The position numbers were made by a program, and so were the translations under genes. Shown one piece after another: positions 1-64,000 of a DNA stretch of 64,000 nucleotides. Positions within the stretch are counted from its first letter, which is position 1. Every line of letters begins with the position of its first letter. Under the pieces are notes generated by a model. It ran no database searches. It had not been told where the DNA came from and was given only the letters and a program-made list of their open reading frames with translations. The stretch is from Martinezella hainanensis (GTDB lineage: Bacteria > Pseudomonadota > Alphaproteobacteria > Rhizobiales > Rhizobiaceae), in NCBI RefSeq assembly GCF_900094555.1, contig NZ_FMAC01000011.1, forward strand, positions 1 through 64,000. Direction: 5' to 3'.

Positions 1-30
1 GCGCTCGCTCAGCAGAAACAAATCACTCAT
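1..30 (-). CDS. IS5-family transposase, N-terminal fragment at the window edge
   Basis: Ten codons are visible: an ATG at 28-30 (minus strand) followed by SDLFLLSER. This N-terminus is typical of IS5-family transposases in Rhizobiales, which usually begin MSDLF and continue into a helix-turn-helix region. A GGAGA stretch lies just upstream. The rest of the gene, including the DDE catalytic residues, is outside the window, so it cannot be said whether the element is intact. Identification rests on the short N-terminus plus the terminal-repeat-like sequence nearby. Confidence 0.5.
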   Translation of the reverse strand, partial: MSDLFLLSER

Positions 31-95
31 CACGGTCTCCTTCTGGAAACCGTGAGAATCACATCTCAATCCAATTTAATAGGTCCTGACCCTAG
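1..95 (-). mobile_element. End of an IS5-family insertion sequence (partial)
   Basis: The left edge holds the 5' end of a leftward transposase gene (1-30) preceded by a non-coding stretch that ends in AGGTCCTGACCC (81-92). Read on the minus strand this is GGGTCAGGACCT, which I recall as the terminal inverted repeat of rhizobial IS5-group elements. The following TAG may be part of a short target duplication. Only one end is visible, so neither the second terminal repeat nor the duplication can be checked. The element abuts the intergenic region of the next gene and does not interrupt a visible reading frame. Confidence 0.55.
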
Positions 96-211
96 TTCAT
101 CAATGGGGCGGGTCACGCGTCGGCCTGAGCCGGTGAAATGCACTCCGCGTAGCGCCTTGAGGCTAACAAGCCGGAGCGGCTATTGGTTCACGACCCTGGC
201 ATGGTGGCTGC

Positions 212-1243
212 TTATCGAAGCTTTGTCCGGAAGAAATTGATCAGCTGAGCATTCATAAGGTTGTGAAGCGCTGCTCGATCGAAGCCATTCGGATCGGCGC
301 ATATGACCGGCGCGTGCTTGGCAAGCACCGCACCGCACGGCGGCAGAAAGTCATAATGTCCTGCGCCTGCCACGACATGCATTTCGGGCGGATGAGGCAA
401 CGCGACGCGCACCGCCTCGTCGTACCAGGGATTGAGTTGATGGTGGTCATCGGCGGCGCGCCACAGCTGAACCGGGACCGTTGCATCGTTCAAACCGCCG
501 TTCGAGAAAGTGAACCCAAATGCCGGAGCGGCGATGGCTATCGCCTTGATGCGCGGGTCTCGCAACCAGGCATCGGGAGGAACAGGTAAAGCGGCTACTG
601 AGCTGACGCCGGCTTTCGTAAGCGCGGCGCATAGATCGTGAGTGGGATGATCGCGGCAATAGGGGTCGATCAGGTTGAGATCCGGTTTTCCTCCGGCAGC
701 CACGAGCACGGTGAAGCCGCCATTCGAGAAGCCGAAGGCGCCGATCCGCCGGGAGTCAACGTGAGCATGATCCCGCCAATCGTCGAGGACGAAGGTGATC
801 AGGCGATTCAGCTGCTGCGGCCGCCGCCAAAGTTTCAGCACCTGTCGCTGATCGTCGAAAGTGTCCCCCGCATGGTCGACCGCGGCAACGATGAAGCCTG
901 CATGGGCAAGCGCGAGGGCCGTGTCGTAGTGGCCGGCGAACGATCCCGCCCCGCCATGGGAAATGACGACCAGCGGCAAGGCGCGCCCGGCGATCGCACC
1001 ATCCGGCGCCACCAATTGGGTGAAGGTCTCCAAACGTGTTTCCTGGGGTCGGGCGAGTGTCGGATACCAGATGCCTGCGTGTAACGGAGGCTCGCCGCCG
1101 TTCGGAACGGCTATCTCCTGAAAGCCGACGAAGGTATGATCTTCAGCGTGAGCCGCGCCCGCAAAGATGATGACGAGTACGATGGCGGTTTGCCAGCAGA
1201 GGTGGAAAATAGACAGGATTGAATGCGTCTTTCCGTTCATCAT
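212..1243 (-). CDS. Exported dienelactone-hydrolase-like alpha/beta hydrolase
   Basis: A 343-residue protein with a hydrophobic N-terminal segment (about 12-33, ending AGAAHA), so probably exported. It has an alpha/beta hydrolase core: SHGGAG (95-100) fits the oxyanion-hole strand, GFSNGG carries the likely nucleophile Ser173, and GAGHYDF near the C-terminus supplies the likely catalytic His. The overall pattern matches the predicted dienelactone hydrolase group (COG4188), which hydrolyses esters or lactones of unknown identity in most members. AGAGAGG seven bases upstream supports the start; a second ATG follows at once. It is a lone gene between the IS end and an unrelated operon, so context does not suggest a substrate. 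Confidence 0.75.
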   Translation of the reverse strand: MMNGKTHSILSIFHLCWQTAIVLVIIFAGAAHAEDHTFVGFQEIAVPNGGEPPLHAGIWYPTLARPQETRLETFTQLVAPDGAIAGRALPLVVISHGGAGSFAGHYDTALALAHAGFIVAAVDHAGDTFDDQRQVLKLWRRPQQLNRLITFVLDDWRDHAHVDSRRIGAFGFSNGGFTVLVAAGGKPDLNLIDPYCRDHPTHDLCAALTKAGVSSVAALPVPPDAWLRDPRIKAIAIAAPAFGFTFSNGGLNDATVPVQLWRAADDHHQLNPWYDEAVRVALPHPPEMHVVAGAGHYDFLPPCGAVLAKHAPVICADPNGFDRAALHNLMNAQLINFFRTKLR

Positions 1244-1356
1244 CGGTCAGCCTCTCTAAATTGCGCGAGTTGGTGGACGCCGCGTTCGGATTGCCGTTCT
1301 GAGACAGAGCTGGCAGTGCCTTTTATCGCGGAGAGCGAAACCATGTTTCACCAAAG

Positions 1357-2028
1357 CTACTTGGCGGCAGAGGACTGAACATAATAGAGGCCATCATGTG
1401 GTTGCATGCTTATCTCGCTGATCCGCGTCGCCAGGCCGATGCTCAGTGCCTCTTGTGGCCTTACAAACCGGAGCTGCGGGCCAAAAAACTCGCCGTATTG
1501 CTTGTCGCTGATAGTAAGCCGATCCTTGAATATTTCCTTCATTCGATCATTGTCGATTTCAAGTACATTTGATCTCTCGGTGATCTCGTCCGGATTAAGC
1601 TTTTCGTTGCTGAAATCCTCTCTGGCGGAGTGAAATGCAAACAAAGACTCTTTATTTGCAACTCTTTCCTTTCCTGCTAAAAACAATAGAATTGCTGCCG
1701 AATCTACATTGGAAATAGCATAGGTATTGATCGTTATATCCATGGCACATAGCATGTGATATAGGGCAATCCCTGACGATATGTTCCCACCGTTGGAATT
1801 CAGCATAAGGTATATTATTTTGTAGCCCTTGGCTCTTAAGTCGATCAATCCATTGGTCAGACTGAGCGTCGATTTGTCGTCGATCGGTTGTGAGAAATAC
1901 AAGTAAGCCGTTGAAGCACTATTTGCATTTACCTTGTCTTCGGCAGAGGCGAATTTGGGTTCAAGCATACCCGTAGCTAATGCAGATAGATACAGGCAGA
2001 GATCGCGGCGGTTCATGGTTGCTGACAT
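1357..2028 (-). CDS. Exported ClpP-like serine protease homologue
   Basis: A 223-residue protein from the ATG at 2028, preceded by GAGG ten bases upstream; a longer start at 2070 lacks a ribosome site. The N-terminus (NRRDL then a hydrophobic stretch ending ASA, about 7-30) resembles a signal peptide, possibly Tat-like, unusual because ClpP is normally cytosolic. The core has the ClpP fold signature: LNSNGGNISSG (about 76-86), SNVDSAAI with candidate nucleophile Ser110, and FAFHSA with candidate His133. The usual third residue, Asp in the C-terminal part, is not evident. The codons are clearly more AT-rich than in neighbouring genes, suggesting transfer. It is downstream of, and probably co-transcribed with, the TraB-like gene. 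Confidence 0.6.
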   Translation of the reverse strand: MSATMNRRDLCLYLSALATGMLEPKFASAEDKVNANSASTAYLYFSQPIDDKSTLSLTNGLIDLRAKGYKIIYLMLNSNGGNISSGIALYHMLCAMDITINTYAISNVDSAAILLFLAGKERVANKESLFAFHSAREDFSNEKLNPDEITERSNVLEIDNDRMKEIFKDRLTISDKQYGEFFGPQLRFVRPQEALSIGLATRISEISMQPHDGLYYVQSSAAK

Positions 2029-2095
2029 ATCAGATGGTCCTCGAATAGGATAAATACCTCGATAGAGCATGCGGCTTTCACAGGCGCCGGTAACG

Positions 2096-2956
2096 CTACG
2101 CCAATGCCGTTATTTGAAAGCCGTTTGATTTCATGAGTTCCAGGATGCCGTCATTACCCAACAAGACAGCCAAGGGGACAATGAGAAAATTCTTCGTCGC
2201 CTCAATTTTCAAGACCTGTTTCAGGAGCAGCGCCTTGAATTGGGGACCTGCCAGGGAGCCAAGCGGATTGACTACTCCTTCTTTGGCTATTTCCTCTCGC
2301 AATCGCGTGATCTCGGATACGCGCCGCTGCCTGTAAAGTGTTTCCATATAGCCACCGATAGGTCCCAGCTGGCGGCGTTTCTCGAGAAGATAGCTGATTT
2401 GATGTGCGCCAATCGCTTGCAGTGTGAAAGTGTCGGGTGGCGACCATATCGACATCAGATCCGCATCGCTTATCAGCGGGGAGATTTGCTTTCCGCTGGA
2501 GCGAACATGATCCATGATCACCCCTTCGACACTTGGCGCCCATGAGTGCTGTCCTTCGCCCATCAGCAACAAGGCCACTACGTATCCCGGAAGGCGTTCA
2601 ACCGGAGAGCCTGCGGCAGCCGGCATGATGCGGCGCAGATCGTCTGCATCGGTCGGTGCCAAATCGGGAAGAACCGGTGGCACCTGTTTCATATTCGTTG
2701 TGTATCTCAAGGGCGGAGCATTCGGGCCGATGTCGGTATAGACCGAACTTGCCTGATCGGATATCCGCTCTCCATCGCGAACGATGTCGGATACCAGTGT
2801 GGCACTGATACGTTCATAACCGAAAATGGCGATTGATCGATCTGCCAGGTTCGCTTGCCAGAATACTGCGTTATCTTCACTTGCCGCAGCGCCTTGGCTT
2901 GCCGGAACCGTCAAAGCGCAAGCCAGAATGGCAAACTGCCGACGTGTTAGATGCAT
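2096..2956 (-). CDS. Exported TraB/GumN-like protein, degenerate
   Basis: A 286-residue protein with a signal-like N-terminus (RRQFAILACALTVPASQGAAA, broken here into RRQFAILACAL and TVPASQG). The C-terminal pattern, a hydrophobic strand, then LLGNDGILELMKSNGFQITAL, matches the end of TraB/GumN family proteins, which are putative metal-dependent proteases or ligand binders. The family's two His-containing motifs (GTxH near the N-terminus, GAGH near the C-terminus) are replaced here (IFGYERI and VPLAVLLG), so activity of the usual kind is doubtful. GGAGG six bases upstream fixes the start. It lies 67 bases upstream of the ClpP-like gene on the same strand. The family assignment is tentative. 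Confidence 0.45.
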   Translation of the reverse strand: MHLTRRQFAILACALTVPASQGAAASEDNAVFWQANLADRSIAIFGYERISATLVSDIVRDGERISDQASSVYTDIGPNAPPLRYTTNMKQVPPVLPDLAPTDADDLRRIMPAAAGSPVERLPGYVVALLLMGEGQHSWAPSVEGVIMDHVRSSGKQISPLISDADLMSIWSPPDTFTLQAIGAHQISYLLEKRRQLGPIGGYMETLYRQRRVSEITRLREEIAKEGVVNPLGSLAGPQFKALLLKQVLKIEATKNFLIVPLAVLLGNDGILELMKSNGFQITALA

Positions 2957-3027
2957 ACTGGTCCTCCATTGACCATCTCAGATGGATCTGAAGCGCAGGT
3001 CGATCGGGTTCGTTCCGGATATCGCCA

Positions 3028-4020
3028 TTAGGGACGCTCCATTGTCGGGCGTCCGCTCCAGGCGGCCGTTACGTTGCCACCGAGCCGCGGGTTGAGAAAA
3101 GGTCGGCGCCGTGCGATCAGGGTCGCCAAGCGTGGATCGTGGAAGCGAGCCTGGTACGGCTCCATCCAGGCGAGATCGCCGGCAAAAGTCCAAGGGAAAA
3201 GATGTTGTGGTGTCGAAGTATAGGCTGAAAAGCTGCTTTGATTGAGCACCGCAGCGATCACCACATTTGCCAGGCGTCGAATGGCCCCATTGTTTTCCGA
3301 ATAGAGATCGACATGCCGCGCTTGCGCCAACTCCGCGGTGAAGACCAGGGGGATGAGCGCAAAATTATGATAGTGAAGCGCTCTATCGCCACGTTTCAGC
3401 TCGCGTTCCAATGTGCCGTTCGGCTGGATATCCTTGATACCTTCGCGCGCACGGGCAATGCCGGCGTCGATGAGATCGGGCCGTTTCATCAGCGTTCCTA
3501 TTGCCGTGAGATTTAGGCCTGCCCAGTAAACCAGATTGTTGTGGAGGCGGTTGATGGCATTCGCATCCCGCGTAGAGGTGGCAATCTCGATGAGCCATTT
3601 CGAGATTGCGGGCGGAACGGCAGGTGCGTCGTTCTTTGATTGGGGAAAGAATCTGAGGAGGGCCAAAGCGAAATCAGTTCCTGCCCATGTGCGCTCATAA
3701 TATCCCTGATAGCCCTTGATCGGCGACATCAAGGCATTCGAATGCGCCCAAGTGTCGAGAAGCTCGACCAGGCACGCCTTGTCGCCGCTGTCGGCTGCCT
3801 TATTCACCTTTTCGATAAACGCATGCAGCGGCTTTATCACCCTGCCATAACCGTCCGGATCATCGTAGAAACCGGGAGGATCGATGGCAGAAATTGGTGG
3901 TGGGGCCGTGCAGGCTTCCGCGCGTACCGCGAAGGGAAAGGTGAAGACGATCAACATGCCGAGGAGCATTGCCGGATATGTCCGTTTGCGGCCCACTGGC
4001 GTTTTGAATGATGCAACCAT
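3028..4020 (-). CDS. PL5 family alginate-lyase-like exported protein
   Basis: From the ATG at 4020 (GGAG seven bases upstream) the protein has 330 residues with an N-terminal hydrophobic signal segment ending VRAEA. It matches the alpha/alpha-barrel alginate lyases of polysaccharide lyase family 5 (AlgL): NNLVYW (161-166) aligns with the family NNHSYW, and ELKRGDRALHYHNFAL carries the conserved Arg210 and Tyr217. PL5 enzymes cleave mannuronate-rich alginate in the periplasm by beta-elimination. The His of NNHSYW is Leu163 here, a change at a residue regarded as catalytic, so the protein may be inactive or act on another polymer. No alginate biosynthesis genes are visible nearby. Confidence 0.75.
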   Translation of the reverse strand: MVASFKTPVGRKRTYPAMLLGMLIVFTFPFAVRAEACTAPPPISAIDPPGFYDDPDGYGRVIKPLHAFIEKVNKAADSGDKACLVELLDTWAHSNALMSPIKGYQGYYERTWAGTDFALALLRFFPQSKNDAPAVPPAISKWLIEIATSTRDANAINRLHNNLVYWAGLNLTAIGTLMKRPDLIDAGIARAREGIKDIQPNGTLERELKRGDRALHYHNFALIPLVFTAELAQARHVDLYSENNGAIRRLANVVIAAVLNQSSFSAYTSTPQHLFPWTFAGDLAWMEPYQARFHDPRLATLIARRRPFLNPRLGGNVTAAWSGRPTMERP

Positions 4021-4644
4021 CCTCATTCTCCAGTGTCGGACCGCCGCCTGCCTCAACCTTAATAAAAAGCCTTGTCATTCAGGCTCTCGTCAGATCTTGC
4101 GCTGCTTGAACGCGCGAGCGTTCGAAACCCGTCGGTCAATTTGAAAAAATCTTCACTGCCAGGAGCGATGAAAAGGCGGGACCCCGCCCAGGCGGAAGTT
4201 CTCTTCCATCATGCCTGGAGAGCGTCGCGTGAAGCATCTGCAATGATCTATGGTTCGTATCCGGAAACAGCGACCGGAGCTGCGAACTGTTCGCGGTGGT
4301 AAGGCAGCGGCTCGTCACAGCTGCCGGCGAGTGTCGGAAAAATTTCTGAAGGGCAGGCGTTCGTTTCCAGACCGGTGAGGGTTGCCTTTAGCCGGACCCG
4401 GAAAGATGGTTAGTCACGCCAGCTTTTGGGCGAATTTAGCCGCCTGGCAGCTTCCATGAGCGACGAAAAAGCTCTTCTTGTGAGGCCGCCCAATGATGGC
4501 CCCCGGGGATCTCGCTTCTCCCGGCGGCGGTTTTCCTGGATTAGCGACTGAATTCCCCGCGACGACCACGGCAATATAAACCATCACACCCGAAGCTATT
4601 CTGGCTAAGGGCTGACAGCATTATTCCTCGGGCAAATAGCCTTG
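4021..4644. other. Intergenic region without a supported gene
   Basis: About 620 bases between the PL5-like gene and the Tae4-like gene. Short open frames occur on both strands (for example 4072-4302 and 4136-4318), but none has a convincing ribosome-binding site, codon bias or recognisable domain. The region presumably holds the promoter of the PL5 gene and the 3' untranslated part of the upstream operon. I see no clear terminator or repeat in it. Confidence 0.5.
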
Positions 4645-5208
4645 TCAGCGGCTGGCCAAATTCGTCGTTCCCGGGCAAATCCAGAGCGAGACGCTATCGG
4701 CTATAGTGAAGAAGTCGCGGTCCGGTCTGCTGGTGCCGTCGAGTTCGTCATAGAAGGTTTTTCCGTCCCATAGATCGGCATGGCCAAGCGCGCGCGTGCC
4801 ATCCGGATTAGGGCCAAAGACGATGTCGAAAATGATAATCCCCTTCTTGCCGGCAAAGCCGTCGCGGCTGACGGGCTTGCCCTTGACGACAAGATCGGGC
4901 GCGCCGAGACGCTGCTTCAGCCATTTGTGAAATTCCTGAACCGCATAGGCATAGCGCAATCCATCTTTGCCTGCCAAAGTTCTCAAGCCTGGAAAATGTG
5001 CTGGAATCTGATAGCTGGAACCATAATTAAATGCGCGGCTCATGCGAAGGGTGCAGCTGTCGCCGATGCTGTTCATCGCCCAGTCCGTCGTAAGACCGCC
5101 GCCGATAATCTCCTTCAGGGGCTTCAGCTTGACCCTTCGCGGATCGGGATAGTTCTTTACCAGATCATCGAAAGAGGGTCTCAAATGAGAACGTACCTGT
5201 TGGTTCAT
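4645..5208 (-). CDS. tae4: Tae4-like peptidoglycan amidase (type VI secretion effector family)
   Basis: A 187-residue protein without a signal peptide. It carries the Tae4 hallmarks: SCTLRMSRAFN with candidate nucleophile Cys52, and LGHADLWDG with His143 and Asp145, followed by the TFYD segment. Tae4 enzymes are NlpC/P60-like amidases that cut the gamma-D-glutamyl to meso-diaminopimelate bond of peptidoglycan after delivery by type VI secretion. GGAGG ten bases upstream lies inside the last codons of the preceding gene, only six bases away, so the two are probably translationally coupled. No T6SS structural gene (Hcp, VgrG, PAAR) is visible in the window, so it would be an orphan effector or a domesticated cell-wall enzyme. 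Confidence 0.75.
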   Translation of the reverse strand: MNQQVRSHLRPSFDDLVKNYPDPRRVKLKPLKEIIGGGLTTDWAMNSIGDSCTLRMSRAFNYGSSYQIPAHFPGLRTLAGKDGLRYAYAVQEFHKWLKQRLGAPDLVVKGKPVSRDGFAGKKGIIIFDIVFGPNPDGTRALGHADLWDGKTFYDELDGTSRPDRDFFTIADSVSLWICPGTTNLASR

Positions 5209-5214
5209 CTTACG

Positions 5215-5868
5215 TCATCCTCCGGTTGATATTTTGGTCGCGTCAATATCCATTGAGTTGATGTATTGCGGATATTTTCCATCGCCTTTCTTGGCGGGGG
5301 CTTGCATTTCGATCTTTTCAATATCCGTCAGCTCCAGCTTGTAGCCATGGGACTGGAAAGCCTGGGCGATGGGTGACGACTGAAGGATCGTGTTGAGCTC
5401 GGCCGTTACAACCTCATTGAAATGGCCGCGCTTCGGTTGACCGGTCTTCGGATTCCAGTTGGCGTCTTTTTCGTGCAGCTTTGCCACCAGCTCCGTCGTC
5501 AAGCTATCCTTGGTTCCCGTCAGGAAGAGGGGAAAGGTCGATGGCAAGTCCTTATGTTCGTTCACTAATTGGCTTAGCAAGCCATCCAGGAGCTTGCCCT
5601 GTTCTTCGATGGATGGAAGCCTCTTCAGAGGCTGGCCTCTCTCACCAATCACGAAGACGACGGAAATACCGTCTTGCGGAGAGAAATAGTTCAATTTCAC
5701 CGGTACGCCATCCGCCGAGGTCGCCATATAGCTGCTCGTCGGCCGCGGGAGCTGAGTTCCGCTCGATGACTGGCCGGCATCTTCGGCCGATGCAGGGGAA
5801 AGCGCGCAGGAAAGGATAAGCAAGGTAATTAGGAAGGGCGCTCGAAAGACTTTGGCAAGTGAAGCCAT
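5215..5868 (-). CDS. Exported protein of unknown family, partner of the Tae4-like amidase
   Basis: From the ATG at 5868 (GGAG ten bases upstream; the 5931 start is less likely) this is a 217-residue protein with a clear signal peptide (MASLAKVFRAPFLITLLIL then ending SPASA). The mature part is soluble and I recognise no domain. It is the first gene of a pair with the Tae4-like amidase, ending six bases before it. Known Tae4 immunity proteins (Tai4) are exported and encoded beside the effector but are usually shorter, near 120 residues, and I do not see convincing Tai4 sequence. A role in periplasmic protection against the amidase is therefore inference from position and export signal only. 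Confidence 0.5.
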   Translation of the reverse strand: MASLAKVFRAPFLITLLILSCALSPASAEDAGQSSSGTQLPRPTSSYMATSADGVPVKLNYFSPQDGISVVFVIGERGQPLKRLPSIEEQGKLLDGLLSQLVNEHKDLPSTFPLFLTGTKDSLTTELVAKLHEKDANWNPKTGQPKRGHFNEVVTAELNTILQSSPIAQAFQSHGYKLELTDIEKIEMQAPAKKGDGKYPQYINSMDIDATKISTGG

Positions 5869-6216
5869 GCCGTTGGTACTCCATAAGTTTCCGCTCGAAC
5901 TCCGGCGTTTGACGACGAATGAAACCGTCAAAAGGCACGGGCAACATAGCCTCGCAACACGTCAGATCGCACCGCCACGCGTGATCTAGGCCTCCGGTTG
6001 ATTTTTTCGAGAGGGATGGGTGCTTTTAGTTGCCGCCCTGATCGCTCGATGTGCAAAGGCGGCAAGAGGCTAGATCGATAGGGCGGATGGCCATCTCCGT
6101 CAGCATCACGCCGGCCCGCCGGCATTTGCTCAATCCGATGGGGATTTTGTTTGATTGTCCCGAGCTGGCGGGGCAAAGCGTGCCCGGCCAACCGTCGGGC
6201 ACACCAGTTGCATCGA
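5869..6216. other. Intergenic region, nothing recognised
   Basis: About 350 bases between the promoter side of the Tae4 operon and the 3' end of the following importer operon (both on the minus strand). It should contain the promoter for the Tae4 pair and the end of the importer transcript. I see no convincing gene, repeat or strong terminator. Confidence 0.4.
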
Positions 6217-7248
6217 TCAGGTCTTGGCGGCCTTCGCGAAGGTCGGATCGAAAGTCTTGTCGAATGGCACGTCGGCATTGGCGAGTTCGGGATCGAGCGT
6301 CTTCAGGACACCCATCATGGAATTGTAGCCTTCCATGGTGACCATGCCGTCCGGCGAATACATCTCCTTGGAATTCTTGAAGGCCTGCATGTAAAGATCG
6401 CGATTGCCAAGCAGATATTCTTCCGGCACGACGCCGGCGACATCTTCCGGGCTTGCCGTCGAGATCCACTTCAATGCCTTCATGAAGGCATTGACCGTCT
6501 TCTGTGTCGTGATCGGATTTTCCTTGGCAAATTCGCGCTTGATGTAGACCGTTGCCGCCGGGTTCGGGCCGCCGAAGAGCGCGCGCGTGCCGGCCTCGGT
6601 ACGGGTATCCAGAAGCACGGTGATGTCGCCGTCATACTGCAGCTGCGCGATGACCGGATCGAGATGGGAAAGACCATCGATCTGGTCGCTCTTGACAGCG
6701 GCAACCGCGCCGGCCCCGCCGCCGACGCCGATCAGCGAAGCATCGTCGGTCTTCAGCCCGTTCTTCAGCATGGCATATTGGAACATCAGTGCCGTCGAGG
6801 AGCCGGGCGCTGTCACGCCAATCTTGCGGCCCTTCATGTCCGCCATCGACTTGATCTCACCGGCGAGATCCTTGCGCACAGCGATCACGATGCCCGGAAA
6901 GCGGCCGAGATTGCAGATCGCGACTATATCCTGCCCCTTGTTCTGCATGCGGATGGTGTGTTCATAAGCGCCGGCGACGACATCGAGCGAGCCGCCGATC
7001 AGGCCTTCGAGCGACTTCGAACCGCCGGCGAAATCATTGATGGTGACGTTGAGACCTTCTTCCTTGAAGAAGCCTTTCCGCTCGGCGATCGTCAGCGGCA
7101 GGTAATAGAGCAACGGCTTGCCACCGACGCCGATCAACAGATCCGGCTTTTCCGGTTTCGCATCCTGTGCCGCGGCGGGCAGGATGCCTGCAAGCGACGC
7201 ACCGATACCGAAGCTCGCCGTCCCGATCAGAAATGTCCTGCGTTCCAT
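6217..7248 (-). CDS. Substrate-binding protein of a NitT/TauT-type ABC importer
   Basis: A 343-residue periplasmic binding protein of the NMT1/SsuA-like family. The N-terminus has a Tat-like signal (ERRTFLIGTASFG then ending LPAAAQ). Family features include the opening strand followed by YYLPLTIAERKGFFKEEGL and the central GRKIGVTAPGSS ligand-loop segment. Proteins of this type bind aliphatic sulfonates, taurine, nitrate or thiamine precursors; the sequence does not decide which. It is the last gene of a three-gene operon (ATPase, permease, binding protein) read leftwards. Confidence 0.85.
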   Translation of the reverse strand: MERRTFLIGTASFGIGASLAGILPAAAQDAKPEKPDLLIGVGGKPLLYYLPLTIAERKGFFKEEGLNVTINDFAGGSKSLEGLIGGSLDVVAGAYEHTIRMQNKGQDIVAICNLGRFPGIVIAVRKDLAGEIKSMADMKGRKIGVTAPGSSTALMFQYAMLKNGLKTDDASLIGVGGGAGAVAAVKSDQIDGLSHLDPVIAQLQYDGDITVLLDTRTEAGTRALFGGPNPAATVYIKREFAKENPITTQKTVNAFMKALKWISTASPEDVAGVVPEEYLLGNRDLYMQAFKNSKEMYSPDGMVTMEGYNSMMGVLKTLDPELANADVPFDKTFDPTFAKAAKT

Positions 7249-7283
7249 GTTCCTTTTTCCTCCACTTCGCTATTTTCCATGTG

Positions 7284-8054
7284 CTACTGGCCGCGCCAGG
7301 CCAGCAGGCGCCGTTCGACCATCGTCATCACCCAGTCCACGAGCAGGACGAAGGCGGTCAGAACCACCATGCCTGCAAAGACACCCGTCACGTCAAACAC
7401 ACCCTCGGCTTGCTGGATGAGATATCCAAGGCCTGCAGCCGAGCCCAGATACTCGCCGACGACTGCACCGACCACAGCAAAGCCCACCGATGTATGCAGG
7501 CTGGAAAACACCCAGGAAAGTGCGGAGGGCAGATAAACGTGGCGCAGCAGCTGGCGCTCGTTCATGCCGAGCATGCGGGCATTGGACAGCACCGGCTGAC
7601 TGACCTCCTTGACGCCCTGATAGACGTTGAAGAAGACGATGAAGAAAACCAGCGTGATGCCGAGCGCGACCTTCGACCAGATACCGAGGCCGAACCAGAG
7701 CGCGAAAATTGGGGCAAGCACGACGCGGGGCAGGGCATTCGCTGCCTTCACATAGGGGTCGAAGACGGCCGCGATCAAGGGCCGGCGCGCGAACCAGAAA
7801 CCGAAGACGATGCCGCCGAAGGCGCCGAGCAGGAAGGCGAGGATCGATTCCGACAGCGTGATCCAGAGATGATACCAGATCGATCCGGACGCGAACCACT
7901 GGATGACACGCTGCGCGACCTTGAGCGGATCGGCAAAGAAGAAGGATATGGTTTTCGGATTGCCGAAGAGGCTGGTGTTGGTCGCGAGATGCCAGAGGAC
8001 CAAAATGACCAGTGCCACCAGGATTTGCAGCAGGAGAAGGAGGGAGCGGTTCAT
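7284..8054 (-). CDS. ABC importer permease, SsuC/TauC type
   Basis: A 256-residue inner-membrane protein with about six predicted membrane segments. The cytoplasmic EAA loop, which contacts the ATPase, appears as GVKEVSQPVLSNARMLGMNE followed by LPSALSWVFSSL. The length and order fit the SsuC/TauC permease family. Its start overlaps the stop of the upstream ATPase gene by four bases, and the binding-protein gene begins about 35 bases downstream, so the three are one operon. It forms the channel for the ligand delivered by the neighbouring binding protein. Confidence 0.85.
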   Translation of the reverse strand: MNRSLLLLLQILVALVILVLWHLATNTSLFGNPKTISFFFADPLKVAQRVIQWFASGSIWYHLWITLSESILAFLLGAFGGIVFGFWFARRPLIAAVFDPYVKAANALPRVVLAPIFALWFGLGIWSKVALGITLVFFIVFFNVYQGVKEVSQPVLSNARMLGMNERQLLRHVYLPSALSWVFSSLHTSVGFAVVGAVVGEYLGSAAGLGYLIQQAEGVFDVTGVFAGMVVLTAFVLLVDWVMTMVERRLLAWRGQ

Positions 8055-8869
8055 GCGATCTCTCCGCTGCTCTGGCGATAGGCCGTCATGACTTCATCGC
8101 GCAGTGCCTGCCAGATATCACGATGGAGCCGGTTGAAGACTGGATCGTGGCGGATCTCGCCGATATCGCGCGGCCGCTCCAGGGGCACCTCGAAATCGCC
8201 GATGATGCGGGATTTCGGACCGGCCGACATGATGACCACGCGGTCGGCAAGGCCGATAGCCTCGTCGAGATCGTGGGTAACGAACATCACGGCCTTGCGG
8301 TCCTCGGACCAGAGCTTGAGCAGGAGGTCGCCCATGATCAGGCGGGTCTGCGCATCGAGCGGCCCGAAGGGCTCGTCCATCAGCAGCAGTTTGGGATTGC
8401 GGATGAGCACCTGGGCAAGACCGACGCGCTTGCGCTGGCCGCCAGAGAGCATGCGTGGGAAACGATCGGCAAAAGTGGCAAGGCCGACGCGCGCCAGCCA
8501 GTCCCGGGCGATCCGCCTTGCCTCGGCCGTATCCGTTCCCGCAATTTCCAGCCCGATCGCAACATTCTCGAGAACTGTTTTCCACGGCATCAGCGAATCC
8601 TGCTGGAAGAGATAGCCTGCCTGCCGATTGATTGCCTTCAGCGGTTGGCCGAAGACTTCGACCGTGCCGGACGCCGGCTTCAAAAGGCCCGCCGTCGCAT
8701 TGAGAAGTGTGGATTTTCCGCAGCCCGTGGGGCCGACAATGGCCACGAACTCATGCGCTTCTACATCCAGATTGGTCGCGGCTACGGCGTCGAACCGTGT
8801 CTTGCCGGCCATTTCAAAGGAAATGGCCACCTGTTTCAGGCTGACCGCCCTCACAGCCTCCATCGTCAT
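8051..8869 (-). CDS. ABC importer ATPase, SsuB/TauB type
   Basis: A 272-residue ATPase with Walker A GPTGCGKSTLLN, Q-loop LFQQDSLMPWKTV, signature LSGGQRKRVGLAQ, Walker B LLLMDEPFGPLD and the switch histidine in FVTHDLDEA. The PWKTVLENV segment is typical of the nitrate, sulfonate and taurine ATPases. It is the first gene of the operon and overlaps the permease gene by four bases. It energises import of the unknown sulfonate-like or heterocyclic ligand. No desulfonation gene (SsuD, TauD) is present beside it. Confidence 0.87.
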   Translation of the reverse strand: MTMEAVRAVSLKQVAISFEMAGKTRFDAVAATNLDVEAHEFVAIVGPTGCGKSTLLNATAGLLKPASGTVEVFGQPLKAINRQAGYLFQQDSLMPWKTVLENVAIGLEIAGTDTAEARRIARDWLARVGLATFADRFPRMLSGGQRKRVGLAQVLIRNPKLLLMDEPFGPLDAQTRLIMGDLLLKLWSEDRKAVMFVTHDLDEAIGLADRVVIMSAGPKSRIIGDFEVPLERPRDIGEIRHDPVFNRLHRDIWQALRDEVMTAYRQSSGEIA

Positions 8870-9012
8870 GCTCTGCTTTCCTCCCAGACATCCGTCGACC
8901 TCGGGCGGACATCAGGCATTGCCATATCGGGTCAACAGATCAAAGCAGATCGTGCCAGTCAATATGTGATCGGCCGCTCAGTTCGTTATGTGATGAGCGC
9001 GGCGGAAAGGCA

Positions 9013-9711
9013 TCACCAGATACCCGGCAGCAATCGGAACCGCACGCGCCGGGCATAGTCGGCATAGCCTTCCAGCTCGGCCTGCAGCAGGGCGTCCTCT
9101 CAGCTAGTGCGCAGGATCAGCAGGCCGCTTGCCCACGCGGCTGGAATCAAGGCCCACCAGGAACCGAGCGCCAGCGCCAGCCCGGCAAAGATCATAATCG
9201 CGCTGACATAGCCGGGATGACGCACGAATGTGTAGGGGCCATTGCTGATGACATGCTGGCCGCGTTCGCGCTGGAGGCGGACACCGGGTTCGAAAAAGCG
9301 ATTGACGGCCTGTGCCCATGTGCCGAGCGCTATACCGGCCGCAAGGAGGATATAGCCCAGGATCACGACGGAGATTGGCATTGCCGACCACGCCATCCTG
9401 CCGGCATCCAGAGTTCCAAGCGGTATTTCGGCGATCATGCCAAGGCACATGAGCGAGACCAGGATGAGGTCCCAGCGTTTTGTCCCGGCCTGGAAGCGGC
9501 TGCGTGCCCTGAAGATCACGGGGTTCACGCGACGCATAATCAGCGTCGCTATCCCATAGCTTACCACGAGGAACGCAATGAAGATCCATCCGGGCGCCCA
9601 GTCGAGGCGACCGGCAGGCAGAAAGACAAATACGAGCAGCGCCAGCGGCAAGCCGATGGCATAGGATATGATCTTCGCGCGGGACATGGGTTCGGGTTCG
9701 GTGACAGTCAT
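9013..9711 (-). pseudogene. ICMT/PEMT-like membrane methyltransferase interrupted by an in-frame TGA
   Basis: The open part (9100-9711, 203 residues) is a membrane protein with about five hydrophobic segments and the family motif GPYTFVRHPGYVSA, typical of isoprenylcysteine carboxyl methyltransferase and phospholipid N-methyltransferase relatives. Translation stops at a TGA (9102-9100) just after LILRTS. Reading on in the same frame gives EDALLQAELEGYADYA and then a basic tail ending LLPGIW before a second stop at 9013; this is exactly the C-terminal end expected for the family (LEDxxLQxELxGYxxYxxRV). The TGA sits where a Leu is usual. It is either a real nonsense change or a sequencing error. 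Confidence 0.75.
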
Positions 9712-9871
9712 GTATTTGCTCCTTGCAAGGCAAACCTGCTGCGCCCTTCGATGGATTTATGCTGCATAGATGATGGAAGCAGACGGATCAGGCAATTCGA
9801 CGCCTTGACACATCGGGCGCCGGGTTTAGACCGGCCTGACCACCATTATGCTCCTTCCCCCCGGAGATCCC

Positions 9872-10819
9872 ATGAAATTCCTGGCATCCTTTTCCGCCTT
9901 CGTCGGCAAGACCTTTTCCATATGGGTCATCCTGTTTGCGGTTCTCGGTTTTTTCCTGCCCGATGTCTTCAAGCAGCTTGCACCCTGGATCGTCGTGCTT
10001 CTCGGCATTATCATGTTCGGCATGGGGCTTACGATTTCGGTCGAGGATTTTCGCGAGCTGGCGCGTCGTCCCCATGAAGTCGCGATCGGCGTCATCGCAC
10101 ATTTTGGCATCATGCCGGCGCTGGCACTGCTTTTGACGCGGATCATTCCGATGCCGCCGGAAGTCGCCGCCGGTGTCATTCTGGTCGGCTGCTGCCCAGG
10201 CGGCACCTCGAGCAATGTCATGACCTATCTTGCACGTGGCGACGTGGCGCTGTCGGTCGCCTGCACGAGCGTGACGACACTCGCCGCGCCCATCGTCACG
10301 CCGTTCCTCGTCTGGATGTTCGCAAGTCAATATCTGCCCGTCAACGCCTGGTCGATGTTCATCAGCATCGTACAAGTCATCATCGTGCCGCTGCTGCTTG
10401 GCGTCATCGCGCAGAAGGCCGTGCCCGGCCTCGTACGCGCTGCGATTCCCGTTCTGCCGCTCGTCAGCGTCATCGGTATCGTGCTGATCGTTGCGGCTGT
10501 CGTCGGCGCGTCGAAGGCGGCCATTGTGCAGTCTGGCCTGCTGATTTTCGTCATCGTCGTGCTGCACAACGGTCTCGGCTACCTCTTCGGCTATTATGCC
10601 TCGAAGGTGCTTGGGCTCAACTTCTACAAGCGCAAGGCGCTGGCAATCGAGGTCGGCATGCAGAATTCAGGCCTGGGTGCCGCACTGGCGACGGCCTATT
10701 TCTCGCCGATCGCCGCCGTTCCTAGCGCGATCTTCTCTGTCTGGCACAATATTTCCGGCGCGACCCTGGCAAACTGGTTCGCCTCGCGCCAAGACCCAGA
10801 TGCGCCGCCGCGCCCCTGA
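9872..10819 (+). CDS. Bile acid:sodium symporter family (BASS) transporter
   Basis: A 315-residue membrane protein from the ATG at 9872, with GGAG just upstream (an ATG at 9848 is poorly placed). It has nine to ten hydrophobic segments and the BASS signatures GMGLTISVEDF, GCCPGGTSSNVMTYLARGDVALSV and the C-terminal AIEVGMQNSGLGAALA. These pairs of broken helices hold the sodium sites. Bacterial members of the YocS/PanS branch import sodium with organic anions such as pantoate or 2-oxoacids; the ligand here is not decided by sequence. It stands alone, facing the phosphopantetheinyl transferase gene. Confidence 0.88.
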   Translation: MKFLASFSAFVGKTFSIWVILFAVLGFFLPDVFKQLAPWIVVLLGIIMFGMGLTISVEDFRELARRPHEVAIGVIAHFGIMPALALLLTRIIPMPPEVAAGVILVGCCPGGTSSNVMTYLARGDVALSVACTSVTTLAAPIVTPFLVWMFASQYLPVNAWSMFISIVQVIIVPLLLGVIAQKAVPGLVRAAIPVLPLVSVIGIVLIVAAVVGASKAAIVQSGLLIFVIVVLHNGLGYLFGYYASKVLGLNFYKRKALAIEVGMQNSGLGAALATAYFSPIAAVPSAIFSVWHNISGATLANWFASRQDPDAPPRP

Positions 10820-10835
10820 TGCGGGCCTGAAAACT

Positions 10836-10870
10836 ACGGCACGGGGAGGCGCGGCTCCAAGCCGTGCCGT
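10836..10870. terminator. Stem-loop between convergent genes
   Basis: ACGGCACGG and its exact complement CCGTGCCGT are separated by 17 bases that contain a smaller GGAG/CTCC stem. It lies between the BASS gene (+) and the phosphopantetheinyl transferase gene (-), the right place for a bidirectional transcription stop. There is no run of T, so factor-independent termination is uncertain. Confidence 0.55.
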
Positions 10871-10905
10871 CCCGACGGAAATGCTCACCATCGAGCGATG
10901 ATCGC

Positions 10906-11523
10906 TCAGCTCATGTCCCTGGCAAGGGCACAATAAATGGATTGCTCCACGGTCCCGGCAAGCCGGGTCACGGTGAGCGCGATCGGTGGCAGTCGCAATC
11001 CGGCACCAAGATGGATGGTTGCGCCATCGGTGCGCAGGAGACTCAGATGCGCCGCCAGATCCGGTTCGTCGAGCCCGTCGAAGATGCCGCGGCCGCTGGT
11101 CTTCAATGCCGCCTCCTTGGCGACCCAGAGACGGTAGCAGACGTCGAGCGCCGTTGAGCCATCGAGTGCGGCAACTGCGGCGGCTTCCATCCTTGAGAAA
11201 TGGTCGGCCGCAAAGGCGATCGGATCGAAGCCGTTGAGATCCTCGATCTCGATATCGACGCCGACTGGGTTATCCGGCGCAAAACCCGCCAGCAGCAGCT
11301 CCGCACGATGGGAAAGCGAAACGCCCAGTTCGTGATATGGAGGCCTTAGCGCCGGCCGATCGCTTGGCCGGCGATAGATGGAAATATCGTCCCGTTTCGC
11401 GGCTCGCCTCAACGCGTCTTGTGCGGCTTCGTCACGCTCTTCGCGTCCGCCCTGCATCGGGCGGACAAGGACGGCGATCGCATCTGCGACCGTCAGGACG
11501 ACCTCAAATCGAGGGGCCGTCAT
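10906..11523 (-). CDS. Sfp-type 4'-phosphopantetheinyl transferase
   Basis: From the ATG at 11523 the protein has 205 residues; the longer frame to 11646 overlaps the upstream gene and is unlikely. GVDIE (Asp90, Glu92) and WVAKEAALK (Lys136, Glu137) are the magnesium- and CoA-binding motifs of Sfp-type transferases, which move the phosphopantetheine arm of CoA to a serine of carrier proteins. It begins seven bases after the stop of the large peptide synthetase, so it is translationally linked to it and is very probably the enzyme that activates that protein's carrier domain at Ser564. Confidence 0.88.
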   Translation of the reverse strand: MTAPRFEVVLTVADAIAVLVRPMQGGREERDEAAQDALRRAAKRDDISIYRRPSDRPALRPPYHELGVSLSHRAELLLAGFAPDNPVGVDIEIEDLNGFDPIAFAADHFSRMEAAAVAALDGSTALDVCYRLWVAKEAALKTSGRGIFDGLDEPDLAAHLSLLRTDGATIHLGAGLRLPPIALTVTRLAGTVEQSIYCALARDMS

Positions 11524-11530
11524 CCCACGC

Positions 11531-14500
11531 TCACGCAGCGGCGGAGGGCAGAGCCTCTTTCTGCGCGAGCGGGGTCGGCTCCTGCTCGGCTTGAACCGCC
11601 TGGGCGGGGGCGCCGACCCACGACGTTCCTTGCGGGATGGCCTCACCCTTCATGACCAGGGTCAGCAGTCCGATCTCAGCGAAATCGCCGACATTGGCCT
11701 CGTACAGGACGGTGCTGCCCGAGCCGATGGAGACGCCCTTGCCGATCGTGATCCGGCCGACCTTCATGATGCGGTCTTCATAGAGATGGGTCTGCGGGCA
11801 GGACCCCATGTTGAGTACGGCATGGTCGCCGATATGGGTGCAATCGAACTCGCAAATGTCGGTGCTGTTGATCCATGCCCCCTGTCCGATCTTGGCACCG
11901 AAGGGACGGAGCAGCCAGGGCAGGAAAGGCGTGCCACGCAGATAGTCGAGCAGCATCTTGCTGGCGAGCCCGCCGTAGAAGACCGCGACGGCTTCGGTCC
12001 GCATCGCCCACCAGGACCACATTGGCCGATTCATAGGCTTATAGGTGCCGATCAGTGTCCATTTGAAGGCGACTGCGACGAGATACAGGATACCCGAGGT
12101 CGCCAGGCCGGCCGCCATCAGCGTCCAGAACAGGCTGCCCCAGGCGCCGTTGTCGATTTCGTTGGCCAGCATGTCGGACATGGCGAGTGCCATGACGATC
12201 AGGATAGCGGTTGGCAGCGACGTATGCATGGCCTCGAACACGATGCGCACAAGGCGCATGCGCAGTGGCGGTGCATAGGTGGCGGTCGCAGCCGCCTGCA
12301 GCCTCTCGCGCGTCGGGAACTGGAAGGCAGGGCTGCCGCACCAGGTTTCACCTGCCTTGACGTGCAGGGAGTCGGGCAGGCGCGTCTTGATGCCGACGAG
12401 TGAATCGCTCTCGATCACGGCACCCTGCGAGATGACGGAGGAGTTGCCGAAGAAGCAGCGATCGCCGGTCTTCAGACGCTTGAGCACCATCCAGCCGTTC
12501 TGAATTTCCTCGTCGCCGAAGATGGTCTCGTCACCGATGAAGTTGTCGCGGCCCATTTCGATGAGGTCGTAGCGACCGGCGAAGTTTGCAGAGATCTCCG
12601 TGCCCTTGCCGATCTTGGCTCCCATCAGGCGGTACCAATTGCGCATGAAGACGGTGGCGTAGAGCGAATTCAGCGTTTCCAGCATGGCCTCGGTGGTGAG
12701 GCCGACAACCCATTTGCGGAAATAGAGATTGCCGAAGATGGAATAGCGGCCTGGCACGACGCGGGGCAGCAGAACCCATCTGAGCGCCACGACGACGGCC
12801 ATGGACACGACGATCAGCAGGAAGGCGGCCGGCCAGGAGAGTGCTGCGATCATTCCCCAGGACAAGGCCTCTTCGGAGCCGGGAGCATACATCTCCTGCA
12901 CGGCGGAGAACAGATAGAAAGCCGGGAAGATCGGCAGCAGGCCGACGACGAGGCTGAGATTATAGGCGACGAAATAGGCGGCGAACTGGAAGACCCGTCC
13001 GACGGTTCCAAGCTCCGGATGCGCCGGCATTTCCTCATGTTCCGCATGGCCGGTCTGGCGAGCGGGCGAACCATCCCAGCGGGTATGGGCCTCGACATGA
13101 GTGCCGGCGGCGATCGCCGTCAGATCGCCGATGACGGCTCCGTCATCGATCTTGACATTGTGACCGATGACGGAACCATTGCCGATCTGCACGCCTTCGC
13201 CGATATCGATCGTGCCGACATGGATCTCATTGCCGATGACTTCGACATTGGCGAGCTTGATCTTGACGCCGAGGCTGGATCTGGCGCCAACCCGCACGAG
13301 GTCGATCGCGCCTTCTTCGAACTCGTCGATCATCGCATCCTTGCCGACCTTCGCGCCGAGTGCGCGCATATAGGCGCGGATGAGCGGCGAGCCCTTGAGG
13401 AATTTCGGTGCGGTCAGCTGAACGATGCGCTGCATCAGCCAGATGCGGAAATAATAGGTGCCCCACAGCGGATAGACGCCCGGCCGTGTGCGGCCGATGA
13501 CAAGCCACTTGAGGGCGACGACGAGCAACTTCTCACCGAGATTGAGAGCGAGATAGACGCTACCCAGAATGAGAATTTCATTCCAGACCGACGCGCCGTC
13601 ATCGATCAGCAGGATCGAGGCGAGCAGCAGGCCGATCCATTGCAGCGTAGCGATCGCGACAATGAAGGGCAGGACCACGGCCTGGGCCAGGCCGCAAAGG
13701 AAGCGCCGGCGCCACGGGACTGGCTCGAAGCTCTTGCGTTCCTGACTGGAGGCCCGCTCGGTGCGCTGCTCCAGGATCGCCGCAATGCCGCGCAGGGTCC
13801 GGCCGGCATAGACGTCGCGCAGGGCTATGCCCGCCAGCAGCGGGATCTTGCGGACTTCGGAAACGAACCGTGCCGCCAGCATGGAATGCCCGCCGAGCTC
13901 GGTGAAGAAATCCGCCTCGAAGCTGATGGCGCGCAGGCGAAGCGCCTCGGTTGCCGCCTTCAGCAGCTGTGCTTCGGTCCATGTACGCGGCTGCTCTTGT
14001 GCCTGGGTTGATTGATCGACCGCCAGCGGGATCGCAGCGAGTGTCTTGCGGTCGATCTTGCCGGAGGGGAGCCGCGGCAGCGACACGTGGCTGTGCCAGG
14101 CGGCAGGCACCATATAGGGCGGCAGCTTGGCGGCGAGTACGGCGCGCGCTTTGTCGCGATCGAAATTATTGCCCGACGTCACGACGTGGGCGACCAGCAT
14201 TTCCTCACCATCCGGCGGTCGATGCACGACCACGGAAGCAGCTTTCACGTCCGCGAGCTCTCCAACAACGGTCTCGATCTCGCCGAGCTCGATGCGATAG
14301 CCACGTATTTTCACCTGGTCGTCGATGCGGCCGAGGAAATGAAGCTGCCCTTCCTCGTCCATCAACACGGCATCGCCGCTGCGGTAAAGCACAGGGTCGC
14401 CATGGGGCGCGAAAGGATTGGCGATGAACTTGGCGGAGGTCAGCTGCGGCAGGTTCCGGTAGCCGGCCGCGACGCCCGGTCCGCCGATCAGCAATTCGCC

Positions 14501-15574
14501 GGTGTCGCCGCGCGCGACAAGCTGCATGTTTTCATCAACGACATAGGCGGTCGCGTTGGCGATCGGGCAGCCGATCGTGATCGGCCGGGAGGGGTCGAGT
14601 TCGGCGTAGGTCGCTACCACCGTCGTCTCGGTCGGGCCGTAGGTGTTGATCAGGCGCCGGCCGGTCTTGGAGAAGCGGCTGACGATTGCCGGAGGGCAGG
14701 CTTCGCCGCCAACGATGATGATGCGCAGGCATTCGACATCGCGCTCCAGCATGGTGAGCAGGGTCGGCACGGTATCGATGACCGTGATCTTCTCCGCTTC
14801 CAGCACGTCGGCAAGTCTGTCGAGCTCGGCCATGACTGCGGATGTCGCAACCTTCAGCGTCGCGCCGACCAGATAGGGAACGAAGATTTCTTCGAGCGAA
14901 AGATCGAAGGCGACCGAAGCCTGCTGAAGAACGACATCCGATTCAACCATACCGAGGACGTCGTTACCGGCGCGCAGATAATGGCAGATGTTCCGGTGCG
15001 TGATGACGATGCCCTTTGGCTTGCCCGTGGAGCCGGATGTATAGATGGCGTAGGCCGGATCGTCGTGAGCGGCGACACGTGGCGCAACGCCATCGTCATC
15101 TTCGGCGAGCAGCGTCTTGAGGAGCAGTGTCTGACCATCGAATTCGGGTGTGAGAGCCGCCTTTTCGTCATGCGTCAGCATCCATTTCGCGCCGCAATCG
15201 GCCAGGCTGACAGCTACGCGATCGGCAGGAGCGGACGCATCGAACGGGATATAGGCAGCTCCGGCCTTGAGAATCGCCAGAAGTGCGACATGTAGCTCAA
15301 GGGAGCGCTGGAACCACAGGCCGACGAAATCGCCAGGGCCGATACCACGACGGCCGAGCGCACGCGCCGCCTCATCGGAGAGCCGGTCAAGCTCGGCATA
15401 GGTCATCGCCTGGTCGGTTCCGATCAGGGTCAGGGCCGTCTTGTCGGGGCTGCGAGCGACCGTTGCCTTGAATATGTCCACCAGGGTTTCATTGCGGACG
15501 AACTCAGGCCGAATGCCGCCTGAGGAAACCGAGAGGCTGGCATTTGGGGTAATCGACGAGATCTGGATAGTCAT
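11531..15574 (-). CDS. Pls/PosA-type single-module peptide synthetase with membrane C-terminal repeats
   Basis: A 1347-residue protein. An adenylation domain (about 28-515) shows A3 SGSTGKPKG (180-188), A5 TYGPTETT, A7 YRSGD, A8 GRIDDQVKIRGYRIELGE and A10 LPSGKIDRK. A carrier domain follows, with LGGHSML (Ser564). The rest alternates membrane segments with three tandem left-handed-helix hexapeptide domains (about 690-840, 930-1085, 1165-1325). This A-T-TM-C1-C2-C3 plan is that of epsilon-poly-lysine synthetase Pls, which polymerises one amino acid through its side-chain amino group. There is no classical condensation or thioesterase domain. The specificity region begins FDLSLEEIF, giving D-L-E in the first three code positions, resembling Orn/Lys-activating domains. 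Product identity is inference. Confidence 0.85.
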   Translation of the reverse strand: MTIQISSITPNASLSVSSGGIRPEFVRNETLVDIFKATVARSPDKTALTLIGTDQAMTYAELDRLSDEAARALGRRGIGPGDFVGLWFQRSLELHVALLAILKAGAAYIPFDASAPADRVAVSLADCGAKWMLTHDEKAALTPEFDGQTLLLKTLLAEDDDGVAPRVAAHDDPAYAIYTSGSTGKPKGIVITHRNICHYLRAGNDVLGMVESDVVLQQASVAFDLSLEEIFVPYLVGATLKVATSAVMAELDRLADVLEAEKITVIDTVPTLLTMLERDVECLRIIIVGGEACPPAIVSRFSKTGRRLINTYGPTETTVVATYAELDPSRPITIGCPIANATAYVVDENMQLVARGDTGELLIGGPGVAAGYRNLPQLTSAKFIANPFAPHGDPVLYRSGDAVLMDEEGQLHFLGRIDDQVKIRGYRIELGEIETVVGELADVKAASVVVHRPPDGEEMLVAHVVTSGNNFDRDKARAVLAAKLPPYMVPAAWHSHVSLPRLPSGKIDRKTLAAIPLAVDQSTQAQEQPRTWTEAQLLKAATEALRLRAISFEADFFTELGGHSMLAARFVSEVRKIPLLAGIALRDVYAGRTLRGIAAILEQRTERASSQERKSFEPVPWRRRFLCGLAQAVVLPFIVAIATLQWIGLLLASILLIDDGASVWNEILILGSVYLALNLGEKLLVVALKWLVIGRTRPGVYPLWGTYYFRIWLMQRIVQLTAPKFLKGSPLIRAYMRALGAKVGKDAMIDEFEEGAIDLVRVGARSSLGVKIKLANVEVIGNEIHVGTIDIGEGVQIGNGSVIGHNVKIDDGAVIGDLTAIAAGTHVEAHTRWDGSPARQTGHAEHEEMPAHPELGTVGRVFQFAAYFVAYNLSLVVGLLPIFPAFYLFSAVQEMYAPGSEEALSWGMIAALSWPAAFLLIVVSMAVVVALRWVLLPRVVPGRYSIFGNLYFRKWVVGLTTEAMLETLNSLYATVFMRNWYRLMGAKIGKGTEISANFAGRYDLIEMGRDNFIGDETIFGDEEIQNGWMVLKRLKTGDRCFFGNSSVISQGAVIESDSLVGIKTRLPDSLHVKAGETWCGSPAFQFPTRERLQAAATATYAPPLRMRLVRIVFEAMHTSLPTAILIVMALAMSDMLANEIDNGAWGSLFWTLMAAGLATSGILYLVAVAFKWTLIGTYKPMNRPMWSWWAMRTEAVAVFYGGLASKMLLDYLRGTPFLPWLLRPFGAKIGQGAWINSTDICEFDCTHIGDHAVLNMGSCPQTHLYEDRIMKVGRITIGKGVSIGSGSTVLYEANVGDFAEIGLLTLVMKGEAIPQGTSWVGAPAQAVQAEQEPTPLAQKEALPSAAA

Positions 15575-15752
15575 GGTAACTTCTGCGAAACGAAACTCGA
15601 CACAATCAGCGTGCCGTCTATCAATGCTTATACACCCTTCAATTTGCAGCTCTCTTACGGGCGCTGTCAGGGAATTGTAATGTTGGGAAAGCTATGTTTG
15701 GATCGGCGTGGGGCGAGCCCTGCGTGCTATCTCGGAAGAAGGATTAATATCG

Positions 15753-16070
15753 TTGCGCATATTCGGGCGAAGAGCCGGCTGGCACCGCTGGCTGTCCGTT
15801 CTTTTGGTAACGGCTTTGCTGAGCTCGCCGGGCATGGAGGCATTAGCTCGCTCGCATAGCAGTGTTCTGGTCGAAGATGCCGGCGCCTTGCGGCCGCTGC
15901 GCGAGATTTATGCGGTCGTTGCGCGCGAAATGCCGGGAAAGGTGCTGCGAATCAAACGTGTTCGCCGGGCCGGACGCCAAGCTTACGCCGTGCGTGTATT
16001 GAAGCCGGATGGCAAACGTGGTGACATAGTGCTCGACGGTGCAACACTCGCCGTGATCGAGAGACGCTGA
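15753..16070 (+). CDS. Exported PepSY-like small protein
   Basis: About 106 residues if started at the TTG at 15753, which has AGAAGG ten bases upstream; an ATG at 15708 gives 120 residues but lacks a site. A signal segment (WLSVLLVTALLSSPGMEALA) is followed by a compact domain of PepSY type: REIYAVVAREMPGKVLRIKRVRRAGRQAYAVRVLKPDGKR, quoted here only as its two ends REIYAVV and LKPDGKR, then an IVLDGATLAVI strand. PepSY proteins are periplasmic and often modulate proteases or sensor kinases. It ends two bases before the response-regulator gene, so it belongs to that operon and may feed the sensor. Confidence 0.6.
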   Translation: MRIFGRRAGWHRWLSVLLVTALLSSPGMEALARSHSSVLVEDAGALRPLREIYAVVAREMPGKVLRIKRVRRAGRQAYAVRVLKPDGKRGDIVLDGATLAVIERR

Positions 16071-16072
16071 AA

Positions 16073-16744
16073 ATGCGCATTCTGATTGCTGAGGATGAGC
16101 CCAGTATTGTGGCGGATATGCGCCGCTGCCTGGAGGACCAGCATTATGTCGTCTCGACCGTGAGCAACGGCGAGGAGGCTTGGTATCGCGGCGATATCGA
16201 GCATTTCGATCTTGTCATTCTCGATCTCGGGCTTCCCAAGCTTGATGGCCTCACGGTGCTGCGACGCTGGCGTGCAGAACGCCGTGGCATGCCTGTCATC
16301 ATATTGACGGCGCGCGACGGCTGGCGTGACAAGGTCGACGGCATGGATGCGGGCGCCGACGATTATCTGACGAAGCCCTTCCGCATGGAAGAACTTCTGG
16401 CCCGCGTGCGCGCCCTGATGCGCCGCGCCGCCGGGCAATCCTCTCCAATCCTTTCCAACGGCGTGCTGGAACTCGACACGCGCCAGCGTACGGTTTCGTT
16501 TCGTGGGCAGCCGGTTCAGGTGACGGCGCTCGAATACCGGCTTCTTGCCTATCTGATGCACAATGCCGGCACCGTGCTTTCCCGAACGCAGATCGCTGAC
16601 AGCATCTATGACGAAGAGACGGAGCTTCTGTCGAACGCACTGGAGGTGGTCGTCGCGCGCCTGCGCCGCAAGTTCGATGGCACAGTCATCGAGACCCGGC
16701 GCGGCCAGGGCTATATCATTCCGCGCGAGGCGCCGCCGTCATGA
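16073..16744 (+). CDS. OmpR-family response regulator
   Basis: A 223-residue two-domain regulator. The receiver domain has the acidic pocket near residues 7-9, the phosphoacceptor Asp51 in VILDLGLPKLDG, Thr79 and Lys101 in YLTKPF. The C-terminal winged helix (about 125-220) includes LEYRLLAYLMHNAGTVLSRTQI and VVVARLRRKF ... RGQGY. The closest style is the PhoP/FeuP/TctD branch. It lies between the PepSY gene (two bases) and the sensor kinase (four-base overlap), one transcription unit. The target genes cannot be told from sequence. Confidence 0.9.
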   Translation: MRILIAEDEPSIVADMRRCLEDQHYVVSTVSNGEEAWYRGDIEHFDLVILDLGLPKLDGLTVLRRWRAERRGMPVIILTARDGWRDKVDGMDAGADDYLTKPFRMEELLARVRALMRRAAGQSSPILSNGVLELDTRQRTVSFRGQPVQVTALEYRLLAYLMHNAGTVLSRTQIADSIYDEETELLSNALEVVVARLRRKFDGTVIETRRGQGYIIPREAPPS

Positions 16745-18132
16745 CGCCGTTTTCGCTGCGAGGGCGGTTGCTGCTGGGTTCTGCGGTGGCGATCATCGTC
16801 GCAACCTTTCTGGCAGGCGTGGGCATCAATGCGATTTCCGGGCTGGCCGTCCGGGCGCTTGCCCTCTCCGAGATTGACGAGGAATTGCGCGTTCTTTTGG
16901 CCGCGGTCGATATCAATTCGTCCAATCAGCTCTTTCTCGACGATACGCCGACGGATTCCCGTTTCGGCATTCCGAATGGCGGTTTCTATTGGCAGGTCGG
17001 CCGCAACGGCAACGTGGAGTTGCGCTCGCAATCGCTTTGGGAACAGAACCTGCCCTGGCTTCGTTCCCGCCCTCGCGATGCCGGCCGGGCAACAGATATG
17101 AAAGGACCGAACGGCAGCCACCTTCTTGCTGTCGAGCGCTCCATCTCCATCCCTTCGGCCACCGGCGATCAGATGGTCGATATCGTGATGGCGCTCGACA
17201 ATCGCGAGCTTGCGCCAGCGCGCTGGCGCTTCTTCTACGCCATGGCGCCATCCCTTGGCGTGCTTTCGGCTGCCCTCATCGTGGCGGTCATTGCCTTTCT
17301 GAGATACGGATTGCGGCCGCTCAACGATCTGCGTGCGGCCTTGATGGCGGTGCAGGAGCGTTCCGCGCGCAAGATCACCGGCCAGTTTCCGCGCGAGGTC
17401 CAGCCTCTTGTGGACGATCTCAACGGCCTGCTGGCATCCCGTGAGACGCAGCTGACGCAGGCGCGTGCGCGCGCCGGCGATCTGGCGCATGGTCTGAAGA
17501 CCCCGCTCGCGGCACTGGAGGCGACCGCGCGCATTCTCTCGGAAGAGGGCATGTCGGAGCGAGCGGCGGCCATCCAGACGGAGGTCAGCCGGATGGAGGC
17601 GCAGATCAAGCGAACGCTCGCGCAAACCCGCGCCAGCCTGGCAGCCGCCCATACCGTCGGCGTCATGGATGCCAGCGCCGATCTCCAGAAGATCATATCG
17701 GTCATGCGGCGTCTGTCCACCGAGCGGAAGATCGATTTCGAACTTGCGGCGCCGCCGGAGATGTGGCTGGCGATCGATGAGGCGGATTTCGCCGACATCA
17801 CCGGCAATCTGATCGACAATGCCAGGAAATGGACGGCCGGCAAGGTCAAGGTTCGCCTGTCGCAAGTGCCCGAGCTTGAGGGTGTAGAACTGTGCATCGA
17901 GGACGATGGTCCGGGCCTTCCGGAGGATGCGGAAATGGCTTTCATCCGCCGCGGCAGGCGGCTGGACGAAAGCATCGCCGGAACCGGCTTCGGCCTGGCG
18001 ATCGCCAAAGATCTGGTCGAAGCCTATGACGGCAAGCTGACGCTTGCCCGCTCCAGCCTCGGGGGCCTGTCCGTTACCGTCAATCTGCCGGCACGGCTGG
18101 TGAAGGACAAGCAGACGGCGCTGGAAAATTAG
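16741..18132 (+). CDS. PhoQ-like sensor histidine kinase
   Basis: A 463-residue membrane kinase. Two membrane segments (about 10-32 and 164-188) enclose a periplasmic sensor of some 130 residues. A HAMP-like linker follows, then the H-box AGDLAHGLKTPLAALE with His250, the N-box NLIDNARKW, DDGPGLP and GTGFGLAIAKDL for ATP binding. The H-box DLAHGLKTPL form is typical of PhoQ-like kinases. The start overlaps the regulator gene by four bases (ATGA). The adjacent exported PepSY protein could act on the periplasmic sensor part. The stimulus is unknown; cation or envelope stress is typical for relatives. Confidence 0.88.
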   Translation: MTPFSLRGRLLLGSAVAIIVATFLAGVGINAISGLAVRALALSEIDEELRVLLAAVDINSSNQLFLDDTPTDSRFGIPNGGFYWQVGRNGNVELRSQSLWEQNLPWLRSRPRDAGRATDMKGPNGSHLLAVERSISIPSATGDQMVDIVMALDNRELAPARWRFFYAMAPSLGVLSAALIVAVIAFLRYGLRPLNDLRAALMAVQERSARKITGQFPREVQPLVDDLNGLLASRETQLTQARARAGDLAHGLKTPLAALEATARILSEEGMSERAAAIQTEVSRMEAQIKRTLAQTRASLAAAHTVGVMDASADLQKIISVMRRLSTERKIDFELAAPPEMWLAIDEADFADITGNLIDNARKWTAGKVKVRLSQVPELEGVELCIEDDGPGLPEDAEMAFIRRGRRLDESIAGTGFGLAIAKDLVEAYDGKLTLARSSLGGLSVTVNLPARLVKDKQTALEN

Positions 18133-18217
18133 TTCGACGCAGTCGGGATTGGACTGGAAAAGGACGGATATCGCCGGTGGTCGCCGGAGCGCAATGAAGA
18201 CTTGAATCACGTAGCGT

Positions 18218-19177
18218 TCATGACCGCACTAAGTTGAGATTGAACTCAAGTGCGTGCTGCATGGTTGCCTGAACTGCCGGTGCTAACGGAGTCTCGTTGC
18301 CGTTGAAAATGTGCCCATGCTCGGCCATCAGGTCCAGCAGGAAGACACTCGTGTAAAGACGAAAAAGCCGGTCATCGGCTTGCCCGGCGTGCCGGAGCCA
18401 CGCATCGACGTAGCTCACGGGGCCGCCATAGGCCATCAGCGCAGCCAATGTTAAGGCGGTCGGATAACGTGGATCGCCAAAGCAAAGATCATCGACGTCG
18501 ACAATGCCGCTGAACGCGCCGTCTGGTGTCACAATCACGTTCTTTGTCGTGGTGTCATGCAGAAAGGGTATTGCTTCGATCCTGTCGAGTTCTTTGCGTC
18601 TGGCCGTTACCTCGTGTTCGACTGCGTCGACCAGCCCGACATCAAACAACCCGGCAGACCCGATTCGCCCTCGCGAACGGGCAAGATTGGCAAGCACCAC
18701 CTGCGACCACGCGCCGTGCTGTGCTTGCTCCGCTCGCGCGGCATATCCGTAGCGTCCTGCTGATATGGTTCTTGCTGTGATGGCCTGGGCATGCGCCACG
18801 CGTGAAGCAATCCGACCCAGCTTGGCTCCCGAAAGGTTCAAGATGACCGAACCCAGATCCGTGCCGGGAAGGCGTTCCAGCAGAAGCCAGGGGAACTCCG
18901 CGTCTATACCTTCGGCCAGAATGGTTGGAAGCGGCACGCCTTCAGGTCGTAATAATCCCGAAAGATAGACCGCTCCGGCCATCTCTGCCCGAGCGGATGG
19001 GTCGCCAACGCGCACGACGGCTGGAGACCGGTCGGCGAACTGAAGATCGAAGACATAGTGCCGTGCACCGGTTGGGAAGCGTCCGACAGTAACCGGAGAG
19101 CAACCGACGGCCTCTGCGGCGATCGCTGCGGCAAGCTCAGCATCCGGCGTTCGCCGCATTGGTATTTTCTGCTTCAT
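18218..19177 (-). CDS. Aminoglycoside-phosphotransferase-like kinase
   Basis: A 319-residue protein of the APH/choline kinase fold. The catalytic loop reads HDTTTKNVIV (Asp followed four residues later by Asn), and the metal-binding segment GIVDVDDLCFGDP follows. The N-terminal lobe has a strand-rich ATP site (ARHYVFDLQF ... AVVRVGDP) and LLLERLPGTDLG. Members phosphorylate small hydroxylated compounds such as aminoglycosides, homoserine, fructosamines or methylthioribose; nothing here selects one. It is a single gene convergent with the sensor kinase operon, so no pathway context is available. Confidence 0.75.
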   Translation of the reverse strand: MKQKIPMRRTPDAELAAAIAAEAVGCSPVTVGRFPTGARHYVFDLQFADRSPAVVRVGDPSARAEMAGAVYLSGLLRPEGVPLPTILAEGIDAEFPWLLLERLPGTDLGSVILNLSGAKLGRIASRVAHAQAITARTISAGRYGYAARAEQAQHGAWSQVVLANLARSRGRIGSAGLFDVGLVDAVEHEVTARRKELDRIEAIPFLHDTTTKNVIVTPDGAFSGIVDVDDLCFGDPRYPTALTLAALMAYGGPVSYVDAWLRHAGQADDRLFRLYTSVFLLDLMAEHGHIFNGNETPLAPAVQATMQHALEFNLNLVRS

Positions 19178-19223
19178 GTGTGAGTAGGCCTATGTCAGAA
19201 GCGGAACATCCGTTGCTATATTC

Positions 19224-20030
19224 TCAGCTTGCGATCGCCTTCAGGTATCTTTCCGCGGAACGTTCTACCACGCCGTTGCCGTCGTTTTCGACCGTTCGAC
19301 CGGGAAATGCGCCATAGATCGCCTCGAATCGATAGGGTCGAACGGTTTTCGATATCGTCGTCACCGTCTTGGCGTTGAGAGGGAGGAGGTTGGGGTAGCT
19401 GCGCATGAAGCTGACGAATTTGCGGTCCATCGTCACCTGCATCGTGTCGCCGACGAAGAGGGCGCCGCGGCCGCCTTCGAGCCAGGGACAATGGAGCACG
19501 GAGCTGCCGTCGAAATGGCCGCCGCAACGGATCATGGTCGCCTGGCCAATCGGCAGCATTTCGCTTGTCCACGGGCGTAAGGCTGCGCCGCGCCTTTGCA
19601 CCCATTCGCCATCGTCTGCGTGGATATGAATCGGCGCGTCGCCGCAGGCAATACTCCATTCGATCATCGACGAATAGAAATGAGGGTGAGAGATCGCGAT
19701 CGCGTTCAAGCCGCCCATAGTGGCAATCCGCGCCTTGCTGGCCTCGTCGATGAGGCTGAGGCAGTCCCACAGGATATTGCCATCAGGTCCTTCGATCAGA
19801 AAGGCGCGCTGGCCAATGCCGAAATGGGGCGAGATCTGCAGGCTGTGAATGCCCTCGGCTTCCTCATTCCAGATTACCGCATGCCTCTGGTCGAGGCTCG
19901 CCATGTCGGTCCATTCCTGCCCCGATTGGGGTACGAACTGACGCTCGTCCTCGCAGATCGGGCAGGCCAGCGGCGGTCCGTCGCCTTCTCCGAACTGTAT
20001 GCCGCATGTGATGCAGATAAAATGCGTCAT
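19224..20030 (-). CDS. Metallo-beta-lactamase-fold protein with N-terminal zinc ribbon
   Basis: From the ATG at 20030 (GAGGAG upstream; 20060 less likely) the protein has 268 residues. The first 30 residues contain two CxxC pairs (Cys6/Cys9 and Cys23/Cys26), a probable zinc ribbon or rubredoxin-like knuckle. The rest fits the metallo-beta-lactamase fold: AIAISHPHFYSSMIEW (about 111-125), CGGHFDGSSVLHCP and GALFVGDTMQV. The usual HxHxDH is HPHFYS, keeping two His but losing the Asp-His pair, so the metal site must differ from typical hydrolases. Function unknown. It stands alone and is divergent from the Na/Pi gene. Confidence 0.7.
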   Translation of the reverse strand: MTHFICITCGIQFGEGDGPPLACPICEDERQFVPQSGQEWTDMASLDQRHAVIWNEEAEGIHSLQISPHFGIGQRAFLIEGPDGNILWDCLSLIDEASKARIATMGGLNAIAISHPHFYSSMIEWSIACGDAPIHIHADDGEWVQRRGAALRPWTSEMLPIGQATMIRCGGHFDGSSVLHCPWLEGGRGALFVGDTMQVTMDRKFVSFMRSYPNLLPLNAKTVTTISKTVRPYRFEAIYGAFPGRTVENDGNGVVERSAERYLKAIAS

Positions 20031-20426
20031 CTCAAACTCCTCGCCAGCCTGTCGTTTCACTCTATGGCGACGGATCCGCCGCGCGGCAAATGGAGGCTTT
20101 TATGCTATATTGGCCAGACATTGGATGCATCAAAGCGAAAAGGCGAAGCAACGCTCATCGGACAATATCCTCGCAGACAGAAAATCGTCGCTTTCAGACC
20201 GCCGTTTTCTGGAGAGATGAATATTTATTGTGAATAATGACAAGACAAATATGAGTCTATCATTATGATTTTAAATGATAAAGTGATTCTCCCTCTAGTT
20301 TTGTGACAATCTGGCCTTGCAAAAGATATAAAGAGGGAGAAACATAGTCGGCTAATTAAAGTTTAGCTGACCGTGATATTGATGCTCGGCGTTTGTCCAA
20401 GGATCGCAGGCATATGGAGGACCACT
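20031..20426. other. Divergent promoter region between the MBL-fold gene and the Na/Pi gene
   Basis: Close to 400 bases without a supported gene. It becomes notably AT-rich between about 20200 and 20370, as expected for two divergent promoters, and contains the inverted repeat at 20258-20280. I could not recognise a clear Pho box in front of the Na/Pi cotransporter gene. Confidence 0.45.
20258..20280. promoter_or_regulatory. AT-rich inverted repeat, candidate operator
   Basis: TATCATT and AATGATA are exact complements separated by nine bases. The repeat lies in the AT-rich divergent promoter region about 150 bases upstream of the Na/Pi cotransporter gene. It is a possible regulator site; short arms in AT-rich DNA can also arise by chance. 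Confidence 0.3.
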
Positions 20427-22112
20427 ATGGCGCTAATTTTCGGCCTCGTTGCTCTGGCCGGTCACATCGCCCTGTTGCTCTGGGGCACGCGCATGGTTCA
20501 GACCGGTATCCAGCGTGCCTTCGGCCCGGACCTGCGCTCCTTTCTCGGACGTGCGCTCAGCAATCGCACGAAGGCCTTCTTTGCCGGGATCGGCGTCACC
20601 GCCATCTTGCAGAGCAGCACGGCTACCGGCCTGATGGCATCAGGCTTTGCCGCCGGCGGGCTGGTGGATCTCGTGCCCGCGCTTGCCGTCATGCTGGGGG
20701 CCAATGTCGGCACGACGCTGATTGTCCAGGTGCTATCCTTCAATGTCGCCGCCGCCTCGCCGGCACTCGTCCTTATCGGCGTGCTGATGTTTCGTCGAAC
20801 CGCGAATTCGCGTGTGCACGATCTCGGCCGCGTCATGATCGGGCTTGGTTTCATGCTTCTGGCGCTGCATCAGCTCCTCGACCTGATGACGCAATATGAG
20901 GGGTCGAAGGCGCTCGCCTATGTCCTTGATGCGATCGCCGCGACGCCGGTGCTGAGTATGCTTCTCGCGGCCATTCTGACGTGGGCTGCCCATTCCAGCG
21001 TGGCCGTCGTGCTGCTCATCATGTCGCTTGCAAGCAAAGGCCTCGTCGATGTCGATCAAGCTTTCGCGCTCGTTCTCGGCGCCAATCTGGGTACCGCGAT
21101 CAATCCCTTGATCGAAGGACAGTCAGGCGCCGATCTTTCCGTCAAGCGGTTGCCTATCGGCAATATGCTGACGCGCATTGTCGGCGTCGTCGCAATGATC
21201 GGCCTGCTGGAGCCCGCCGCACGCCTGTCGGCGATGATCGACAGCGATAGCGCCCGCGCGGTCGCGAACTTCCACAGCGCCTTCAATATCGTCCTGGCCG
21301 TGGTCTTCATGCCGCTGTTGCGGCCCTATGCCGATCTCTTGACCAAATTGCTGCCGCAGAAGATCGACGAGGCCGATCCGACACGCCCGAGATATCTGGA
21401 TCCGGCCGCCAAGGAAACGCCCGTGGTCGCGCTCGGCGCGGCAGCGCGCGAGGCGCTGAGGCTCGTCGACGTGCTGTCGGAGATGCTGGCAGGCGCCAGG
21501 TCGGCCTTATCGGATACGGATCGAAAGGCACTGACGCGATTGCGGTCGCTGGACAATATCCTCGACAGCCTGAATACGGCGGTGAAGACCTATCTGACTT
21601 CGATCGATCCCGACGAACTCGGCGAAGCCGACCGGCGGCGGCTGAACGAGATCCTGCTGTTCTCGATGAACATGGAGCATGCCGGCGACGTTCTCGACCA
21701 GAACCTCCTGCCGCATCTGGCCAAGCGCCTGCGCCGGGGCTTGAGCTTCTCGAAGGAAGGGCAGCTCGAACTGGCAACGTTGTTCGACCGGTTGCAGTCG
21801 AACCTCCAGACAGCGGCCGCCCTGTTCATGACGCAGAACGAAAGTGCCGCCCTCATGCTGGCGGAGGAAAAGGTGATCTTCCGCAAGGCGGAGCGCGAGG
21901 GAACGGAAGCCCATTTCCAGCGCTTGCGCCAGGGCGGGATCGAGACCATGGAGACAAGCTCGCTTCACCTCGATCTGTTGCGCGATCTCAAGCAGATCAA
22001 CTCCCATCTCGTTGCCGCCGCCGCCTATCCCGTTCTGGAGGAGCGTGGCGAACTCTTGCAGAGCCGGACGCCAAGCCCGGTTCCACAGGTTGCAGTGACG
22101 GCACATGACTAA
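20427..22112 (+). CDS. Na/Pi cotransporter family protein with PhoU-like C-terminal domain
   Basis: From the ATG at 20427 (GGAGG six bases upstream) the protein has 561 residues. The membrane half contains the two inverted QSS-type repeats of the NptA/YjbB family: LQSSTATGLMASGF with GANVGTTLIVQ, and AAHSSVAVVLLIM with GANLGTAINPLIEG. The C-terminal 200 residues are helical and resemble PhoU (SLDNILDSLNTAVKTYL and later MNMEHAGDVLDQNLL). Members move inorganic phosphate with sodium, probably outward in bacteria, the PhoU part sensing phosphate status. The downstream NUDIX gene overlaps by eight bases, suggesting one unit. Confidence 0.88.
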   Translation: MALIFGLVALAGHIALLLWGTRMVQTGIQRAFGPDLRSFLGRALSNRTKAFFAGIGVTAILQSSTATGLMASGFAAGGLVDLVPALAVMLGANVGTTLIVQVLSFNVAAASPALVLIGVLMFRRTANSRVHDLGRVMIGLGFMLLALHQLLDLMTQYEGSKALAYVLDAIAATPVLSMLLAAILTWAAHSSVAVVLLIMSLASKGLVDVDQAFALVLGANLGTAINPLIEGQSGADLSVKRLPIGNMLTRIVGVVAMIGLLEPAARLSAMIDSDSARAVANFHSAFNIVLAVVFMPLLRPYADLLTKLLPQKIDEADPTRPRYLDPAAKETPVVALGAAAREALRLVDVLSEMLAGARSALSDTDRKALTRLRSLDNILDSLNTAVKTYLTSIDPDELGEADRRRLNEILLFSMNMEHAGDVLDQNLLPHLAKRLRRGLSFSKEGQLELATLFDRLQSNLQTAAALFMTQNESAALMLAEEKVIFRKAEREGTEAHFQRLRQGGIETMETSSLHLDLLRDLKQINSHLVAAAAYPVLEERGELLQSRTPSPVPQVAVTAHD

Positions 22113-22593
22113 AAAGACTTATCTCGGCCGTCTGGCGGACGCGGCAGAAAAGCTCTTCGCCGGCCGGTCGATCGAGCAATATGCCGCGATCTGCTACAGG
22201 CGCTCGCCCGTGCTGAAGGATGTTGAAATCCTGCTGATCACCTCGCGCGACAGCCGTCGGTGGGTCATTCCGAAGGGATGGCCGATCGTTGGCAAGCTGC
22301 CGCATCAGGTCGCCGAACGCGAGGCCTGGGAAGAGGCCGGCGTCAAGGGAAAGGCCAGGAAGAAGAGTTTTGGTTATTACACCTATCTGAAGTCTCTAGA
22401 TACCGGCGATACCGTCCCCTCCGTCGTTCAGGTTCATCTGCTTGAAGTCGCCGAATTGGTCGAGCGCTTTCCCGAGCGCGGTCAGCGCCAGCTGCAGTGG
22501 TTCTCGCCCAATGAGGCTGCCGCTCATGTCCGCGAGCCAGAGTTGAAGAGCCTGCTACGCAGGGTCGAGACCGCCCTCGCGCCGGATCGGTGA
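22105..22593 (+). CDS. NUDIX hydrolase, diphosphoinositol-polyphosphate-phosphohydrolase-like
   Basis: A 162-residue protein with the Nudix box as GWPIVGKLPHQVAE then REAWEEAGV. The box has Lys where the canonical first Glu stands, a form common in this alpha-proteobacterial group, while the catalytic REAWEEAG is intact. Members cleave nucleoside diphosphate-X or inositol pyrophosphate type compounds, often sensing or clearing phosphate-rich signals. The start overlaps the end of the Na/Pi cotransporter gene by eight bases, so a link to phosphate homeostasis is reasonable but inferred. Confidence 0.83.
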   Translation: MTKKTYLGRLADAAEKLFAGRSIEQYAAICYRRSPVLKDVEILLITSRDSRRWVIPKGWPIVGKLPHQVAEREAWEEAGVKGKARKKSFGYYTYLKSLDTGDTVPSVVQVHLLEVAELVERFPERGQRQLQWFSPNEAAAHVREPELKSLLRRVETALAPDR

Positions 22594-22673
22594 ACAGGAA
22601 GCCAAGTCGCCCGAGCTTCCCTCGCATCTCAATTCACTATGGCCAGACGGTGAAATATCGTCATGGCACCTGA

Positions 22674-22698
22674 GATTTATGCTTGGAGCGCATAAATC
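22674..22698. promoter_or_regulatory. Inverted repeat upstream of the first amino-acid-type importer operon
   Basis: GATTTATGC and its exact complement GCATAAATC flank a seven-base centre. The 25-base repeat lies about 95 bases before the start of the importer permease gene, a natural place for a regulator site. The ATTTATGC...GCATAAAT form is compatible with a LysR-type box. The likely binder is the GcvA-like LysR protein encoded at the end of the cluster (30075-31004), but this is inference from position. Confidence 0.5.
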
Positions 22699-22793
22699 GC
22701 ATGTTCAAATCTCGTTTGTGGCCGAATTCAAAAGCAACGTAAGTTTTCCCCATTAGAAAATGGAGCTCACCAACGAGCTCAGGGGATCGAAAT

Positions 22794-23681
22794 TTGACCA
22801 ACTCAGCGCCACTGGACGTGAATGCGCTTGTGATCGTGCCGCAGCGAAAGATCGGCACGAAGATCATGGCGGCAATCTGCATCATCCTTCTGCTTCTATT
22901 GGCAAGGGCCTTCTGGAAGGGCGACATCGCCTGGGAATATGTCGGACAGAACCTGTTCACCAGGGCCGTCCTGGCAGGGGTTGGCAACACGATCATCATG
23001 ACCTTCTGCGCCATGATCGTTGGCATCGTCCTTGGCGTCATCGCCGCGATCATGCGCATGTCGGACAATCCGGTTCTGCGCAGCATTTCCGTCGGTTATG
23101 TCTGGCTGTTTCGCGGCACGCCGGCGCTGCTGCAGCTTCTCCTGTGGTTCAATCTCGCCCTGATCTTTCCGACGATCGGCATTCCGGGATTGTGGTCGAT
23201 CCGCACCGTCGATGTCATGACGCCCTTCGTGGCTGCTCTTCTCGGCCTTGGGATCCAGCAGGGCGCTTACACGGCCGAAGTCGTACGCGCCGGCCTTCTT
23301 TCGATCGACAAGGGTCAGATGGAAGCGGCGCAATCGATCGGGATGACGAAGCTGCGGGCAACGCTGAAGATCGTGCTACCGCAGGCCATGCGCGTCATCG
23401 TCCCGCCGATTGGCAACGAGACCATCGGCATGGTGAAGCTCACCTCGCTCGCCAGTGTCATCCAGTATTCAGAGGTGCTGAAAAACGTCGAGGACATCTA
23501 CTATGTCAACTCGCGCGTCATCGAACTGCTGATCGTTGCCGCCGTCTGGTACATGGTCGTGGTCACCGTGCTCAGCATTGCGCAGATCTATATCGAGCGG
23601 CATTTCTCCAAGGGGTGGGGGCGGCGCGATGCGAGCGCCCAGCAGGCCGCCAATCAGGCTCTCGTCGGGGAGGCTGGCTGA
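22794..23681 (+). CDS. Polar amino acid ABC importer permease
   Basis: A 295-residue inner-membrane permease of the HisM/GlnP family. The start appears to be a TTG at 22794 with AGGGG eight bases upstream; the next in-frame ATG would remove the N-terminal tail. It has about five membrane segments, the family segment [16 protein letters not shown], and the EAA loop [19 protein letters not shown] followed by [13 protein letters not shown]. Its stop overlaps the ATPase start by one base (TGATG). Only one permease gene is present, so it would act as a homodimer. It begins the first catabolic module of the island. Confidence 0.87.
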
Positions 23682-24442
23682 TGGACGCGATCATCAAGGC
23701 ACACAGCCTGCAGAAGTATTTCGGCACGTTTCACGTCCTGAAGGACATCGATTTCGAGATCAGGAAGGGTGAAGTGGTCTGCATCATCGGGCCTTCCGGC
23801 TCGGGCAAGAGCACCTTCCTGCGCTGCATTAACCAGCTCGAACAGATCGACGGCGGCTATGTCACGGTCGAGGATGAGATCGCCGGCTACCGCCGCGAGG
23901 GCAACCGGCTGTTTCCACTGCCGGATCGCGAGATTGCCCGCCAGCGACAGTCCGTCGGCATGGTCTTCCAGAAATTCCATCTCTTCCCGCATCGCACCGT
24001 CCTGCAGAACATCATCGAAGGTCCGGTCGGGGTGCAAAAGCGTCCGAAGCAGGAGTGCATTGCCGAGGCGCGCATTCTCCTGCAGCGTGTCGGCCTCGCC
24101 GACAAGGCCGGCGCCTATCCGGGCGAATTGTCCGGCGGCCAGCAGCAGCGCATCGCCATTGCCCGCGCGCTGGCCATGAAGCCGAAGGCCATGCTCTTTG
24201 ACGAACCGACTTCTGCGCTCGATCCCGAGCTTGTCGGCGAAGTCCTTGGCGTCATGAAGGAGCTTGCCGCTTCCGGCACGACGATGATCGTTGTCACCCA
24301 CGAGATTGGCTTCTGCCGCGAGGTCGCCGACCGTGTCGTCTTCATGGATGCTGGCAAGATCGTCGAGACCGGGACGCCGAGCGACATATTGGAAACCCCC
24401 AGGAATCCCAGAGTGAAGAACTTCATCTCTGCGGTGCTTTAA
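23681..24442 (+). CDS. Polar amino acid ABC importer ATPase
   Basis: A 253-residue ATPase of the GlnQ/HisP family. Walker A is [18 protein letters not shown], the Q-loop [11 protein letters not shown], the signature [17 protein letters not shown], Walker [16 protein letters not shown] and the switch region VVTHEIGF. The N-terminal part [20 protein letters not shown] is typical. It sits between the permease and the binding-protein gene. The insert around residues 65-85 ([18 protein letters not shown]) is slightly longer than in GlnQ but is seen in related polar-amino-acid ATPases. Confidence 0.9.
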
Positions 24443-24482
24443 CAAGAAAAACCCTGAAGAAAGATCATCAGAGGAGAATTGC

Positions 24483-25313
24483 ATGAAACTCATTCGTCTC
24501 GCCGTTTCTGCGGCCCTTCTTTCGCTAGCGGCTACTGCCGCTTCCGCGGATTCGAGCCTGAACCTGCTCAAGGATGGCGAACTCCGCATCATGACCAACC
24601 CGATCTATCCGCCGATGGAATTCGTCAATCCGGATACCGGCACGATCGATGGCTTCGACGTCGATCTGGCAAACGCGATTGCGAAGAAGCTTAACCTCAC
24701 GACCGTTTTCGTGACGTCCGCCTTCCAGGAGCTGCAGAGCGGCCTTCAGACCGGCCGCGCCGATATGATCATCTCCGGCATGAGCGACAACGTGAAGCGC
24801 CAGGCCAGCATGGACTTCGTCGATTATATCACCAGCGGCCCGATCCTCTTCACCGTCAACGCCAATGCCGGAACTTACAAGCAGGCGAGCGATCTCTGCG
24901 GCAAGACGGTTGCCGGAAGCCGCAGCACCTCCTTCGGTGACAACGTCAAGGCCTGGAGCGCTGAAAATTGCGAAGGCAAGGGCAAGCCGGCCATCAAGTT
25001 CGAGGGAACCGCGGATTCGAACGCTGCCCGTCTCGGCATGAAGCAGGGCCGCTACGATGCGGTCGTGCAAGGCATCGAAACGATCGCCTACCAGATGCGC
25101 ATCGAGCCCAACACCTATACGCTCGTCGGCGAGCCGCTGCTCAGCAACGACACCTTCGGCATTGGCTTCAAGAAGGACCATACCGCGCTCCGCGATGCGG
25201 TTGCCGGCGCTCTCGACGCGCTGATCAAGGACGGCACCTATGATGAGATCCTCAAGAAGTGGGGCCTCGTCCACAATGCCGTTCCGAAGGCTGTGATCAA
25301 CGGCGTCAAGTAA
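24483..25313 (+). CDS. Periplasmic binding protein for the first amino-acid-type importer
   Basis: A 276-residue binding protein of the bacterial extracellular solute-binding family 3. A signal peptide (MKLIRLAVSAALLSLAATA, ending ASA) precedes the opening strand LRIMTNPIYPPMEFVNPDTG and GFDVDLANAIAKKL. The domain-crossing segment and C-terminal YDEILKKWGL are typical of the lysine, arginine, glutamine or cystine binders. AGAGGAG precedes the start. A strong hairpin follows the gene, probably reducing transcription into the downstream enzymes. The ligand is unknown; the enzymes behind it point to a cyclic amide or an amino-acid derivative. Confidence 0.88.
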   Translation: MKLIRLAVSAALLSLAATAASADSSLNLLKDGELRIMTNPIYPPMEFVNPDTGTIDGFDVDLANAIAKKLNLTTVFVTSAFQELQSGLQTGRADMIISGMSDNVKRQASMDFVDYITSGPILFTVNANAGTYKQASDLCGKTVAGSRSTSFGDNVKAWSAENCEGKGKPAIKFEGTADSNAARLGMKQGRYDAVVQGIETIAYQMRIEPNTYTLVGEPLLSNDTFGIGFKKDHTALRDAVAGALDALIKDGTYDEILKKWGLVHNAVPKAVINGVK

Positions 25314-25320
25314 CGTTTGA

Positions 25321-25352
25321 GGAGGCGCCGCGGTAACGGCGGCGCTTCCTTC
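25321..25352 (+). terminator. Hairpin after the importer genes, terminator or attenuating 3' end
   Basis: GGAGGCGCCGC pairs with GCGGCGCTTCC across a seven-base loop with a single G-U pair, followed by a short pyrimidine run. It lies directly after the binding-protein gene and 48 bases before the first deacetylase-like gene. Such a structure often stabilises the transporter mRNA end and lowers expression of the downstream genes. Confidence 0.6.
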
Positions 25353-25399
25353 TCCCATGCAGGCAATCATCGGCCGGGGCGCTTCGCGTCCGCGGATGG

Positions 25400-26314
25400 A
25401 TGGTTGCGGCCCAAGACACCTCAAAACGCATGCAGAGTCCCATGATTGCGAAGAGTGCAACCAAATCCGCGAAACCAAGCCTGTGGCCGAAAGGCCGGCA
25501 ATCGGCTGTGGCGCTTGCCTTCGATGTCGATGGCCCAACGGGCGATGCAATGCTCGACGGCTCGCTGCTTTCCAACCCCCGCTATTTCACACAAGGTGCC
25601 TATGGCCCGTGGAGGGCGCTGCCGCGGCTTCTCGATCTTCTGGCTGCGTATGGGCTCAAGGCGACGTTCTTCGTACCGACCTGGGTGGTCGAACACTGGC
25701 CGTCGCAATGCGAGCGCATCCTTCGCGATGCCCATGAGATCGCCTATCACGGCCACTATCACGAGGTCTTCATCGACTGCAGCCGCCAGCAGCAGTTGGA
25801 TATTATGGGACGTTCCCGCGATATCTTCCAAAGCGGCATGGGTGTGACACCGGTCGGCTTTCGCACGCCCTCGGGTGACTGGAGCGACGAGACGGCTGAA
25901 ATGCTGCACGAGTTCGGTGTCATCTATTCCAGCTCGATGCGTGGCGACGACCGGCCTTACTTTCACACGACCTCCAGCGGTCGCGGCCTGGTCGAGATCC
26001 CAGGGCGCTGGGATATCGATGACTACACCGCTCTCGCCTACAGCGAGGACCCGGATTTCCCCATCGGTCTCGACCGCATCTCCGGTTACGCAGACGTCCA
26101 GCGCAACTGGTGCGCGGAGTTCGAGGGCTACCATCGCGAAGGGCTCTGCTGGACGACGATCCTGCATCCGAAGGTCTGCGCCAAGCCCGGCCGGTTGGCG
26201 ATCCTCGAAGGGCTTTTCAAAGCGATCACCTCCCATGGCGACAGCGTCTGGGCAACGCATTGCTCCGAAATCGCCAAGTGGTGGATCGTGCAACATCCGG
26301 AGAATGCCGCATGA
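25400..26314 (+). CDS. Polysaccharide-deacetylase-fold amide hydrolase (PuuE/PgdA-like), first copy
   Basis: About 304 residues; the ATG at 25400 is used, but 25430 and 25442 are alternatives and no site is clear. The NodB-like barrel is shown by AVALAFDVDGPTGD (metal-binding Asp pair), LKATFFVPTWVVEHWP, HEIAYHGHYHEVF (the HxxxH ligands), FRTPSGDWSDETAEML and GLCWTTILHPKVCAKPGRL. This arrangement is found in peptidoglycan-deacetylase and in PuuE-type allantoinases, which open a cyclic amide. In this catabolic cluster a ring-opening amidase is more plausible than wall modification; there is no signal peptide. The stop overlaps the next start by four bases. Confidence 0.75.
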   Translation: MVAAQDTSKRMQSPMIAKSATKSAKPSLWPKGRQSAVALAFDVDGPTGDAMLDGSLLSNPRYFTQGAYGPWRALPRLLDLLAAYGLKATFFVPTWVVEHWPSQCERILRDAHEIAYHGHYHEVFIDCSRQQQLDIMGRSRDIFQSGMGVTPVGFRTPSGDWSDETAEMLHEFGVIYSSSMRGDDRPYFHTTSSGRGLVEIPGRWDIDDYTALAYSEDPDFPIGLDRISGYADVQRNWCAEFEGYHREGLCWTTILHPKVCAKPGRLAILEGLFKAITSHGDSVWATHCSEIAKWWIVQHPENAA

Positions 26315-27210
26315 CCAGCACGGTTTCCAAAGGCTTCTGGCCGCAGGGCAAAAAATGCGCCGCAATCGTCTCCGTGATCTTCGACGACGGGCTCGATGCT
26401 GTCGCGCAGGCGCCTGACCTGAGGGGGCGCAGCAAGAGCTTTTCCGTCTGGCAATATGGCGCCACGCGCGGCGTCGAGCGCCTTTGCAATGCCTTTGCCG
26501 ATGCCGGCATCTCCACGAGCTGGTTCGTGCCGGGGATCGTTGCGGAGAACCACGAAGAGCTGCTGCGCGATGTCGTGTCCCCAAGTCACGAGATCGAAAG
26601 TCATGGCTGGAATTTCGAGCGTTGCGACGCCATGCCGGCAACCGAAGGTGTCGATCTCCTGAAGCGCAGCCGCGAGAGGCTGAACGCCATCGCCTCGAAT
26701 GAGGTTTCCGGCTTCCGCCTTCCGGCCGGCAACTGGCCGCGCCGCTTTGATCGCCTGCTCGTCGAGGCCGGCTATGCGTGGTCGGCATCGTTGAACGGTG
26801 ACGATGTGCCCTACAGCCACGCCTCGTCGCTGGTGGAGATCCCGGTTCATAACGAACTCGAGGACCGGCCCTATTTCCAGTTCAATTTCACGCCGGCCTT
26901 CCCGAAGGGGCAAAGCCGCATCCCCTCCTACGAGGCAGTGCTCGGCAACTGGATTGCCGAGTTCGATGCCTACCGCAAATACGGCCTCTGCTACGTCATC
27001 CAGCTTCGGCCGGAGTGGACCGGCACGCCGGGCCGGATCGTGCTCGTCGAAGCCTTGCTTGCCCATATCACGAGTTTCGATGACGTGTGGTTGGCAACGG
27101 CTGCAGACGTAGCCCGCTGGCACGCCGGCAAGGGCACGATCGCGCCCAGCGACCACCCGATCAATGTCTATGAGGCCTATGTCGATGAGGAGCGGGCCGG
27201 TGAGCGGTAA
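26311..27210 (+). CDS. Polysaccharide-deacetylase-fold amide hydrolase (PuuE-like), second copy
   Basis: A 299-residue paralogue of the preceding protein, starting in a four-base overlap (ATGA). It keeps CAAIVSVIFDDGLDAV (Asp pair), ISTSWFVPGIVAENH, HEIESHGWNFERCDA, FRLPAGNWPRRFDRLL and YVIQLRPEWTGTPGRI. Unlike the first copy it has SHGWNF without the second metal-binding His, the form seen in PuuE allantoinase (SHGWRW-like). The two may form a hetero-oligomer or act on successive amide bonds. The gene overlaps the GTG start of the following MmgE/PrpD gene by 11 bases. Confidence 0.75.
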   Translation: MTSTVSKGFWPQGKKCAAIVSVIFDDGLDAVAQAPDLRGRSKSFSVWQYGATRGVERLCNAFADAGISTSWFVPGIVAENHEELLRDVVSPSHEIESHGWNFERCDAMPATEGVDLLKRSRERLNAIASNEVSGFRLPAGNWPRRFDRLLVEAGYAWSASLNGDDVPYSHASSLVEIPVHNELEDRPYFQFNFTPAFPKGQSRIPSYEAVLGNWIAEFDAYRKYGLCYVIQLRPEWTGTPGRIVLVEALLAHITSFDDVWLATAADVARWHAGKGTIAPSDHPINVYEAYVDEERAGER

Positions 27211-28561
27211 TCTGACTCAAGCACTGGCCGAGCTTGTCTGCTCGACGAAATTCGAAGCCTTTCCGCCCGAGACCATCCACAAGGCGAAGCTTCATATTCT
27301 CGATACGCTGGGTGCTGCGATTGCCGGCTCGGCATCGCGCGAAACCGATGCCGTCGTCGCGATGCTCGGTCTCCAGGCCGGAACCGGATCTTCCCCGATC
27401 TGGGGCCGACCGATCGCATCGGACGCGAGGACGTCAGCCTTCGTCAACGGTGTTTCTGCCCATGCCTACGAGCTTGATGACAGCGGCGGCTGCGATCATT
27501 CCGGCGCAGTTGTCCTTCCAGCGGCGCTTGCCGCGCTCGGCGACCGTAGCCAGCCGTTAAGCGGCCGCGACCTGTTGCGCAGCGTCCTGCTCGGCTACGA
27601 GGTCGGCCGCCGCGTGCTGGAAGCAGTCGGCGGCTATGAGGATCACAATGGCCTCGGCTGGCATTCGACGGGAACCTGCGGCGCGTTCGGCGCTGCCGCT
27701 GCCGTCGGCAGCATGGTGAAGCTCGATGCGAATGCGATGGCCTCCGCTCTCGGCTCGGCCTGCTCCTTTGCCGGTGGCACCTGGGCCTTCATCCATAATG
27801 GCAGCTCGACCAAGAAGCTCCATGCCGGCCGTGCCGCCGAAGGCGGCCTGATGGCTGCCTATCTGGCAGGCCAAGGGTTCGACGGCCCCGACAGCGTCTT
27901 CGAGCCGGAGCGCTGGGGCAGCTTTTTTGCGACTTTTGGAGCTGGAAAGGGCAATCCGGAGGGGCTTGTCCGCGACTTCGGAGACTATTGGCGGCTCAAT
28001 CGATGCTCCATCAAGCCGCATGCCACCTGCCGCGGCACGCATGCCGGGATCGATGCGCTTGACCTGATGATGCAGAACCATGGTCTTGAGCCTGCCGATA
28101 TCGCCGCCATCGAGGTCGACATCAGCGGCTTTCAGTACGGCATGTGCGGCGGCAAGGTCATTCAGTCGCGTGCACAGGCCCAGATGAGTCTGCCCTATGC
28201 GCTGGCGGCGCGGCTGCGTTACGGCAAGGTTTTTCTGGCCGAACTAGAGGAAGCCGCTTGGTCGGCAGCCGAGATCGGCCCTTTGATGGAGCGCATCACG
28301 GTGCGTATCGATCCCGCCATGAAGGACGAGGACGAGCCGGCAATCACGATTGTGACTGCCCCCGGCGAGCGACATCGGTTTGTCGTCGAATTTCCCCTCG
28401 GAGGCCCGCAGAACCCGCTGAGCGACGAGCGGCTGCTCGGCAAATATGCCGCGCTCGCCGGCATGGTGCTGCCGGCAGCGAAGGTCGACGCCATCAGCGA
28501 CTTTGTTCTCGACCTCGAAAATCAGACCGACGCCCGCAGCCTGCTTGCGCTGCTTCAATAA
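27200..28561 (+). CDS. MmgE/PrpD family protein
   Basis: From the GTG at 27200, with AGGAG seven bases upstream, the protein has 453 residues; ATG codons at 27164-27185 lie inside the upstream gene. MmgE/PrpD hallmarks are KAKLHILDTLGAAIAGS, SAFVNGVSAHAYELDD, GYEVGRRVLEA, GWHSTGTCGAFGAAAA and the central KPHATCRGTHAGIDA. The family includes 2-methylcitrate dehydratase, cis-aconitate decarboxylase and iminodisuccinate epimerase. In a cluster with an aspartase-superfamily lyase, an epimerase or dehydratase on an amino-acid-derived dicarboxylate is an attractive reading, but unproven. Confidence 0.82.
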   Translation: MSGNLTQALAELVCSTKFEAFPPETIHKAKLHILDTLGAAIAGSASRETDAVVAMLGLQAGTGSSPIWGRPIASDARTSAFVNGVSAHAYELDDSGGCDHSGAVVLPAALAALGDRSQPLSGRDLLRSVLLGYEVGRRVLEAVGGYEDHNGLGWHSTGTCGAFGAAAAVGSMVKLDANAMASALGSACSFAGGTWAFIHNGSSTKKLHAGRAAEGGLMAAYLAGQGFDGPDSVFEPERWGSFFATFGAGKGNPEGLVRDFGDYWRLNRCSIKPHATCRGTHAGIDALDLMMQNHGLEPADIAAIEVDISGFQYGMCGGKVIQSRAQAQMSLPYALAARLRYGKVFLAELEEAAWSAAEIGPLMERITVRIDPAMKDEDEPAITIVTAPGERHRFVVEFPLGGPQNPLSDERLLGKYAALAGMVLPAAKVDAISDFVLDLENQTDARSLLALLQ

Positions 28562-28609
28562 AAGATGCACCCGGAGGAGGGCGGCATTCGTTCAAAAGGG
28601 AAGACCGCG

Positions 28610-29998
28610 ATGAGAAATCAGAAAGAAGCCACATGGTCGCCGCTGTTCAAGCAGGCGGTCTCCAGGGATTTCGAGAGCTTTCACGAGTGCCTTGACCAGG
28701 ACAAACGCATCGCCCTGCACGATGTCGCCGGATCGAAGGTCCACGCCGAGATGCTTGCCCGCGCCGGCATTCTGACCGCTGACGAAAACGGTAAAATCCA
28801 GACCGGCCTCGACCAGGTGGCGGAAGAAATGCGCTCTGGCACCTTCGAATGGAAGGCGGAGCTCGAAGACGTTCACACCAATGTCGAGGATCGGCTGATC
28901 GCGCTGATCGGCGATGCCGGCAAGAAGCTGCATACCGCCAGATCGCGCAACGATCAGGTCGCGACCGACATTCGCCTCTATGCCCGCGAGCAGCTGGATT
29001 TGTTGGCCGATGATTTGAAAACGCTGATCGGTGCCTTTGTTGAACTGGCTGAAAAACATGCCGATGCGATCATGCCCGGCTTCACCCATCTGCAGGTGGC
29101 GCAGCCGGTCACCTTCGGTCATCATCTCATGGCCTATGTCGAAATGTTCCTGCGCGATCTCGATCGCGTCGGCGCGGCGCGGGAACGGCTCAACGTTTCC
29201 CCGCTTGGTGCTGCGGCCCTCGCGGGAAGCGGCTATCCGATCGATCCCGAATACAGCGCCTCCGAGCTTGGCTTTGCCGCATCCTTTGCCAATTCGCTCG
29301 ATGCCGTTTCCGACCGAGACTATGTCGTCGACGTCTGCAGCGCCGGTTCGATCATCATGGGGCACCTGTCGCGCTTCAGCGAGGAAGTGATCCTCTGGTG
29401 CACGCCGATGTTCGATTTCATCGAAGTGGGCGACCAGTTCTGCACCGGCTCGTCGATCATGCCACAGAAGCGCAATCCGGATCTCGCGGAACTGGTGCGC
29501 GGCAAGGCCGCCCGCGTCATGGGGAATCTCGCTTTTTCGGCGGCGCTGATGAAAAGTCAGCCGCTTGCCTTCAACAAGGACCAGCAGGAATCGAAGCCGC
29601 CGCTCACGGATACCCTTGAGACCGTCCGCGCGGCCGTCAGCGTCACGGCGCAGATGATCCCGACGATCACGGTGAAGCACGCAAGGATGCTTGCGGCCGC
29701 CAATCAGGGCTATTCGACGGCAACCGATCTTGCCGATTATCTCGTTCGCACCGGCCTGCCGTTTCGCGATGCGCACCATGCGGTCGCCGCGATCGTCGGT
29801 GCTGCCCGCGACAAGGCGCTCCCGACGCTTTCGGAGCTTTCGCTCGCTGACATGCAGGCCTTTGCGCCGATCATTCGCGAGGATGTCTTCGGGGTGTTGA
29901 CCGTCGAAGGTTCGGTCGCCAGCCGCGATCACAAGGGCGGCACGGCGCCGCGAAGGGTCCGGGAAGCCATAGAGACGGTGCGCCGCGCGATCGCCTGA
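28610..29998 (+). CDS. Argininosuccinate-lyase-like enzyme (aspartase/fumarase superfamily)
   Basis: From the ATG at 28610 the protein has 462 residues, the usual ArgH length. Motifs: DVHTNVEDRLI, LHTARSRNDQVATDIRL, MPGFTHLQVAQPVTFGHHL and the superfamily signature GSSIMPQKRNPD. Such enzymes eliminate fumarate from an N-substituted aspartate. Its place in a catabolic operon (48 bases after MmgE/PrpD, with its own LysR regulator) and not with argG suggests a specialised lyase for a guanidino-, ureido- or amino-linked succinate, as in EDDS lyase-type enzymes, and not the biosynthetic ArgH. Biosynthetic use cannot be excluded from sequence alone. Confidence 0.8.
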   Translation: MRNQKEATWSPLFKQAVSRDFESFHECLDQDKRIALHDVAGSKVHAEMLARAGILTADENGKIQTGLDQVAEEMRSGTFEWKAELEDVHTNVEDRLIALIGDAGKKLHTARSRNDQVATDIRLYAREQLDLLADDLKTLIGAFVELAEKHADAIMPGFTHLQVAQPVTFGHHLMAYVEMFLRDLDRVGAARERLNVSPLGAAALAGSGYPIDPEYSASELGFAASFANSLDAVSDRDYVVDVCSAGSIIMGHLSRFSEEVILWCTPMFDFIEVGDQFCTGSSIMPQKRNPDLAELVRGKAARVMGNLAFSAALMKSQPLAFNKDQQESKPPLTDTLETVRAAVSVTAQMIPTITVKHARMLAAANQGYSTATDLADYLVRTGLPFRDAHHAVAAIVGAARDKALPTLSELSLADMQAFAPIIREDVFGVLTVEGSVASRDHKGGTAPRRVREAIETVRRAIA

Positions 29999-30074
29999 GC
30001 GCCGTCGGTTGCCATTCCATGCACATGCTTTAATGCTTGCTTTTCGAGATAGCAGCGGAGAAGCCGGGTAGGGA

Positions 30075-31004
30075 ATGGAGCCGAGGTTCGATCACAACAG
30101 GTTGCCGCCGCTGCAGACGCTGCAGACATTTTCCGTCGTCGCGGAAACGGGCAGCTTCACGGCGGCGGCGGCAGAGCTCAATCTCAGCCAGAGTGCGATC
30201 AGCCGGCAGGTGCAGCAACTCGAGCATTATTTCGGCTGCAGCCTGTTCGAGCGCCACACTCGTAAAGTGGCGCTGACGGAACGCGGCATGGCGCTGATTC
30301 CAATCGTCGACGGACTGCTGGCGTCGTTGAAGACCTCGTTCGAGGCGACGCGAACGACGGTGCGATCCCTAACGATCCGCATGCCGCCAACCTTCGCACG
30401 CAAATGGTTCCTGCCGCGCCTGCCAGATCTTCATAGCCATCACGAAGATCTGAACATCAACATCGACACCGCCTGGTTCCTGCGGCCGACCTTTTCGGTC
30501 GGCGATATCGACATGCTGATCACCTATGGCAATGGCCATTGGCCCGGCATGGATGTGCTGCCGCTGTTGCGGGAACAGCTGACGCCGATGTGCTCGCCGC
30601 AATTTCTATCCAGGCTCGGCGATCCGCCTGAGGTTAAGAACTTGCAGAACTGCGTTCTCCTGCACTCCAATCCACGCCATAGCGACTGGACATTGTGGCT
30701 GCAGGCCGAAGGCGCCTATTCCTTCCAGGCCTCCCGTCATCAGGTCTTCGACACGCAGGATTTCGCCATGACCGCGGCGGCGAGCGGCTATGGCGTAACG
30801 ATGGGCGATCTCGTCTTTTCCAGGCAGGATCTGGAAAGCGGCGAGCTGGTCGCTCCCTTCGAGCGAATCATCGACAGTGGCTACGGCTACTATGCGCTTT
30901 GGCCGGCAAGGGCCGAAGCCCGCCAGAAGGTGCGCGCCTTTTCCGACTGGCTCGGGCAAGCCTGTAATGCAACTGCCGATGGTTTTGGCAACGATCGGAC
31001 CTGA
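30075..31004 (+). CDS. LysR-family regulator, GcvA-like
   Basis: A 309-residue LysR protein. The N-terminal helix-turn-helix reads LQTFSVVAETGSFTAAAAELNLSQSAISRQVQQLE (only its ends LQTFSVVAETG and SAISRQVQQLE are quoted), followed by the FERHTRKVALTERG wing typical of the GcvA group. The co-inducer domain has ITYGNGHWPG and FDTQDFAMTAAASGYGVTMGD. It is 76 bases after the lyase gene on the same strand and probably controls the cluster 22794-29998; the inverted repeat at 22674-22698 is a candidate site. Confidence 0.87.
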   Translation: MEPRFDHNRLPPLQTLQTFSVVAETGSFTAAAAELNLSQSAISRQVQQLEHYFGCSLFERHTRKVALTERGMALIPIVDGLLASLKTSFEATRTTVRSLTIRMPPTFARKWFLPRLPDLHSHHEDLNINIDTAWFLRPTFSVGDIDMLITYGNGHWPGMDVLPLLREQLTPMCSPQFLSRLGDPPEVKNLQNCVLLHSNPRHSDWTLWLQAEGAYSFQASRHQVFDTQDFAMTAAASGYGVTMGDLVFSRQDLESGELVAPFERIIDSGYGYYALWPARAEARQKVRAFSDWLGQACNATADGFGNDRT

Positions 31005-31071
31005 TATTCAAAGCAAGGGAGAATGGCGGCGAAATCAGAGGCTTGCCGACGGCGTTTCATTCAGCTCGTCA

Positions 31072-31389
31072 TCACGCAGATGACAGGAAAATCAAAGCTT
31101 CCCACGGCCGTAGGGTTTTGATGGCCTCCATCTGCTCGGCGCAGCCATGGTAATTGCTCGATACGAGCTTGAGACCAGGCGACGCATAGGCACCGCCGTC
31201 GACGGCTGTCGTTTCTGAGGAGAGATTGGCGAGCATGACGGCACGCTCATCGCCGAGCGTCCGGATGATGATATAGAGCTGTGGGTCGTCGAGCGCCTCG
31301 AGCTTTGAATTGCCATAGGCGATCACATCATGCCAGGTGCTGTGGCTTGACTCCGAGCGTTGCGAACGACCTTTGTTCCCGATGAACAA
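31072..31389 (-). pseudogene. C-terminal remnant of a GH13 alpha-glucosidase
   Basis: The frame contains WHDVIAYGNSKLEALDDPQL, RTLGDERAVMLANLSSET and a tail LRPWEALIFLSSA. This is the C-terminal beta-sandwich of GH13 oligo-alpha-glucosidases and trehalulose-type hydrolases (LDDPQVFAYTRTLGDERLLVLCNFS in relatives). The catalytic barrel is absent: upstream sequence in this frame (beyond 31330) does not continue the family, so only about 85 residues remain. It points to a past deletion or rearrangement between the two catabolic modules. The short frame could still be open but is very unlikely to be functional. Confidence 0.75.
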
Positions 31390-31563
31390 AGTTACCGTAA
31401 GTCCTTGATAAATGGATTAACTGCAGCTGCCTGCATCGACTGCAGAGCCGCGTCATCAAAAGTTCGTTTGACCCCATCGTGAGAGCCATCGTGTAGGGAA
31501 GAAGCCAGCCAAACGCTGTCATCGTTGGATCGCGTGAGGTGCTCCGAAATACCGAGTTCTCGC
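31390..31563. promoter_or_regulatory. Probable promoter region of the carboxylase-PxpABC operon
   Basis: This stretch separates the glucosidase remnant from the first carboxylase gene and should contain the operon promoter. I see no repeat matching the one at 22674 and no obvious terminator. The remnant itself shows that the DNA here has been rearranged. Confidence 0.35.
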
Positions 31564-32001
31564 ATGGATCTGTCGAAGATAAAAACACTGATCGATTTTG
31601 TTGGGCGATCCAACGTTACCGAACTCACGGTAACGGAAAAGGATGTCACGGTTCGGATCTTCCGAACGTCCAGTCCGACGGATCCGTTCCCTGCAGCGCA
31701 GATGCCTGCCAGCGTAGCAACCGGCCGCGCTGAACAAGGCGGCGATGTTTCGTGCAAATCGCAGGACTCCATTGTTGTGAGAGCGCCGATCTTCGGTGTC
31801 TTGCACCGGGCGCCAGCACCTGGACAGGAGCCTTTCGTTAAGATCGGCGACGTGGTGGAGGAGGGGCAGACGCTTTTCATCATCGAAGCGATGAAGGTCT
31901 TCAACAAGATCGCAGCCCCCCAGGCCGGTCACATCGGGCACCTCACCGAAATAGATGGCGGTGAAGTTGAGACGGGCGACATACTCGCGGAGATCGCGTG
32001 A
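31564..32001 (+). CDS. Biotin carboxyl carrier protein (AccB-like)
   Basis: From the ATG at 31564 the protein has 145 residues. The first 35 residues (MDLSKIKTLIDFVGRSNVTE, then a strand-rich segment) resemble the N-terminus of AccB, and a flexible linker leads to the biotinyl domain with IIEAMKVFNKI, Lys111 being the biotin site. Its stop overlaps the biotin carboxylase start by one base (TGATG). It is the first gene of a coupled operon with a biotin carboxylase and the three Pxp subunits, so it probably serves a dedicated carboxylase and not fatty acid synthesis. Confidence 0.85.
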   Translation: MDLSKIKTLIDFVGRSNVTELTVTEKDVTVRIFRTSSPTDPFPAAQMPASVATGRAEQGGDVSCKSQDSIVVRAPIFGVLHRAPAPGQEPFVKIGDVVEEGQTLFIIEAMKVFNKIAAPQAGHIGHLTEIDGGEVETGDILAEIA

Positions 32002-33383
32002 TGGCGGAAGCTTTCGACAAGGCGGGGCGACGTTTCGATACGGTTCTCATTGCCAATCGGGGCGAAATTGCTGCGCGAATTCAGCGCGCTTGCCGCGAAC
32101 TCGGGTTGAAGACGGTCGCGATCTGCTCCGAAGCCGATAGGCGGGCGCCTTATGGCAAGACTGCCGACACCTTTCTTTGCATCGGTCCTTCGAATGCAGC
32201 CGGCAGCTATCTCAATCAAAATGCGATCCTCCTTGCCGCGCAACTGACCGGGGCAGGTGCGATCCATCCCGGCTACGGGTTTCTGTCCGAGAACGCCGCC
32301 TTTTCCGAAGCCGTCGAGAGAGCCGGCATCGCATTCATCGGCCCCGAAGCCTCCTCGATCGCGACCATGGGCGACAAGATATCGGCAAAACGGGCAATGA
32401 TCCTTGCTGGTGTGCCTTGCGTGCCCGGTCCTGACACTTCCCTTCCGGATGATCCGGCTTCGGTCGAGCGGATCGCTGAGGAGATCGGCTATCCCGTGAT
32501 CATCAAAGCCGCAGGCGGCGGAGGTGGCAGGGGGATGCGGGTGGTGCTCGAGGCAGGCGAGCTGCACGAGGCCGTCGCCCTGACATCGGAAGAGGCTCGT
32601 CAGGCTTTCGGTTCCCCGGCGCTCTACATGGAGAAGTTCCTCCAGCATCCGCGTCACATCGAAATTCAGGTGCTCTGCGATGCCTATGGCAATGCCGTCT
32701 GGCTCGGGCATCGCGATTGCTCCATGCAGCGCCGGCATCAGAAGGTGGTGGAAGAGGCACCGGCACCCGGGATTTCTTCGGAAACGATAAAGCCGGTCGG
32801 CATGGCCTGCGTGCAAGCCTGCCGGCAGATCGGCTACCGTGGCGTCGGAACCTTCGAGTTCCTCTACGAAAACGGTGCCTTCTATTTCATCGAGATGAAC
32901 ACGCGCCTGCAGGTCGAACATCCCGTCACCGAGATGACCAGCGGGATCGATATCGTCCAGGCGCAGATAATGGTCGCCCAGGGTTTCCCCTTGGAAATAC
33001 GCCAGGATGATGTGGCGTGTACTGGCCATTCCTTCGAATGCCGCATCAACGCCGAGGATCCCGAAAGTTTCCTGCCTTCGGCGGGTACGATCTCGGAATT
33101 AATCCTGCCGGAAGGGCCGGGAATCCGGGTCGATACCCATATTCATGCCGGCTATCGGGTCTCGCCTTATTATGACTCGCTGATCGCCAAATTGATCGTT
33201 CATGCGCCTACACGAGCAGAAGCGATGGCCAAAATGCGCGAGGCGCTTGCCGCCACTCGGATAGAGGGGATTTCCACCAACCTGCCGCTGCTGCGCACAT
33301 TGTTGGAGGATGAAGGGTTTGCCCGCGGTGAGACGGATATCCACTATCTGGAACAATGGCTTCGGCAGAGGAGGGCGGCATGA
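32001..33383 (+). CDS. Biotin carboxylase (AccC-like)
   Basis: A 460-residue enzyme of the ATP-grasp biotin carboxylase family: LIANRGEIAARIQRACRELG at the N-terminus, the glycine-rich ATP loop AAGGGGGRGMRVV, HIEIQVLCDAYGN, RDCSMQRRHQKVVEEAPAP, and the catalytic FIEMNTRLQVEHPVTEM segment. It carboxylates the biotin of the carrier protein with bicarbonate and ATP. It overlaps the carrier gene by one base and the next gene by four. The carboxyltransferase expected for acetyl-CoA carboxylase is missing; instead PxpB and PxpC homologues follow, as in the fused urea carboxylase. Confidence 0.9.
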   Translation: MAEAFDKAGRRFDTVLIANRGEIAARIQRACRELGLKTVAICSEADRRAPYGKTADTFLCIGPSNAAGSYLNQNAILLAAQLTGAGAIHPGYGFLSENAAFSEAVERAGIAFIGPEASSIATMGDKISAKRAMILAGVPCVPGPDTSLPDDPASVERIAEEIGYPVIIKAAGGGGGRGMRVVLEAGELHEAVALTSEEARQAFGSPALYMEKFLQHPRHIEIQVLCDAYGNAVWLGHRDCSMQRRHQKVVEEAPAPGISSETIKPVGMACVQACRQIGYRGVGTFEFLYENGAFYFIEMNTRLQVEHPVTEMTSGIDIVQAQIMVAQGFPLEIRQDDVACTGHSFECRINAEDPESFLPSAGTISELILPEGPGIRVDTHIHAGYRVSPYYDSLIAKLIVHAPTRAEAMAKMREALAATRIEGISTNLPLLRTLLEDEGFARGETDIHYLEQWLRQRRAA

Positions 33384-33805
33384 GCGCGATCGACTTTAGT
33401 GATCCGTCAACCATCGCTGCTCTGGCCGACGCACTGACGGCAGCAGGCGTCGATGGCCTGGAAATTTCGCGACCAGATGGCAATCTGCGCATCGTGGTCT
33501 CGAAGGCCGGGGGTGCCCAAATCAGCCTGACAGGAAATGCGCAGCCTGCGCCTGCGACGTCCGTGGCGGTGGTCAAAGCGGCAATGGCGGGCCACTTCTA
33601 TCCTTTGCATCCTTCGGATTCCAACGGAACCGAGCGTCTGCCTCGCACCGTCTCAAGCCAGGATGTGATCGGTTTTATTCGCGTCGGTTCCGTCCTGCTT
33701 CCCATTCCGGCCGGCAGGTCCGGTTTGCTGGCCAGGCGATCGGTAGATCCCGAAACCCTGGTCGGATTCGGTGATCCCCTGTTCGAAATCGAGCCGCTGT
33801 CATGA
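33380..33805 (+). CDS. Biotin-carrier-like protein lacking the biotinylation lysine
   Basis: A 141-residue protein starting in a four-base overlap with the biotin carboxylase gene. The N-terminal part (LADALTAAGVDGLEISRPDGNLRIVV, ends quoted LADALTAAG and NLRIVV) resembles the AccB N-terminus. The C-terminal 70 residues keep the half-barrel spacing of a biotinyl domain (VIGFIRVGSVLLPIPAGRSG then VGFGDPLFEIEPL), but the AMKM/EAMK turn is absent, with no lysine at the tip. It cannot be biotinylated in the usual way and may be a structural subunit. It overlaps the PxpB gene by four bases. Confidence 0.65.
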   Translation: MSAIDFSDPSTIAALADALTAAGVDGLEISRPDGNLRIVVSKAGGAQISLTGNAQPAPATSVAVVKAAMAGHFYPLHPSDSNGTERLPRTVSSQDVIGFIRVGSVLLPIPAGRSGLLARRSVDPETLVGFGDPLFEIEPLS

Positions 33806-34509
33806 TTGCCACTTCGAACACCGTCACATCGCCGCGCGAAATCGTTCCTGCTTCCAAGGGCCGGGCAAGGATTTCCTGCATCGGCACGCGGTCTTTCCTG
33901 CTCGAAGCACCTGGCGAATTCGATTTGCCTGCGCAGCGGAGGATCTGGGCTCTGGCGCAAACGGTCAAGGGCTGGACTGATGTAGCAGAAGTGATTCCCG
34001 GAATGACCAATCTTCTGGCGATCCTCAGGGAGACGCCAGAGGATCCCGAGCTGGTGACAGGCCGGCTTCTTGAGGCATGGAACAATGCCCAGAGCCTGGA
34101 CCTCGCGGGAAAAGTCATCGAAATCCCGGTTCACTATGGCGGCGCTTATGCAATCGATCTTCCGGCCATCTGCGATTTTTGCGGCTTGAGCGATCGCGAG
34201 GTCGTGCGCATACACTATGAGGCGAGTTACCGCGTATTTGCCTTGGGAAGTGCCCCCGGTTTCGGTTACCTGCACGGGCTCGATCCGCGCATATACATGC
34301 CCCGCAAGACCGTTCCTTCGCTAAGGATGGAGAAGGGCAGCGTGACGATCGGCGGAATGCAGACGGGGGTTGCGATGCTGACGGGTCCGAATGGATGGAA
34401 TTCGCTCGGCCACGCGGAACTGCAGATGTTCGATCCGACTGCCGCGCCGCCGGCTTTGATGGCGCCCGGCGATATCATCCGCTTTCTGCCGGCAAGGATC
34501 GAGCTATGA
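33802..34509 (+). CDS. pxpB: 5-oxoprolinase subunit B / KipI-like (AHS1) protein
   Basis: A 235-residue protein of the allophanate hydrolase subunit 1 (KipI) family. Diagnostic segments: IEIPVHYGGAYAIDL, the GSAPGFGYLHGLDPRI loop, MPRKTVPSLRMEKGSVTIGG and GWNSLGHAELQMF. In Escherichia coli PxpB works with PxpC and PxpA to hydrolyse 5-oxoproline with ATP; in urea carboxylase the same domain is part of the carboxyl-transfer half. It overlaps both neighbouring genes by four bases, so it is made with the biotin carboxylase parts. Confidence 0.88.
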   Translation: MIATSNTVTSPREIVPASKGRARISCIGTRSFLLEAPGEFDLPAQRRIWALAQTVKGWTDVAEVIPGMTNLLAILRETPEDPELVTGRLLEAWNNAQSLDLAGKVIEIPVHYGGAYAIDLPAICDFCGLSDREVVRIHYEASYRVFALGSAPGFGYLHGLDPRIYMPRKTVPSLRMEKGSVTIGGMQTGVAMLTGPNGWNSLGHAELQMFDPTAAPPALMAPGDIIRFLPARIEL

Positions 34510-35501
34510 TCGAGATCATCGAAACCGGCCCATTCAACACGATCCAGGATCTTGGTCGCCCCGGCTACCGCGACATCGGCGTCACAGCCAGCGGCGCGAT
34601 GGACCCTCTTGCGGTGAAGATCGGCAATATCCTTGTTGGCAACGACGACGATGCGGCGGCCATAGAGGTTCAGACCTTTCCGTTCAAACTGCGGTTCGGA
34701 ACGGGTGCCGTCTTTGCCGTCACGGGCGCGGATGGTAGCCCGGTGCTGGACGATCGGGAGCTGATTGCCTGGTGCACCCACGTCGCCGAGCCTGGCCAGA
34801 TCCTCGAGCTAAAGCAGCCACCTAGGTTAGCGCGCGCTTACATCGTCTTTCGTGGAGGGCTGGATGTGCCGGTTCTCATGGGCTCGCGCAGCACGTCGCT
34901 GCGTGGCGGCTTCGGCGGCAATGCCGGTCGAGCGCTCGTCAACGGCAACCGGATTGATTTTGGCACATCCGCCGATGCGCTCCCCCTGCCGGCAGGTGGT
35001 CTTGCCGTCGTCGAGCCTGCAGTGGCGCTAAAGGATGTTTTTCCGGCTCCGGTCGACGGTGTTCTATCCGTCCGTGCGGTCGTTGCCGGCGAACATGAGC
35101 TATTTGCCGCCGATGGCGAGGCCTTCTGGAACCAGAGCTGGAGGATATCGTCGAGCAGCGACCGCACCGGCTATCGCCTGTCCGGCGAACCGATCAAACC
35201 GACGGCGACAGTCGAGATGCGCTCGCATGGCGTCGTGCCTGGCGTGATCCAGGTCCCGCCGGCCGGCGAGCCGATCATTCAGATGAGCGATGCCAATACC
35301 GCCGGTGGCTATCCGAAGATTGCCGGCGTCGTCGAATGCGATCTGTGGCGGCTTGGCCAGGCTCGGATCGGCACCCGGCTCCGTTTCGTCCGCTCGACGC
35401 ATGCCGAGGCGCGCGCGGTGGAGCAGGCCGTTGCCCGCTATGTCGAGGATGTCAGGCGGACGTCGCAAATGGTCAAGCGTGCCTTGAAGGCAATGGCCTG
35501 A
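34506..35501 (+). CDS. pxpC: 5-oxoprolinase subunit C / KipA-like (AHS2) protein
   Basis: From the ATG at 34506 (overlapping the PxpB stop by four bases) the protein has 331 residues. AHS2/KipA features: FNTIQDLGRPGYRDIGVTASGAMD at the N-terminus, RAYIVFRGGLDVPVLMGSRST, and SDRTGYRLSGEPIK followed by SHGVVPGVIQVPPAGEPIIQMSD, each quoted in part. Together with PxpB it forms the subunit pair found in 5-oxoprolinase and in the transfer half of urea carboxylase. The PxpA gene follows after 30 bases. Confidence 0.9.
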   Translation: MIEIIETGPFNTIQDLGRPGYRDIGVTASGAMDPLAVKIGNILVGNDDDAAAIEVQTFPFKLRFGTGAVFAVTGADGSPVLDDRELIAWCTHVAEPGQILELKQPPRLARAYIVFRGGLDVPVLMGSRSTSLRGGFGGNAGRALVNGNRIDFGTSADALPLPAGGLAVVEPAVALKDVFPAPVDGVLSVRAVVAGEHELFAADGEAFWNQSWRISSSSDRTGYRLSGEPIKPTATVEMRSHGVVPGVIQVPPAGEPIIQMSDANTAGGYPKIAGVVECDLWRLGQARIGTRLRFVRSTHAEARAVEQAVARYVEDVRRTSQMVKRALKAMA

Positions 35502-35531
35502 CGGCAACTAGGGGCATCAAGGGAGGAAACG

Positions 35532-36299
35532 ATGAAGATCGATCTGAATTCCGACATGGGCGAGGGTTTTGGTCCCTATCGGCTATGCGACGACGAAGCG
35601 ATGATGAAGATCGTCTCATCGGCCAATATCGCCTGCGGTTTTCATGGCGGCGACCCGGACACGATGGCGCGCATGGTTCGCCTCGCGAAGGAAAACGGCG
35701 TGGGTATCGGCGCGCATCCGGGTCTGCCGGATCGGCCCGGTTTCGGCCGGCGCGAGATGCCGTTCCAGCCGGACGAGCTTCGCCAGCAGATGCTCTATCA
35801 GCTCGGCGCATTGATCGCGATCGCCAGGAGCGAGGGCATGAGTGTCGGACATTTCAGCTTTCATGCGGCGATGGGCAATATGGTCAATCGCGATCCAGCG
35901 CTCGCCGATCTGATGATGAATGCCATTGCCGCGGTCGATCCGCGTCTGGTCGTCTTCGTGACATCAGGCAGTGAAATCGAAAAGGCGGCAAGGCGCGCGA
36001 AACTCAAGACGATGGCGCTGTTTCTGGCTGACCGCGCCTATGATGCCGACGGCAGGCTCGTTGCCCGCGGTCTGCCGGGCGCGCTGGTCAAGGACGAGGC
36101 CGCGGTCCGCACACGGGTGCGTCGCTTTCTGACGGATGGGACCGTCGAGGCGATCGACGGCAGCACGCTTGAAATGCGAGCCCGATCGATCCTCGTCCAC
36201 AGCGATACGCCCGGCTCGCTCGACCTTGCCCGCGTCATCCGAAGTGAAATCGAGGCTTCCGGCGCCACCTTGGCGCCTGCGGCCGAACTCGCATCTTGA
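35532..36299 (+). CDS. pxpA: 5-oxoprolinase subunit A (LamB/YcsF family)
   Basis: A 255-residue protein of the LamB/YcsF family with the signature KIDLNSDMGEGFGPY, SSANIACGFHGGDPDTM, GIGAHPGLPDRPGFGRR and LADRAYDADGRLVARGLPGA. PxpA is the catalytic subunit that opens the ring of 5-oxoproline using PxpBC. GGAGG precedes the start (AAGGGAGGAAACG). Here it ends the carboxylase operon, implying that ring opening of a lactam is coupled to, or preceded by, biotin-dependent carboxylation. A transaminase gene follows after 46 bases. Confidence 0.92.
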   Translation: MKIDLNSDMGEGFGPYRLCDDEAMMKIVSSANIACGFHGGDPDTMARMVRLAKENGVGIGAHPGLPDRPGFGRREMPFQPDELRQQMLYQLGALIAIARSEGMSVGHFSFHAAMGNMVNRDPALADLMMNAIAAVDPRLVVFVTSGSEIEKAARRAKLKTMALFLADRAYDADGRLVARGLPGALVKDEAAVRTRVRRFLTDGTVEAIDGSTLEMRARSILVHSDTPGSLDLARVIRSEIEASGATLAPAAELAS

Positions 36300-36345
36300 T
36301 GTTGCTGGCCAGCAAGTTTTTCTTTTCCATTGAAAGAGCACGCCA

Positions 36346-37551
36346 ATGCCTTCCACAGCCGATCGTCTGAAGAACGTTTCCATCTCCGCCTCCGCCGCCA
36401 TGACCCAACGCGCCCGCGAACTGGCCGCCAAGGGCATCAAGGTTGTCAGCCTCTCCTCGGGGGAGCCGGATTTTTCGACACCCGCCCATGCGATCGAGGC
36501 AGCGCATGCGGCCGCACTTGGCGGCGACACCAAATATCCGCCGATGGATGGCACACCAGCGCTGAAGGCTGCAATCAGCAGAAAATTCAAGCGCGACAAC
36601 AATCTCGATTATGATGCAAACCAGATCGTCGTTTCCGGCGGCGGCAAGCAGGTGATCTTCAATGCGATGCTGGCCACCTGTAATCCAGGCGACGAGGTCG
36701 TCATTCCCACGCCGTCCTGGGTCAGCTACGCCGACATCGTCAAGTTTGCCGGTGGTGTCCCGGTCGCCGTCCCCTGCTTCGAGCAGGCCGGGTTCAAGCT
36801 GCGTCCGGAAGACCTCGAGGCTGCGATCACGCCGCGCACCAAATGGCTTCTCCTGAATTTTCCGAACAATCCGACGGGTGCCGCCTGCTCGCGCGCGGAA
36901 ATGGCCGCGATCGCCGAAGTCATGCTGCGCCATCCGAACGTCTGGATCCTGACCGACGATATCTATGAGCATCTGGTCTATGACGGGTTCGAATTCTGCA
37001 CGATAGCCGATGCCGAACCGAGGCTTTACGACCGGGTCCTGACGATGAACGGCGTCTCCAAGGCCTATGCCATGACCGGCTGGCGCCTGGGATACTGCGC
37101 CAGCGGATCGAAGGAATTGATTGCCGCGATCAGCAACGTCAACGGTCAGAACAGCGGCGGCATCGCAACCGTCACGCAGGCAGCGGCGATCGCAGCACTG
37201 GACGGACCGCAGGATCTCCTGAAGGAGCGGGCGGCGATCTACAGGGACAGACGCGACTTCGTGCTCGATCAACTGTCGAAGGTCGATGGACTGCGCTGCC
37301 ACAAGCCGGAAGGCGCCTTCTACATCTATCCCAATATGTCCACCCTGATCGGCAAGACCACCAAGGGCGGTCGCAAGATCGAGACGGACGTCGATTTCGT
37401 CATGGCGCTGGTCGATGAGCACCATGTCGCGACAGTGCAGGGCTCCGCTTATGGTATGAGCCCTTATTTCCGCATCTCCTATGCGACAAGCATGGAAAAG
37501 CTTGGCGAGGGCTGCGCCCGCATCGCCGAGTTCTGCCGCGATATGCGCTGA
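36346..37551 (+). CDS. Class I PLP aminotransferase, aspartate aminotransferase type
   Basis: A 401-residue fold-type I aminotransferase of the AatA/AspC gamma subgroup. It has SLSSGEPDFSTP, YPPMDGTPALKAAI, NFPNNPTGA, the DDIYEHLVYD cofactor aspartate and the PLP lysine in NGVSKAYAMTGWRLGY. It would convert an amino acid such as glutamate or aspartate to its 2-oxoacid. Just behind PxpA it fits removal of the amino group released after lactam opening. The gene ends 46 bases from the convergent LysR gene with a strong hairpin between them. Confidence 0.88.
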   Translation: MPSTADRLKNVSISASAAMTQRARELAAKGIKVVSLSSGEPDFSTPAHAIEAAHAAALGGDTKYPPMDGTPALKAAISRKFKRDNNLDYDANQIVVSGGGKQVIFNAMLATCNPGDEVVIPTPSWVSYADIVKFAGGVPVAVPCFEQAGFKLRPEDLEAAITPRTKWLLLNFPNNPTGAACSRAEMAAIAEVMLRHPNVWILTDDIYEHLVYDGFEFCTIADAEPRLYDRVLTMNGVSKAYAMTGWRLGYCASGSKELIAAISNVNGQNSGGIATVTQAAAIAALDGPQDLLKERAAIYRDRRDFVLDQLSKVDGLRCHKPEGAFYIYPNMSTLIGKTTKGGRKIETDVDFVMALVDEHHVATVQGSAYGMSPYFRISYATSMEKLGEGCARIAEFCRDMR

Positions 37552-37568
37552 CCGGTGATCCCTCGTGC

Positions 37569-37593
37569 TTCCGGCCCGGCCTACGGGCCGGAA
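37569..37593. terminator. Bidirectional terminator-like hairpin
   Basis: TTCCGGCCCG and CGGGCCGGAA form a perfect ten-base-pair stem with a five-base loop, exactly between the convergent aminotransferase (+) and LysR (-) genes. The flanking T or A runs are short, so it may act with Rho or simply protect both 3' ends. Confidence 0.7.
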
Positions 37594-37597
37594 AACT

Positions 37598-38503
37598 CTA
37601 TAATTTCAGCTGCTCGGTCAGCTCGACGAGGATGTCCTTGACCGCGAATGCCGGCTCCGACAGCGAGTTCTGGTCGGATGTGCAAAGCGACAGCGTTTCC
37701 TCGATCCGCGGCGAAATCAGCCGGCAGACCAGCGGTTCGCTCGATTCGGAGACGATACGGTCGGCAATCGCCTTCGGCATGATGGTCGCGCCAAGCCCGC
37801 CGCCGACGGCGCGCGCCAGTGTTCGCACGATTTCGACTTCGGCCACGACCTTCAGATTGATGCGGCTGCGCGTGAAGGCGGCATCGACGGCCCGGCGCAC
37901 GAAATTGTAGGCCGGCGGCAGCAGCATCGGCATGCCGTCCAGCGCGCTGACCGGCACGGGTTTCTGGTCCGGGTCGATCGCGAAATTGCGATGGGCAACG
38001 AGATAGAATTCCTCCCTCAGGATCGGCTCGAACCGCACGCCCTTGATCGGCCCCGTGCCGTGGATCAACGCCATTTCCAGCCGGCCGGTCATGATCATCT
38101 GGCTATAGGTCTGACCGACGCTCTCCGTCAGATGAAGCAGAATTCCGGGGTGCCTCTTGCGTGTTTCCGCCAGGAGATCGACCGAAAGCGTGGCGGCGCT
38201 GCTGAAAGGCACGAGGCCGACCGAGACGCGCCCGGCAAGCGAATTGCCGGCTGCGGCAGCATCGGCCTGCGCCTGCTCCATCTGGCGCAGAATGATCTGC
38301 GCGTGCCGATAAACCGCATGCCCGGCATCGGTCATGCTGACGCCCTGCTGGCTTCGGATCAGGAGTTTCTGGCCGAAATGTTCCTCGAGCGCCGCCAATT
38401 GCTGGCTGAGTGCCGGCTGGGCGAGATGCAGGATATCGGCGGCCCGCGTGATGCTGCCGCTATCGACGATAGCGATGAAGGATTTGAAGCGTCTGATATC
38501 CAT
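37598..38503 (-). CDS. LysR-family regulator, Nac/Cbl-like
   Basis: From the ATG at 38503 the protein has 301 residues; an upstream ATG at 38536 is possible and a much longer frame is an artefact. The N-terminus MDIRRFKSFIAIVDSGSITR, then LAQPALSQQLAALE and LIRSQQGVSMTDAG, closely follows the nitrogen assimilation control protein Nac. The C-terminal co-inducer domain includes LTESVGQTYSQMI and LARAVGGGLGATIMP. It is divergent from the SDR-ABC operon; the shared region holds an ATA-N9-TAT sequence and an inverted repeat. It probably ties module C to nitrogen supply or to a ligand of the pathway. Confidence 0.87.
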   Translation of the reverse strand: MDIRRFKSFIAIVDSGSITRAADILHLAQPALSQQLAALEEHFGQKLLIRSQQGVSMTDAGHAVYRHAQIILRQMEQAQADAAAAGNSLAGRVSVGLVPFSSAATLSVDLLAETRKRHPGILLHLTESVGQTYSQMIMTGRLEMALIHGTGPIKGVRFEPILREEFYLVAHRNFAIDPDQKPVPVSALDGMPMLLPPAYNFVRRAVDAAFTRSRINLKVVAEVEIVRTLARAVGGGLGATIMPKAIADRIVSESSEPLVCRLISPRIEETLSLCTSDQNSLSEPAFAVKDILVELTEQLKL

Positions 38504-38656
38504 GGCTTTGGGTACTGTTCTGTCTTTACGGGGCATGTTTGCAGACGCGCATCTGTTTTGCAACGCGCGCCGATGTCGGAACGCCATGCGGATCGCTGCA
38601 AAAGTGGCGCGACGCCCCTCGGCCAAGGCCGGCTCGCCTGCGGCCGGCAGACCTCC

Positions 38657-38686
38657 ATAAAACTTGCTTATTACTCCAAAAGTAAT
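38657..38686. promoter_or_regulatory. Candidate Nac-like/LysR binding sites in a divergent promoter
   Basis: ATAAAACTTGCTTAT (38657-38671) fits the ATA-N9-TAT consensus of Nac sites. It runs into a second element, ATTACTCCAAAAGTAAT (38670-38686), a perfect six-base inverted repeat with a five-base centre that also satisfies the LysR T-N11-A rule. Both lie between the Nac-like regulator gene (38503) and the SDR gene (38747). Confidence 0.55.
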
Positions 38687-38746
38687 CGGTCTTAGGCAAG
38701 GAGTTGAAGCTCCGCTAATGTCCAAACCAACAAAAAGGGGATCAGA

Positions 38747-39526
38747 ATGCCATTCTCCGACTACAAGACCGCGCTGGTCACCGGCGCCTCCTCCGGTATC
38801 GGCGCCGCGGTGGTGGAGCGGCTTTGCCGCGAGGGCATCAAGGTGCATGCGATCGCCCGCAGCGCCGGCGCCCTGAAGGAACTGGCCGAGCGCACGGGAT
38901 GCATCGCCCATGTCATCGATGTGACGGATCGCGCCGCAATCGCGGATCTTGCGAACCGGGTTCAGTTCGACATTCTGGTCAACAATGCGGGTGTCGACCG
39001 GCCGAAGAAATTCCTTCAGGCTGACGAAGAGGACATCGATCTCCTCATCGATGTCAATCTCCGCGCCGTTCTGCATATCTGCCGCCTCATCGTGCCCGGA
39101 ATGGTCGCTCGCGACCGCGGACACGTCATCAACATCTCGTCGATTGCCGGAAACTACAACTTCGGCGGCAATTCCACCTATCATGCCGTCAAGGCCGGCG
39201 TCGCCATGCTGTCGAACCAGCTGCGCATCGACGCATTCGGCAAGCGGGTTCGCGTCACCGAAATCTGCCCCGGCCGCGTCGCGACCGATATCTTCAACCA
39301 CGTCCATGGTGATGACCCGAGCGTGCGCGAACGCTTCATCGACGGGTTCGAGTTGCCGCAGGCGGCCGATATCGCGGATGCGATCGCCTTTGCGATTTCG
39401 GCGCCGGTCGCGGTCAATATCGGCCACATGGAGATCACGCCGACATTGCAGGTCATGGGCGGTCTGCAGACGGCAAAGCCCGAGACCTCCGCCGCCACCT
39501 ATGATGCGGAAGGTGCGAAGCGGTGA
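38747..39526 (+). CDS. Short-chain dehydrogenase/reductase (module C)
   Basis: A 259-residue classical SDR: TGASSGIGAAVVERL for the dinucleotide, NNAGVDRPKKF, INISSIAGNYNFGG with the catalytic Ser, and YHAVKAG as YxxxK. The C-terminal ITPTLQVMGG is typical of the YdfG-like serine/hydroxy-acid dehydrogenase branch. It opens an operon with a polar-amino-acid importer (its stop overlaps the next GTG start by four bases), so it likely oxidises a beta-hydroxy amino acid or a breakdown product brought in by that importer. AAAAAGGGG precedes the start. Confidence 0.85.
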   Translation: MPFSDYKTALVTGASSGIGAAVVERLCREGIKVHAIARSAGALKELAERTGCIAHVIDVTDRAAIADLANRVQFDILVNNAGVDRPKKFLQADEEDIDLLIDVNLRAVLHICRLIVPGMVARDRGHVINISSIAGNYNFGGNSTYHAVKAGVAMLSNQLRIDAFGKRVRVTEICPGRVATDIFNHVHGDDPSVRERFIDGFELPQAADIADAIAFAISAPVAVNIGHMEITPTLQVMGGLQTAKPETSAATYDAEGAKR

Positions 39527-40230
39527 GCGGGTTCGATCTGTCGGCCATCCTTAGGAACCAGGATTACGTCGCGATGCTCTTGCAGGGCATCGAGATGACC
39601 TTCGTCATCTATGTCGGCTCCTGGCTCCTTGCGATGACGCTCGCCGTCCTGCTCTTTGCCTTCCGGGTCTCGCCGCTTCGCATCGGCGATCCGATCGTGA
39701 AGGCCTACGTCTCATACCATCGCAACGTGCCGACGCTGGTGCAGCTGATGTTCTGGTATTTCGGGATCTATACGCTGATGCCGCAAGGCGTCACCGACTG
39801 GCTCGCCGACCACAACGCCGAGGCAATCTTTGCCATCATAGGGCTGGGACTGTGCCAGGCCGCTTATTTCAGCGAGGATTTGCGCTCCGGCCTGCGCTCG
39901 GTCAGCCCGGGGCAGATGGAAGCGGCCAAGGCGCTCGGGCATGGCTACATCTCGGCCATGCGCTTCGTCATCATGCCTCAGGGCGTGCGCAATGCCCTGC
40001 CGCCGCTCATCAATCATAGTGTTTCGCTGTTCAAGAACAGTAGTCTCGCAATCGTCATCGGTGCGTCGGAGCTTACGCATGCCGTCAAGGAAATCGACAA
40101 TGTCAGTTTCCGCACCTTCGAGATCTACCTGATCGGTACAGTCATCTATTTGTTCTTCTCCCTCATCATCATGGCCTTCGGCGCATATATCTCGCTGCGC
40201 AGCGATCCGATGCGGAGGGCGCGCGCGTGA
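39523..40230 (+). CDS. Polar amino acid ABC importer permease, first subunit (module C)
   Basis: A 235-residue HisQ/GltJ-like permease starting at a GTG that overlaps the SDR stop (GTGA), with GGAAGG upstream. It has about five membrane segments, YVSYHRNVPTLVQLMFWYFG and the EAA loop SVSPGQMEAAKALGHGYISAMR followed by VIMPQGVRNALPPL. It is paired with a second permease (four-base overlap), as in glutamate/aspartate importers of the GltJK type. Confidence 0.87.
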   Translation: MSGFDLSAILRNQDYVAMLLQGIEMTFVIYVGSWLLAMTLAVLLFAFRVSPLRIGDPIVKAYVSYHRNVPTLVQLMFWYFGIYTLMPQGVTDWLADHNAEAIFAIIGLGLCQAAYFSEDLRSGLRSVSPGQMEAAKALGHGYISAMRFVIMPQGVRNALPPLINHSVSLFKNSSLAIVIGASELTHAVKEIDNVSFRTFEIYLIGTVIYLFFSLIIMAFGAYISLRSDPMRRARA

Positions 40231-40985
40231 TCCAGGACGTCATCAAGATCATCCATGACTATTGGCTGCTGCTGCTGATCGGCCAGTATCCCAACGGCCC
40301 GCTGGGCGGCCTTGCCAACACCCTTATCCTTTCAGCACTCGCCATCGCGCTGGCGTTCCCCGTCAGCATATTGCTTGCCATGGCCCGTCTTTCCAAATGG
40401 GCAATCCTCAGATGGCCCGCGACCGGCCTCGTCTATATCACGCGCGGCGTTCCGCTTTTGATGCTGATCCTGTGGTGCTATTTCATCGTTCCGCTTTGGA
40501 CGGGGGCGGATGTCCCGAGCTTCCTGATCATGCTGGTAACGCTTGTGATCTATGAGGGCGCGTTCTTAAGCGAGGTCGTGCGGGCCGGCATCGTCTCGCT
40601 CGGCCAAGGGCAGATGGATGCCGCCAGGGCGCTTGGCCATAGTTACATCGGCGCGATGCGCTTCGTGATCCTGCCGCAGGCGCTCTACAACATGATCCCG
40701 AGCATGATCTCGACCTTCGTTTCGACGATCAAGGACACGACGCTTGGCTACATCATCAACGTGCCGGACCTGACCTTTGCGGCAAGCCAGGTGAACAACC
40801 AGCTTCTGTCGCAGCCCTTCCAGGTCTTCTTCATCCTCGCCGTTGTCTACTATGGGCTTTGCTGGAGCCTGACCCACGTCGCAAACAGCGTCGAACGGCG
40901 AATTGCCCGCCGGCGGGCCGGGCCAAGGAAGATGCGCCTGCGCAGCGACGTCGTTCCCTTAAAAACATTCACGGAGCAGCTATGA
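40227..40985 (+). CDS. Polar amino acid ABC importer permease, second subunit (module C)
   Basis: A 252-residue permease starting at a GTG in a GTGA overlap. [17 protein letters not shown] and the EAA loop [22 protein letters not shown] with [13 protein letters not shown] define the HisM/GltK family. With the preceding subunit it forms a heterodimeric channel. Its stop overlaps the ATPase start by four bases. The basic C-terminal tail ([16 protein letters not shown]) is longer than usual and cytoplasmic. Confidence 0.87.
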
Positions 40986-41752
40986 GCATCCCAGTTTCCG
41001 CACCGCAGGACGGCGCTCGGGAGATCCGTCTTCGCGAGGTCTGCAAGAGCTACGGTCATTACCAGGTGTTGAACAACATCAATGCCGATGTCAGCCGCGG
41101 CGAAGTCGTTGTCATTTGCGGACCATCCGGTTCCGGCAAGTCGACGCTGATCCGCACGATCAACCGGCTGGAAGAGATCAATAGCGGTTCGATAGATTTT
41201 GAGGGCAGGAATATTCATGCCGCGATGGGCGCTGCCGAGCTCAATCGGCTGCGCAGCCGGATCGGTTTCGTCTTTCAGAATTTCAACCTGTTTCCGCATC
41301 TGTCCGTCGTCGACAACGTTTCGATGTCACCAATCCGGGTCAAGGGCGTGCCGGCGAAAGTGGCGCGCGAGAAGGCGCTTGCATTGCTGGATCGCGTCGG
41401 TCTTGCCGACAAGGCCAATGCCTATCCCGGCCAGCTTTCAGGCGGCCAGCAACAGCGCGTGGCCATCGCCCGCGCCCTCGCAATGGAGCCTCCGGTCATG
41501 CTCTTCGACGAGCCGACGAGCGCGCTTGATCCTGAGATGGTCGGTGAAGTTCTCAGCGTCATGAAGAACCTGGCGGCCGAAGGAATGACCATGCTCTGCG
41601 TTACCCACGAAATGGGCTTTGCCCGCGACGTGGCCGACCGGATCTGGTTCATCGATGCTGGCGAGATCCTGGAGACAGCGCCACCCGAGGAATTTTTCAA
41701 GAGCCCCCGTCATCCCAGAGCTCAGCGCTTTCTTTCGGATCTGCGCCACTAA
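40982..41752 (+). CDS. Polar amino acid ABC importer ATPase (module C)
   Basis: A 256-residue GlnQ-type ATPase from the ATG at 40982. Walker [20 protein letters not shown]-loop [14 protein letters not shown], signature [17 protein letters not shown], Walker [16 protein letters not shown] and the [14 protein letters not shown] switch are all intact. It is translationally coupled to the two permeases and followed by its binding protein after 31 bases. Confidence 0.9.
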
Positions 41753-41783
41753 GCACCTGAAATCAATAACAAGGAGAACAGCA

Positions 41784-42620
41784 ATGAACTGGAAATGCTT
41801 CACCGTGACATTGGCGCTTTCCGGCGTCGCCATTGCCCTGCCAGCCAAGGCAGATCAGCTCGATACCATCATGTCGGCAAAGACGCTTCGCTGCGCGACC
41901 TATGCCGATGTGCCGCCGTTTTCCTCTCCCGACCCGAAGACCCGCGAAATGGTCGGCTTCGACGTCGATCTGTGCCGGGCGATCGCAAACGAACTGGGCG
42001 TGAAGGCGGAAATCAAGCCGATCTCGGTCGAGGCGCGTGTTCCCGAAGTGAAGCTTGGCCGCGTCGACATCACGGTTGCCAACCTTGCCTATACGCTGAG
42101 CCGCGCAGAGCAGATCCAGTTCAGCGACCCTTATTATATCGCCAAGGAAATGCTGATTGTCCCTGCGGATGACGCCGGCAAGACGAAGGCCGATTTCGAA
42201 GGCAAGCGTCTCGCCTCGACCAAGGGCTCCACTTCGGAACTGGCGATCAAACTCAACAAGTCCGACCCGTTGACCTTCCAGGATACCGGGTCTGCCTATC
42301 TCGCCGTTCAGCAGGGCAAGGCGCGCGGTCTCGTCGCCAACACCATGACGACGACGTTGCTTGTCAACGAATCCAAGACGAAGGGCAAGCAGATGCGCAT
42401 GATCGATGACCCCATGCTGCTGGAGCCAGTCGGTATCGGCATGCAAAAGGATCAACCGGCGCTGACCGCAAAGATCAACGAAATCCTCCACAAGCTCGAC
42501 GGTGCCGGCGAGATCAACAAGATCTGGGAGAAATGGCTTGGCCCGAACACCGAGTACAAAATGACCCGTACTGAGAAGGTCGTGCCGATCACCGAATTGA
42601 AGTTCGACCCGATTCCCTGA
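41784..42620 (+). CDS. Periplasmic binding protein for the module C importer
   Basis: From the ATG at 41784 (AAGGAG upstream) the protein has 278 residues with a signal peptide (MNWKCFTVTLALSGVAIALP, ending AKA). Family 3 features: LRCATYADVPPFSSPDPKTREM, GFDVDLCRAIANELGV, LGRVDITVANLAYTLSRAEQIQFS in part, and a C-terminal INKIWEKWLGP. The VEARVPEVKLGRVDI segment resembles glutamate/aspartate-type binders. A two-Cys pair (LRCATY and DLCRAI) could form a disulfide. The ligand is unknown. Confidence 0.88.
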   Translation: MNWKCFTVTLALSGVAIALPAKADQLDTIMSAKTLRCATYADVPPFSSPDPKTREMVGFDVDLCRAIANELGVKAEIKPISVEARVPEVKLGRVDITVANLAYTLSRAEQIQFSDPYYIAKEMLIVPADDAGKTKADFEGKRLASTKGSTSELAIKLNKSDPLTFQDTGSAYLAVQQGKARGLVANTMTTTLLVNESKTKGKQMRMIDDPMLLEPVGIGMQKDQPALTAKINEILHKLDGAGEINKIWEKWLGPNTEYKMTRTEKVVPITELKFDPIP

Positions 42621-42674
42621 CCATAGGCCGCTTAGTCCGGCCAATCATCCATCCGAAAATTGTCATCGATCGCA

Positions 42675-42696
42675 GGCGGCGGGCACGCCCGCCGCC
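42675..42696 (+). terminator. GC-rich hairpin between the binding-protein gene and the RraA-like gene
   Basis: GGCGGCGGG and CCCGCCGCC form a perfect nine-base-pair stem with a four-base loop, just after the importer genes and 23 bases before the next start. There is no T run. It may end or stabilise the transporter message and reduce read-through into the RraA-like gene. Confidence 0.55.
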
Positions 42697-42718
42697 GGCT
42701 TAACCATGGGAGGTTTCC

Positions 42719-43393
42719 GTGACCCACATCAAAGATATTGCCAAGCGCCCGAGCAAGGCCGACATCGACGCGCTCGCCAAATTTTCGCCCGCAACGATCC
42801 ATGAGGCTCAAGGTCGTCGTGGTGCGCTGTCCTCGCGGCTGAAGCCCGTGGATTATCGCATGAAGCTTTGCGGCCCGGCATTCACGGTGAAATGCGCGCC
42901 GCGCGACAACATCATGCTGCAGCTTGCGATCAACTACGCCAAACCTGGCGATATCATCGTCGTCTCCGCAGGCGAATATGAGGAAGCCGGCTCCTTCGGT
43001 GATGTGCTCGCCAATGCCTGCCTTGCCAAGGGCATCGGCGGACTGGTGACTGATACCGGCGTGCGCGACACGCTGCAGCTGAGAGAGCTCGGATTTCCGG
43101 TCTTCTCGCTCAGCGTCTGCATCAAGGGCACGGTTAAGGAAACGATCGCGGCGGTCAACGATCCGGTCATCGTCGGCGGAGAGATCATCAATCCCGGCGA
43201 CATCGTCATCGGTGACGCTGATGGGCTGGTCATCGTCCGCCAGGGGGAGGCACAGGATGTCGCCCGGCTCTCGCAGGCTCGTGACGAGGCCGAGGCTGGA
43301 TACATCGAAGCCTACAAGCAGGGGAAATCGGTCATCGAAGTCAGCAAGCTTGAAGCTGTATTGAAGGCCAAAGGCCTCATCGTTGACATCTGA
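42719..43393 (+). CDS. RraA/HMG-CHA aldolase family protein
   Basis: A 224-residue protein starting at a GTG with GGAGG six bases upstream. It has the RraA-like core AGEYEEAGSFGDVLANACLAKG followed by GLVTDTGVRDTLQL (parts quoted), where the arginine and aspartate bind metal and substrate oxoacid. Members are oxaloacetate decarboxylases or aldolases for 4-hydroxy-4-methyl-2-oxoglutarate and 4-carboxy-4-hydroxy-2-oxoadipate; true RraA binds RNase E. The normally conserved DG.VRD is DTGVRD here. As the last gene of the island it may decarboxylate or split the 2-oxoacid formed by the transaminase. Confidence 0.8.
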   Translation: MTHIKDIAKRPSKADIDALAKFSPATIHEAQGRRGALSSRLKPVDYRMKLCGPAFTVKCAPRDNIMLQLAINYAKPGDIIVVSAGEYEEAGSFGDVLANACLAKGIGGLVTDTGVRDTLQLRELGFPVFSLSVCIKGTVKETIAAVNDPVIVGGEIINPGDIVIGDADGLVIVRQGEAQDVARLSQARDEAEAGYIEAYKQGKSVIEVSKLEAVLKAKGLIVDI

Positions 43394-43473
43394 GCTGACG
43401 ACGGCTGATGTTTTTGCAGCCAACCCCGTAGGCGGCGTTCCAATTAGCGACAGATTGTTGCTGTTGTGGCCGC

Positions 43474-44427
43474 CTATGACTCAATAAGGCGCTCGGCGCT
43501 GAACTTGTCCGTTATCAGCGTATCGATGACTCCGATCCTCAAGGCGCCGGCAATCGCGGCGGTCTTCTTCGCCCCGCCGGCAAGCGCGATGACCCGATCG
43601 ACGCGTTCGAGATCTTCAAGCGGGAAGCCGATGACGCGCTCGTCGAGCGGCGTCTTAACGGGCTTGCCGTCCTTGTTGAAAAAACGCAACGATATATCGC
43701 CGACAGCGCCTGCCTCGGCAAGATCGGCAAGCTCCCGTGACGAGAAGATATTGCCGGACCTCGCCAACAGTTCCGATGGCTCGACGGCGCCGATCCCGAC
43801 GATGGCGAGCGTAATGCTGCCGAAGAGATCCATCGTCTCCCGCACGAACGGATCCGCCTGCATCAGGAGTTTGGCCTCGCGCGAGGTTGTCACACCCTGC
43901 ACCGGAAGCAGCTTCGGCTCCGCGCCGGTCAGTCGTGCAAGGCGGGTGGTCAGCTGGGTGGCATGCGTCTGGACCGATGGGTCACCCATGCCACCAAGCG
44001 TCTGGACGACGTATTTGGCCTGTGCGCTCTTCTGGGGGTGAATATTTTCCACCATCCTGAAGATCGTCTGGCTCCAGCTCGACACGCCGATGATCTCGCC
44101 GGGTGCAAGTGTGACTTCGAGAAGATGCGCAGCAGCTTCGCCGATCCGGGCCATGATGGCGCCGTCCCGGTCCTCGGTGCATTCGACGACAATCGCCTCG
44201 GGGAGTCCGTATTTCTCGCGCAGTGCTCCTTCGAGTTCGCTATAGGTGCCCACGGGCGGAATGACGCTTGTGCGCACGATGTCTTCCGCTTCAGCCCGTT
44301 TCAGCATTCGCGATACGGTTGCCTGCGACAGGCGAAGGTGCTGCGCGATATCTGCCTGCCGTTTGCCCTCTATATGGTACATCTGGGCAACTCTTGAGAT
44401 GAGACGGAGTTCGTTAAGGCGAGCCAT
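43474..44427 (-). CDS. SorC-family sugar-phosphate-responsive regulator (EryD-like)
   Basis: A 317-residue regulator. The N-terminal helix-turn-helix is RQADIAQHLRLSQATVSRML, and the C-terminal part is the SorC sugar-binding domain with GVSSWSQTIFRMV, TLGGMGDPSVQTHA and a late FNKDGKPV ... VIALAGGAKKTAAI. This branch includes EryD of erythritol use. It lies just before the FGGY kinase gene on the same strand as its own downstream neighbour, and the inverted repeat at 44441-44456 overlaps the junction. It most likely represses the split-transketolase regulon and responds to a phosphorylated ketose. Confidence 0.87.
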   Translation of the reverse strand: MARLNELRLISRVAQMYHIEGKRQADIAQHLRLSQATVSRMLKRAEAEDIVRTSVIPPVGTYSELEGALREKYGLPEAIVVECTEDRDGAIMARIGEAAAHLLEVTLAPGEIIGVSSWSQTIFRMVENIHPQKSAQAKYVVQTLGGMGDPSVQTHATQLTTRLARLTGAEPKLLPVQGVTTSREAKLLMQADPFVRETMDLFGSITLAIVGIGAVEPSELLARSGNIFSSRELADLAEAGAVGDISLRFFNKDGKPVKTPLDERVIGFPLEDLERVDRVIALAGGAKKTAAIAGALRIGVIDTLITDKFSAERLIES

Positions 44428-44440
44428 CGTTGATCCCGGG

Positions 44441-44456
44441 GTGAATTTTTATTCAC
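44441..44456. promoter_or_regulatory. Candidate SorC operator 1
   Basis: GTGAATTTTTATTCAC is a perfect inverted repeat (GTGAAT and ATTCAC with a TTTT centre), 14 bases upstream of the regulator start and overlapping the end of the kinase gene. It shares the TGAAT-N4-ATTC core with two sites near the transketolase-permease divergent promoter, suggesting autoregulation. Confidence 0.6.
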
Positions 44457-45915
44457 CTTTAACCGGAGTTGTACGCAACGTCGAGCGGGCCAGCGCATCA
44501 TTCCACCTGTTCAGGAGGCCCGTACCGTCGATGGTTTCCGGCTCGATGACTTCGGTGTTTCTCGGAAGCGCTGTGATAGCATCGAGATTCGGCCACAGAC
44601 CGATCGAAAGACCTGCAAGATAGGCTGCTCCAAGCGCCGATGCCTCCGGTGCCTCGCACTGAATGACTGCGTGTTTCACCAGGTTCGACACGCACTGCAT
44701 GAGGAAGCGGTTCTGGCTCGGTCCACCGTCGACGTAAAGCGTGCCGAGTTTACCGCCACTCTGTGCCCGCATCGCCGTGATCACGTCGTGCACCTGGAGT
44801 GCGATCGAATCGGTGACCGAGCGGGCCATCTGCGCGCGGGTGGTGCTGAAATTGATCTGGGAGAACAGAGCGCGGGCGTCGGAATTCCAGTAGGGCGCAC
44901 CCAGCCCGACGAAGGCGGGCACGAAGCCGGGGCCGCCCGGCTCAGCGGTCGCCGCAAGGTCGACAAGGGAAGCAACATCCGGAAGGCCCAGAATACCGGC
45001 CATCCAGGGCAGGCTTGCGGCGCACACAAGGATGTTGCCTTCGAACGCGAAAGTTGGTTGTCTGGCAATGCGCCAGGCGACCGTTGTGGTAATGCCATTG
45101 CGCGGCGCGATGAAGCGCGGCAGCGTGGTCATGACGGAAGATCCCGTCCCGAAGGTCGCCTTGCCATCGCCCGGCTTGAAGGCGCCATGGCCGAACAATG
45201 CCGCGTGGCTGTCACCGATGGCCGCTCTGATCGGCGTGCCATCCGGAACGCCGGGAAGGCCATTCGTGGTTCCAAAATCTGCGGAACTGTCGAGCACGTC
45301 CGGAAGCAGCCGGACATCGACCCCGAAAATCGCGCCCAACTCCTCGCTCCAGGCTTGGGCCTCGAGGTCGAACAGCTGGCTTCGCGCGGCATTCGAGGCG
45401 TCGCAGACATGCTTGCGGCCGCCAGTGAGGCAATGAATGAGCCAGCTGTCGATCGTTCCGATGCGGACCTTTCGCCCATGCGGGACCCGGTCAAGAAGCC
45501 ACCGGAACTTCGGACCTGGAAACATCGGATCGAGAGGAAGGCCGGTCAGCGCTTCGACGCGCTCCAGATGCCCATCGGCGATGAGACGCTCGCAATCCGG
45601 CGCCGTGCGCCGGCATTGCCAACTCAGCACCGGTCCAAGCGCCTTGCCCGTTTCGGCATCCCAAATGGTGACGGATTCCCGCTGATTGGAGATTGCTATC
45701 GCTTCGATTGTCGCGCCTGGCGCGCTCTGCAGGCAGAGTCCGATCGCCTCGCGGACGGATGCATAGATCCGATCCGGATCTTGTTCGACCCAGCCCGGCT
45801 GTGGATAGGAGATGCCCACTGGAGCCGAGCCTCTGGCAACAATGCCACCGCTCTCAGAGACCAGCACTGCCTTGGAATTGGTGGTCCCCTGGTCGATTGC
45901 CAGAATGGCCCGCAT
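44449..45915 (-). CDS. FGGY carbohydrate kinase, glycerol-kinase-like
   Basis: From the ATG at 45915 (GGAGG five bases upstream) the protein has 488 residues. It has the FGGY N-terminal phosphate loop ILAIDQGTTNSKAVLV, PGWVEQDPDRIY, AISNQRESVTIWDAETGKAL and the second-domain GSSVMTTLPRF and LYVDGGPSQNRFLMQ. The closest style is glycerol kinase, but related proteins phosphorylate erythritol, ribulose, xylulose or apulose. With a split transketolase and triosephosphate isomerase in the regulon, a ketose kinase is the best reading. It is 64 bases after the transketolase C-terminal subunit gene. Confidence 0.87.
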   Translation of the reverse strand: MRAILAIDQGTTNSKAVLVSESGGIVARGSAPVGISYPQPGWVEQDPDRIYASVREAIGLCLQSAPGATIEAIAISNQRESVTIWDAETGKALGPVLSWQCRRTAPDCERLIADGHLERVEALTGLPLDPMFPGPKFRWLLDRVPHGRKVRIGTIDSWLIHCLTGGRKHVCDASNAARSQLFDLEAQAWSEELGAIFGVDVRLLPDVLDSSADFGTTNGLPGVPDGTPIRAAIGDSHAALFGHGAFKPGDGKATFGTGSSVMTTLPRFIAPRNGITTTVAWRIARQPTFAFEGNILVCAASLPWMAGILGLPDVASLVDLAATAEPGGPGFVPAFVGLGAPYWNSDARALFSQINFSTTRAQMARSVTDSIALQVHDVITAMRAQSGGKLGTLYVDGGPSQNRFLMQCVSNLVKHAVIQCEAPEASALGAAYLAGLSIGLWPNLDAITALPRNTEVIEPETIDGTGLLNRWNDALARSTLRTTPVKGE

Positions 45916-45979
45916 TATATCCTCCACTGACAACAACGCCGGGGTGGAAATCCGCCCCGGCTCGAATGCGGCTGTTGGT

Positions 45980-46936
45980 CTACTTGCGCTTGATAAGCGC
46001 TTGCGCGGCGTCTGCAATAGCCGACGGGGCCATGCCGAATTCGTCGAGCAGGAATTCGGCCGAGCCGGTCGGCGCGTAGATGCCGGGAACGCCGAGGCGG
46101 GTCATCGGAACCGGGGCATTGTCGACCACAACTTCGGCCACGGCCGATCCCAGCCCGCCAAAGATCGAATGCTCTTCCGCCGTTACGATCGCGCCGGTTT
46201 CCTTGGCGGCCGCAATGATGGCATCCTCGTCGATCGGGCGAACCGTGGCGAGATTGAGCACTCGGGCCTTGATGCCGCGTTGCGCAAGGATGTCGGCGGC
46301 CTTCATCATGCGATGGGTCAGCGTTCCGTTTGCGATGAGCGTGACATCGGAACCTTCGCGCAGGAGATTGGCTTTTCCAAGCTCGAACTTGTGTCCTTCC
46401 GGCAGCAGGTCGGGTACACCGACGCGCGACAGGCGCAAGAAGCAGGGGCCATTGTAGCTTGCCGCCCATTCCACCGCTGCTGCCGTCTCGATGCGGTCGC
46501 AGGGTGCGATCACGGGAAGATTGGGCAGAACACGCGTCCAGGCGAAATCCTCGATCGAATGATGGGTCGGACCGAGCTCGCCATAGGCCATTCCGGATGA
46601 AATGCCGACGAGCTTGACGTTGGCATTCGAGTAGGAAATGTCGGCCTTGATCTGCTCGAGCGATCTGCCCGTCAGGAACGGTGAAGCGCCGCAGACATAG
46701 GGGAGGCGCCCGCCATTGGCGAGGCCCGCACCGACGCCGACCATATTCTGCTCGGCGATGCCGACATTGACCAGGCGATCGGGAAACTTGGACTTGAAGC
46801 CGCCGAGCTTCGAAGATCCGACCGAATCGTTGCAGACGGCGACAATCGTTTCGTTCTCCGCGGCAAGGCGTTCAAGCGTCGATGCGAAAGCGTCTCGGCA
46901 GTCATGGAGCTTGGGTGCATTCACAGGCGCGTTCAT
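45980..46936 (-). CDS. Transketolase, C-terminal subunit
   Basis: From the ATG at 46936 the protein has 318 residues. It covers the pyrimidine-binding and C-terminal domains of transketolase: NVGIAEQNMVGVGAGLANGG with the catalytic Glu that activates thiamine diphosphate, GPTHHSIEDFAWTRVLPNL, and a C-terminal Rossmann-like part TAEEHSIFGGLGSAVAEVV. Its start overlaps the stop of the N-terminal subunit gene by one base, so the two halves are made together. Split transketolases of this type occur in ketose pathways such as apulose 4-phosphate transketolase. Confidence 0.9.
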   Translation of the reverse strand: MNAPVNAPKLHDCRDAFASTLERLAAENETIVAVCNDSVGSSKLGGFKSKFPDRLVNVGIAEQNMVGVGAGLANGGRLPYVCGASPFLTGRSLEQIKADISYSNANVKLVGISSGMAYGELGPTHHSIEDFAWTRVLPNLPVIAPCDRIETAAAVEWAASYNGPCFLRLSRVGVPDLLPEGHKFELGKANLLREGSDVTLIANGTLTHRMMKAADILAQRGIKARVLNLATVRPIDEDAIIAAAKETGAIVTAEEHSIFGGLGSAVAEVVVDNAPVPMTRLGVPGIYAPTGSAEFLLDEFGMAPSAIADAAQALIKRK

Positions 46937-47745
46937 CAAAGTGCCTCCGACAATTCTGCCAATGCGACTTCGTACTGTTCCTTGCTCGGAACCTTGTGAT
47001 GCCAGTCGACACGGTCCTGCATGAAAGAGATGCCATGTCCCTTGTTGGTGTGGGCCACGATGCAATGCGGGCGATCGCTTCGATGTTCGAGCGCCGGCAC
47101 GACCTCATGCATATTGTTGCCGTCGATTTCGCTGACGTCCCAGCCAAAGGCTTCGAGCTTCGGGCGAAGCGGCGCGATGTCGTTCGTATCCGAAAGTGCC
47201 GCGCCCTGCTGGAAACGATTGTGGTCGACAATCAGGGTGAGGTTATCCAGCCGGAACTGGGCCGCGGCCATGATCGCCTCCCAGTTGGAGCCCTCCTGCA
47301 TCTCGCCGTCGCCGGTGATCACGTAGGTATGGTAGCCGGCGCCCGATAGCTTCGCCGCCTTGGCCATTCCGACCGCAACCGGCAGGCCGTGGCCGAGAGG
47401 ACCAGTGTTGGTTTCGACGCCCGGCACCTTGTTGCAATTGGGGTGGCCATTGAGCCTCGAATGCGGTTTCAGGAAGGTCGAGATTTCCTCCTCCGGAATG
47501 AACCCGCGCTTCGCAAGCGTGACATAGAGCGCACATGCCGTATGTCCCTTCGAAAGCACGAACCTGTCCCGGTCAGGATGTTTCGGCTGGTCCGGCCAGA
47601 CGCGCAGCACGCGGAAATACAGCGCGGTCAGGAGATCGATCACAGACATCTCGCCGCCAATATGTCCCGCACCTGCTTCATAGACCGCTTGGAGGTCTCG
47701 CAGGCGTATCTGGCGGGCAACCCGCTCAAGTTCGGAAGGCTCCAT
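46936..47745 (-). CDS. Transketolase, N-terminal subunit
   Basis: From the ATG at 47745, with GAGG five bases upstream, the protein has 269 residues; an ATG at 47772 lies inside a candidate operator and lacks a site. It is the thiamine-diphosphate-binding half: GHIGGEMSVIDLLTALYF, LSKGHTACALYVTLA, TGPLGHGLPVAVGMA, and the GDGEMQEGSNWEA motif with the magnesium ligands continuing to NLTLIVDHN. It pairs with the next gene's product to give a full transketolase. It is divergent from the sugar importer operon. Confidence 0.92.
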   Translation of the reverse strand: MEPSELERVARQIRLRDLQAVYEAGAGHIGGEMSVIDLLTALYFRVLRVWPDQPKHPDRDRFVLSKGHTACALYVTLAKRGFIPEEEISTFLKPHSRLNGHPNCNKVPGVETNTGPLGHGLPVAVGMAKAAKLSGAGYHTYVITGDGEMQEGSNWEAIMAAAQFRLDNLTLIVDHNRFQQGAALSDTNDIAPLRPKLEAFGWDVSEIDGNNMHEVVPALEHRSDRPHCIVAHTNKGHGISFMQDRVDWHHKVPSKEQYEVALAELSEAL

Positions 47746-47757
47746 CGTTTCCTCGTG

Positions 47758-47773
47758 TGCATAAATATTCATG
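47758..47773. promoter_or_regulatory. Candidate SorC operator 2 (transketolase side)
   Basis: TGCATAAATATTCATG lies 13-28 bases upstream of the transketolase start. It differs at only two of 16 positions from the site at 47898 and keeps the ATTC half and spacing of the perfect repeat at 44441. Binding here would block transcription or translation start of the leftward operon. Confidence 0.5.
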
Positions 47774-47897
47774 TATTTATATTTTTGCACAGGAAGGCGG
47801 TTAGTCAAGCCCCGTAGAGTGACATATTGCAAAACCGGCAGCCGGAAACTCGGTTGACAGGGCTAAAGCGAATTGATAATGAATTTTCCAGCAAGCA

Positions 47898-47913
47898 TGA
47901 ATAAATATTCGTG
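47898..47913. promoter_or_regulatory. Candidate SorC operator 3 (importer side)
   Basis: TGAATAAATATTCGTG lies some 46 bases upstream of the importer permease start, inside a longer imperfect repeat with GCATGAAT and ATTCGTGC arms (47895-47914). The core TGAAT-N4-ATTC is the same as in the repeat beside the SorC gene. Confidence 0.55.
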
Positions 47914-47958
47914 CTTGAGGAAATATTGGCTGCTGGCCCTAATCTCCAGGGAGGAATG

Positions 47959-48939
47959 ATGGTGGCGATCAACGTCAGCGAAGAAAAGCATCCGTCCGCG
48001 ACTTGGCTGAGCAAGCTCACCGGCGCCACCGGACCGCTTGTCGGATTGCTTGCTCTTTGCGTTTTCCTGAGCCTCAGCACCGACGCATTTCTTTCGCTCC
48101 GCAACGGCCTCAACATTCTCGATCAGATCACCGTGCTTGGGATCATGGCCGTCGGCATGACCTTCGTCATTCTGATCGGCGGCATTGACCTTTCGGTCGG
48201 TTCGGTCCTGGCGCTGGCCATGATGGTCATGGGCTGGACGGCAAATATTGCCGGCCTGCCGCTTGTCGCGGGGATTGCAGTCGCGCTCGTCGCTTCCGCG
48301 GTCAGCGGGCTGATCGTCGGACTTCTCGTGACCCTGTTCAGGGTTCCGGCCTTTATTGCGACGCTGGCGATGATGTCAGCCGCACGCGGCGTCGCGAACA
48401 TGATCACCGACGGTCAGCAGATCGTGGGGTTTCCCGACTGGTTCATGATGCTCGCGATCGATCGCCATTTCGGCGTGCTGACCGCGACGGTTTTCCTGAT
48501 GCTGGCGGTTGTCGCCGTGGCCTGGGTGTTCCTTCACTTCCGCTCGGAGGGGCGCATGCTCTATGCCGTGGGCGGCAATCCGGAAGTCGCTCGTCTCGCC
48601 GGCATCAATGTTCAGCTCGTGACGATCGCCGTCTATGTCGCAAGTGCGGTGCTGGCCGGTCTGGCCGGTATCGTGCTCGCAGCCCGCCTCGACTCCGTTC
48701 AGCCGTCCAGCGGCTTTGGATATGAACTCGATACGATTGCGGCCGTCGTCATTGGTGGCACCTCTCTTTCCGGCGGATCAGGCGGCATCGGCGGCACGCT
48801 CATCGGCGTGCTGATCATCGGCGTCCTGCGCAACGGCCTCAATCTGCTCAACGTCTCGCCATTCCTGCAGCAGGTCATCATCGGCATCGTCATCGTACTT
48901 GCAGTCGGTGCGGAAACGATCCGCAGGCGGCGGGCCTGA
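47959..48939 (+). CDS. Sugar ABC importer permease, RbsC-like
   Basis: About 326 residues from the ATG at 47959; ATG 47956 and GTG 47962 are equally near the GGGAGG site. It has eight to ten membrane segments and the branched-chain/ribose permease signatures GMTFVILIGGIDLSVGSVLA, VPAFIATLAMMSAARGVANM and AVGGNPEVARLAGINV followed by GGTSLSGGSGGIGGTLIG. RbsC-type permeases form homodimers with the RbsA-like ATPase. It is the first gene of the rightward part of the regulon. Confidence 0.9.
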   Translation: MVAINVSEEKHPSATWLSKLTGATGPLVGLLALCVFLSLSTDAFLSLRNGLNILDQITVLGIMAVGMTFVILIGGIDLSVGSVLALAMMVMGWTANIAGLPLVAGIAVALVASAVSGLIVGLLVTLFRVPAFIATLAMMSAARGVANMITDGQQIVGFPDWFMMLAIDRHFGVLTATVFLMLAVVAVAWVFLHFRSEGRMLYAVGGNPEVARLAGINVQLVTIAVYVASAVLAGLAGIVLAARLDSVQPSSGFGYELDTIAAVVIGGTSLSGGSGGIGGTLIGVLIIGVLRNGLNLLNVSPFLQQVIIGIVIVLAVGAETIRRRRA

Positions 48940-49056
48940 TATTCGGGTCCGCGCCCGGCGGACCTCAACGATTTCCTCTCCGAGAGGTTTGGAGCGGATC
49001 ATTTGCCCGAGGGGGAGGACATACCCAAGGGTTCACTGAAAAAAGGAGGAAATGAA

Positions 49057-49986
49057 ATGAAATTTGCGCGCATTCTTCTGGCTTCGGCCGCCGTATTGGC
49101 GATGTCATTGGGTTCCGTTCAGGCGAAAGACACCAAAAAGATCGGCCTGGCCGTCGCAAACCTGCAGGCGAACTTCTTCAACCAGATCAAGCAGTCCGTC
49201 GAGGATGAGGCCAAGAAGCGGGGCATTCAGGTCGTGACCGTGGATGCCAAGGGCGATGGCCCGACCCAGATCAACCAGATCCAGGATCTCCTGACCCAGA
49301 ACATCGATGCCCTGATCTATATTCCGGCCGGTGCTGCTGCGGCAAGCGTTCCCGTCAAGCTTGCCAAGAATGCCGGCATTCCGGTCGTCAACGTCGACCG
49401 CAACGCTGATGGTGCCCCCGGCGATACCTTCCTCGCCACGGATTCCGTCGCGTCCGCCAAGGCCGTTTGCGACTACATCCTCAAGCAGGCCGGCGGTAAG
49501 GGCAAGATGGTCATCATCCATGGTCAGAAGGGCACGACGCCGGAAGTCGACCGCAGCAAGGGTTGCGCGGAATCGCTGAAGGCAAATCCCGGCGTGAAGG
49601 TGGTTGCCGAGCAATATTCCAACATGTGGGCCCAGGATGAGGGCTTCCAGATCATGCAGAACATGCTGCAGGCAAATCCGGATGTATCGATCGTGTTTGC
49701 TCAGGCCGATGCCCTCGCACTCGGCGCCGCGCAGGCGATCAAGGTGGCAAACCCGTCCCAGAAGATCGTCGTCGGCGGCTTTGACGGCGATACGGCGGCT
49801 CTCGAAGCACTCAGCAAGGGTGTCTTCGACGTCACCGCGACGCAGCAGACGCAGAAGATGGGCCGCGATGCGGTGGCCAATGCCGTCAAGCTCGTCGCCG
49901 GTGAAAAGGTGCCTGCAGTACAGCTGATGGACGCGACGCTGACGACCAAGGAAAACGTGGCCGGCTTCATCGCCAACCATCCGTAA
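49057..49986 (+). CDS. Sugar-binding periplasmic protein, RbsB-like
   Basis: From the ATG at 49057 (GGAGG seven bases upstream) the protein has 309 residues with a signal peptide (MKFARILLASAAVLAMSLG, ending VQA). It belongs to the type I periplasmic binding family: IGLAVANLQANFFNQIKQSV, PAGAAAASVPVKLAKNAGIP, VVNVDRNADG, MVIIHGQKGTTPEVDRSKG and VVGGFDGDTAALEAL. Such proteins bind pentoses, tetritols, myo-inositol or apiose-like sugars. It sits between the permease and the ATPase. Confidence 0.9.
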   Translation: MKFARILLASAAVLAMSLGSVQAKDTKKIGLAVANLQANFFNQIKQSVEDEAKKRGIQVVTVDAKGDGPTQINQIQDLLTQNIDALIYIPAGAAAASVPVKLAKNAGIPVVNVDRNADGAPGDTFLATDSVASAKAVCDYILKQAGGKGKMVIIHGQKGTTPEVDRSKGCAESLKANPGVKVVAEQYSNMWAQDEGFQIMQNMLQANPDVSIVFAQADALALGAAQAIKVANPSQKIVVGGFDGDTAALEALSKGVFDVTATQQTQKMGRDAVANAVKLVAGEKVPAVQLMDATLTTKENVAGFIANHP

Positions 49987-50014
49987 TCGTGCCGAAGTCT
50001 TGAGGAGGTATGCC

Positions 50015-51493
50015 GTGACTGAGCCCGTTCTTTCCCTGAGGAGCATATCCAAGCGCTACGGACCGCTTCAGGTGCTGAAGAATGTCAGCCTTGATGTCTA
50101 TCCGGGTGAGGTGGTCGCGCTTCTCGGCGAAAACGGCGCAGGCAAGTCGACATTGTCGGGCATCATCGCCGGATCACGCACGCCCTCCGAGGGAACAATG
50201 ACATGGCTGGGGCAGCCCTATGCCCCAGCCACTCCACGCGAGGCGATCGACAAGGGTGTCGTCCTGATCCATCAGGAATTGCAGCTCCTGCCGCATCTCT
50301 CGATCGCCGAAAATGTCTTCATCGGGCGATGGCCGATGAAGAACGGGGCTGTCGATCGCCCCCAGATGATCAGGCGTGCGCAGGAACAGCTTGCGCGCCT
50401 CAACCTGCATATACCGGCGACGCGAAAGGTTGCCGGTCTGTCGACGGCCAATCAGCAGCTCATCGAAATCGCCAAGGCGCTGGCGCTCAATGCCAAGCTG
50501 CTAATCCTCGACGAACCGACCGCCGCGCTCGGTGGAGCGGAGACCGAAGCCCTGTTCGAGCAGGTAAGAAAGCTTCGGTCAGAAGGCGTCGGCATCGTCT
50601 ACATTTCGCACCGCATGGAGGAGATCAAGCAGATCACCGATCGCATCATCGTCCTGCGCGATGGCGAGCGCGTCCAGGAGTTTGCCGACAGTGCCACACC
50701 GGTTCGCACGATCGTCGAAAGCATGGTTGGCCGCTCGCTTGACCGGATGTTCCCGGCTCTTCCCGAGCCGACTGACCGGGCGGTGCTGCAGGTCCGTGGG
50801 CTGACTTCTCCCGACAATTCATTTCGGGACGTGACGTTCGACGTTCGGGCCGGCGAGATCCTCGGCATTGCCGGGTTGGTTGGTGCCGGCCGCACGGAAC
50901 TCGTGCGTGCCATTTCCGGGGCAGATCCGATTAGCGCCGGCTCGATCAGGCTGGAAGGCGAAGAGCTCAAGCTTCGGGATCCCGGCGATGCCATCGCAAG
51001 GGGTATCGTCATGGTGCCCGAGGATCGCAAGGAACAGGGCCTCGTCGTCGGTCATCGCATCAGCGAGAACATCATCTACGCCAATCTCGACAAGCTCGGC
51101 GGGCGTTGGATCACGTCGCGCGTCAAGCGTGCCTTTGCCGAAAAGGCCGTGGCGAAGTTCGGCGTCAAGGGCCGCGCCGAGCAATATGCCTCGGACCTGT
51201 CGGGCGGCAACCAGCAAAAGGTCGTCATCGCAAAATGGCTGATGCGCGATCCCAAGGTCGTCGTCCTCGATGAGCCGACCCGAGGTATCGATGTCGGCGC
51301 CAGAGCAAGCATCTACGACATCATCGTGAACCTGGCCAAGCAGGGGGTGGCGGTCATCGTCGTCAGCTCCGACCTCGAGGAGGTTCTTGGCGTCTCCAAC
51401 CGTATTCTCGTGCTCGCCCAGGGCAAGCAGGCGGGCATTTTGAACCGTGACGAGGCCAATGATGTCTCGGTCATGGAACTTGCGACAATCTAG
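50015..51493 (+). CDS. Sugar ABC importer ATPase, RbsA-like double domain
   Basis: A 492-residue protein starting at a GTG six bases after AGGAGG. The first ATPase half has Walker A GENGAGKSTLSG, signature LSTANQQLIEIAKALAL and Walker B LLILDEPTAALG. The second half has a degenerate Walker A (GLVGAGRTELVRAI), the motif MVPEDRKEQGLV, signature LSGGNQQKVVIAKWLM and VVLDEPTRGIDVGA. This asymmetry is usual for RbsA/MglA-type ATPases. It completes the importer with the two preceding genes. Confidence 0.92.
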   Translation: MTEPVLSLRSISKRYGPLQVLKNVSLDVYPGEVVALLGENGAGKSTLSGIIAGSRTPSEGTMTWLGQPYAPATPREAIDKGVVLIHQELQLLPHLSIAENVFIGRWPMKNGAVDRPQMIRRAQEQLARLNLHIPATRKVAGLSTANQQLIEIAKALALNAKLLILDEPTAALGGAETEALFEQVRKLRSEGVGIVYISHRMEEIKQITDRIIVLRDGERVQEFADSATPVRTIVESMVGRSLDRMFPALPEPTDRAVLQVRGLTSPDNSFRDVTFDVRAGEILGIAGLVGAGRTELVRAISGADPISAGSIRLEGEELKLRDPGDAIARGIVMVPEDRKEQGLVVGHRISENIIYANLDKLGGRWITSRVKRAFAEKAVAKFGVKGRAEQYASDLSGGNQQKVVIAKWLMRDPKVVVLDEPTRGIDVGARASIYDIIVNLAKQGVAVIVVSSDLEEVLGVSNRILVLAQGKQAGILNRDEANDVSVMELATI

Positions 51494-51593
51494 AGCATTT
51501 CCAGGAAAAGTGCGCCGCGGTTTTCCGCCCGGAATGCATAAAGAAACAACAACATAGGGCATTTTCGCGATGCGAAGAAAAGCGGAAACGCTC
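51493..51593. repeat. Palindromic repeat element of the Rhizobiales intergenic type
   Basis: The 101-base element begins GAGCATTTCC at the stop codon of the ATPase gene and ends GGAAACGCTC, near-perfect complements (one mismatch). Internal blocks (GGAAAA...TTTTCC, TTTTCGCGATGCGAAGAAAA) also pair, giving a long hairpin. The sequence resembles a dispersed intergenic repeat I associate with Rhizobium and Agrobacterium genomes (AGAGCATTTCC...). It separates the importer genes from the enzymes and could affect message stability. Confidence 0.7.
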
Positions 51594-51616
51594 CAGGCAA
51601 ACAGAAAGGAAGAGCG

Positions 51617-52405
51617 GTGTCCGACATCACTCTGAACGCCCCGAAACTTTTCGATCTCAAGGGACAGGTCGCGCTCGTGACCGGCGCAGGAAGCGGGATC
51701 GGGCAGCGCATCGCAATCGGCCTTGCCCAATGCGGCGCCGATGTCGCACTTCTTGACCGTCGCTCCGACGACGGTTTGGCGAACACGGCTTCGCACATCA
51801 AGGCTGCCGGTCGCCGCTCCATCCAGATTGCGGCCGATGTCACCAGCAAATCTTCTCTTGAGGAGGCGGTTGCCCGTACCGAAGCGGAACTCGGCGCACT
51901 GACGCTTGCCGTCAATGCCGCCGGTATCGCCAACGCCAATCCTGCCGAGGAGATGGAGGAAGACCAGTACCAGACATTGATGGACATCAATTTGAAGGGT
52001 GTCTTCCTGTCGTGCCAGGCAGAAGCGCGCGCTATGCTGAAGAATGGACGTGGATCGATCGTCAACATCGCCTCCATGTCCGGCGTCATCGTCAACCGCG
52101 GTCTGAGCCAGGCGCATTATAACGCTTCCAAGGCCGGCGTGATCCATATGTCGAAGTCGCTCGCGATGGAGTGGGTCGGCCGTGGCATTCGCGTCAACAC
52201 CATCTCGCCGGGATATACCGCAACGCCGATGAACACGCGTCCGGAGATGGTTCACCAGACCAAGCTCTTCGAGGAGCAGACGCCGATGCAGCGCATGGCA
52301 ACGGTCGATGAGATGGTCGGTCCCGCCGTCTTCCTGCTGTCGAATGCCGCGAGCTTCGTGACGGGCGTCGACCTGCTCGTCGACGGCGGCTTCTGCTGCT
52401 GGTGA
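51617..52405 (+). CDS. Short-chain dehydrogenase/reductase 1 of the sugar regulon
   Basis: A 262-residue SDR starting at a GTG with AAGGAAGAG upstream. TGAGSGIGQRIAIGL binds the nucleotide, VNAAGIAN is the NNAG equivalent, INIASMSG (here VNIASMSG) has the catalytic Ser and YNASKAG is YxxxK. The C-terminal VDGGFCCW (VDLLVDGGF) is usual. The MNTRPEM loop resembles polyol dehydrogenases of the L-xylulose reductase or gluconate 5-dehydrogenase type. It probably oxidises an imported polyol or sugar to the ketose used by the kinase. The next gene starts four bases downstream. Confidence 0.83.
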   Translation: MSDITLNAPKLFDLKGQVALVTGAGSGIGQRIAIGLAQCGADVALLDRRSDDGLANTASHIKAAGRRSIQIAADVTSKSSLEEAVARTEAELGALTLAVNAAGIANANPAEEMEEDQYQTLMDINLKGVFLSCQAEARAMLKNGRGSIVNIASMSGVIVNRGLSQAHYNASKAGVIHMSKSLAMEWVGRGIRVNTISPGYTATPMNTRPEMVHQTKLFEEQTPMQRMATVDEMVGPAVFLLSNAASFVTGVDLLVDGGFCCW

Positions 52406-52409
52406 TGTC

Positions 52410-53147
52410 ATGCGGAAACTGATTGCAGGCAACTGGAAAATGAACGGTCTCGCTTCCTCCCTGGCTGAGATCGAGGCGCTGAAGGGAATAACGGGCGAGG
52501 CGGCGTGCGACATCGTCGTCTGCCCGCCCTTCACGCTGGTGGAAAAGGCGGCCGAATGTGCCGCAGGTTCGGTGATTGCCGTCGGCGCGCAGGATTGCCA
52601 TGCGCAGGCCGCGGGCGCCTTCACCGGAGACGTCTCCGCCGAGATGCTCGCCGAAATCGGCGCTCGCTTTGTCATCCTGGGACATTCCGAACGGCGTTCG
52701 GCCTACGGCGAGGCAGATGCCGCAGTCGCGAGGAAGGCTATCGCAGTCCACAAGGCGGGACTGACGAGCATTATTTGCGTCGGCGAAACGCGCGAAGAAC
52801 GGGATGAGGGACGAGCGATCGAAGTCGTTCGTGCCCAGCTTGAGGGATCGATTCCCGACACAGCGACCAATGCGAACATGGCGATCGCCTATGAACCGGT
52901 ATGGGCGATCGGAACCGGATTGGTTCCGACCCTTGAGCAGATCGAAGAGGTGCATTCGTCCATCCGGCAGACGCTCGAAAGACGGCTGGGAGAAGACGGG
53001 CAGGGTGTCAGGATTCTCTACGGCGGCTCGGTCAAGGCATCAAATGCAAAGGCGATCTTTGGCGTTTCCAACGTCGATGGTGCTCTCGTCGGAGGGGCGT
53101 CGCTGAAGGCATCGGAGTTCGCCGGGATTATTTCGGCTACCGTTTGA
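52410..53147 (+). CDS. tpiA: Triosephosphate isomerase
   Basis: A 245-residue TIM barrel. AGNWKMNG with the substrate Lys, ILGHSERR with catalytic His, AYEPVWAIGTG with catalytic Glu, and LYGGSVKASNA for phosphate binding are all present. It interconverts dihydroxyacetone phosphate and glyceraldehyde 3-phosphate. A second TPI inside a sugar regulon suggests that the pathway forms dihydroxyacetone phosphate or an erythrulose phosphate; TpiA/RpiB-like extra isomerases also occur in erythritol clusters (TpiB). The tight spacing (four bases) ties it to the upstream SDR. Confidence 0.92.
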   Translation: MRKLIAGNWKMNGLASSLAEIEALKGITGEAACDIVVCPPFTLVEKAAECAAGSVIAVGAQDCHAQAAGAFTGDVSAEMLAEIGARFVILGHSERRSAYGEADAAVARKAIAVHKAGLTSIICVGETREERDEGRAIEVVRAQLEGSIPDTATNANMAIAYEPVWAIGTGLVPTLEQIEEVHSSIRQTLERRLGEDGQGVRILYGGSVKASNAKAIFGVSNVDGALVGGASLKASEFAGIISATV

Positions 53148-53223
53148 AGTCGCCAGCAACAGGCGGGGCGATCAGCCCTGGAGTCGACGCCTGGCATGGC
53201 TGTCACCGCGAAAGGAATAGGAA

Positions 53224-54006
53224 ATGCAACGCTTCGAAAACAAGACCGTCGTCATTACCGGCGCGAGCCGCGGCATCGGTGCTGCGATCGCCAGGCGGTT
53301 CGCGCGCGAGGGTGCCAATCTCGTGGTCTCGGCCAATGAGGATTCCGTCCATGCGGTCGCCGATGAGATCAAGACTAACGGCGGAAAGGCAATTTCTTTT
53401 GTCGGCGACGTGACGGACAAGGCCAGCGTGAAAGGTCTCTACGAGGCTGCCGAAGCGGCTTTCGGCGCCGTTGAGGTATCGATCCAGAATGCCGGCGTCA
53501 TCACCATTGCCCGCGTCGAGGACATGACCGAGGGCGAATGGGACAAGGTCATGGCGGTCAACACCAAAGGCGTCTTCCTTTGCGCCCAGGAGGCGATTGC
53601 CCGCATGCGCAAGCATGGGCGCGGTGGCCGGATCATCAATACCGCCTCCGGCCAGGCGCGCGACGGCTTCATCTACACGCCGCATTATGCGGCATCGAAG
53701 ATGGGCGTCGTCGGCATTACCCAGAGCTTGGCAAAGGAAGTCGCGACCGAGGGAATTACCGTGAATGCCTTCTGCCCCGGGATCATCGAAACCGATATGT
53801 GGGCCTATAACGATCAGGCATGGGGCAAGCTGTTGGGCAATTACGGTCCCGGCGAGCTCATGAAGGAATGGGTCGAGGGCATTCCGATGAAACGGGCCGG
53901 ATCGGGCGAAGACGTTGCAGGTCTCGTCACTTTCCTTGCCAGCGACGATGCCGCCTATATCACCGGCCAGACGATCAATGTCGACGGCGGCCTGATCATG
54001 TCTTAG
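53224..54006 (+). CDS. Short-chain dehydrogenase/reductase 2 of the sugar regulon
   Basis: A 260-residue SDR: TGASRGIGAAIARRF, SIQNAGVITIARVED, INTASGQARDGF with catalytic Ser, and YAASKMG as YxxxK. The AWGKLLGNYGPGELMKEWVEG insert (parts AWGKLLGNYG and GELMKEWVEG) is typical of sorbitol/acetoin-type SDRs. It is 76 bases after tpiA, AAAGGAATAGG preceding the start. With the other SDR it gives the regulon two possible oxidation steps, for example polyol to ketose in two stereochemical forms. Confidence 0.83.
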   Translation: MQRFENKTVVITGASRGIGAAIARRFAREGANLVVSANEDSVHAVADEIKTNGGKAISFVGDVTDKASVKGLYEAAEAAFGAVEVSIQNAGVITIARVEDMTEGEWDKVMAVNTKGVFLCAQEAIARMRKHGRGGRIINTASGQARDGFIYTPHYAASKMGVVGITQSLAKEVATEGITVNAFCPGIIETDMWAYNDQAWGKLLGNYGPGELMKEWVEGIPMKRAGSGEDVAGLVTFLASDDAAYITGQTINVDGGLIMS

Positions 54007-54108
54007 TTCGACAATGAGGAACGGTGCGTTCAATGGGCGGATCGGATTCTCGACAATTCGGCGATCAATGCCTCTTGCGGAACCAGGCATTGATCCCTTA
54101 TCTTTTAC

Positions 54109-54252
54109 GTGTTCTCAGGGCGGGGTGTAATTCCCCACCGGCGGTATGGGGAGCTTCCTCGAGCCCGCGAGCGCCTTCCGGTTATCGGAAGGGTCAGCAG
54201 ATCCGGTGAGATGCCGGAGCCGACGGTCATAGTCCGGATGGAAGAGAGCAAC
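54109..54252 (+). ncRNA. FMN riboswitch (RFN element)
   Basis: The conserved blocks appear in order: TTCTCAGGGCGGGGTG and TTCCCCACCGGCGGT, AGCCCGCGAGCGC, GGGTCAGCAGATCCGGT, GAGATGCCGGAGCCGACGG, and TAGTCCGGATGGAAGAGAGC. These match the FMN aptamer. It lies about 114 bases upstream of ribB and 100 bases after the last sugar gene, so ribB is repressed when FMN is plentiful. I did not find a clear terminator between the aptamer and the gene, so control could be at translation start. Confidence 0.93.
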
Positions 54253-54365
54253 GCAGGAGACGCTGCTTCATGGTGGCGTTCACATGCTTGTTCGCCCAAG
54301 GGAAAATGGTGGCTTTAACCGGCCATGCACGCCGTTCCAAGCGGCAACCCTTGAAAGGCAGGAAA

Positions 54366-54992
54366 ATGACAATTTCGAAAATTGAAGATGCGATCGCTGC
54401 GATTGCGCGGGGAGAGATCATCGTTGTCGTCGATGATCGCGACCGCGAAAACGAAGGCGATCTGGTGATTGCTGCGGAAGCGGTCACGCCGCAGGCAATC
54501 GCTTTCATGATGAACCATGCCCGCGGTCTCATCTGCGTTCCGATGGAGGGCGAAAGGCTCGACGAACTCGATATTCCGCTGATGGTGCCGCGCAACACCG
54601 AAGTCCTCAAGACCGCGTTTACCGTTTCGGTCGACTACATCCCGGAAACCACGACCGGAATATCTGCCGCCGACAGGGCGGCAACCGTTCGTGCCCTTGT
54701 CAGGGACGGATCGCGTCCGGAGGAATTTGCCCGGCCCGGTCATATCTTTCCGCTTCGCGCGCATCCAAACGGTGTCCTGTCGCGTCCCGGCCATACGGAA
54801 GCAGCGGTGGATCTTGCCAGGCTTGCCGGCCTATCACCAGCCGGTGTCATCTGCGAAGTGGCGAATGACGACGGCACGATGGCGCGCCTCCCCGAGCTTG
54901 AAGTTTTCGCCGAGCGGCATGGCCTCCACCTTGTCACGATCGAGGATCTCATCGCCTACAGGGCTGCGATCGCTCCTTTCAAGGCTGCCTGA
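54366..54992 (+). CDS. ribB: 3,4-Dihydroxy-2-butanone 4-phosphate synthase
   Basis: From the ATG at 54366 (AGGA upstream; the frame start at 54270 lies within the leader) the protein has 208 residues. It shows VVDDRDRENEGDLVIAA with the acidic metal ligands, MNHARGLICVPM, TVSVDYIPETTTGISA, HIFPLRAHPNGVLSR and GHTEAAVDLARLAGL. It makes the four-carbon riboflavin precursor from ribulose 5-phosphate. No GTP cyclohydrolase II domain is fused. It stands alone under the FMN riboswitch, and is probably not part of the sugar regulon although the transketolase pathway could supply ribulose 5-phosphate. Confidence 0.93.
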   Translation: MTISKIEDAIAAIARGEIIVVVDDRDRENEGDLVIAAEAVTPQAIAFMMNHARGLICVPMEGERLDELDIPLMVPRNTEVLKTAFTVSVDYIPETTTGISAADRAATVRALVRDGSRPEEFARPGHIFPLRAHPNGVLSRPGHTEAAVDLARLAGLSPAGVICEVANDDGTMARLPELEVFAERHGLHLVTIEDLIAYRAAIAPFKAA

Positions 54993-55045
54993 TCGTTCCG
55001 ATACAGCCCATCCTGATGATCCCGCCCGGATCGATATTTGCCCGA

Positions 55046-55085
55046 GGCTCTCCTATGCTCCTTGAGGGGCAAGGAGAGCCTTTTT
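55046..55085 (+). terminator. Rho-independent terminator of ribB, inside the 3' end of the convergent gene
   Basis: GGCTCTCC and GGAGAGCC form an eight-base-pair stem with a second inner TGCTCC/GGGGCA stem, followed by TTTTT. On the plus strand this is a classic terminator 54 bases after ribB. The same DNA encodes the last eleven codons and stop of the homocysteine S-methyltransferase gene on the minus strand. Confidence 0.8.
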
Positions 55086-55973
55086 CAGCCGATGAATATG
55101 TCCGGCGCCAATTCCGCAGCAGCCGCCGACCATCGTCGCGCCAGCATCGACCCACGAGCAGGCGAAGCGTGAATAGGCGTCATCGTTCAGATCCTCTCGG
55201 GTCGCGTGAAGGCCCTCGTTGGCAGCGGACTCGCCTTGCTCTCCCTCGAAGGCATTGGCATAGACGCCGATTTGCAGATTGTTGCCGTCCCGCTTGAAAA
55301 TCTCCGCTGCCGTATCGACGGCCTTTCGCATGACTTCCGGTTTGCTGCAGTTGAACAGAAGTGCGTCGGCGCCAGATGACGCCGCCCACTGAGCCGCATC
55401 CTCGACGGCTTCGCCGGATCGAAGCTTGGGAGAGGCGCCATTCCTCTGCGCGGCGTCATCCGCGAGTGTGAAGGAGATCCAGAACGGCTTGCCGGTGCCA
55501 GCAACCGCAGTCCGAACCGCCTCTCCCTCCGCGATCAGGCTAAGGGTTTCGCCAAGCCAGACATCGACATAGGGATCAAGGTTTTCGACCAGAACCTTGA
55601 GATAGTCTTGTACCCGAGACGCGTCGAAATTCTGCGGCTCGTAGGAGCCGAAGATGGGCGGCAACGAACCGGCGACCAGGACCTTTCGATCCTTGCAGGC
55701 ATCGGCGGCGTCGCGCGCCAGCCGACCAGAAAGGGCGATGAGGTCGGCTCCTTCCTTCCGGAATCGCTCCTCGCCAATGTGAAAGGGCACGAGCGCGTAG
55801 CTGTTCGTCGTGATGACGTCCGAGCCGGCAGCGATGAATTCGCCATGGACCTGCCGGACGATCTCCGGCGAATTGACGAGCGCCAGCGCCGACCACTCCG
55901 GCTGCTTCAATTCCGCGCCGAGACGCAGCAGTTCGCGGCTCATGCCGCCATCGAGGATCAACAGTTTGCTCAT
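55053..55973 (-). CDS. Homocysteine S-methyltransferase
   Basis: A 306-residue enzyme of the pfam S-methyl_trans family. The zinc cysteines are Cys209 in LLFNCSKPE and Cys285-Cys286 in MVGGCCGIG. ILDGGMSRELLRLGA at the N-terminus and DVITTNSYALVPF are also typical. It moves a methyl group from S-methylmethionine or another sulfonium donor to homocysteine. It is the last gene of an operon with a polar-amino-acid importer, so the imported compound is probably the methyl donor. A short spacing (about 63 bases) separates it from the permease gene. Confidence 0.88.
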   Translation of the reverse strand: MSKLLILDGGMSRELLRLGAELKQPEWSALALVNSPEIVRQVHGEFIAAGSDVITTNSYALVPFHIGEERFRKEGADLIALSGRLARDAADACKDRKVLVAGSLPPIFGSYEPQNFDASRVQDYLKVLVENLDPYVDVWLGETLSLIAEGEAVRTAVAGTGKPFWISFTLADDAAQRNGASPKLRSGEAVEDAAQWAASSGADALLFNCSKPEVMRKAVDTAAEIFKRDGNNLQIGVYANAFEGEQGESAANEGLHATREDLNDDAYSRFACSWVDAGATMVGGCCGIGAGHIHRLKKALLAPQGA

Positions 55974-56036
55974 GAATAGGATCTCCAGAATGGCTCGGAT
56001 CTGCGGAGAGGTTTCATCTCTCCCTCGCGCCGTGGG

Positions 56037-56726
56037 TTAGCGCCGCACCGGCACCTGCGCTTCCAGAAAGCGGAAGCTTCGCGCGATGATGGCTGTAAGG
56101 ATGAGATAGAAAACGGTAACGACGATCAGCGGTTCGTAGACGAGCAGCGTGTCCTGGCGAACCTTGGTGGCAACGGCATAGAGATCCATTACCGTCACCG
56201 TGAAGGCGAGCGGTGTCGCCTTCAGCTGCATGACGATTTCGCCGCCGATCGTCGGCAATGCGATACGAATGGCGCGCGGCAGCCAGATGCGCCGCGTCAG
56301 CGTGAAGGGACGCATGCCGAATGCGCGGCCGGCTTCCAGCTCGCCTTTCGGGACGGCGAGCAAGGCGCCGCGCAACACCTCCGCTTCGTAGGCCGCATAA
56401 TTCAGCGTGAAGCTCACTGCGGCAAAGAAGAAGCCTTCGCGCAGGATCGGCCAGAACAGGCTCTGGCGGATGCCCGGGATCATCGGCAGAAGAGAACCGA
56501 CACCGTAATAGAGCAGCCAGAGCTGTATCAGCAGGGGCGTGCCCCGGAAGAAGGTGCAGTAGCCGCGGGCAAGGCTTCGCAGGATCGGGCCGCCGCTGAC
56601 CTGGGCGAAGGCTAGGCCGATCGCGATGATGAAGCCGAAGACGACCGAAATCGCAAGCAGCGACAGCGTTTGCGCGGCTCCCGTCAACAGAAGCGGCCAA
56701 TAGGATGATATCCATGAGAAGGTCAT
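56037..56726 (-). CDS. Polar amino acid ABC importer permease, second subunit (methyl-donor operon)
   Basis: From the ATG at 56726 the protein has 229 residues; the frame extending to 56951 overlaps the upstream permease. Five membrane segments, YCTFFRGTPLLIQLWLLYYG, and an EAA loop AVPKGELEAGRAFGMRPFTL followed by IWLPRAIRIALPT place it in the HisM family. It is 11 bases after the first permease gene. With it, it forms a heterodimeric channel for the compound handled by the methyltransferase. Confidence 0.87.
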   Translation of the reverse strand: MTFSWISSYWPLLLTGAAQTLSLLAISVVFGFIIAIGLAFAQVSGGPILRSLARGYCTFFRGTPLLIQLWLLYYGVGSLLPMIPGIRQSLFWPILREGFFFAAVSFTLNYAAYEAEVLRGALLAVPKGELEAGRAFGMRPFTLTRRIWLPRAIRIALPTIGGEIVMQLKATPLAFTVTVMDLYAVATKVRQDTLLVYEPLIVVTVFYLILTAIIARSFRFLEAQVPVRR

Positions 56727-56737
56727 GCCGGCACTCC

Positions 56738-57463
56738 TCACGCAAGCTTCGGTTGGCCGCGCCGCACCCGCCGCTCGACCAGATTGAATATGGCGTTCGA
56801 GACGAGTGTCAGCGCGAGATAGATGAGGGCGGATGCCAGGAAGAAGATGAAATAATGCTTGGTGCTTGCGCCGGCGAGACGCGTGGCGAGGGCCAGTTCC
56901 TGGTAGCCGACGACTGCAACGAGAGCGCTGTCCTTCGTCACTGACATCCACAGATTGGCAAGACCGGGCAGAGCGTTCGGCAGTAGGGCGGGCAGGATGA
57001 TGCGACGGAAACGCAGCCGCGGCCCCATGCCGAAAGCCTTGGCCGCCTCGATCTGGCCGACGGGGATCGCCAAGATCGCGCCGCGCAACACCTCCGTCAT
57101 ATAGGCGCCCTGCACGAAACCGAGCACGGCGACCGCGACAGCAAAGCCGTTCAATTCGAAGGCAGGCAGGTTGAGCGCCGCGAGGAGCCGATTGAGGCCG
57201 TCCATTCCGGCATAATAGAGCCCGACGATCAGGATCAGCTCGGGGACTGCGCGAACGGTGGTCGTATAGAGCTCAAGCAGAAGGCGGATTGGCCTGATAC
57301 TGGAAAGCTTGCCCAACGCACCGCCAGTACCAAGCAGAAGGCCGATCAGAAAAGCGCCGGCGGAGATGGCGACCGTTGAGACGGCCCCGGTCAGGAGCAC
57401 GCCACCCCATCCGGGCGGATAGGGGGAGAGCAGATCGAGTATGCCTTGCTGGGAGGTCGCCAT
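56738..57463 (-). CDS. Polar amino acid ABC importer permease, first subunit (methyl-donor operon)
   Basis: A 241-residue HisQ-like permease with TTTVRAVPELILIVGLYYAG and an EAA loop AIPVGQIEAAKAFGMGPRLRF followed by IILPALLPNALPG. About five membrane segments are seen. It follows the binding-protein gene after 12 bases and is 11 bases before the second permease. The gene order ATPase, binding protein, permease, permease is typical of histidine/ornithine-type importers. Confidence 0.88.
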   Translation of the reverse strand: MATSQQGILDLLSPYPPGWGGVLLTGAVSTVAISAGAFLIGLLLGTGGALGKLSSIRPIRLLLELYTTTVRAVPELILIVGLYYAGMDGLNRLLAALNLPAFELNGFAVAVAVLGFVQGAYMTEVLRGAILAIPVGQIEAAKAFGMGPRLRFRRIILPALLPNALPGLANLWMSVTKDSALVAVVGYQELALATRLAGASTKHYFIFFLASALIYLALTLVSNAIFNLVERRVRRGQPKLA

Positions 57464-57475
57464 CGCCGCGATCGT

Positions 57476-58249
57476 TTACTTCGCGCCGTAGATATCGAAA
57501 GTGAAATACTTCTTGGTGATCTCGTCGTATTTGCCGCTGGCACGTACTGCGGCGATCGCGGCGTTGAGCTTTGCCTTGAGTTCGGTGTCTTCCTTGCGCA
57601 GGCCGCCGGAAACGCCGGCTCCGAGGATTTCCTTGTCGTCGGCCACGTCGCCCATCTTGGCGCAGCAATCCTTGCCGCCATCGCTCTTCAGGAAGGCATC
57701 AAGCGCAAGGGAATCGCCAAAGACATAGTCGATGCGGCCGGCGGCAAGATCCTGAAACGCCTCGTCGAGCGTCTGGTAGGTCTTCTCGTCCGCGACCTTG
57801 GCAAAGTATTTCTTGTAATATTCCGACTGGATGGTCGACACCTGAATGCCGATGGCCTTGCCCTTGACGTCGTCTGCGGTTGCGCCTGTCTTCTGGTCCT
57901 TCGGGCCGATCAGCGTGCTGGGCGTATTGTAATATTTATCGGTGAAATCGATGACCTTCGAGCGCTCGGCCGTATTCGACATCGATGACCAGATCACATC
58001 GAACTTCTTGCTCTGAAGCGCCGGAATGAGGCCATCCCAGGAAAGCTCGACGATCGAGCATTTCTCTTTCATCTGCTCGCAGACGGCGTCCATCATGTCG
58101 ATTTCCCAGCCCTGCCATTTGCCCGAGGCATCCTTGGCGAAGAAGGGCGGGTAGGATTCGTTCATGATGCCAAAGCGAACTTCCGCATGAGCGGTCATGG
58201 AAGAGAGCGTAAGGGCAAGTCCGGCAAGTAAGGTGGAAATCAGTCTCAT
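57476..58249 (-). CDS. Periplasmic binding protein (methyl-donor operon)
   Basis: From the ATG at 58249 (AGGAG ten bases upstream) the protein has 257 residues with a signal peptide (MRLISTLLAGLALTLSSMT, ending AHA). It is a family 3 binder: VRFGIMNESYPPFFAKDASG, GWEIDMMDAVCEQMKEKC, IPALQSKKFDVIWSSMSNT, FTDKYYNTPSTLIG and a C-terminal YDEITKKYF. Resemblance to lysine/arginine/ornithine binders suggests a positively charged ligand, which fits S-methylmethionine. Two Cys pairs (CEQMKEKC and KDCCAK) may form disulfides. Confidence 0.88.
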   Translation of the reverse strand: MRLISTLLAGLALTLSSMTAHAEVRFGIMNESYPPFFAKDASGKWQGWEIDMMDAVCEQMKEKCSIVELSWDGLIPALQSKKFDVIWSSMSNTAERSKVIDFTDKYYNTPSTLIGPKDQKTGATADDVKGKAIGIQVSTIQSEYYKKYFAKVADEKTYQTLDEAFQDLAAGRIDYVFGDSLALDAFLKSDGGKDCCAKMGDVADDKEILGAGVSGGLRKEDTELKAKLNAAIAAVRASGKYDEITKKYFTFDIYGAK

Positions 58250-58293
58250 GTAAGGGATTCTCCTAATGGTTTTGTCTGCGAATGGGATGGGGA

Positions 58294-59073
58294 TCAGGAC
58301 GTCAGCATGCCGGTAAACTCCCGACAGCGAGAGCTGATCGGAGCATCGAAGATCTGCCTGGGCGGCCCTTCCTCCTCGATCCGTCCCTGATGCAGGAAGA
58401 GAACGTGGTTCGAGACGTCGCGGGCAAAGCGCATCTCGTGCGTGACCAGCAGCATGGTCCGGCCCTCCTCGGCGAGGTCGCGGATGACTTTGAGGACTTC
58501 GCCGACCAGTTCGGGATCGAGGGCCGATGTCGGCTCGTCGAAGAGCATCACGGCCGGATCGATGCAAAGCGCGCGAGCAATCGCTGCCCTTTGCTGCTGC
58601 CCTCCGGAGAGGAAGGCCGGATAGGCATCGCGCTTGTCGTAAAGCCCGACTTTATTGAGAAGAGCCTCAGCCTTCTCGATCGCCTCGCGACGGGGCACAC
58701 CCAGGACATGCACCGGGGCCTCGATGATGTTTTCGAGAACGGTCATGTGCGCCCAGAGATTGAAGCTCTGGAAAACCATGCCGAGCCCACTGCGCATCCG
58801 TTCGATCTGCCGCCAGCTTTTCGGCTGCATCTGTCCGTGGCGTCCTCGTCTCAGGGCGACTTCCTCGCCGTTGACGACGATGCGGCCGCGATCGGGCATC
58901 TCAAGCAGGTTTATGCATCGCAGAAACGTGCTTTTTCCGGAGCCGGAGGAGCCGATGATGGAAATCACGTCCCCCTGATTGGCGGTGGTTGAAACGCCCT
59001 TGAGGACCTGATGTGACCCAAAGCTCTTGTGAAGATCTTCCACGCAAAGCGCCTGGGAGGACAGCGCTGTCAT
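58294..59073 (-). CDS. Polar amino acid ABC importer ATPase (methyl-donor operon)
   Basis: A 259-residue HisP-type ATPase: Walker [20 protein letters not shown]-loop MVFQSFNLWAHMTV, signature [17 protein letters not shown], Walker [16 protein letters not shown] and LVTHEMRFARDVS. It is the first gene of the leftward operon and is divergent from the Lrp-type regulator, whose AT-rich repeats lie between the two genes. Confidence 0.9.
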   Translation of the reverse strand: MTALSSQALCVEDLHKSFGSHQVLKGVSTTANQGDVISIIGSSGSGKSTFLRCINLLEMPDRGRIVVNGEEVALRRGRHGQMQPKSWRQIERMRSGLGMVFQSFNLWAHMTVLENIIEAPVHVLGVPRREAIEKAEALLNKVGLYDKRDAYPAFLSGGQQQRAAIARALCIDPAVMLFDEPTSALDPELVGEVLKVIRDLAEEGRTMLLVTHEMRFARDVSNHVLFLHQGRIEEEGPPRQIFDAPISSRCREFTGMLTS

Positions 59074-59147
59074 ATAGAATTCCGATGAAAAACAATTTGC
59101 GGAGAATATCGCGAAGAAGGGCGGAATTTGCGCGCAATTTCAGATCA

Positions 59148-59184
59148 TTTTGCACAAAAAATGCAAAAATGTATTTCTTGTGCA
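59148..59184. promoter_or_regulatory. Nested AT-rich inverted repeats, candidate Lrp-type operator
   Basis: TTTTGCA (59148) and TGCAAAA (59162) form one inverted repeat; TGCACAA (59151) and TTGTGCA (59178) form a larger one that overlaps it. The array lies between the importer ATPase start (59073) and the Lrp-type regulator start (59244), the expected place for a divergent operator bound by an Lrp octamer. Confidence 0.55.
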
Positions 59185-59243
59185 TCTTTTATGATAGAAT
59201 AGAGATGTCGTCATTTGATTTCATCGGCGGCAGAGGAGTGGGA

Positions 59244-59729
59244 ATGGAAAATCTGGATCGGTTTGATCGCGATATTCTCGACATCGTCCAACGCAATTGC
59301 CAACTCACTGCCGAAGCGATCGCCGAAGAGGTCGGCCTTTCGACCTCCGCCGTGCAGCGGCGCCTGAAAAGGTTGCGCGAGGATGGTATCATCAAGGCGG
59401 AAATCGCGGTCGTCGACCGCAAGGCGACCGGGACGCCGATGGTGTTCATCGTCGGCATGGAGATCGAGCGCGACAATTACGATGCGCTTGCCAAGTTCCG
59501 CCTTTGGGCGGAAAAGCAGGATCACATCCAGCAGGTCTATTATGTCACGGGTGCCGTCGACCTCATTGCGATCGTCACGGCCAGGGATGTCGAGCACTAT
59601 GACGACATCGCCGCCGTAATCATGGCGGAGAATCCTCAAATCCGGCGCATGCACACCAATGTTGTATTGCGCGACGTCAAGCTTGGGTTGCTCGTGCCGC
59701 TGGCAGACGGCGACGATGCCGGTCGGTAA
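59244..59729 (+). CDS. Lrp/AsnC-family regulator
   Basis: From the ATG at 59244 (AGAGGAG five bases upstream) the protein has 161 residues. The N-terminal helix-turn-helix DRDILDIVQRNCQLTAEAIA, then VGLSTSAVQRRLKRLREDGI, and the C-terminal RAM effector domain (VYYVTGAVDLIAIVTARD, IRRMHTNVVL) are complete. It is divergent from the methyl-donor importer operon and probably activates it when its amino-acid ligand is present. Confidence 0.9.
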   Translation: MENLDRFDRDILDIVQRNCQLTAEAIAEEVGLSTSAVQRRLKRLREDGIIKAEIAVVDRKATGTPMVFIVGMEIERDNYDALAKFRLWAEKQDHIQQVYYVTGAVDLIAIVTARDVEHYDDIAAVIMAENPQIRRMHTNVVLRDVKLGLLVPLADGDDAGR

Positions 59730-59812
59730 CTTGCGGATTGCGAACAGCGCTTATGTCAATACAGCCGCTTTTCGATCTCCGGTAAGCATTTCTGCGCCAA
59801 GGCGAAAGGCAA

Positions 59813-61237
59813 CTATCCCCTGGACATATCCAGGGGTGGCATTACATCCGCATTCAACGGGCTGACATAGGGGCTGCGGGCTGTTTGCTCGGCCAAGGCG
59901 GCTTTTGCACTTTCCATCAATACTGGATCAGTGATTGCAGCGAGCCCCGTCGCGGCCATGGCCTTTGCGGCGTGCACCATCGCCTTGTGCGCTGCCGGCA
60001 TCTTGCCCTGAGCCACTACCTGCCACGTATGAAACGGCGTGCCGATCGCAACCGTCGGCGCGTGAACCTGAACGGTCGGGACGACCCAGCTGACGTCGCC
60101 AACATCCGTTGACCCGATCAGTGGCTTGCGGTTTGTGTTTTGTGGAGTGAGAAAGGTCGCGAGCGGCTCGTCAGTGACCGGCATTCCGATGGCCTTGTAT
60201 TCGGCCGCGATATCGGCATCAGACAAAGTGCCCTGAATTCTCCTCGCAAATGCGCGATCCCCATCATCGAATGACGGTACGCCCAGTTCGTCCATCGCAT
60301 TGTAAAGAGCCTGTTCGAGCGGCTTGTTGCCCAACGTGTTGGAGACCGCGCTGACGATCTTCATTTCCACGCTGGTTTCGGTCATCAGGGCCGCTCCCTG
60401 CGCAATCTTGTAGACGCGTTGCACCAGATCGAGCATGTCCTGCAATTCCATGGCGCGTATCGAGTATCGGACACGCGCATGGGCCTGAACCACATTGGGG
60501 GCGATGCCGCCGGTGTCCAGTATGGCTGAATGGACGCGGGCATCGGACGGCATATGTTCGCGCATATAGTTTACGCCAACACTCATCAGCTCGACGGCGT
60601 CCAATGCGCTGCGCCCCAGATGCGGGGTGGCTGCGGCATGTGAAGCCCGCCCCTTGAAGACGAAATCGGCGCGCGTATTGGCCAATGATAAAGGTGGCAC
60701 CACCTCCCAGAAGCTGTTGGGATGCCAGGAAATGGCGATATCGACATCGTCGAAAGCGCCGTCGCGTACCATGAAGGCCTTGGCGGCGCCGCCTTCTTCC
60801 GCCGGGCATCCATAGTAGCGAACACGCGCCGGAATACCCTTTTCTTTCAGGAAGTTCGCCAACCCGACAGCCGCCAGCATGGCGCCGGAGCCGAGCAGGT
60901 TATGGCCGCAACCATGACCGTGACCACCCGCCTCGACAGGCTTGTGTTCGGCAATACCCGCCTCCTGGCTGAGACCTGGCAGCGCATCGTATTCTCCGAG
61001 GAATGCAATGACAGGGCCGCTTTCGCCGAGCTCTCCAACGAGGGACGTTGGAATTCCGGCTAAGCCTTCCTTCACGCGAAAGCCTTGATGCAGGAGTTCG
61101 GCCTTGTGTTCTGCGGCGGAGCGCACCTCGGTATAGCAAACCTCGGGCATTCCCCAAACGCGATCACTCAATTCGATGAGTCGTTGTTTGGAATCATCGA
61201 TTTTCGACCAAAGCTCCTGGCGGTCATTCGCATTCAT
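59813..61237 (-). CDS. M20 family amidohydrolase, AbgB-like
   Basis: A 474-residue metallopeptidase-fold amidohydrolase. The metal site is seen in FLGEYDALPG, GGHGHGCGHNLLG and CPAEEGGAAKAF, with the dimerisation-domain segment FKGRASHAAATPHLGRSALD and a late His in GTPFHTWQVV. It is closest to p-aminobenzoyl-glutamate hydrolase subunit B (AbgB), whose relatives cleave N-acyl amino acids. It begins 474 codons upstream of a stop 84 bases from the Lrp gene's end, convergent with it; no partner AbgA gene is present. Confidence 0.85.
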   Translation of the reverse strand: MNANDRQELWSKIDDSKQRLIELSDRVWGMPEVCYTEVRSAAEHKAELLHQGFRVKEGLAGIPTSLVGELGESGPVIAFLGEYDALPGLSQEAGIAEHKPVEAGGHGHGCGHNLLGSGAMLAAVGLANFLKEKGIPARVRYYGCPAEEGGAAKAFMVRDGAFDDVDIAISWHPNSFWEVVPPLSLANTRADFVFKGRASHAAATPHLGRSALDAVELMSVGVNYMREHMPSDARVHSAILDTGGIAPNVVQAHARVRYSIRAMELQDMLDLVQRVYKIAQGAALMTETSVEMKIVSAVSNTLGNKPLEQALYNAMDELGVPSFDDGDRAFARRIQGTLSDADIAAEYKAIGMPVTDEPLATFLTPQNTNRKPLIGSTDVGDVSWVVPTVQVHAPTVAIGTPFHTWQVVAQGKMPAAHKAMVHAAKAMAATGLAAITDPVLMESAKAALAEQTARSPYVSPLNADVMPPLDMSRG

Positions 61238-61564
61238 TTGCAGCTCCGACTTTTGTTAAATCCTGCGGATTGTCCGCCATCAGGAAGGCGTAGTGTTTGC
61301 GTGGCATCTTATGCTCGCTAGGTTTTCGACATGCAATCGTTTTGAGCTGCAGGCTCCGGACAACGGCCGGAATGACTCTGTCATAAAGCTCCGTTTGGTT
61401 GCGTGACGGCCTGAGTTGCAAGATCGCCACCACATCTGTCTGCGGCGCAACAAGCTGGTTCAGCGCATTATTTCTGATGCCGCAACAACGTGCCGCGTGA
61501 TCGCAATTCGGTGGCGCTTTACAAAACGAACTAGTTCGTACATTATCATTGGCGAGGAGTGACG
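61238..61564. other. Intergenic region without a supported gene
   Basis: About 330 bases upstream of both the amidohydrolase (-) and the MHS transporter (+). Open frames cross it (for example 61224-61724 on the minus strand) but none has a ribosome site or a recognisable domain. It should hold two divergent promoters. Confidence 0.4.
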
Positions 61565-61585
61565 GATGCTGCATCGTGCAGCATC
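61565..61585. promoter_or_regulatory. Perfect 9+3+9 palindrome, candidate operator
   Basis: GATGCTGCA and TGCAGCATC are exact complements around a three-base TCG centre. The palindrome lies about 110 bases before the MHS transporter start in a divergent promoter region, a likely regulator site for the shikimate/quinate genes or the amidohydrolase. Confidence 0.5.
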
Positions 61586-61696
61586 GATGACTGTCAGGAT
61601 GATCTCGGATGTCCTTGTAGGCGGGTGCAGGCGGAGGCCGGATGCGCCTGGTTGCGATATGTCCTCGACATCCGAATGCTCTGGGGAGGAACGACC

Positions 61697-63037
61697 ATGA
61701 AAACACAAATCGAACACAAGACACCCAAGCGCGCGGCTCTTGCGAGCTGGTTGGGAAGCGCCGTCGAATACTACGATTTCTTCGTCTACGGTACGGCAGC
61801 AGCGCTCATTTTCCCGAAGATCTTCTTTTCGGCGGAAGATCCGCAAACGGCCGCTATCGCCTCATTCGCGACCTTTGGCGTTGCCTATATCATGCGGCCG
61901 CTTGGCGCAGTGGTTCTCGGCCACGTCGGCGACAAGTTCGGCCGCAAGAAGGTGCTGACCTTCACGCTGCTCCTTATGGGGTTTTCGACCTTCATCATCG
62001 GCTGCCTGCCGACCTACAATCAGGCTGGCATCCTGGCGCCCATTCTTCTGGTTCTGGCGCGTTTGCTGCAGGGCATTTCAGCGGCCGGCGAACAGGCTGG
62101 CGCCAGTTCGATGACACTTGAGCACGCACCTGAAAACCGGCGCGCCTTCTTCACCAGTTTCACGCTGAGCGGAACGCAGGCCGGGCTGATCCTTGCAACA
62201 TTGGTCTTCATCCCGCTTGGAAAGCTCGATGAAGCCGCATTGATGTCATGGGGCTGGCGTATCCCGTTTTTCCTGAGCTTCGTGGTTGTTATCGTCGGAT
62301 TCTGGGTACGCCGCACGCTTGCTGAAACCCCGGCCTTTCTGGAGGAAACAAAGAAGGGCGAAGTCGCAAAAGTGCCGCTCGTCTCGCTTCTCACCAATTA
62401 TTGGGCTGATGTGCTGCGCATCATCTTTGCGGCGCTGATTTCCGTCGTAAGCACGATTTTCAGCGTCTTCACGCTGTCCTATGCCGTCAACACCATGCAT
62501 ATCGATCGCTCGACGATGCTGACCGTTCTGGTGCTTGCCAATATCGTGGCGCTGGGCGCGATCCCCGCGTGGGCGATCCTTGCGGATCGCATCGGCCGCA
62601 AGCCTATCTTCATCTTCGGCGCCATCGGCTGCGCGGTGCTGATCTGGCCTTACATCTGGGCCATCAGCCAGAACAACCTCATGCTGGTCTTCGTCCTTGG
62701 CATTCTGCTTTCCGGCGTGGTTTACAGCGCTTCCAACGGCATCTGGCCGGCGCTCTATGCAGAAATGTTCGACACTCGCGTGCGTCTGTCCGGCATGGCC
62801 GTCGGAACTCAGATCGGCTTCGCGCTCGGCGGCTTCGCGCCGACCATCAGCGCGGCCGTGATGGGCACAGGACCGATGGGATGGGTGCCGGTTGCCGTCT
62901 TTACCTCGATTACAGCTTTGATCGCGGCTGTTTCCGCAGCAACGGCAACGGAGACCTACAAGACACCGATCGATCAGCTCGGCAGGGATGAACGACGTCT
63001 GGCGGCCTCCGTTCGCCATGCCGATCGGACGGTCTAG
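61697..63037 (+). CDS. MHS-family (shikimate/dicarboxylate-type) proton symporter
   Basis: From the ATG at 61697 (GGAGG seven bases upstream) the protein has 446 residues and about twelve membrane segments. Metabolite:H+ symporter motifs: ASWLGSAVEYYDFFVYGTAAAL, RPLGAVVLGHVGDKFGRKKVL (parts quoted), ARLLQGISAAGEQAGASSM, WRIPFFLSF and a central LADRIGRKPIFI. It resembles ShiA and related transporters of shikimate, quinate or protocatechuate-like acids. The 3-dehydroshikimate dehydratase gene follows 83 bases downstream, supporting a shikimate or quinate substrate. Confidence 0.85.
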   Translation: MKTQIEHKTPKRAALASWLGSAVEYYDFFVYGTAAALIFPKIFFSAEDPQTAAIASFATFGVAYIMRPLGAVVLGHVGDKFGRKKVLTFTLLLMGFSTFIIGCLPTYNQAGILAPILLVLARLLQGISAAGEQAGASSMTLEHAPENRRAFFTSFTLSGTQAGLILATLVFIPLGKLDEAALMSWGWRIPFFLSFVVVIVGFWVRRTLAETPAFLEETKKGEVAKVPLVSLLTNYWADVLRIIFAALISVVSTIFSVFTLSYAVNTMHIDRSTMLTVLVLANIVALGAIPAWAILADRIGRKPIFIFGAIGCAVLIWPYIWAISQNNLMLVFVLGILLSGVVYSASNGIWPALYAEMFDTRVRLSGMAVGTQIGFALGGFAPTISAAVMGTGPMGWVPVAVFTSITALIAAVSAATATETYKTPIDQLGRDERRLAASVRHADRTV

Positions 63038-63120
63038 CCGTCTGGTCCGATCTTGCCAGCGATGACGTCCAGCGATCGCGGATGAGTTTGTTGAAAATCG
63101 TCAAGTAGCGGGATGAAACA

Positions 63121-64000
63121 ATGAAAACCTCGATTGCGACCGTTTCGATCAGCGGTGACCTCAAGGAAAAGCTTCAGGCCATCGCCAAGGCCGGTTTCGA
63201 TGGCGTGGAGATCTTCGAGAACGATTTTCTCGCCTTCGATGAATCGCCACGCCAGGTCGGTCAGATGGTGAGAGATCATGGGCTGGAGATCACGCTCTTT
63301 CAGCCCTTCCGGGACTTTGAAGGCATGCCCGAACCCTTGCGCAGCCGAACCTTCGATCGTGCCGAACGCAAGTTCGACCTGATGCAGGAGATGGGAACCG
63401 ATCTTGTTCTTGTTTGTTCGAACGTCTCGTCCGTGGCATTGGGAGGGATCGACCGCGCCGCAGCCGACTTCTTCGAGCTCGGCGAGAGGGCGGCCAAGCG
63501 CGGTCTGCGTGTTGGCTATGAGGCGCTTGCCTGGGGCCGGCACATTCACGATCACCGAGATGCCTGGGAGATCGTCCGCCGGGCCGATCATCCGAATATT
63601 GGTCTCATCCTCGACAGCTTCCATACGCTTTCGCGCAAGATCGACGTCAATTCGATCCGTTCGATCCCGAAGGAAAAGATCTTCATCATCCAGCTTGCCG
63701 ATGCGCCGTTGATCGACATGGATCTCCTCTATTGGAGCCGCCATTTCCGTAATATGCCGGGGGAGGGCGACCTTCCGGTGCTCGAATTCATGAAAGCGGT
63801 CGCGGCAACGGGCTACGACGGCTATCTGTCGCTGGAGATTTTCAACGATCAGTTCCGCGGCGGTTCGCCGACCGCCATCGCCGTCGATGGCAGGCGTTCA
63901 CTTGTCTATCTCGGCGATCAGGTTCGCCGTGCGGGGAACAGCAGCCTCACCTTGCCGCCCATGCCGGCTCGCGCCGAAGTGGACGGCATTGCCTTTATCG
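63121..64000 (+). CDS. quiC: 3-Dehydroshikimate dehydratase, N-terminal part (runs off the right edge)
   Basis: At least 293 residues are visible without a stop. The TIM-barrel domain starts KTSIATVSISGDLKEKLQAI, then GFDGVEIFENDFLAFDESP, LVLVCSNVSS, RVGYEALAWGRHIHDHRDAW, LDSFHTLSRKID and YLSLEIFNDQFRGG; Glu, Asp, His and Glu at these places form the metal site of sugar-phosphate-isomerase-like dehydratases. In rhizobia this domain is usually fused to a 4-hydroxyphenylpyruvate-dioxygenase-like C-terminal domain, and the visible AEVDGIAFI may begin it. The enzyme makes protocatechuate from 3-dehydroshikimate. Confidence 0.82.
   Translation, partial: MKTSIATVSISGDLKEKLQAIAKAGFDGVEIFENDFLAFDESPRQVGQMVRDHGLEITLFQPFRDFEGMPEPLRSRTFDRAERKFDLMQEMGTDLVLVCSNVSSVALGGIDRAAADFFELGERAAKRGLRVGYEALAWGRHIHDHRDAWEIVRRADHPNIGLILDSFHTLSRKIDVNSIRSIPKEKIFIIQLADAPLIDMDLLYWSRHFRNMPGEGDLPVLEFMKAVAATGYDGYLSLEIFNDQFRGGSPTAIAVDGRRSLVYLGDQVRRAGNSSLTLPPMPARAEVDGIAFI

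Follow-up and report, generated by a model that had tools for sequence, protein, structure and literature searches.

A conserved rhizobial gene cluster joining biotin carboxylation genes to PxpABC: a candidate system for biotin-dependent lactam opening

When genes for biotin carboxylation and genes for the 5-oxoprolinase PxpABC are packed into one overlapping operon, do they encode a single machine, and on which ring compound would it act? This question is raised by a locus of Martinezella hainanensis, in the 64,000-nucleotide stretch of DNA analysed here (the window). A preliminary description had listed six genes, the first five overlapping by 1-4 bases, and had read them as a split urea-carboxylase-like system joined to 5-oxoprolinase. 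The open reading frames, all on the plus strand, and their Pfam and NCBIfam families confirm the six genes:

31564..32001, plus strand: bccp, biotin carboxyl carrier protein (BCCP), 145 aa, biotin motif IEAMKVFN (Biotin_lipoyl)
31998 (GTG) or 32001 (ATG)..33383, plus strand: bc, AccC-like biotin carboxylase (BC) (Biotin_carb_N, CPSase_L_D2, Biotin_carb_C)
33380..33805, plus strand: non-biotinylated BCCP-like carrier, 141 aa, with FIRVGSVLLP aligned at the IEAMK site of BCCP
33802..34509, plus strand: pxpB, PxpB (AHS1) (CT_C_D; TIGR00370, 172 bits against a cut-off of 145.6)
34506..35501, plus strand: pxpC, PxpC (AHS2) (CT_A_B; TIGR00724, 279 against 230)
35532..36299, plus strand: pxpA, PxpA (LamB/YcsF) with altered motifs (LamB_YcsF; NF003814, 341 against 226)

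PxpABC, a prokaryotic 5-oxoprolinase found in E. coli (YbgJ-YbgK-YbgL) and also in B. subtilis, was reportedly named by Niehaus et al. (2017, J Biol Chem). Profile searches find the complete PxpABC set in the window; PxpC passes the broader TIGR00724 model but falls below the NCBIfam PxpC equivalog cut-off (NF045499, 269 bits against 500). The predicted PxpC structure matches 5dud (YbgJK) with Z 30.1, rmsd 2.8 and 293 aligned. The BC, BCCP and AHS1/AHS2 carboxyltransferase parts of urea carboxylase are likewise all present in the cluster.

Among 77 related loci collected by PxpB similarity, all six genes are present in 76, the sole exception being L016, whose contig begins within bc, so that bccp is absent, and whose pxpC is also short. 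Measured from whichever start codon lies nearest a 4-base overlap, the four core junctions overlap by 1-4 bases in 76/76, 77/77, 74/77 (carrier/pxpB) and 76/76 loci, in order along the operon. The six-gene order and the overlaps proposed earlier are thus kept almost throughout, and the arrangement is not due to chance. However, the end of the cluster had been placed too early, at 36299, since the conserved unit extends from 31564 to about 43393 and adds the following genes:

36346..37551, plus strand: PLP-dependent aminotransferase, PRK06107-like but under that model's cut-off (76/77 loci)
37598..38503, minus strand, start inferred: LysR regulator of the NAC family (NF008410, 324 bits against a cut-off of 309; 74/77 loci, opposite strand)
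38747..39526, plus strand: SDR oxidoreductase, by profile match (74/77)
39523..40230, plus strand: polar amino acid ABC permease 1, by profile match (74/77)
40227..40985, plus strand: polar amino acid ABC permease 2, by profile match (75/77)
40982..41752, plus strand: ABC ATPase (open frame 40859-41752, start inferred at ATG 40982; 75/77)
41784..42620, plus strand: amino-acid solute-binding protein (open frame 41619-42620, start inferred at ATG 41784; 75/77)
42719..43393, plus strand: RraA-family aldolase, 4-carboxy-4-hydroxy-2-oxoadipate aldolase model (NF006731, 219 bits against 179)

The rraA gene lies on the strand of pxpB, 8.7-9.0 kb away, in 19 of 23 genomes and at 13.9 kb in two. Genes upstream of the cluster are not kept across the 77 loci (lysR1 1/77, argH 1/77, mmgE 0/77). 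This contrast between a conserved overlapping order and unconserved upstream genes counts for a dedicated catabolic system.

We give a probability of roughly one half to the reading that the cluster is a dedicated biotin-dependent system for catabolizing a lactam (cyclic amide) amino acid, a biotin-equipped branch of PxpABC with a NAC-family regulator. The substrate and chemistry that we infer for it would run as follows. The lactam would be imported by the ABC transporter, and the biotin of BCCP, whose attachment residue is present, would be charged with CO2 by the biotin carboxylase at the expense of ATP and bicarbonate, as is expected from the family. Sharing the carboxyltransferase fold of urea carboxylase, the PxpB/PxpC pair might then activate the lactam amide by moving the carboxyl group onto it, after which PxpA would hydrolyse the ring and the resulting carbamate would decay to CO2 and the free amino acid. 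The steps from carboxybiotin to the opened lactam are putative chemistry by analogy. The product could finally reach central metabolites by way of the aminotransferase, the SDR and the RraA aldolase.

The carboxylase half of the cluster appears fit for this role. The biotinyl lysine of BCCP is kept in 79/79 aligned rows, and the BC residues that we take to be catalytic (K116, K159, H209, K238, E276, E288, N290, R292, E296 and R338) are all intact in the window. The BC comparison was used for residues alone and not for branching, because the tree is poorly resolved (8 of 33 inner branches starred) and the row for the genome's pyruvate carboxylase is a short fragment, 17% filled. The third gene has no Pfam match at E 0.01 and one weak BCCP-type NCBIfam match, and the predicted structure of its product fits the biotinyl domain of E. 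coli BCCP (1bdo; Z 12.9, rmsd 2.0, 79 aligned). As had been proposed, it lacks the biotin lysine, which occurs in 0/80 rows, so the loss of the biotin site is itself conserved; in all listed variants except one (L126), an L-[LVIM]-P stretch lies close to where the site was lost. By description this protein resembles plant BADC, a BCCP-like protein that has lost the lysine motif and is proposed to aid BC-BCCP assembly (excerpt of PMC11926652), with the difference that the window protein is bacterial, lies beside pxp genes and has the L-[LVIM]-P stretch. By this likeness it might help carrier and carboxylase to assemble without itself taking part in catalysis.

The two-carrier pair recurs next to pxp genes elsewhere: three further family codes of the order have it, as does a single genus from a different order. 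A single origin of the second carrier was not adopted, because the best carrier tree (121 columns, L175 left out) has two origins, although one could still suffice. In four genomes of family code f52, both carriers are kept with pxpABC although the locus has no BC gene; each whole genome encodes just two, with open frames of 535-608 and 1158-1196 aa. It is thus pxpABC, not a BC gene, that the carriers accompany. These loci bear on the alternative that the biotin genes serve an acetyl- or propionyl-CoA carboxylase whose carboxyltransferase is encoded elsewhere, with the pxp genes as unrelated neighbours. Such a role would suit the BC, which scores above the NCBIfam accC cut-off (635 bits against 626.5), and the BCCP, whose best model is AccB, albeit below its cut-off (93.7 against 115.2). 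Nevertheless, it is very unlikely given the f52 loci, the frequent carrier/pxpB overlap and a separate AccC-sized BC gene in the genome (C10:501809).

The pairing of biotin and pxp genes also recurs more widely. A phylum sample of 120 genomes yielded 33 loci other than urea carboxylase, and at 13 of these BC genes adjoin the pxp genes. Three architectures are seen, one of which has PxpB-PxpC and BC-BCCP fusions; further sampling fetched 11 of 44 places, with five more already covered, and took in 20 stand-alone PxpB loci. Another architecture, type II, places biotin genes with pxpABC as in the window cluster, and a copy of it (PxpA-BCCP-BC-PxpB-PxpC) is found in the window genome itself, on C16 (L110); from its gene order we take it to be the counterpart of the P. 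aeruginosa PA0492-PA0496 operon. The second carrier was not seen in the three type II loci. The function of PA0493/0494 is given as unknown in the accessible part of PMC6249292. A physical association is recorded in PDB 9yx5, in which the AHS1/AHS2 pair MSMEG_0435-0436 of M. smegmatis is bound to a long-chain acyl-CoA carboxylase, a biotin-dependent complex, although there the pair sits with the alpha3 subunit, which is common to several carboxylases in M. tuberculosis (excerpt of PMC11001197). No paper on this structure was among the matches listed for MSMEG_0435 and AccA3.

Where the window PxpBC belongs among these proteins is less favorable to the earlier picture. It joins E. coli PxpBC with support of 100/99, apart from urea carboxylase, and the position of the proposed general base of urea carboxylase (Lys1605 of KlUA; excerpt of PMC5770610) is Arg in the window group (T1), in T3 and in biotin-free PxpB rows, whereas Lys is kept in 15/15 urea carboxylase and 3/3 type II rows. 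The label "split urea-carboxylase-like" is therefore not supported as it stands, and Arg in the window group also rules out this lysine as proof of carboxyl transfer. A joint machine of biotin genes and pxpABC fares better, being favored by the conserved overlaps, the intact BC, the carrier lysine, the recurrent pairing and 9yx5; as a whole, the preliminary interpretation is partly supported. A urea- or guanidine-type carboxylase variant shares the carboxyltransferase fold (the PxpC model matches 5i8i with Z 27.0, rmsd 3.2 and 301 aligned), yet is barely credible here: besides the Lys-to-Arg change, the subunits are separate, PxpA stands in place of allophanate hydrolase, which is absent from the scanned cluster genes, and the genome has its own urea carboxylase of 1216 aa, one of five BC genes found outside the cluster in addition to the second pxp-linked one.

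The same branch and the same Arg, shared with biotin-free PxpB, are what would be expected if the cluster were an ordinary biotin-free PxpABC 5-oxoprolinase, with the BC/carrier pair co-transcribed for another carboxylation step or riding along. No biotin gene lies within the 8 kb around E. coli PxpBC, so members of this branch can do without linked biotin genes. However, the first five genes overlap across 77 loci, the three biotin-linked architectures include fusions, the PxpA motifs have changed (see below), and the scanned cluster genes include no other carboxyltransferase, in agreement with the earlier statement that none for acyl-CoA is present. We regard this alternative as possible but not probable. 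Type II itself joined urea carboxylase (99/98), but under the program's long-branch warning, and in a second tree without urea carboxylase (55 chosen rows, including 28 biotin-free and 7 rhizobial, the window and L133 among them) it joined biotin-free rows at 81/90, so the first grouping was not relied on; L127 and L121 were left out of the first tree.

A PxpBC signature separating biotin-linked from biotin-free proteins was also sought among eight flagged columns (PxpB L15, E17, G166, G167; PxpC V33, R117, S225, G291; fragment numbering) and rejected: five are also present in E. coli, and the columns therefore track the branch no less than they track biotin. No conserved PxpC column (0/33) is uniformly switched in the rhizobial group, and 3/19 are in PxpB, no more than in control group T2 (3/15); L016 was omitted from the PxpC comparison as short, and L069, L071 and L073 from alignment A2. 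These column counts speak against the lactam system that we prefer.

PxpA is different in this respect. The window protein has SFHAAMGN, with S109 and A112, where E. coli has KPHGMLYN, as well as L163 and L221. In 78 rhizobial rows 7 of 47 otherwise conserved columns are uniformly switched, whereas none of seven (smaller) control groups has more than one such column. E. coli K104, E158 and C216 are replaced in 78/78 of these rows and G107 in 77/78, while each is kept in 30/30 other PxpA rows. The sister f80 group is changed at four of the rhizobial positions. Against the preferred reading, both carriers occur together with a canonical pocket at f52, L126, L173 and the gamma loci. Rhizobial and f80 loci, which have the changed motifs, also have SDR and RraA genes, a tie that counts as one event because these rows form one clade; at L126, pxpB adjoins a distant (34%) RraA-family gene in spite of the canonical pocket.

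These changed motifs suggest a lactam other than 5-oxoproline as substrate, and, with the RraA aldolase downstream, our guess would be a gamma-substituted pyroglutamate, for example the 4-hydroxy or 4-hydroxy-4-methyl compound. The cluster carries the only PF02682 protein in 5 of 20 rhizobial genomes, so a 5-oxoprolinase role is conceivable. The window genome encodes a fused hydantoinase A/B protein, and 5-oxoproline may thus be handled elsewhere, although this protein was rejected as a 5-oxoprolinase, since it reached no NCBIfam cut-off and its best PDB match is an N-methylhydantoinase. With its own biotin machinery, a biotin-less second carrier and an altered active site, the cluster is probably a cousin of the bacterial 5-oxoproline ring-opening enzyme acting on a different ring compound.

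Alternatively, a carbon rather than a nitrogen might be carboxylated and the carboxyl group retained, with PxpA and RraA acting on the carboxylated compound. The RraA protein does score above the cut-off of the 4-carboxy-4-hydroxy-2-oxoadipate aldolase/oxaloacetate decarboxylase model, a model for a 4-carboxy substrate, and its gene and that of the SDR accompany the changed PxpA motifs. But RraA-family aldolases have several substrates. Moreover, among biotin-dependent enzymes the PxpB/PxpC fold is closest to urea carboxylase, which carboxylates nitrogen, converting urea to allophanate (excerpt of PMC5770610), and this makes a C-carboxylase unlikely.

If biotin-dependent lactam opening does occur here, a broader and distinctly speculative extension, in which we place low confidence, is that biotin-dependent carboxyl transfer to lactams is the basic activity of PxpBC, with ring opening via the N-carboxylated lactam. 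Rhizobia and the PA0492-0496 type would supply it with biotin genes of their own, f52 would borrow AccC, mycobacteria an alpha subunit (9yx5) and E. coli, whose PxpABC lies on a supported branch with two-carrier systems, perhaps even AccB/AccC; a BADC-like dummy carrier would be standard in one branch. Biotin-dependent lactam opening by the cluster would in itself amount to biotin-driven opening of amide rings, would unite the AHS1/AHS2 proteins of urea carboxylase and 5-oxoprolinase under one chemistry, and would provide a bacterial example of a conserved non-biotinylated carrier partner. The rhizobial gene set is defined, with regulator, transporter and predicted product pathway, and its substrate should be findable by growth tests.

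Three features go beyond the preliminary description: the catabolic genes further along the unit, the changes in the PxpA motifs and the conserved loss of the third protein's biotin site. The lysine-less carrier and the replacement of near-invariant PxpA residues are new here. Background on PxpABC is given in the accessible part of PMC8453981. No biotin link of PxpABC and no rhizobial case was found among the literature matches listed, which leave most subscription journals outside, and a text find in PMC13274462, on C. glutamicum pxpTABC, located "biotin" only in a strain note and the references. The copy on pRL10 of Rhizobium johnstonii 3841 (RL_RS29525-RS29590) is annotated as acetyl-CoA carboxylase subunits, a hypothetical protein, 5-oxoprolinase and a biotin-dependent carboxyltransferase family protein, labels under which the system is easily overlooked.

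The six genes lie where the preliminary description had placed them and belong to the families that it named:

31564-32001, + strand, bccp, biotin carrier (BCCP)
31998-33383, + strand, bc, biotin carboxylase (BC)
33380-33805, + strand, carrier-like protein, BCCP-like without the biotin lysine
33802-34509, + strand, pxpB (AHS1)
34506-35501, + strand, pxpC (AHS2)
35532-36299, + strand, pxpA (LamB/YcsF)

A PxpB scan of genome contigs gathered 77 rhizobial loci (PxpB identity 69-93%), all of which contain bc, the carrier-like gene, pxpB, pxpC (short in locus L016) and pxpA, with bccp found in 76. The 1-4 base overlaps reported for the window recur at every measured bccp/bc (76/76), bc/carrier (77/77) and pxpB/pxpC (76/76) junction, and at 74 of 77 carrier/pxpB junctions, the rest measuring -8, +1 and +2. 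Downstream lie an aminotransferase (76/77 loci), an opposite-strand LysR gene (74/77) that passes the NAC model cut-off, an SDR (74/77), two permeases (74/77 and 75/77), and an ATPase and a binding protein (75/77). Among 23 genomes searched, 19 carry an RraA gene (82-97% identity to that of the window) in the same orientation as pxpB and 8.7-9.0 kb away from it, and two carry it at 13.9 kb; G055 has a relative with 34% identity about 1 kb away, and in G074 no RraA gene was found. The RraA protein passes the cut-off of the 4-carboxy-4-hydroxy-2-oxoadipate aldolase model. By contrast, genes 5′ of bccp are mostly absent from relatives (lysR1 1/77, argH 1/77, mmgE 0/77). Because the downstream genes and RraA are kept and the upstream genes are not, the unit spans approximately 31564-43393.

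Every active-site residue tested is retained in the window BC, and all 79 BCCP rows have the carrier lysine. The window's genome (Rhizobium-like, 7.25 Mb, with the window on contig C18) encodes seven BC genes (PF02785), including this one and a second pxp-linked example on contig C16; the other five frames are 453 (AccC-sized), 665, 681, 1171 and 1216 amino acids long, the last being urea carboxylase. Both of its two PxpA genes reside within biotin-linked clusters.

The carrier-like protein has lost the biotin lysine in all 80 rows, which cover the 77 rhizobial loci, L133, L126 and L114; the site is occupied by H, P, S, D, L, Q, F or A. It does not look like a decaying gene: all 77 loci retain it, L-[LVIM]-P stands close to the lost site in all variants listed except L126 (L173 is a second exception), and the predicted model is BCCP-like. 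This AlphaFold2 model (pLDDT 80.3, pTM 0.54) aligns with the E. coli BCCP biotinyl domain (1bdo, Z 12.9, rmsd 2.0, 79 aligned; 4hr7, Z 12.8). Among known proteins, plant BADC comes closest as an analogue; according to PMC11926652 it lacks the AMKL motif and acts as an assembly "glue", although a role as inhibitor has also been proposed.

A profile of this protein, searched at E 1e-5 against 297 genomes of the window's order, gave matches in 42 (44 places), many of them weak; of 11 places inspected, 10 adjoin pxp genes and one (L181) is plain accBC. Biotinyl and non-biotinyl carriers occur together at L173-L179 and, in another order, at L114, L193 and L194. Four loci of family f52 (L175, L176, L177, L179) combine pxpABC with both carriers, with no BC gene in the stretch examined and two BC genes per genome. 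PF02682 is present in 100 of 145 genomes of the other order, where two of the 20 stand-alone PxpB loci inspected have biotin genes (L193 and L194, from the genus of G074); the stretches examined at the remaining 18 held no BC, and L188 has a weak carrier-type match at the edge. In a plasmid collection, 169 records match the carrier-like protein, 126 of them named Rhizobium and 50 typed conjugative. One locus, L180 (G214, contig C9), carries pxpBC, the non-biotin carrier, pxpA, SDR and RraA, with no biotinyl carrier or BC in the 15 kb examined.

Across 120 genomes spread over the phylum, PF02682 is found in 34, at 48 places, 15 of which are urea-carboxylase-sized. A BC gene adjoins 13 of the other 33 (window included) and is lacking at 20. 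The biotin-linked loci have these architectures:

Architecture 1: window's type; window, L133, L126, L114
Architecture 2: PxpA-BCCP-BC-PxpB-PxpC; L110, L140, L142
Architecture 3: PxpB-PxpC fused (not in L130), BC-BCCP fused; L118, L119, L122, L129, L130, L132 (no carrier part detected in L132)

In gene order, architecture 2 corresponds to PA0492-0496 of P. aeruginosa. PMC6249292 treats PA0493-0496 as an operon with function given as "unknown"; PMC5521831 is a further source on it. A 2011 survey noted the paired stand-alone genes and an absence of functional data at that time (PMC3199775).

The preliminary description likened the cluster to a split urea carboxylase. However, in a 57-row PxpB+PxpC tree the window's type groups with two biotin-free members, E. 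coli PxpBC and L113 (100/99); architecture 2 joins urea carboxylase (99/98, a join flagged for long branches), support for the fused type is 100/100, and the biotin label requires four changes. Adding PxpA and omitting the urea carboxylase rows gives a 55-row tree that still unites the window's type with E. coli (100/99) and joins the rhizobial rows to those of family f80 (100/100), with two changes for the two-carrier label and one for altered PxpA. Deep forks are weak in both trees. Lys1605 of KlUA is named as the most likely general base in PMC5770610; at this column all 15 urea carboxylases and all 3 architecture 2 rows carry Lys, and all others, including E. coli and the window's type, carry Arg. 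The window PxpBC is thus no split urea carboxylase, either by descent or at this column. On the other side stands PDB 9yx5, "Structure of the long chain acyl-CoA carboxylase complex from Mycobacterium smegmatis with MSMEG_0435-MSMEG_0436 bound", which contains AHS proteins and an alpha3 biotin subunit; no paper on it is among the literature matches listed. This AHS1/AHS2 pair, MSMEG_0435/0436, rises about twofold under nitrogen limitation according to PMC4617892. The second biotin-linked cluster of the window's genome (C16, L110, 5728-10005; PxpA-BCCP-BC-PxpB-PxpC) retains the urea carboxylase lysine in PxpB. If a lactam enzyme of this genome carboxylates nitrogen, L110 is perhaps likelier than the window cluster to encode it.

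PxpA itself is altered. Thirty other PxpA rows, biotin-linked and free, define 47 columns at least 90% conserved, and seven of these differ uniformly in the 78 rhizobial rows (77 loci plus L133; E. coli numbering): K104 to S, L109 to M, E158 to L, F160 to L and C216 to L (each 78/78), G107 to A (77/78), and an A to G (74/78). In each of seven control groups (2-6 rows), at most one column is switched in this way. PxpB has 3 of 19 switched (F132 to S, R155 to S, an A to C) versus 0-3 in controls, and PxpC 0 of 33 versus 0-3. The altered PxpA is probably active, because H106, D162, H218 and D220 are retained; we infer from their position beside these invariant His/Asp motifs that the switched residues line the substrate site. 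The change tracks the SDR/RraA gene set rather than biotin: SDR and RraA genes are present in the f80 loci too, and these carry N at K104, V at E158, and L at F160 and C216 (G107 and L109 retained), whereas f52, L126, L173 and the gamma loci keep K, E and C. As rhizobial and f80 rows form one clade, the change counts as a single event. L126, whose PxpA pocket is canonical, nevertheless has a distant RraA-family gene. In f80, PxpB has A at F132, shared with f52 loci and L126, and V at R155; each of the three f80 genomes has further stand-alone PxpB genes, and the four f52 genomes have one PxpB each.

What is established here is how the genes are ordered, that BC and the carrier keep their key residues, that the second carrier has lost its lysine, that PxpC and the second carrier resemble known proteins in fold, and that PxpA motifs have changed. 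In the pathway we propose, BC and BCCP would form carboxybiotin, PxpBC would pass the carboxyl group to a lactam, PxpA would open the ring, and the aminotransferase, SDR and RraA would handle the product. The RraA model and altered PxpA pocket hint, weakly, at a gamma-substituted pyroglutamate as substrate, which is a guess. For 5-oxoproline itself, a Hydantoinase_B match lies in an open frame of 1211-1240 amino acids in six rhizobial genomes (the window's and five without another PF02682 protein). The window genome's protein is a hydantoinase A+B fusion, the layout of eukaryotic 5-oxoprolinase, and 5-oxoproline handling thus need not rest on the cluster. Nevertheless, the cluster's PxpB is the sole PF02682 protein in 5 of 20 rhizobial genomes, so the cluster may have a role in 5-oxoproline use.

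Among the literature matches listed, whose coverage is partial, none reports biotin dependence of PxpABC, the pairing with a dead carrier or the switched PxpA residues. Annotation pipelines do see these components and how they are paired: in R. johnstonii pRL10, PxpC is labelled "biotin-dependent carboxyltransferase family protein" and the second carrier "hypothetical protein". Upstream of the cluster (27164-29998, + strand), an MmgE/PrpD protein directly precedes an argininosuccinate-lyase-family protein, and these genes adjoin two polysaccharide-deacetylase-family genes and an amino-acid ABC transporter. The best PDB match of the MmgE/PrpD protein is IDS-epimerase (E 6.8e-36), and the pair is possibly an iminodisuccinate/EDDS-type epimerase with a C-N lyase.
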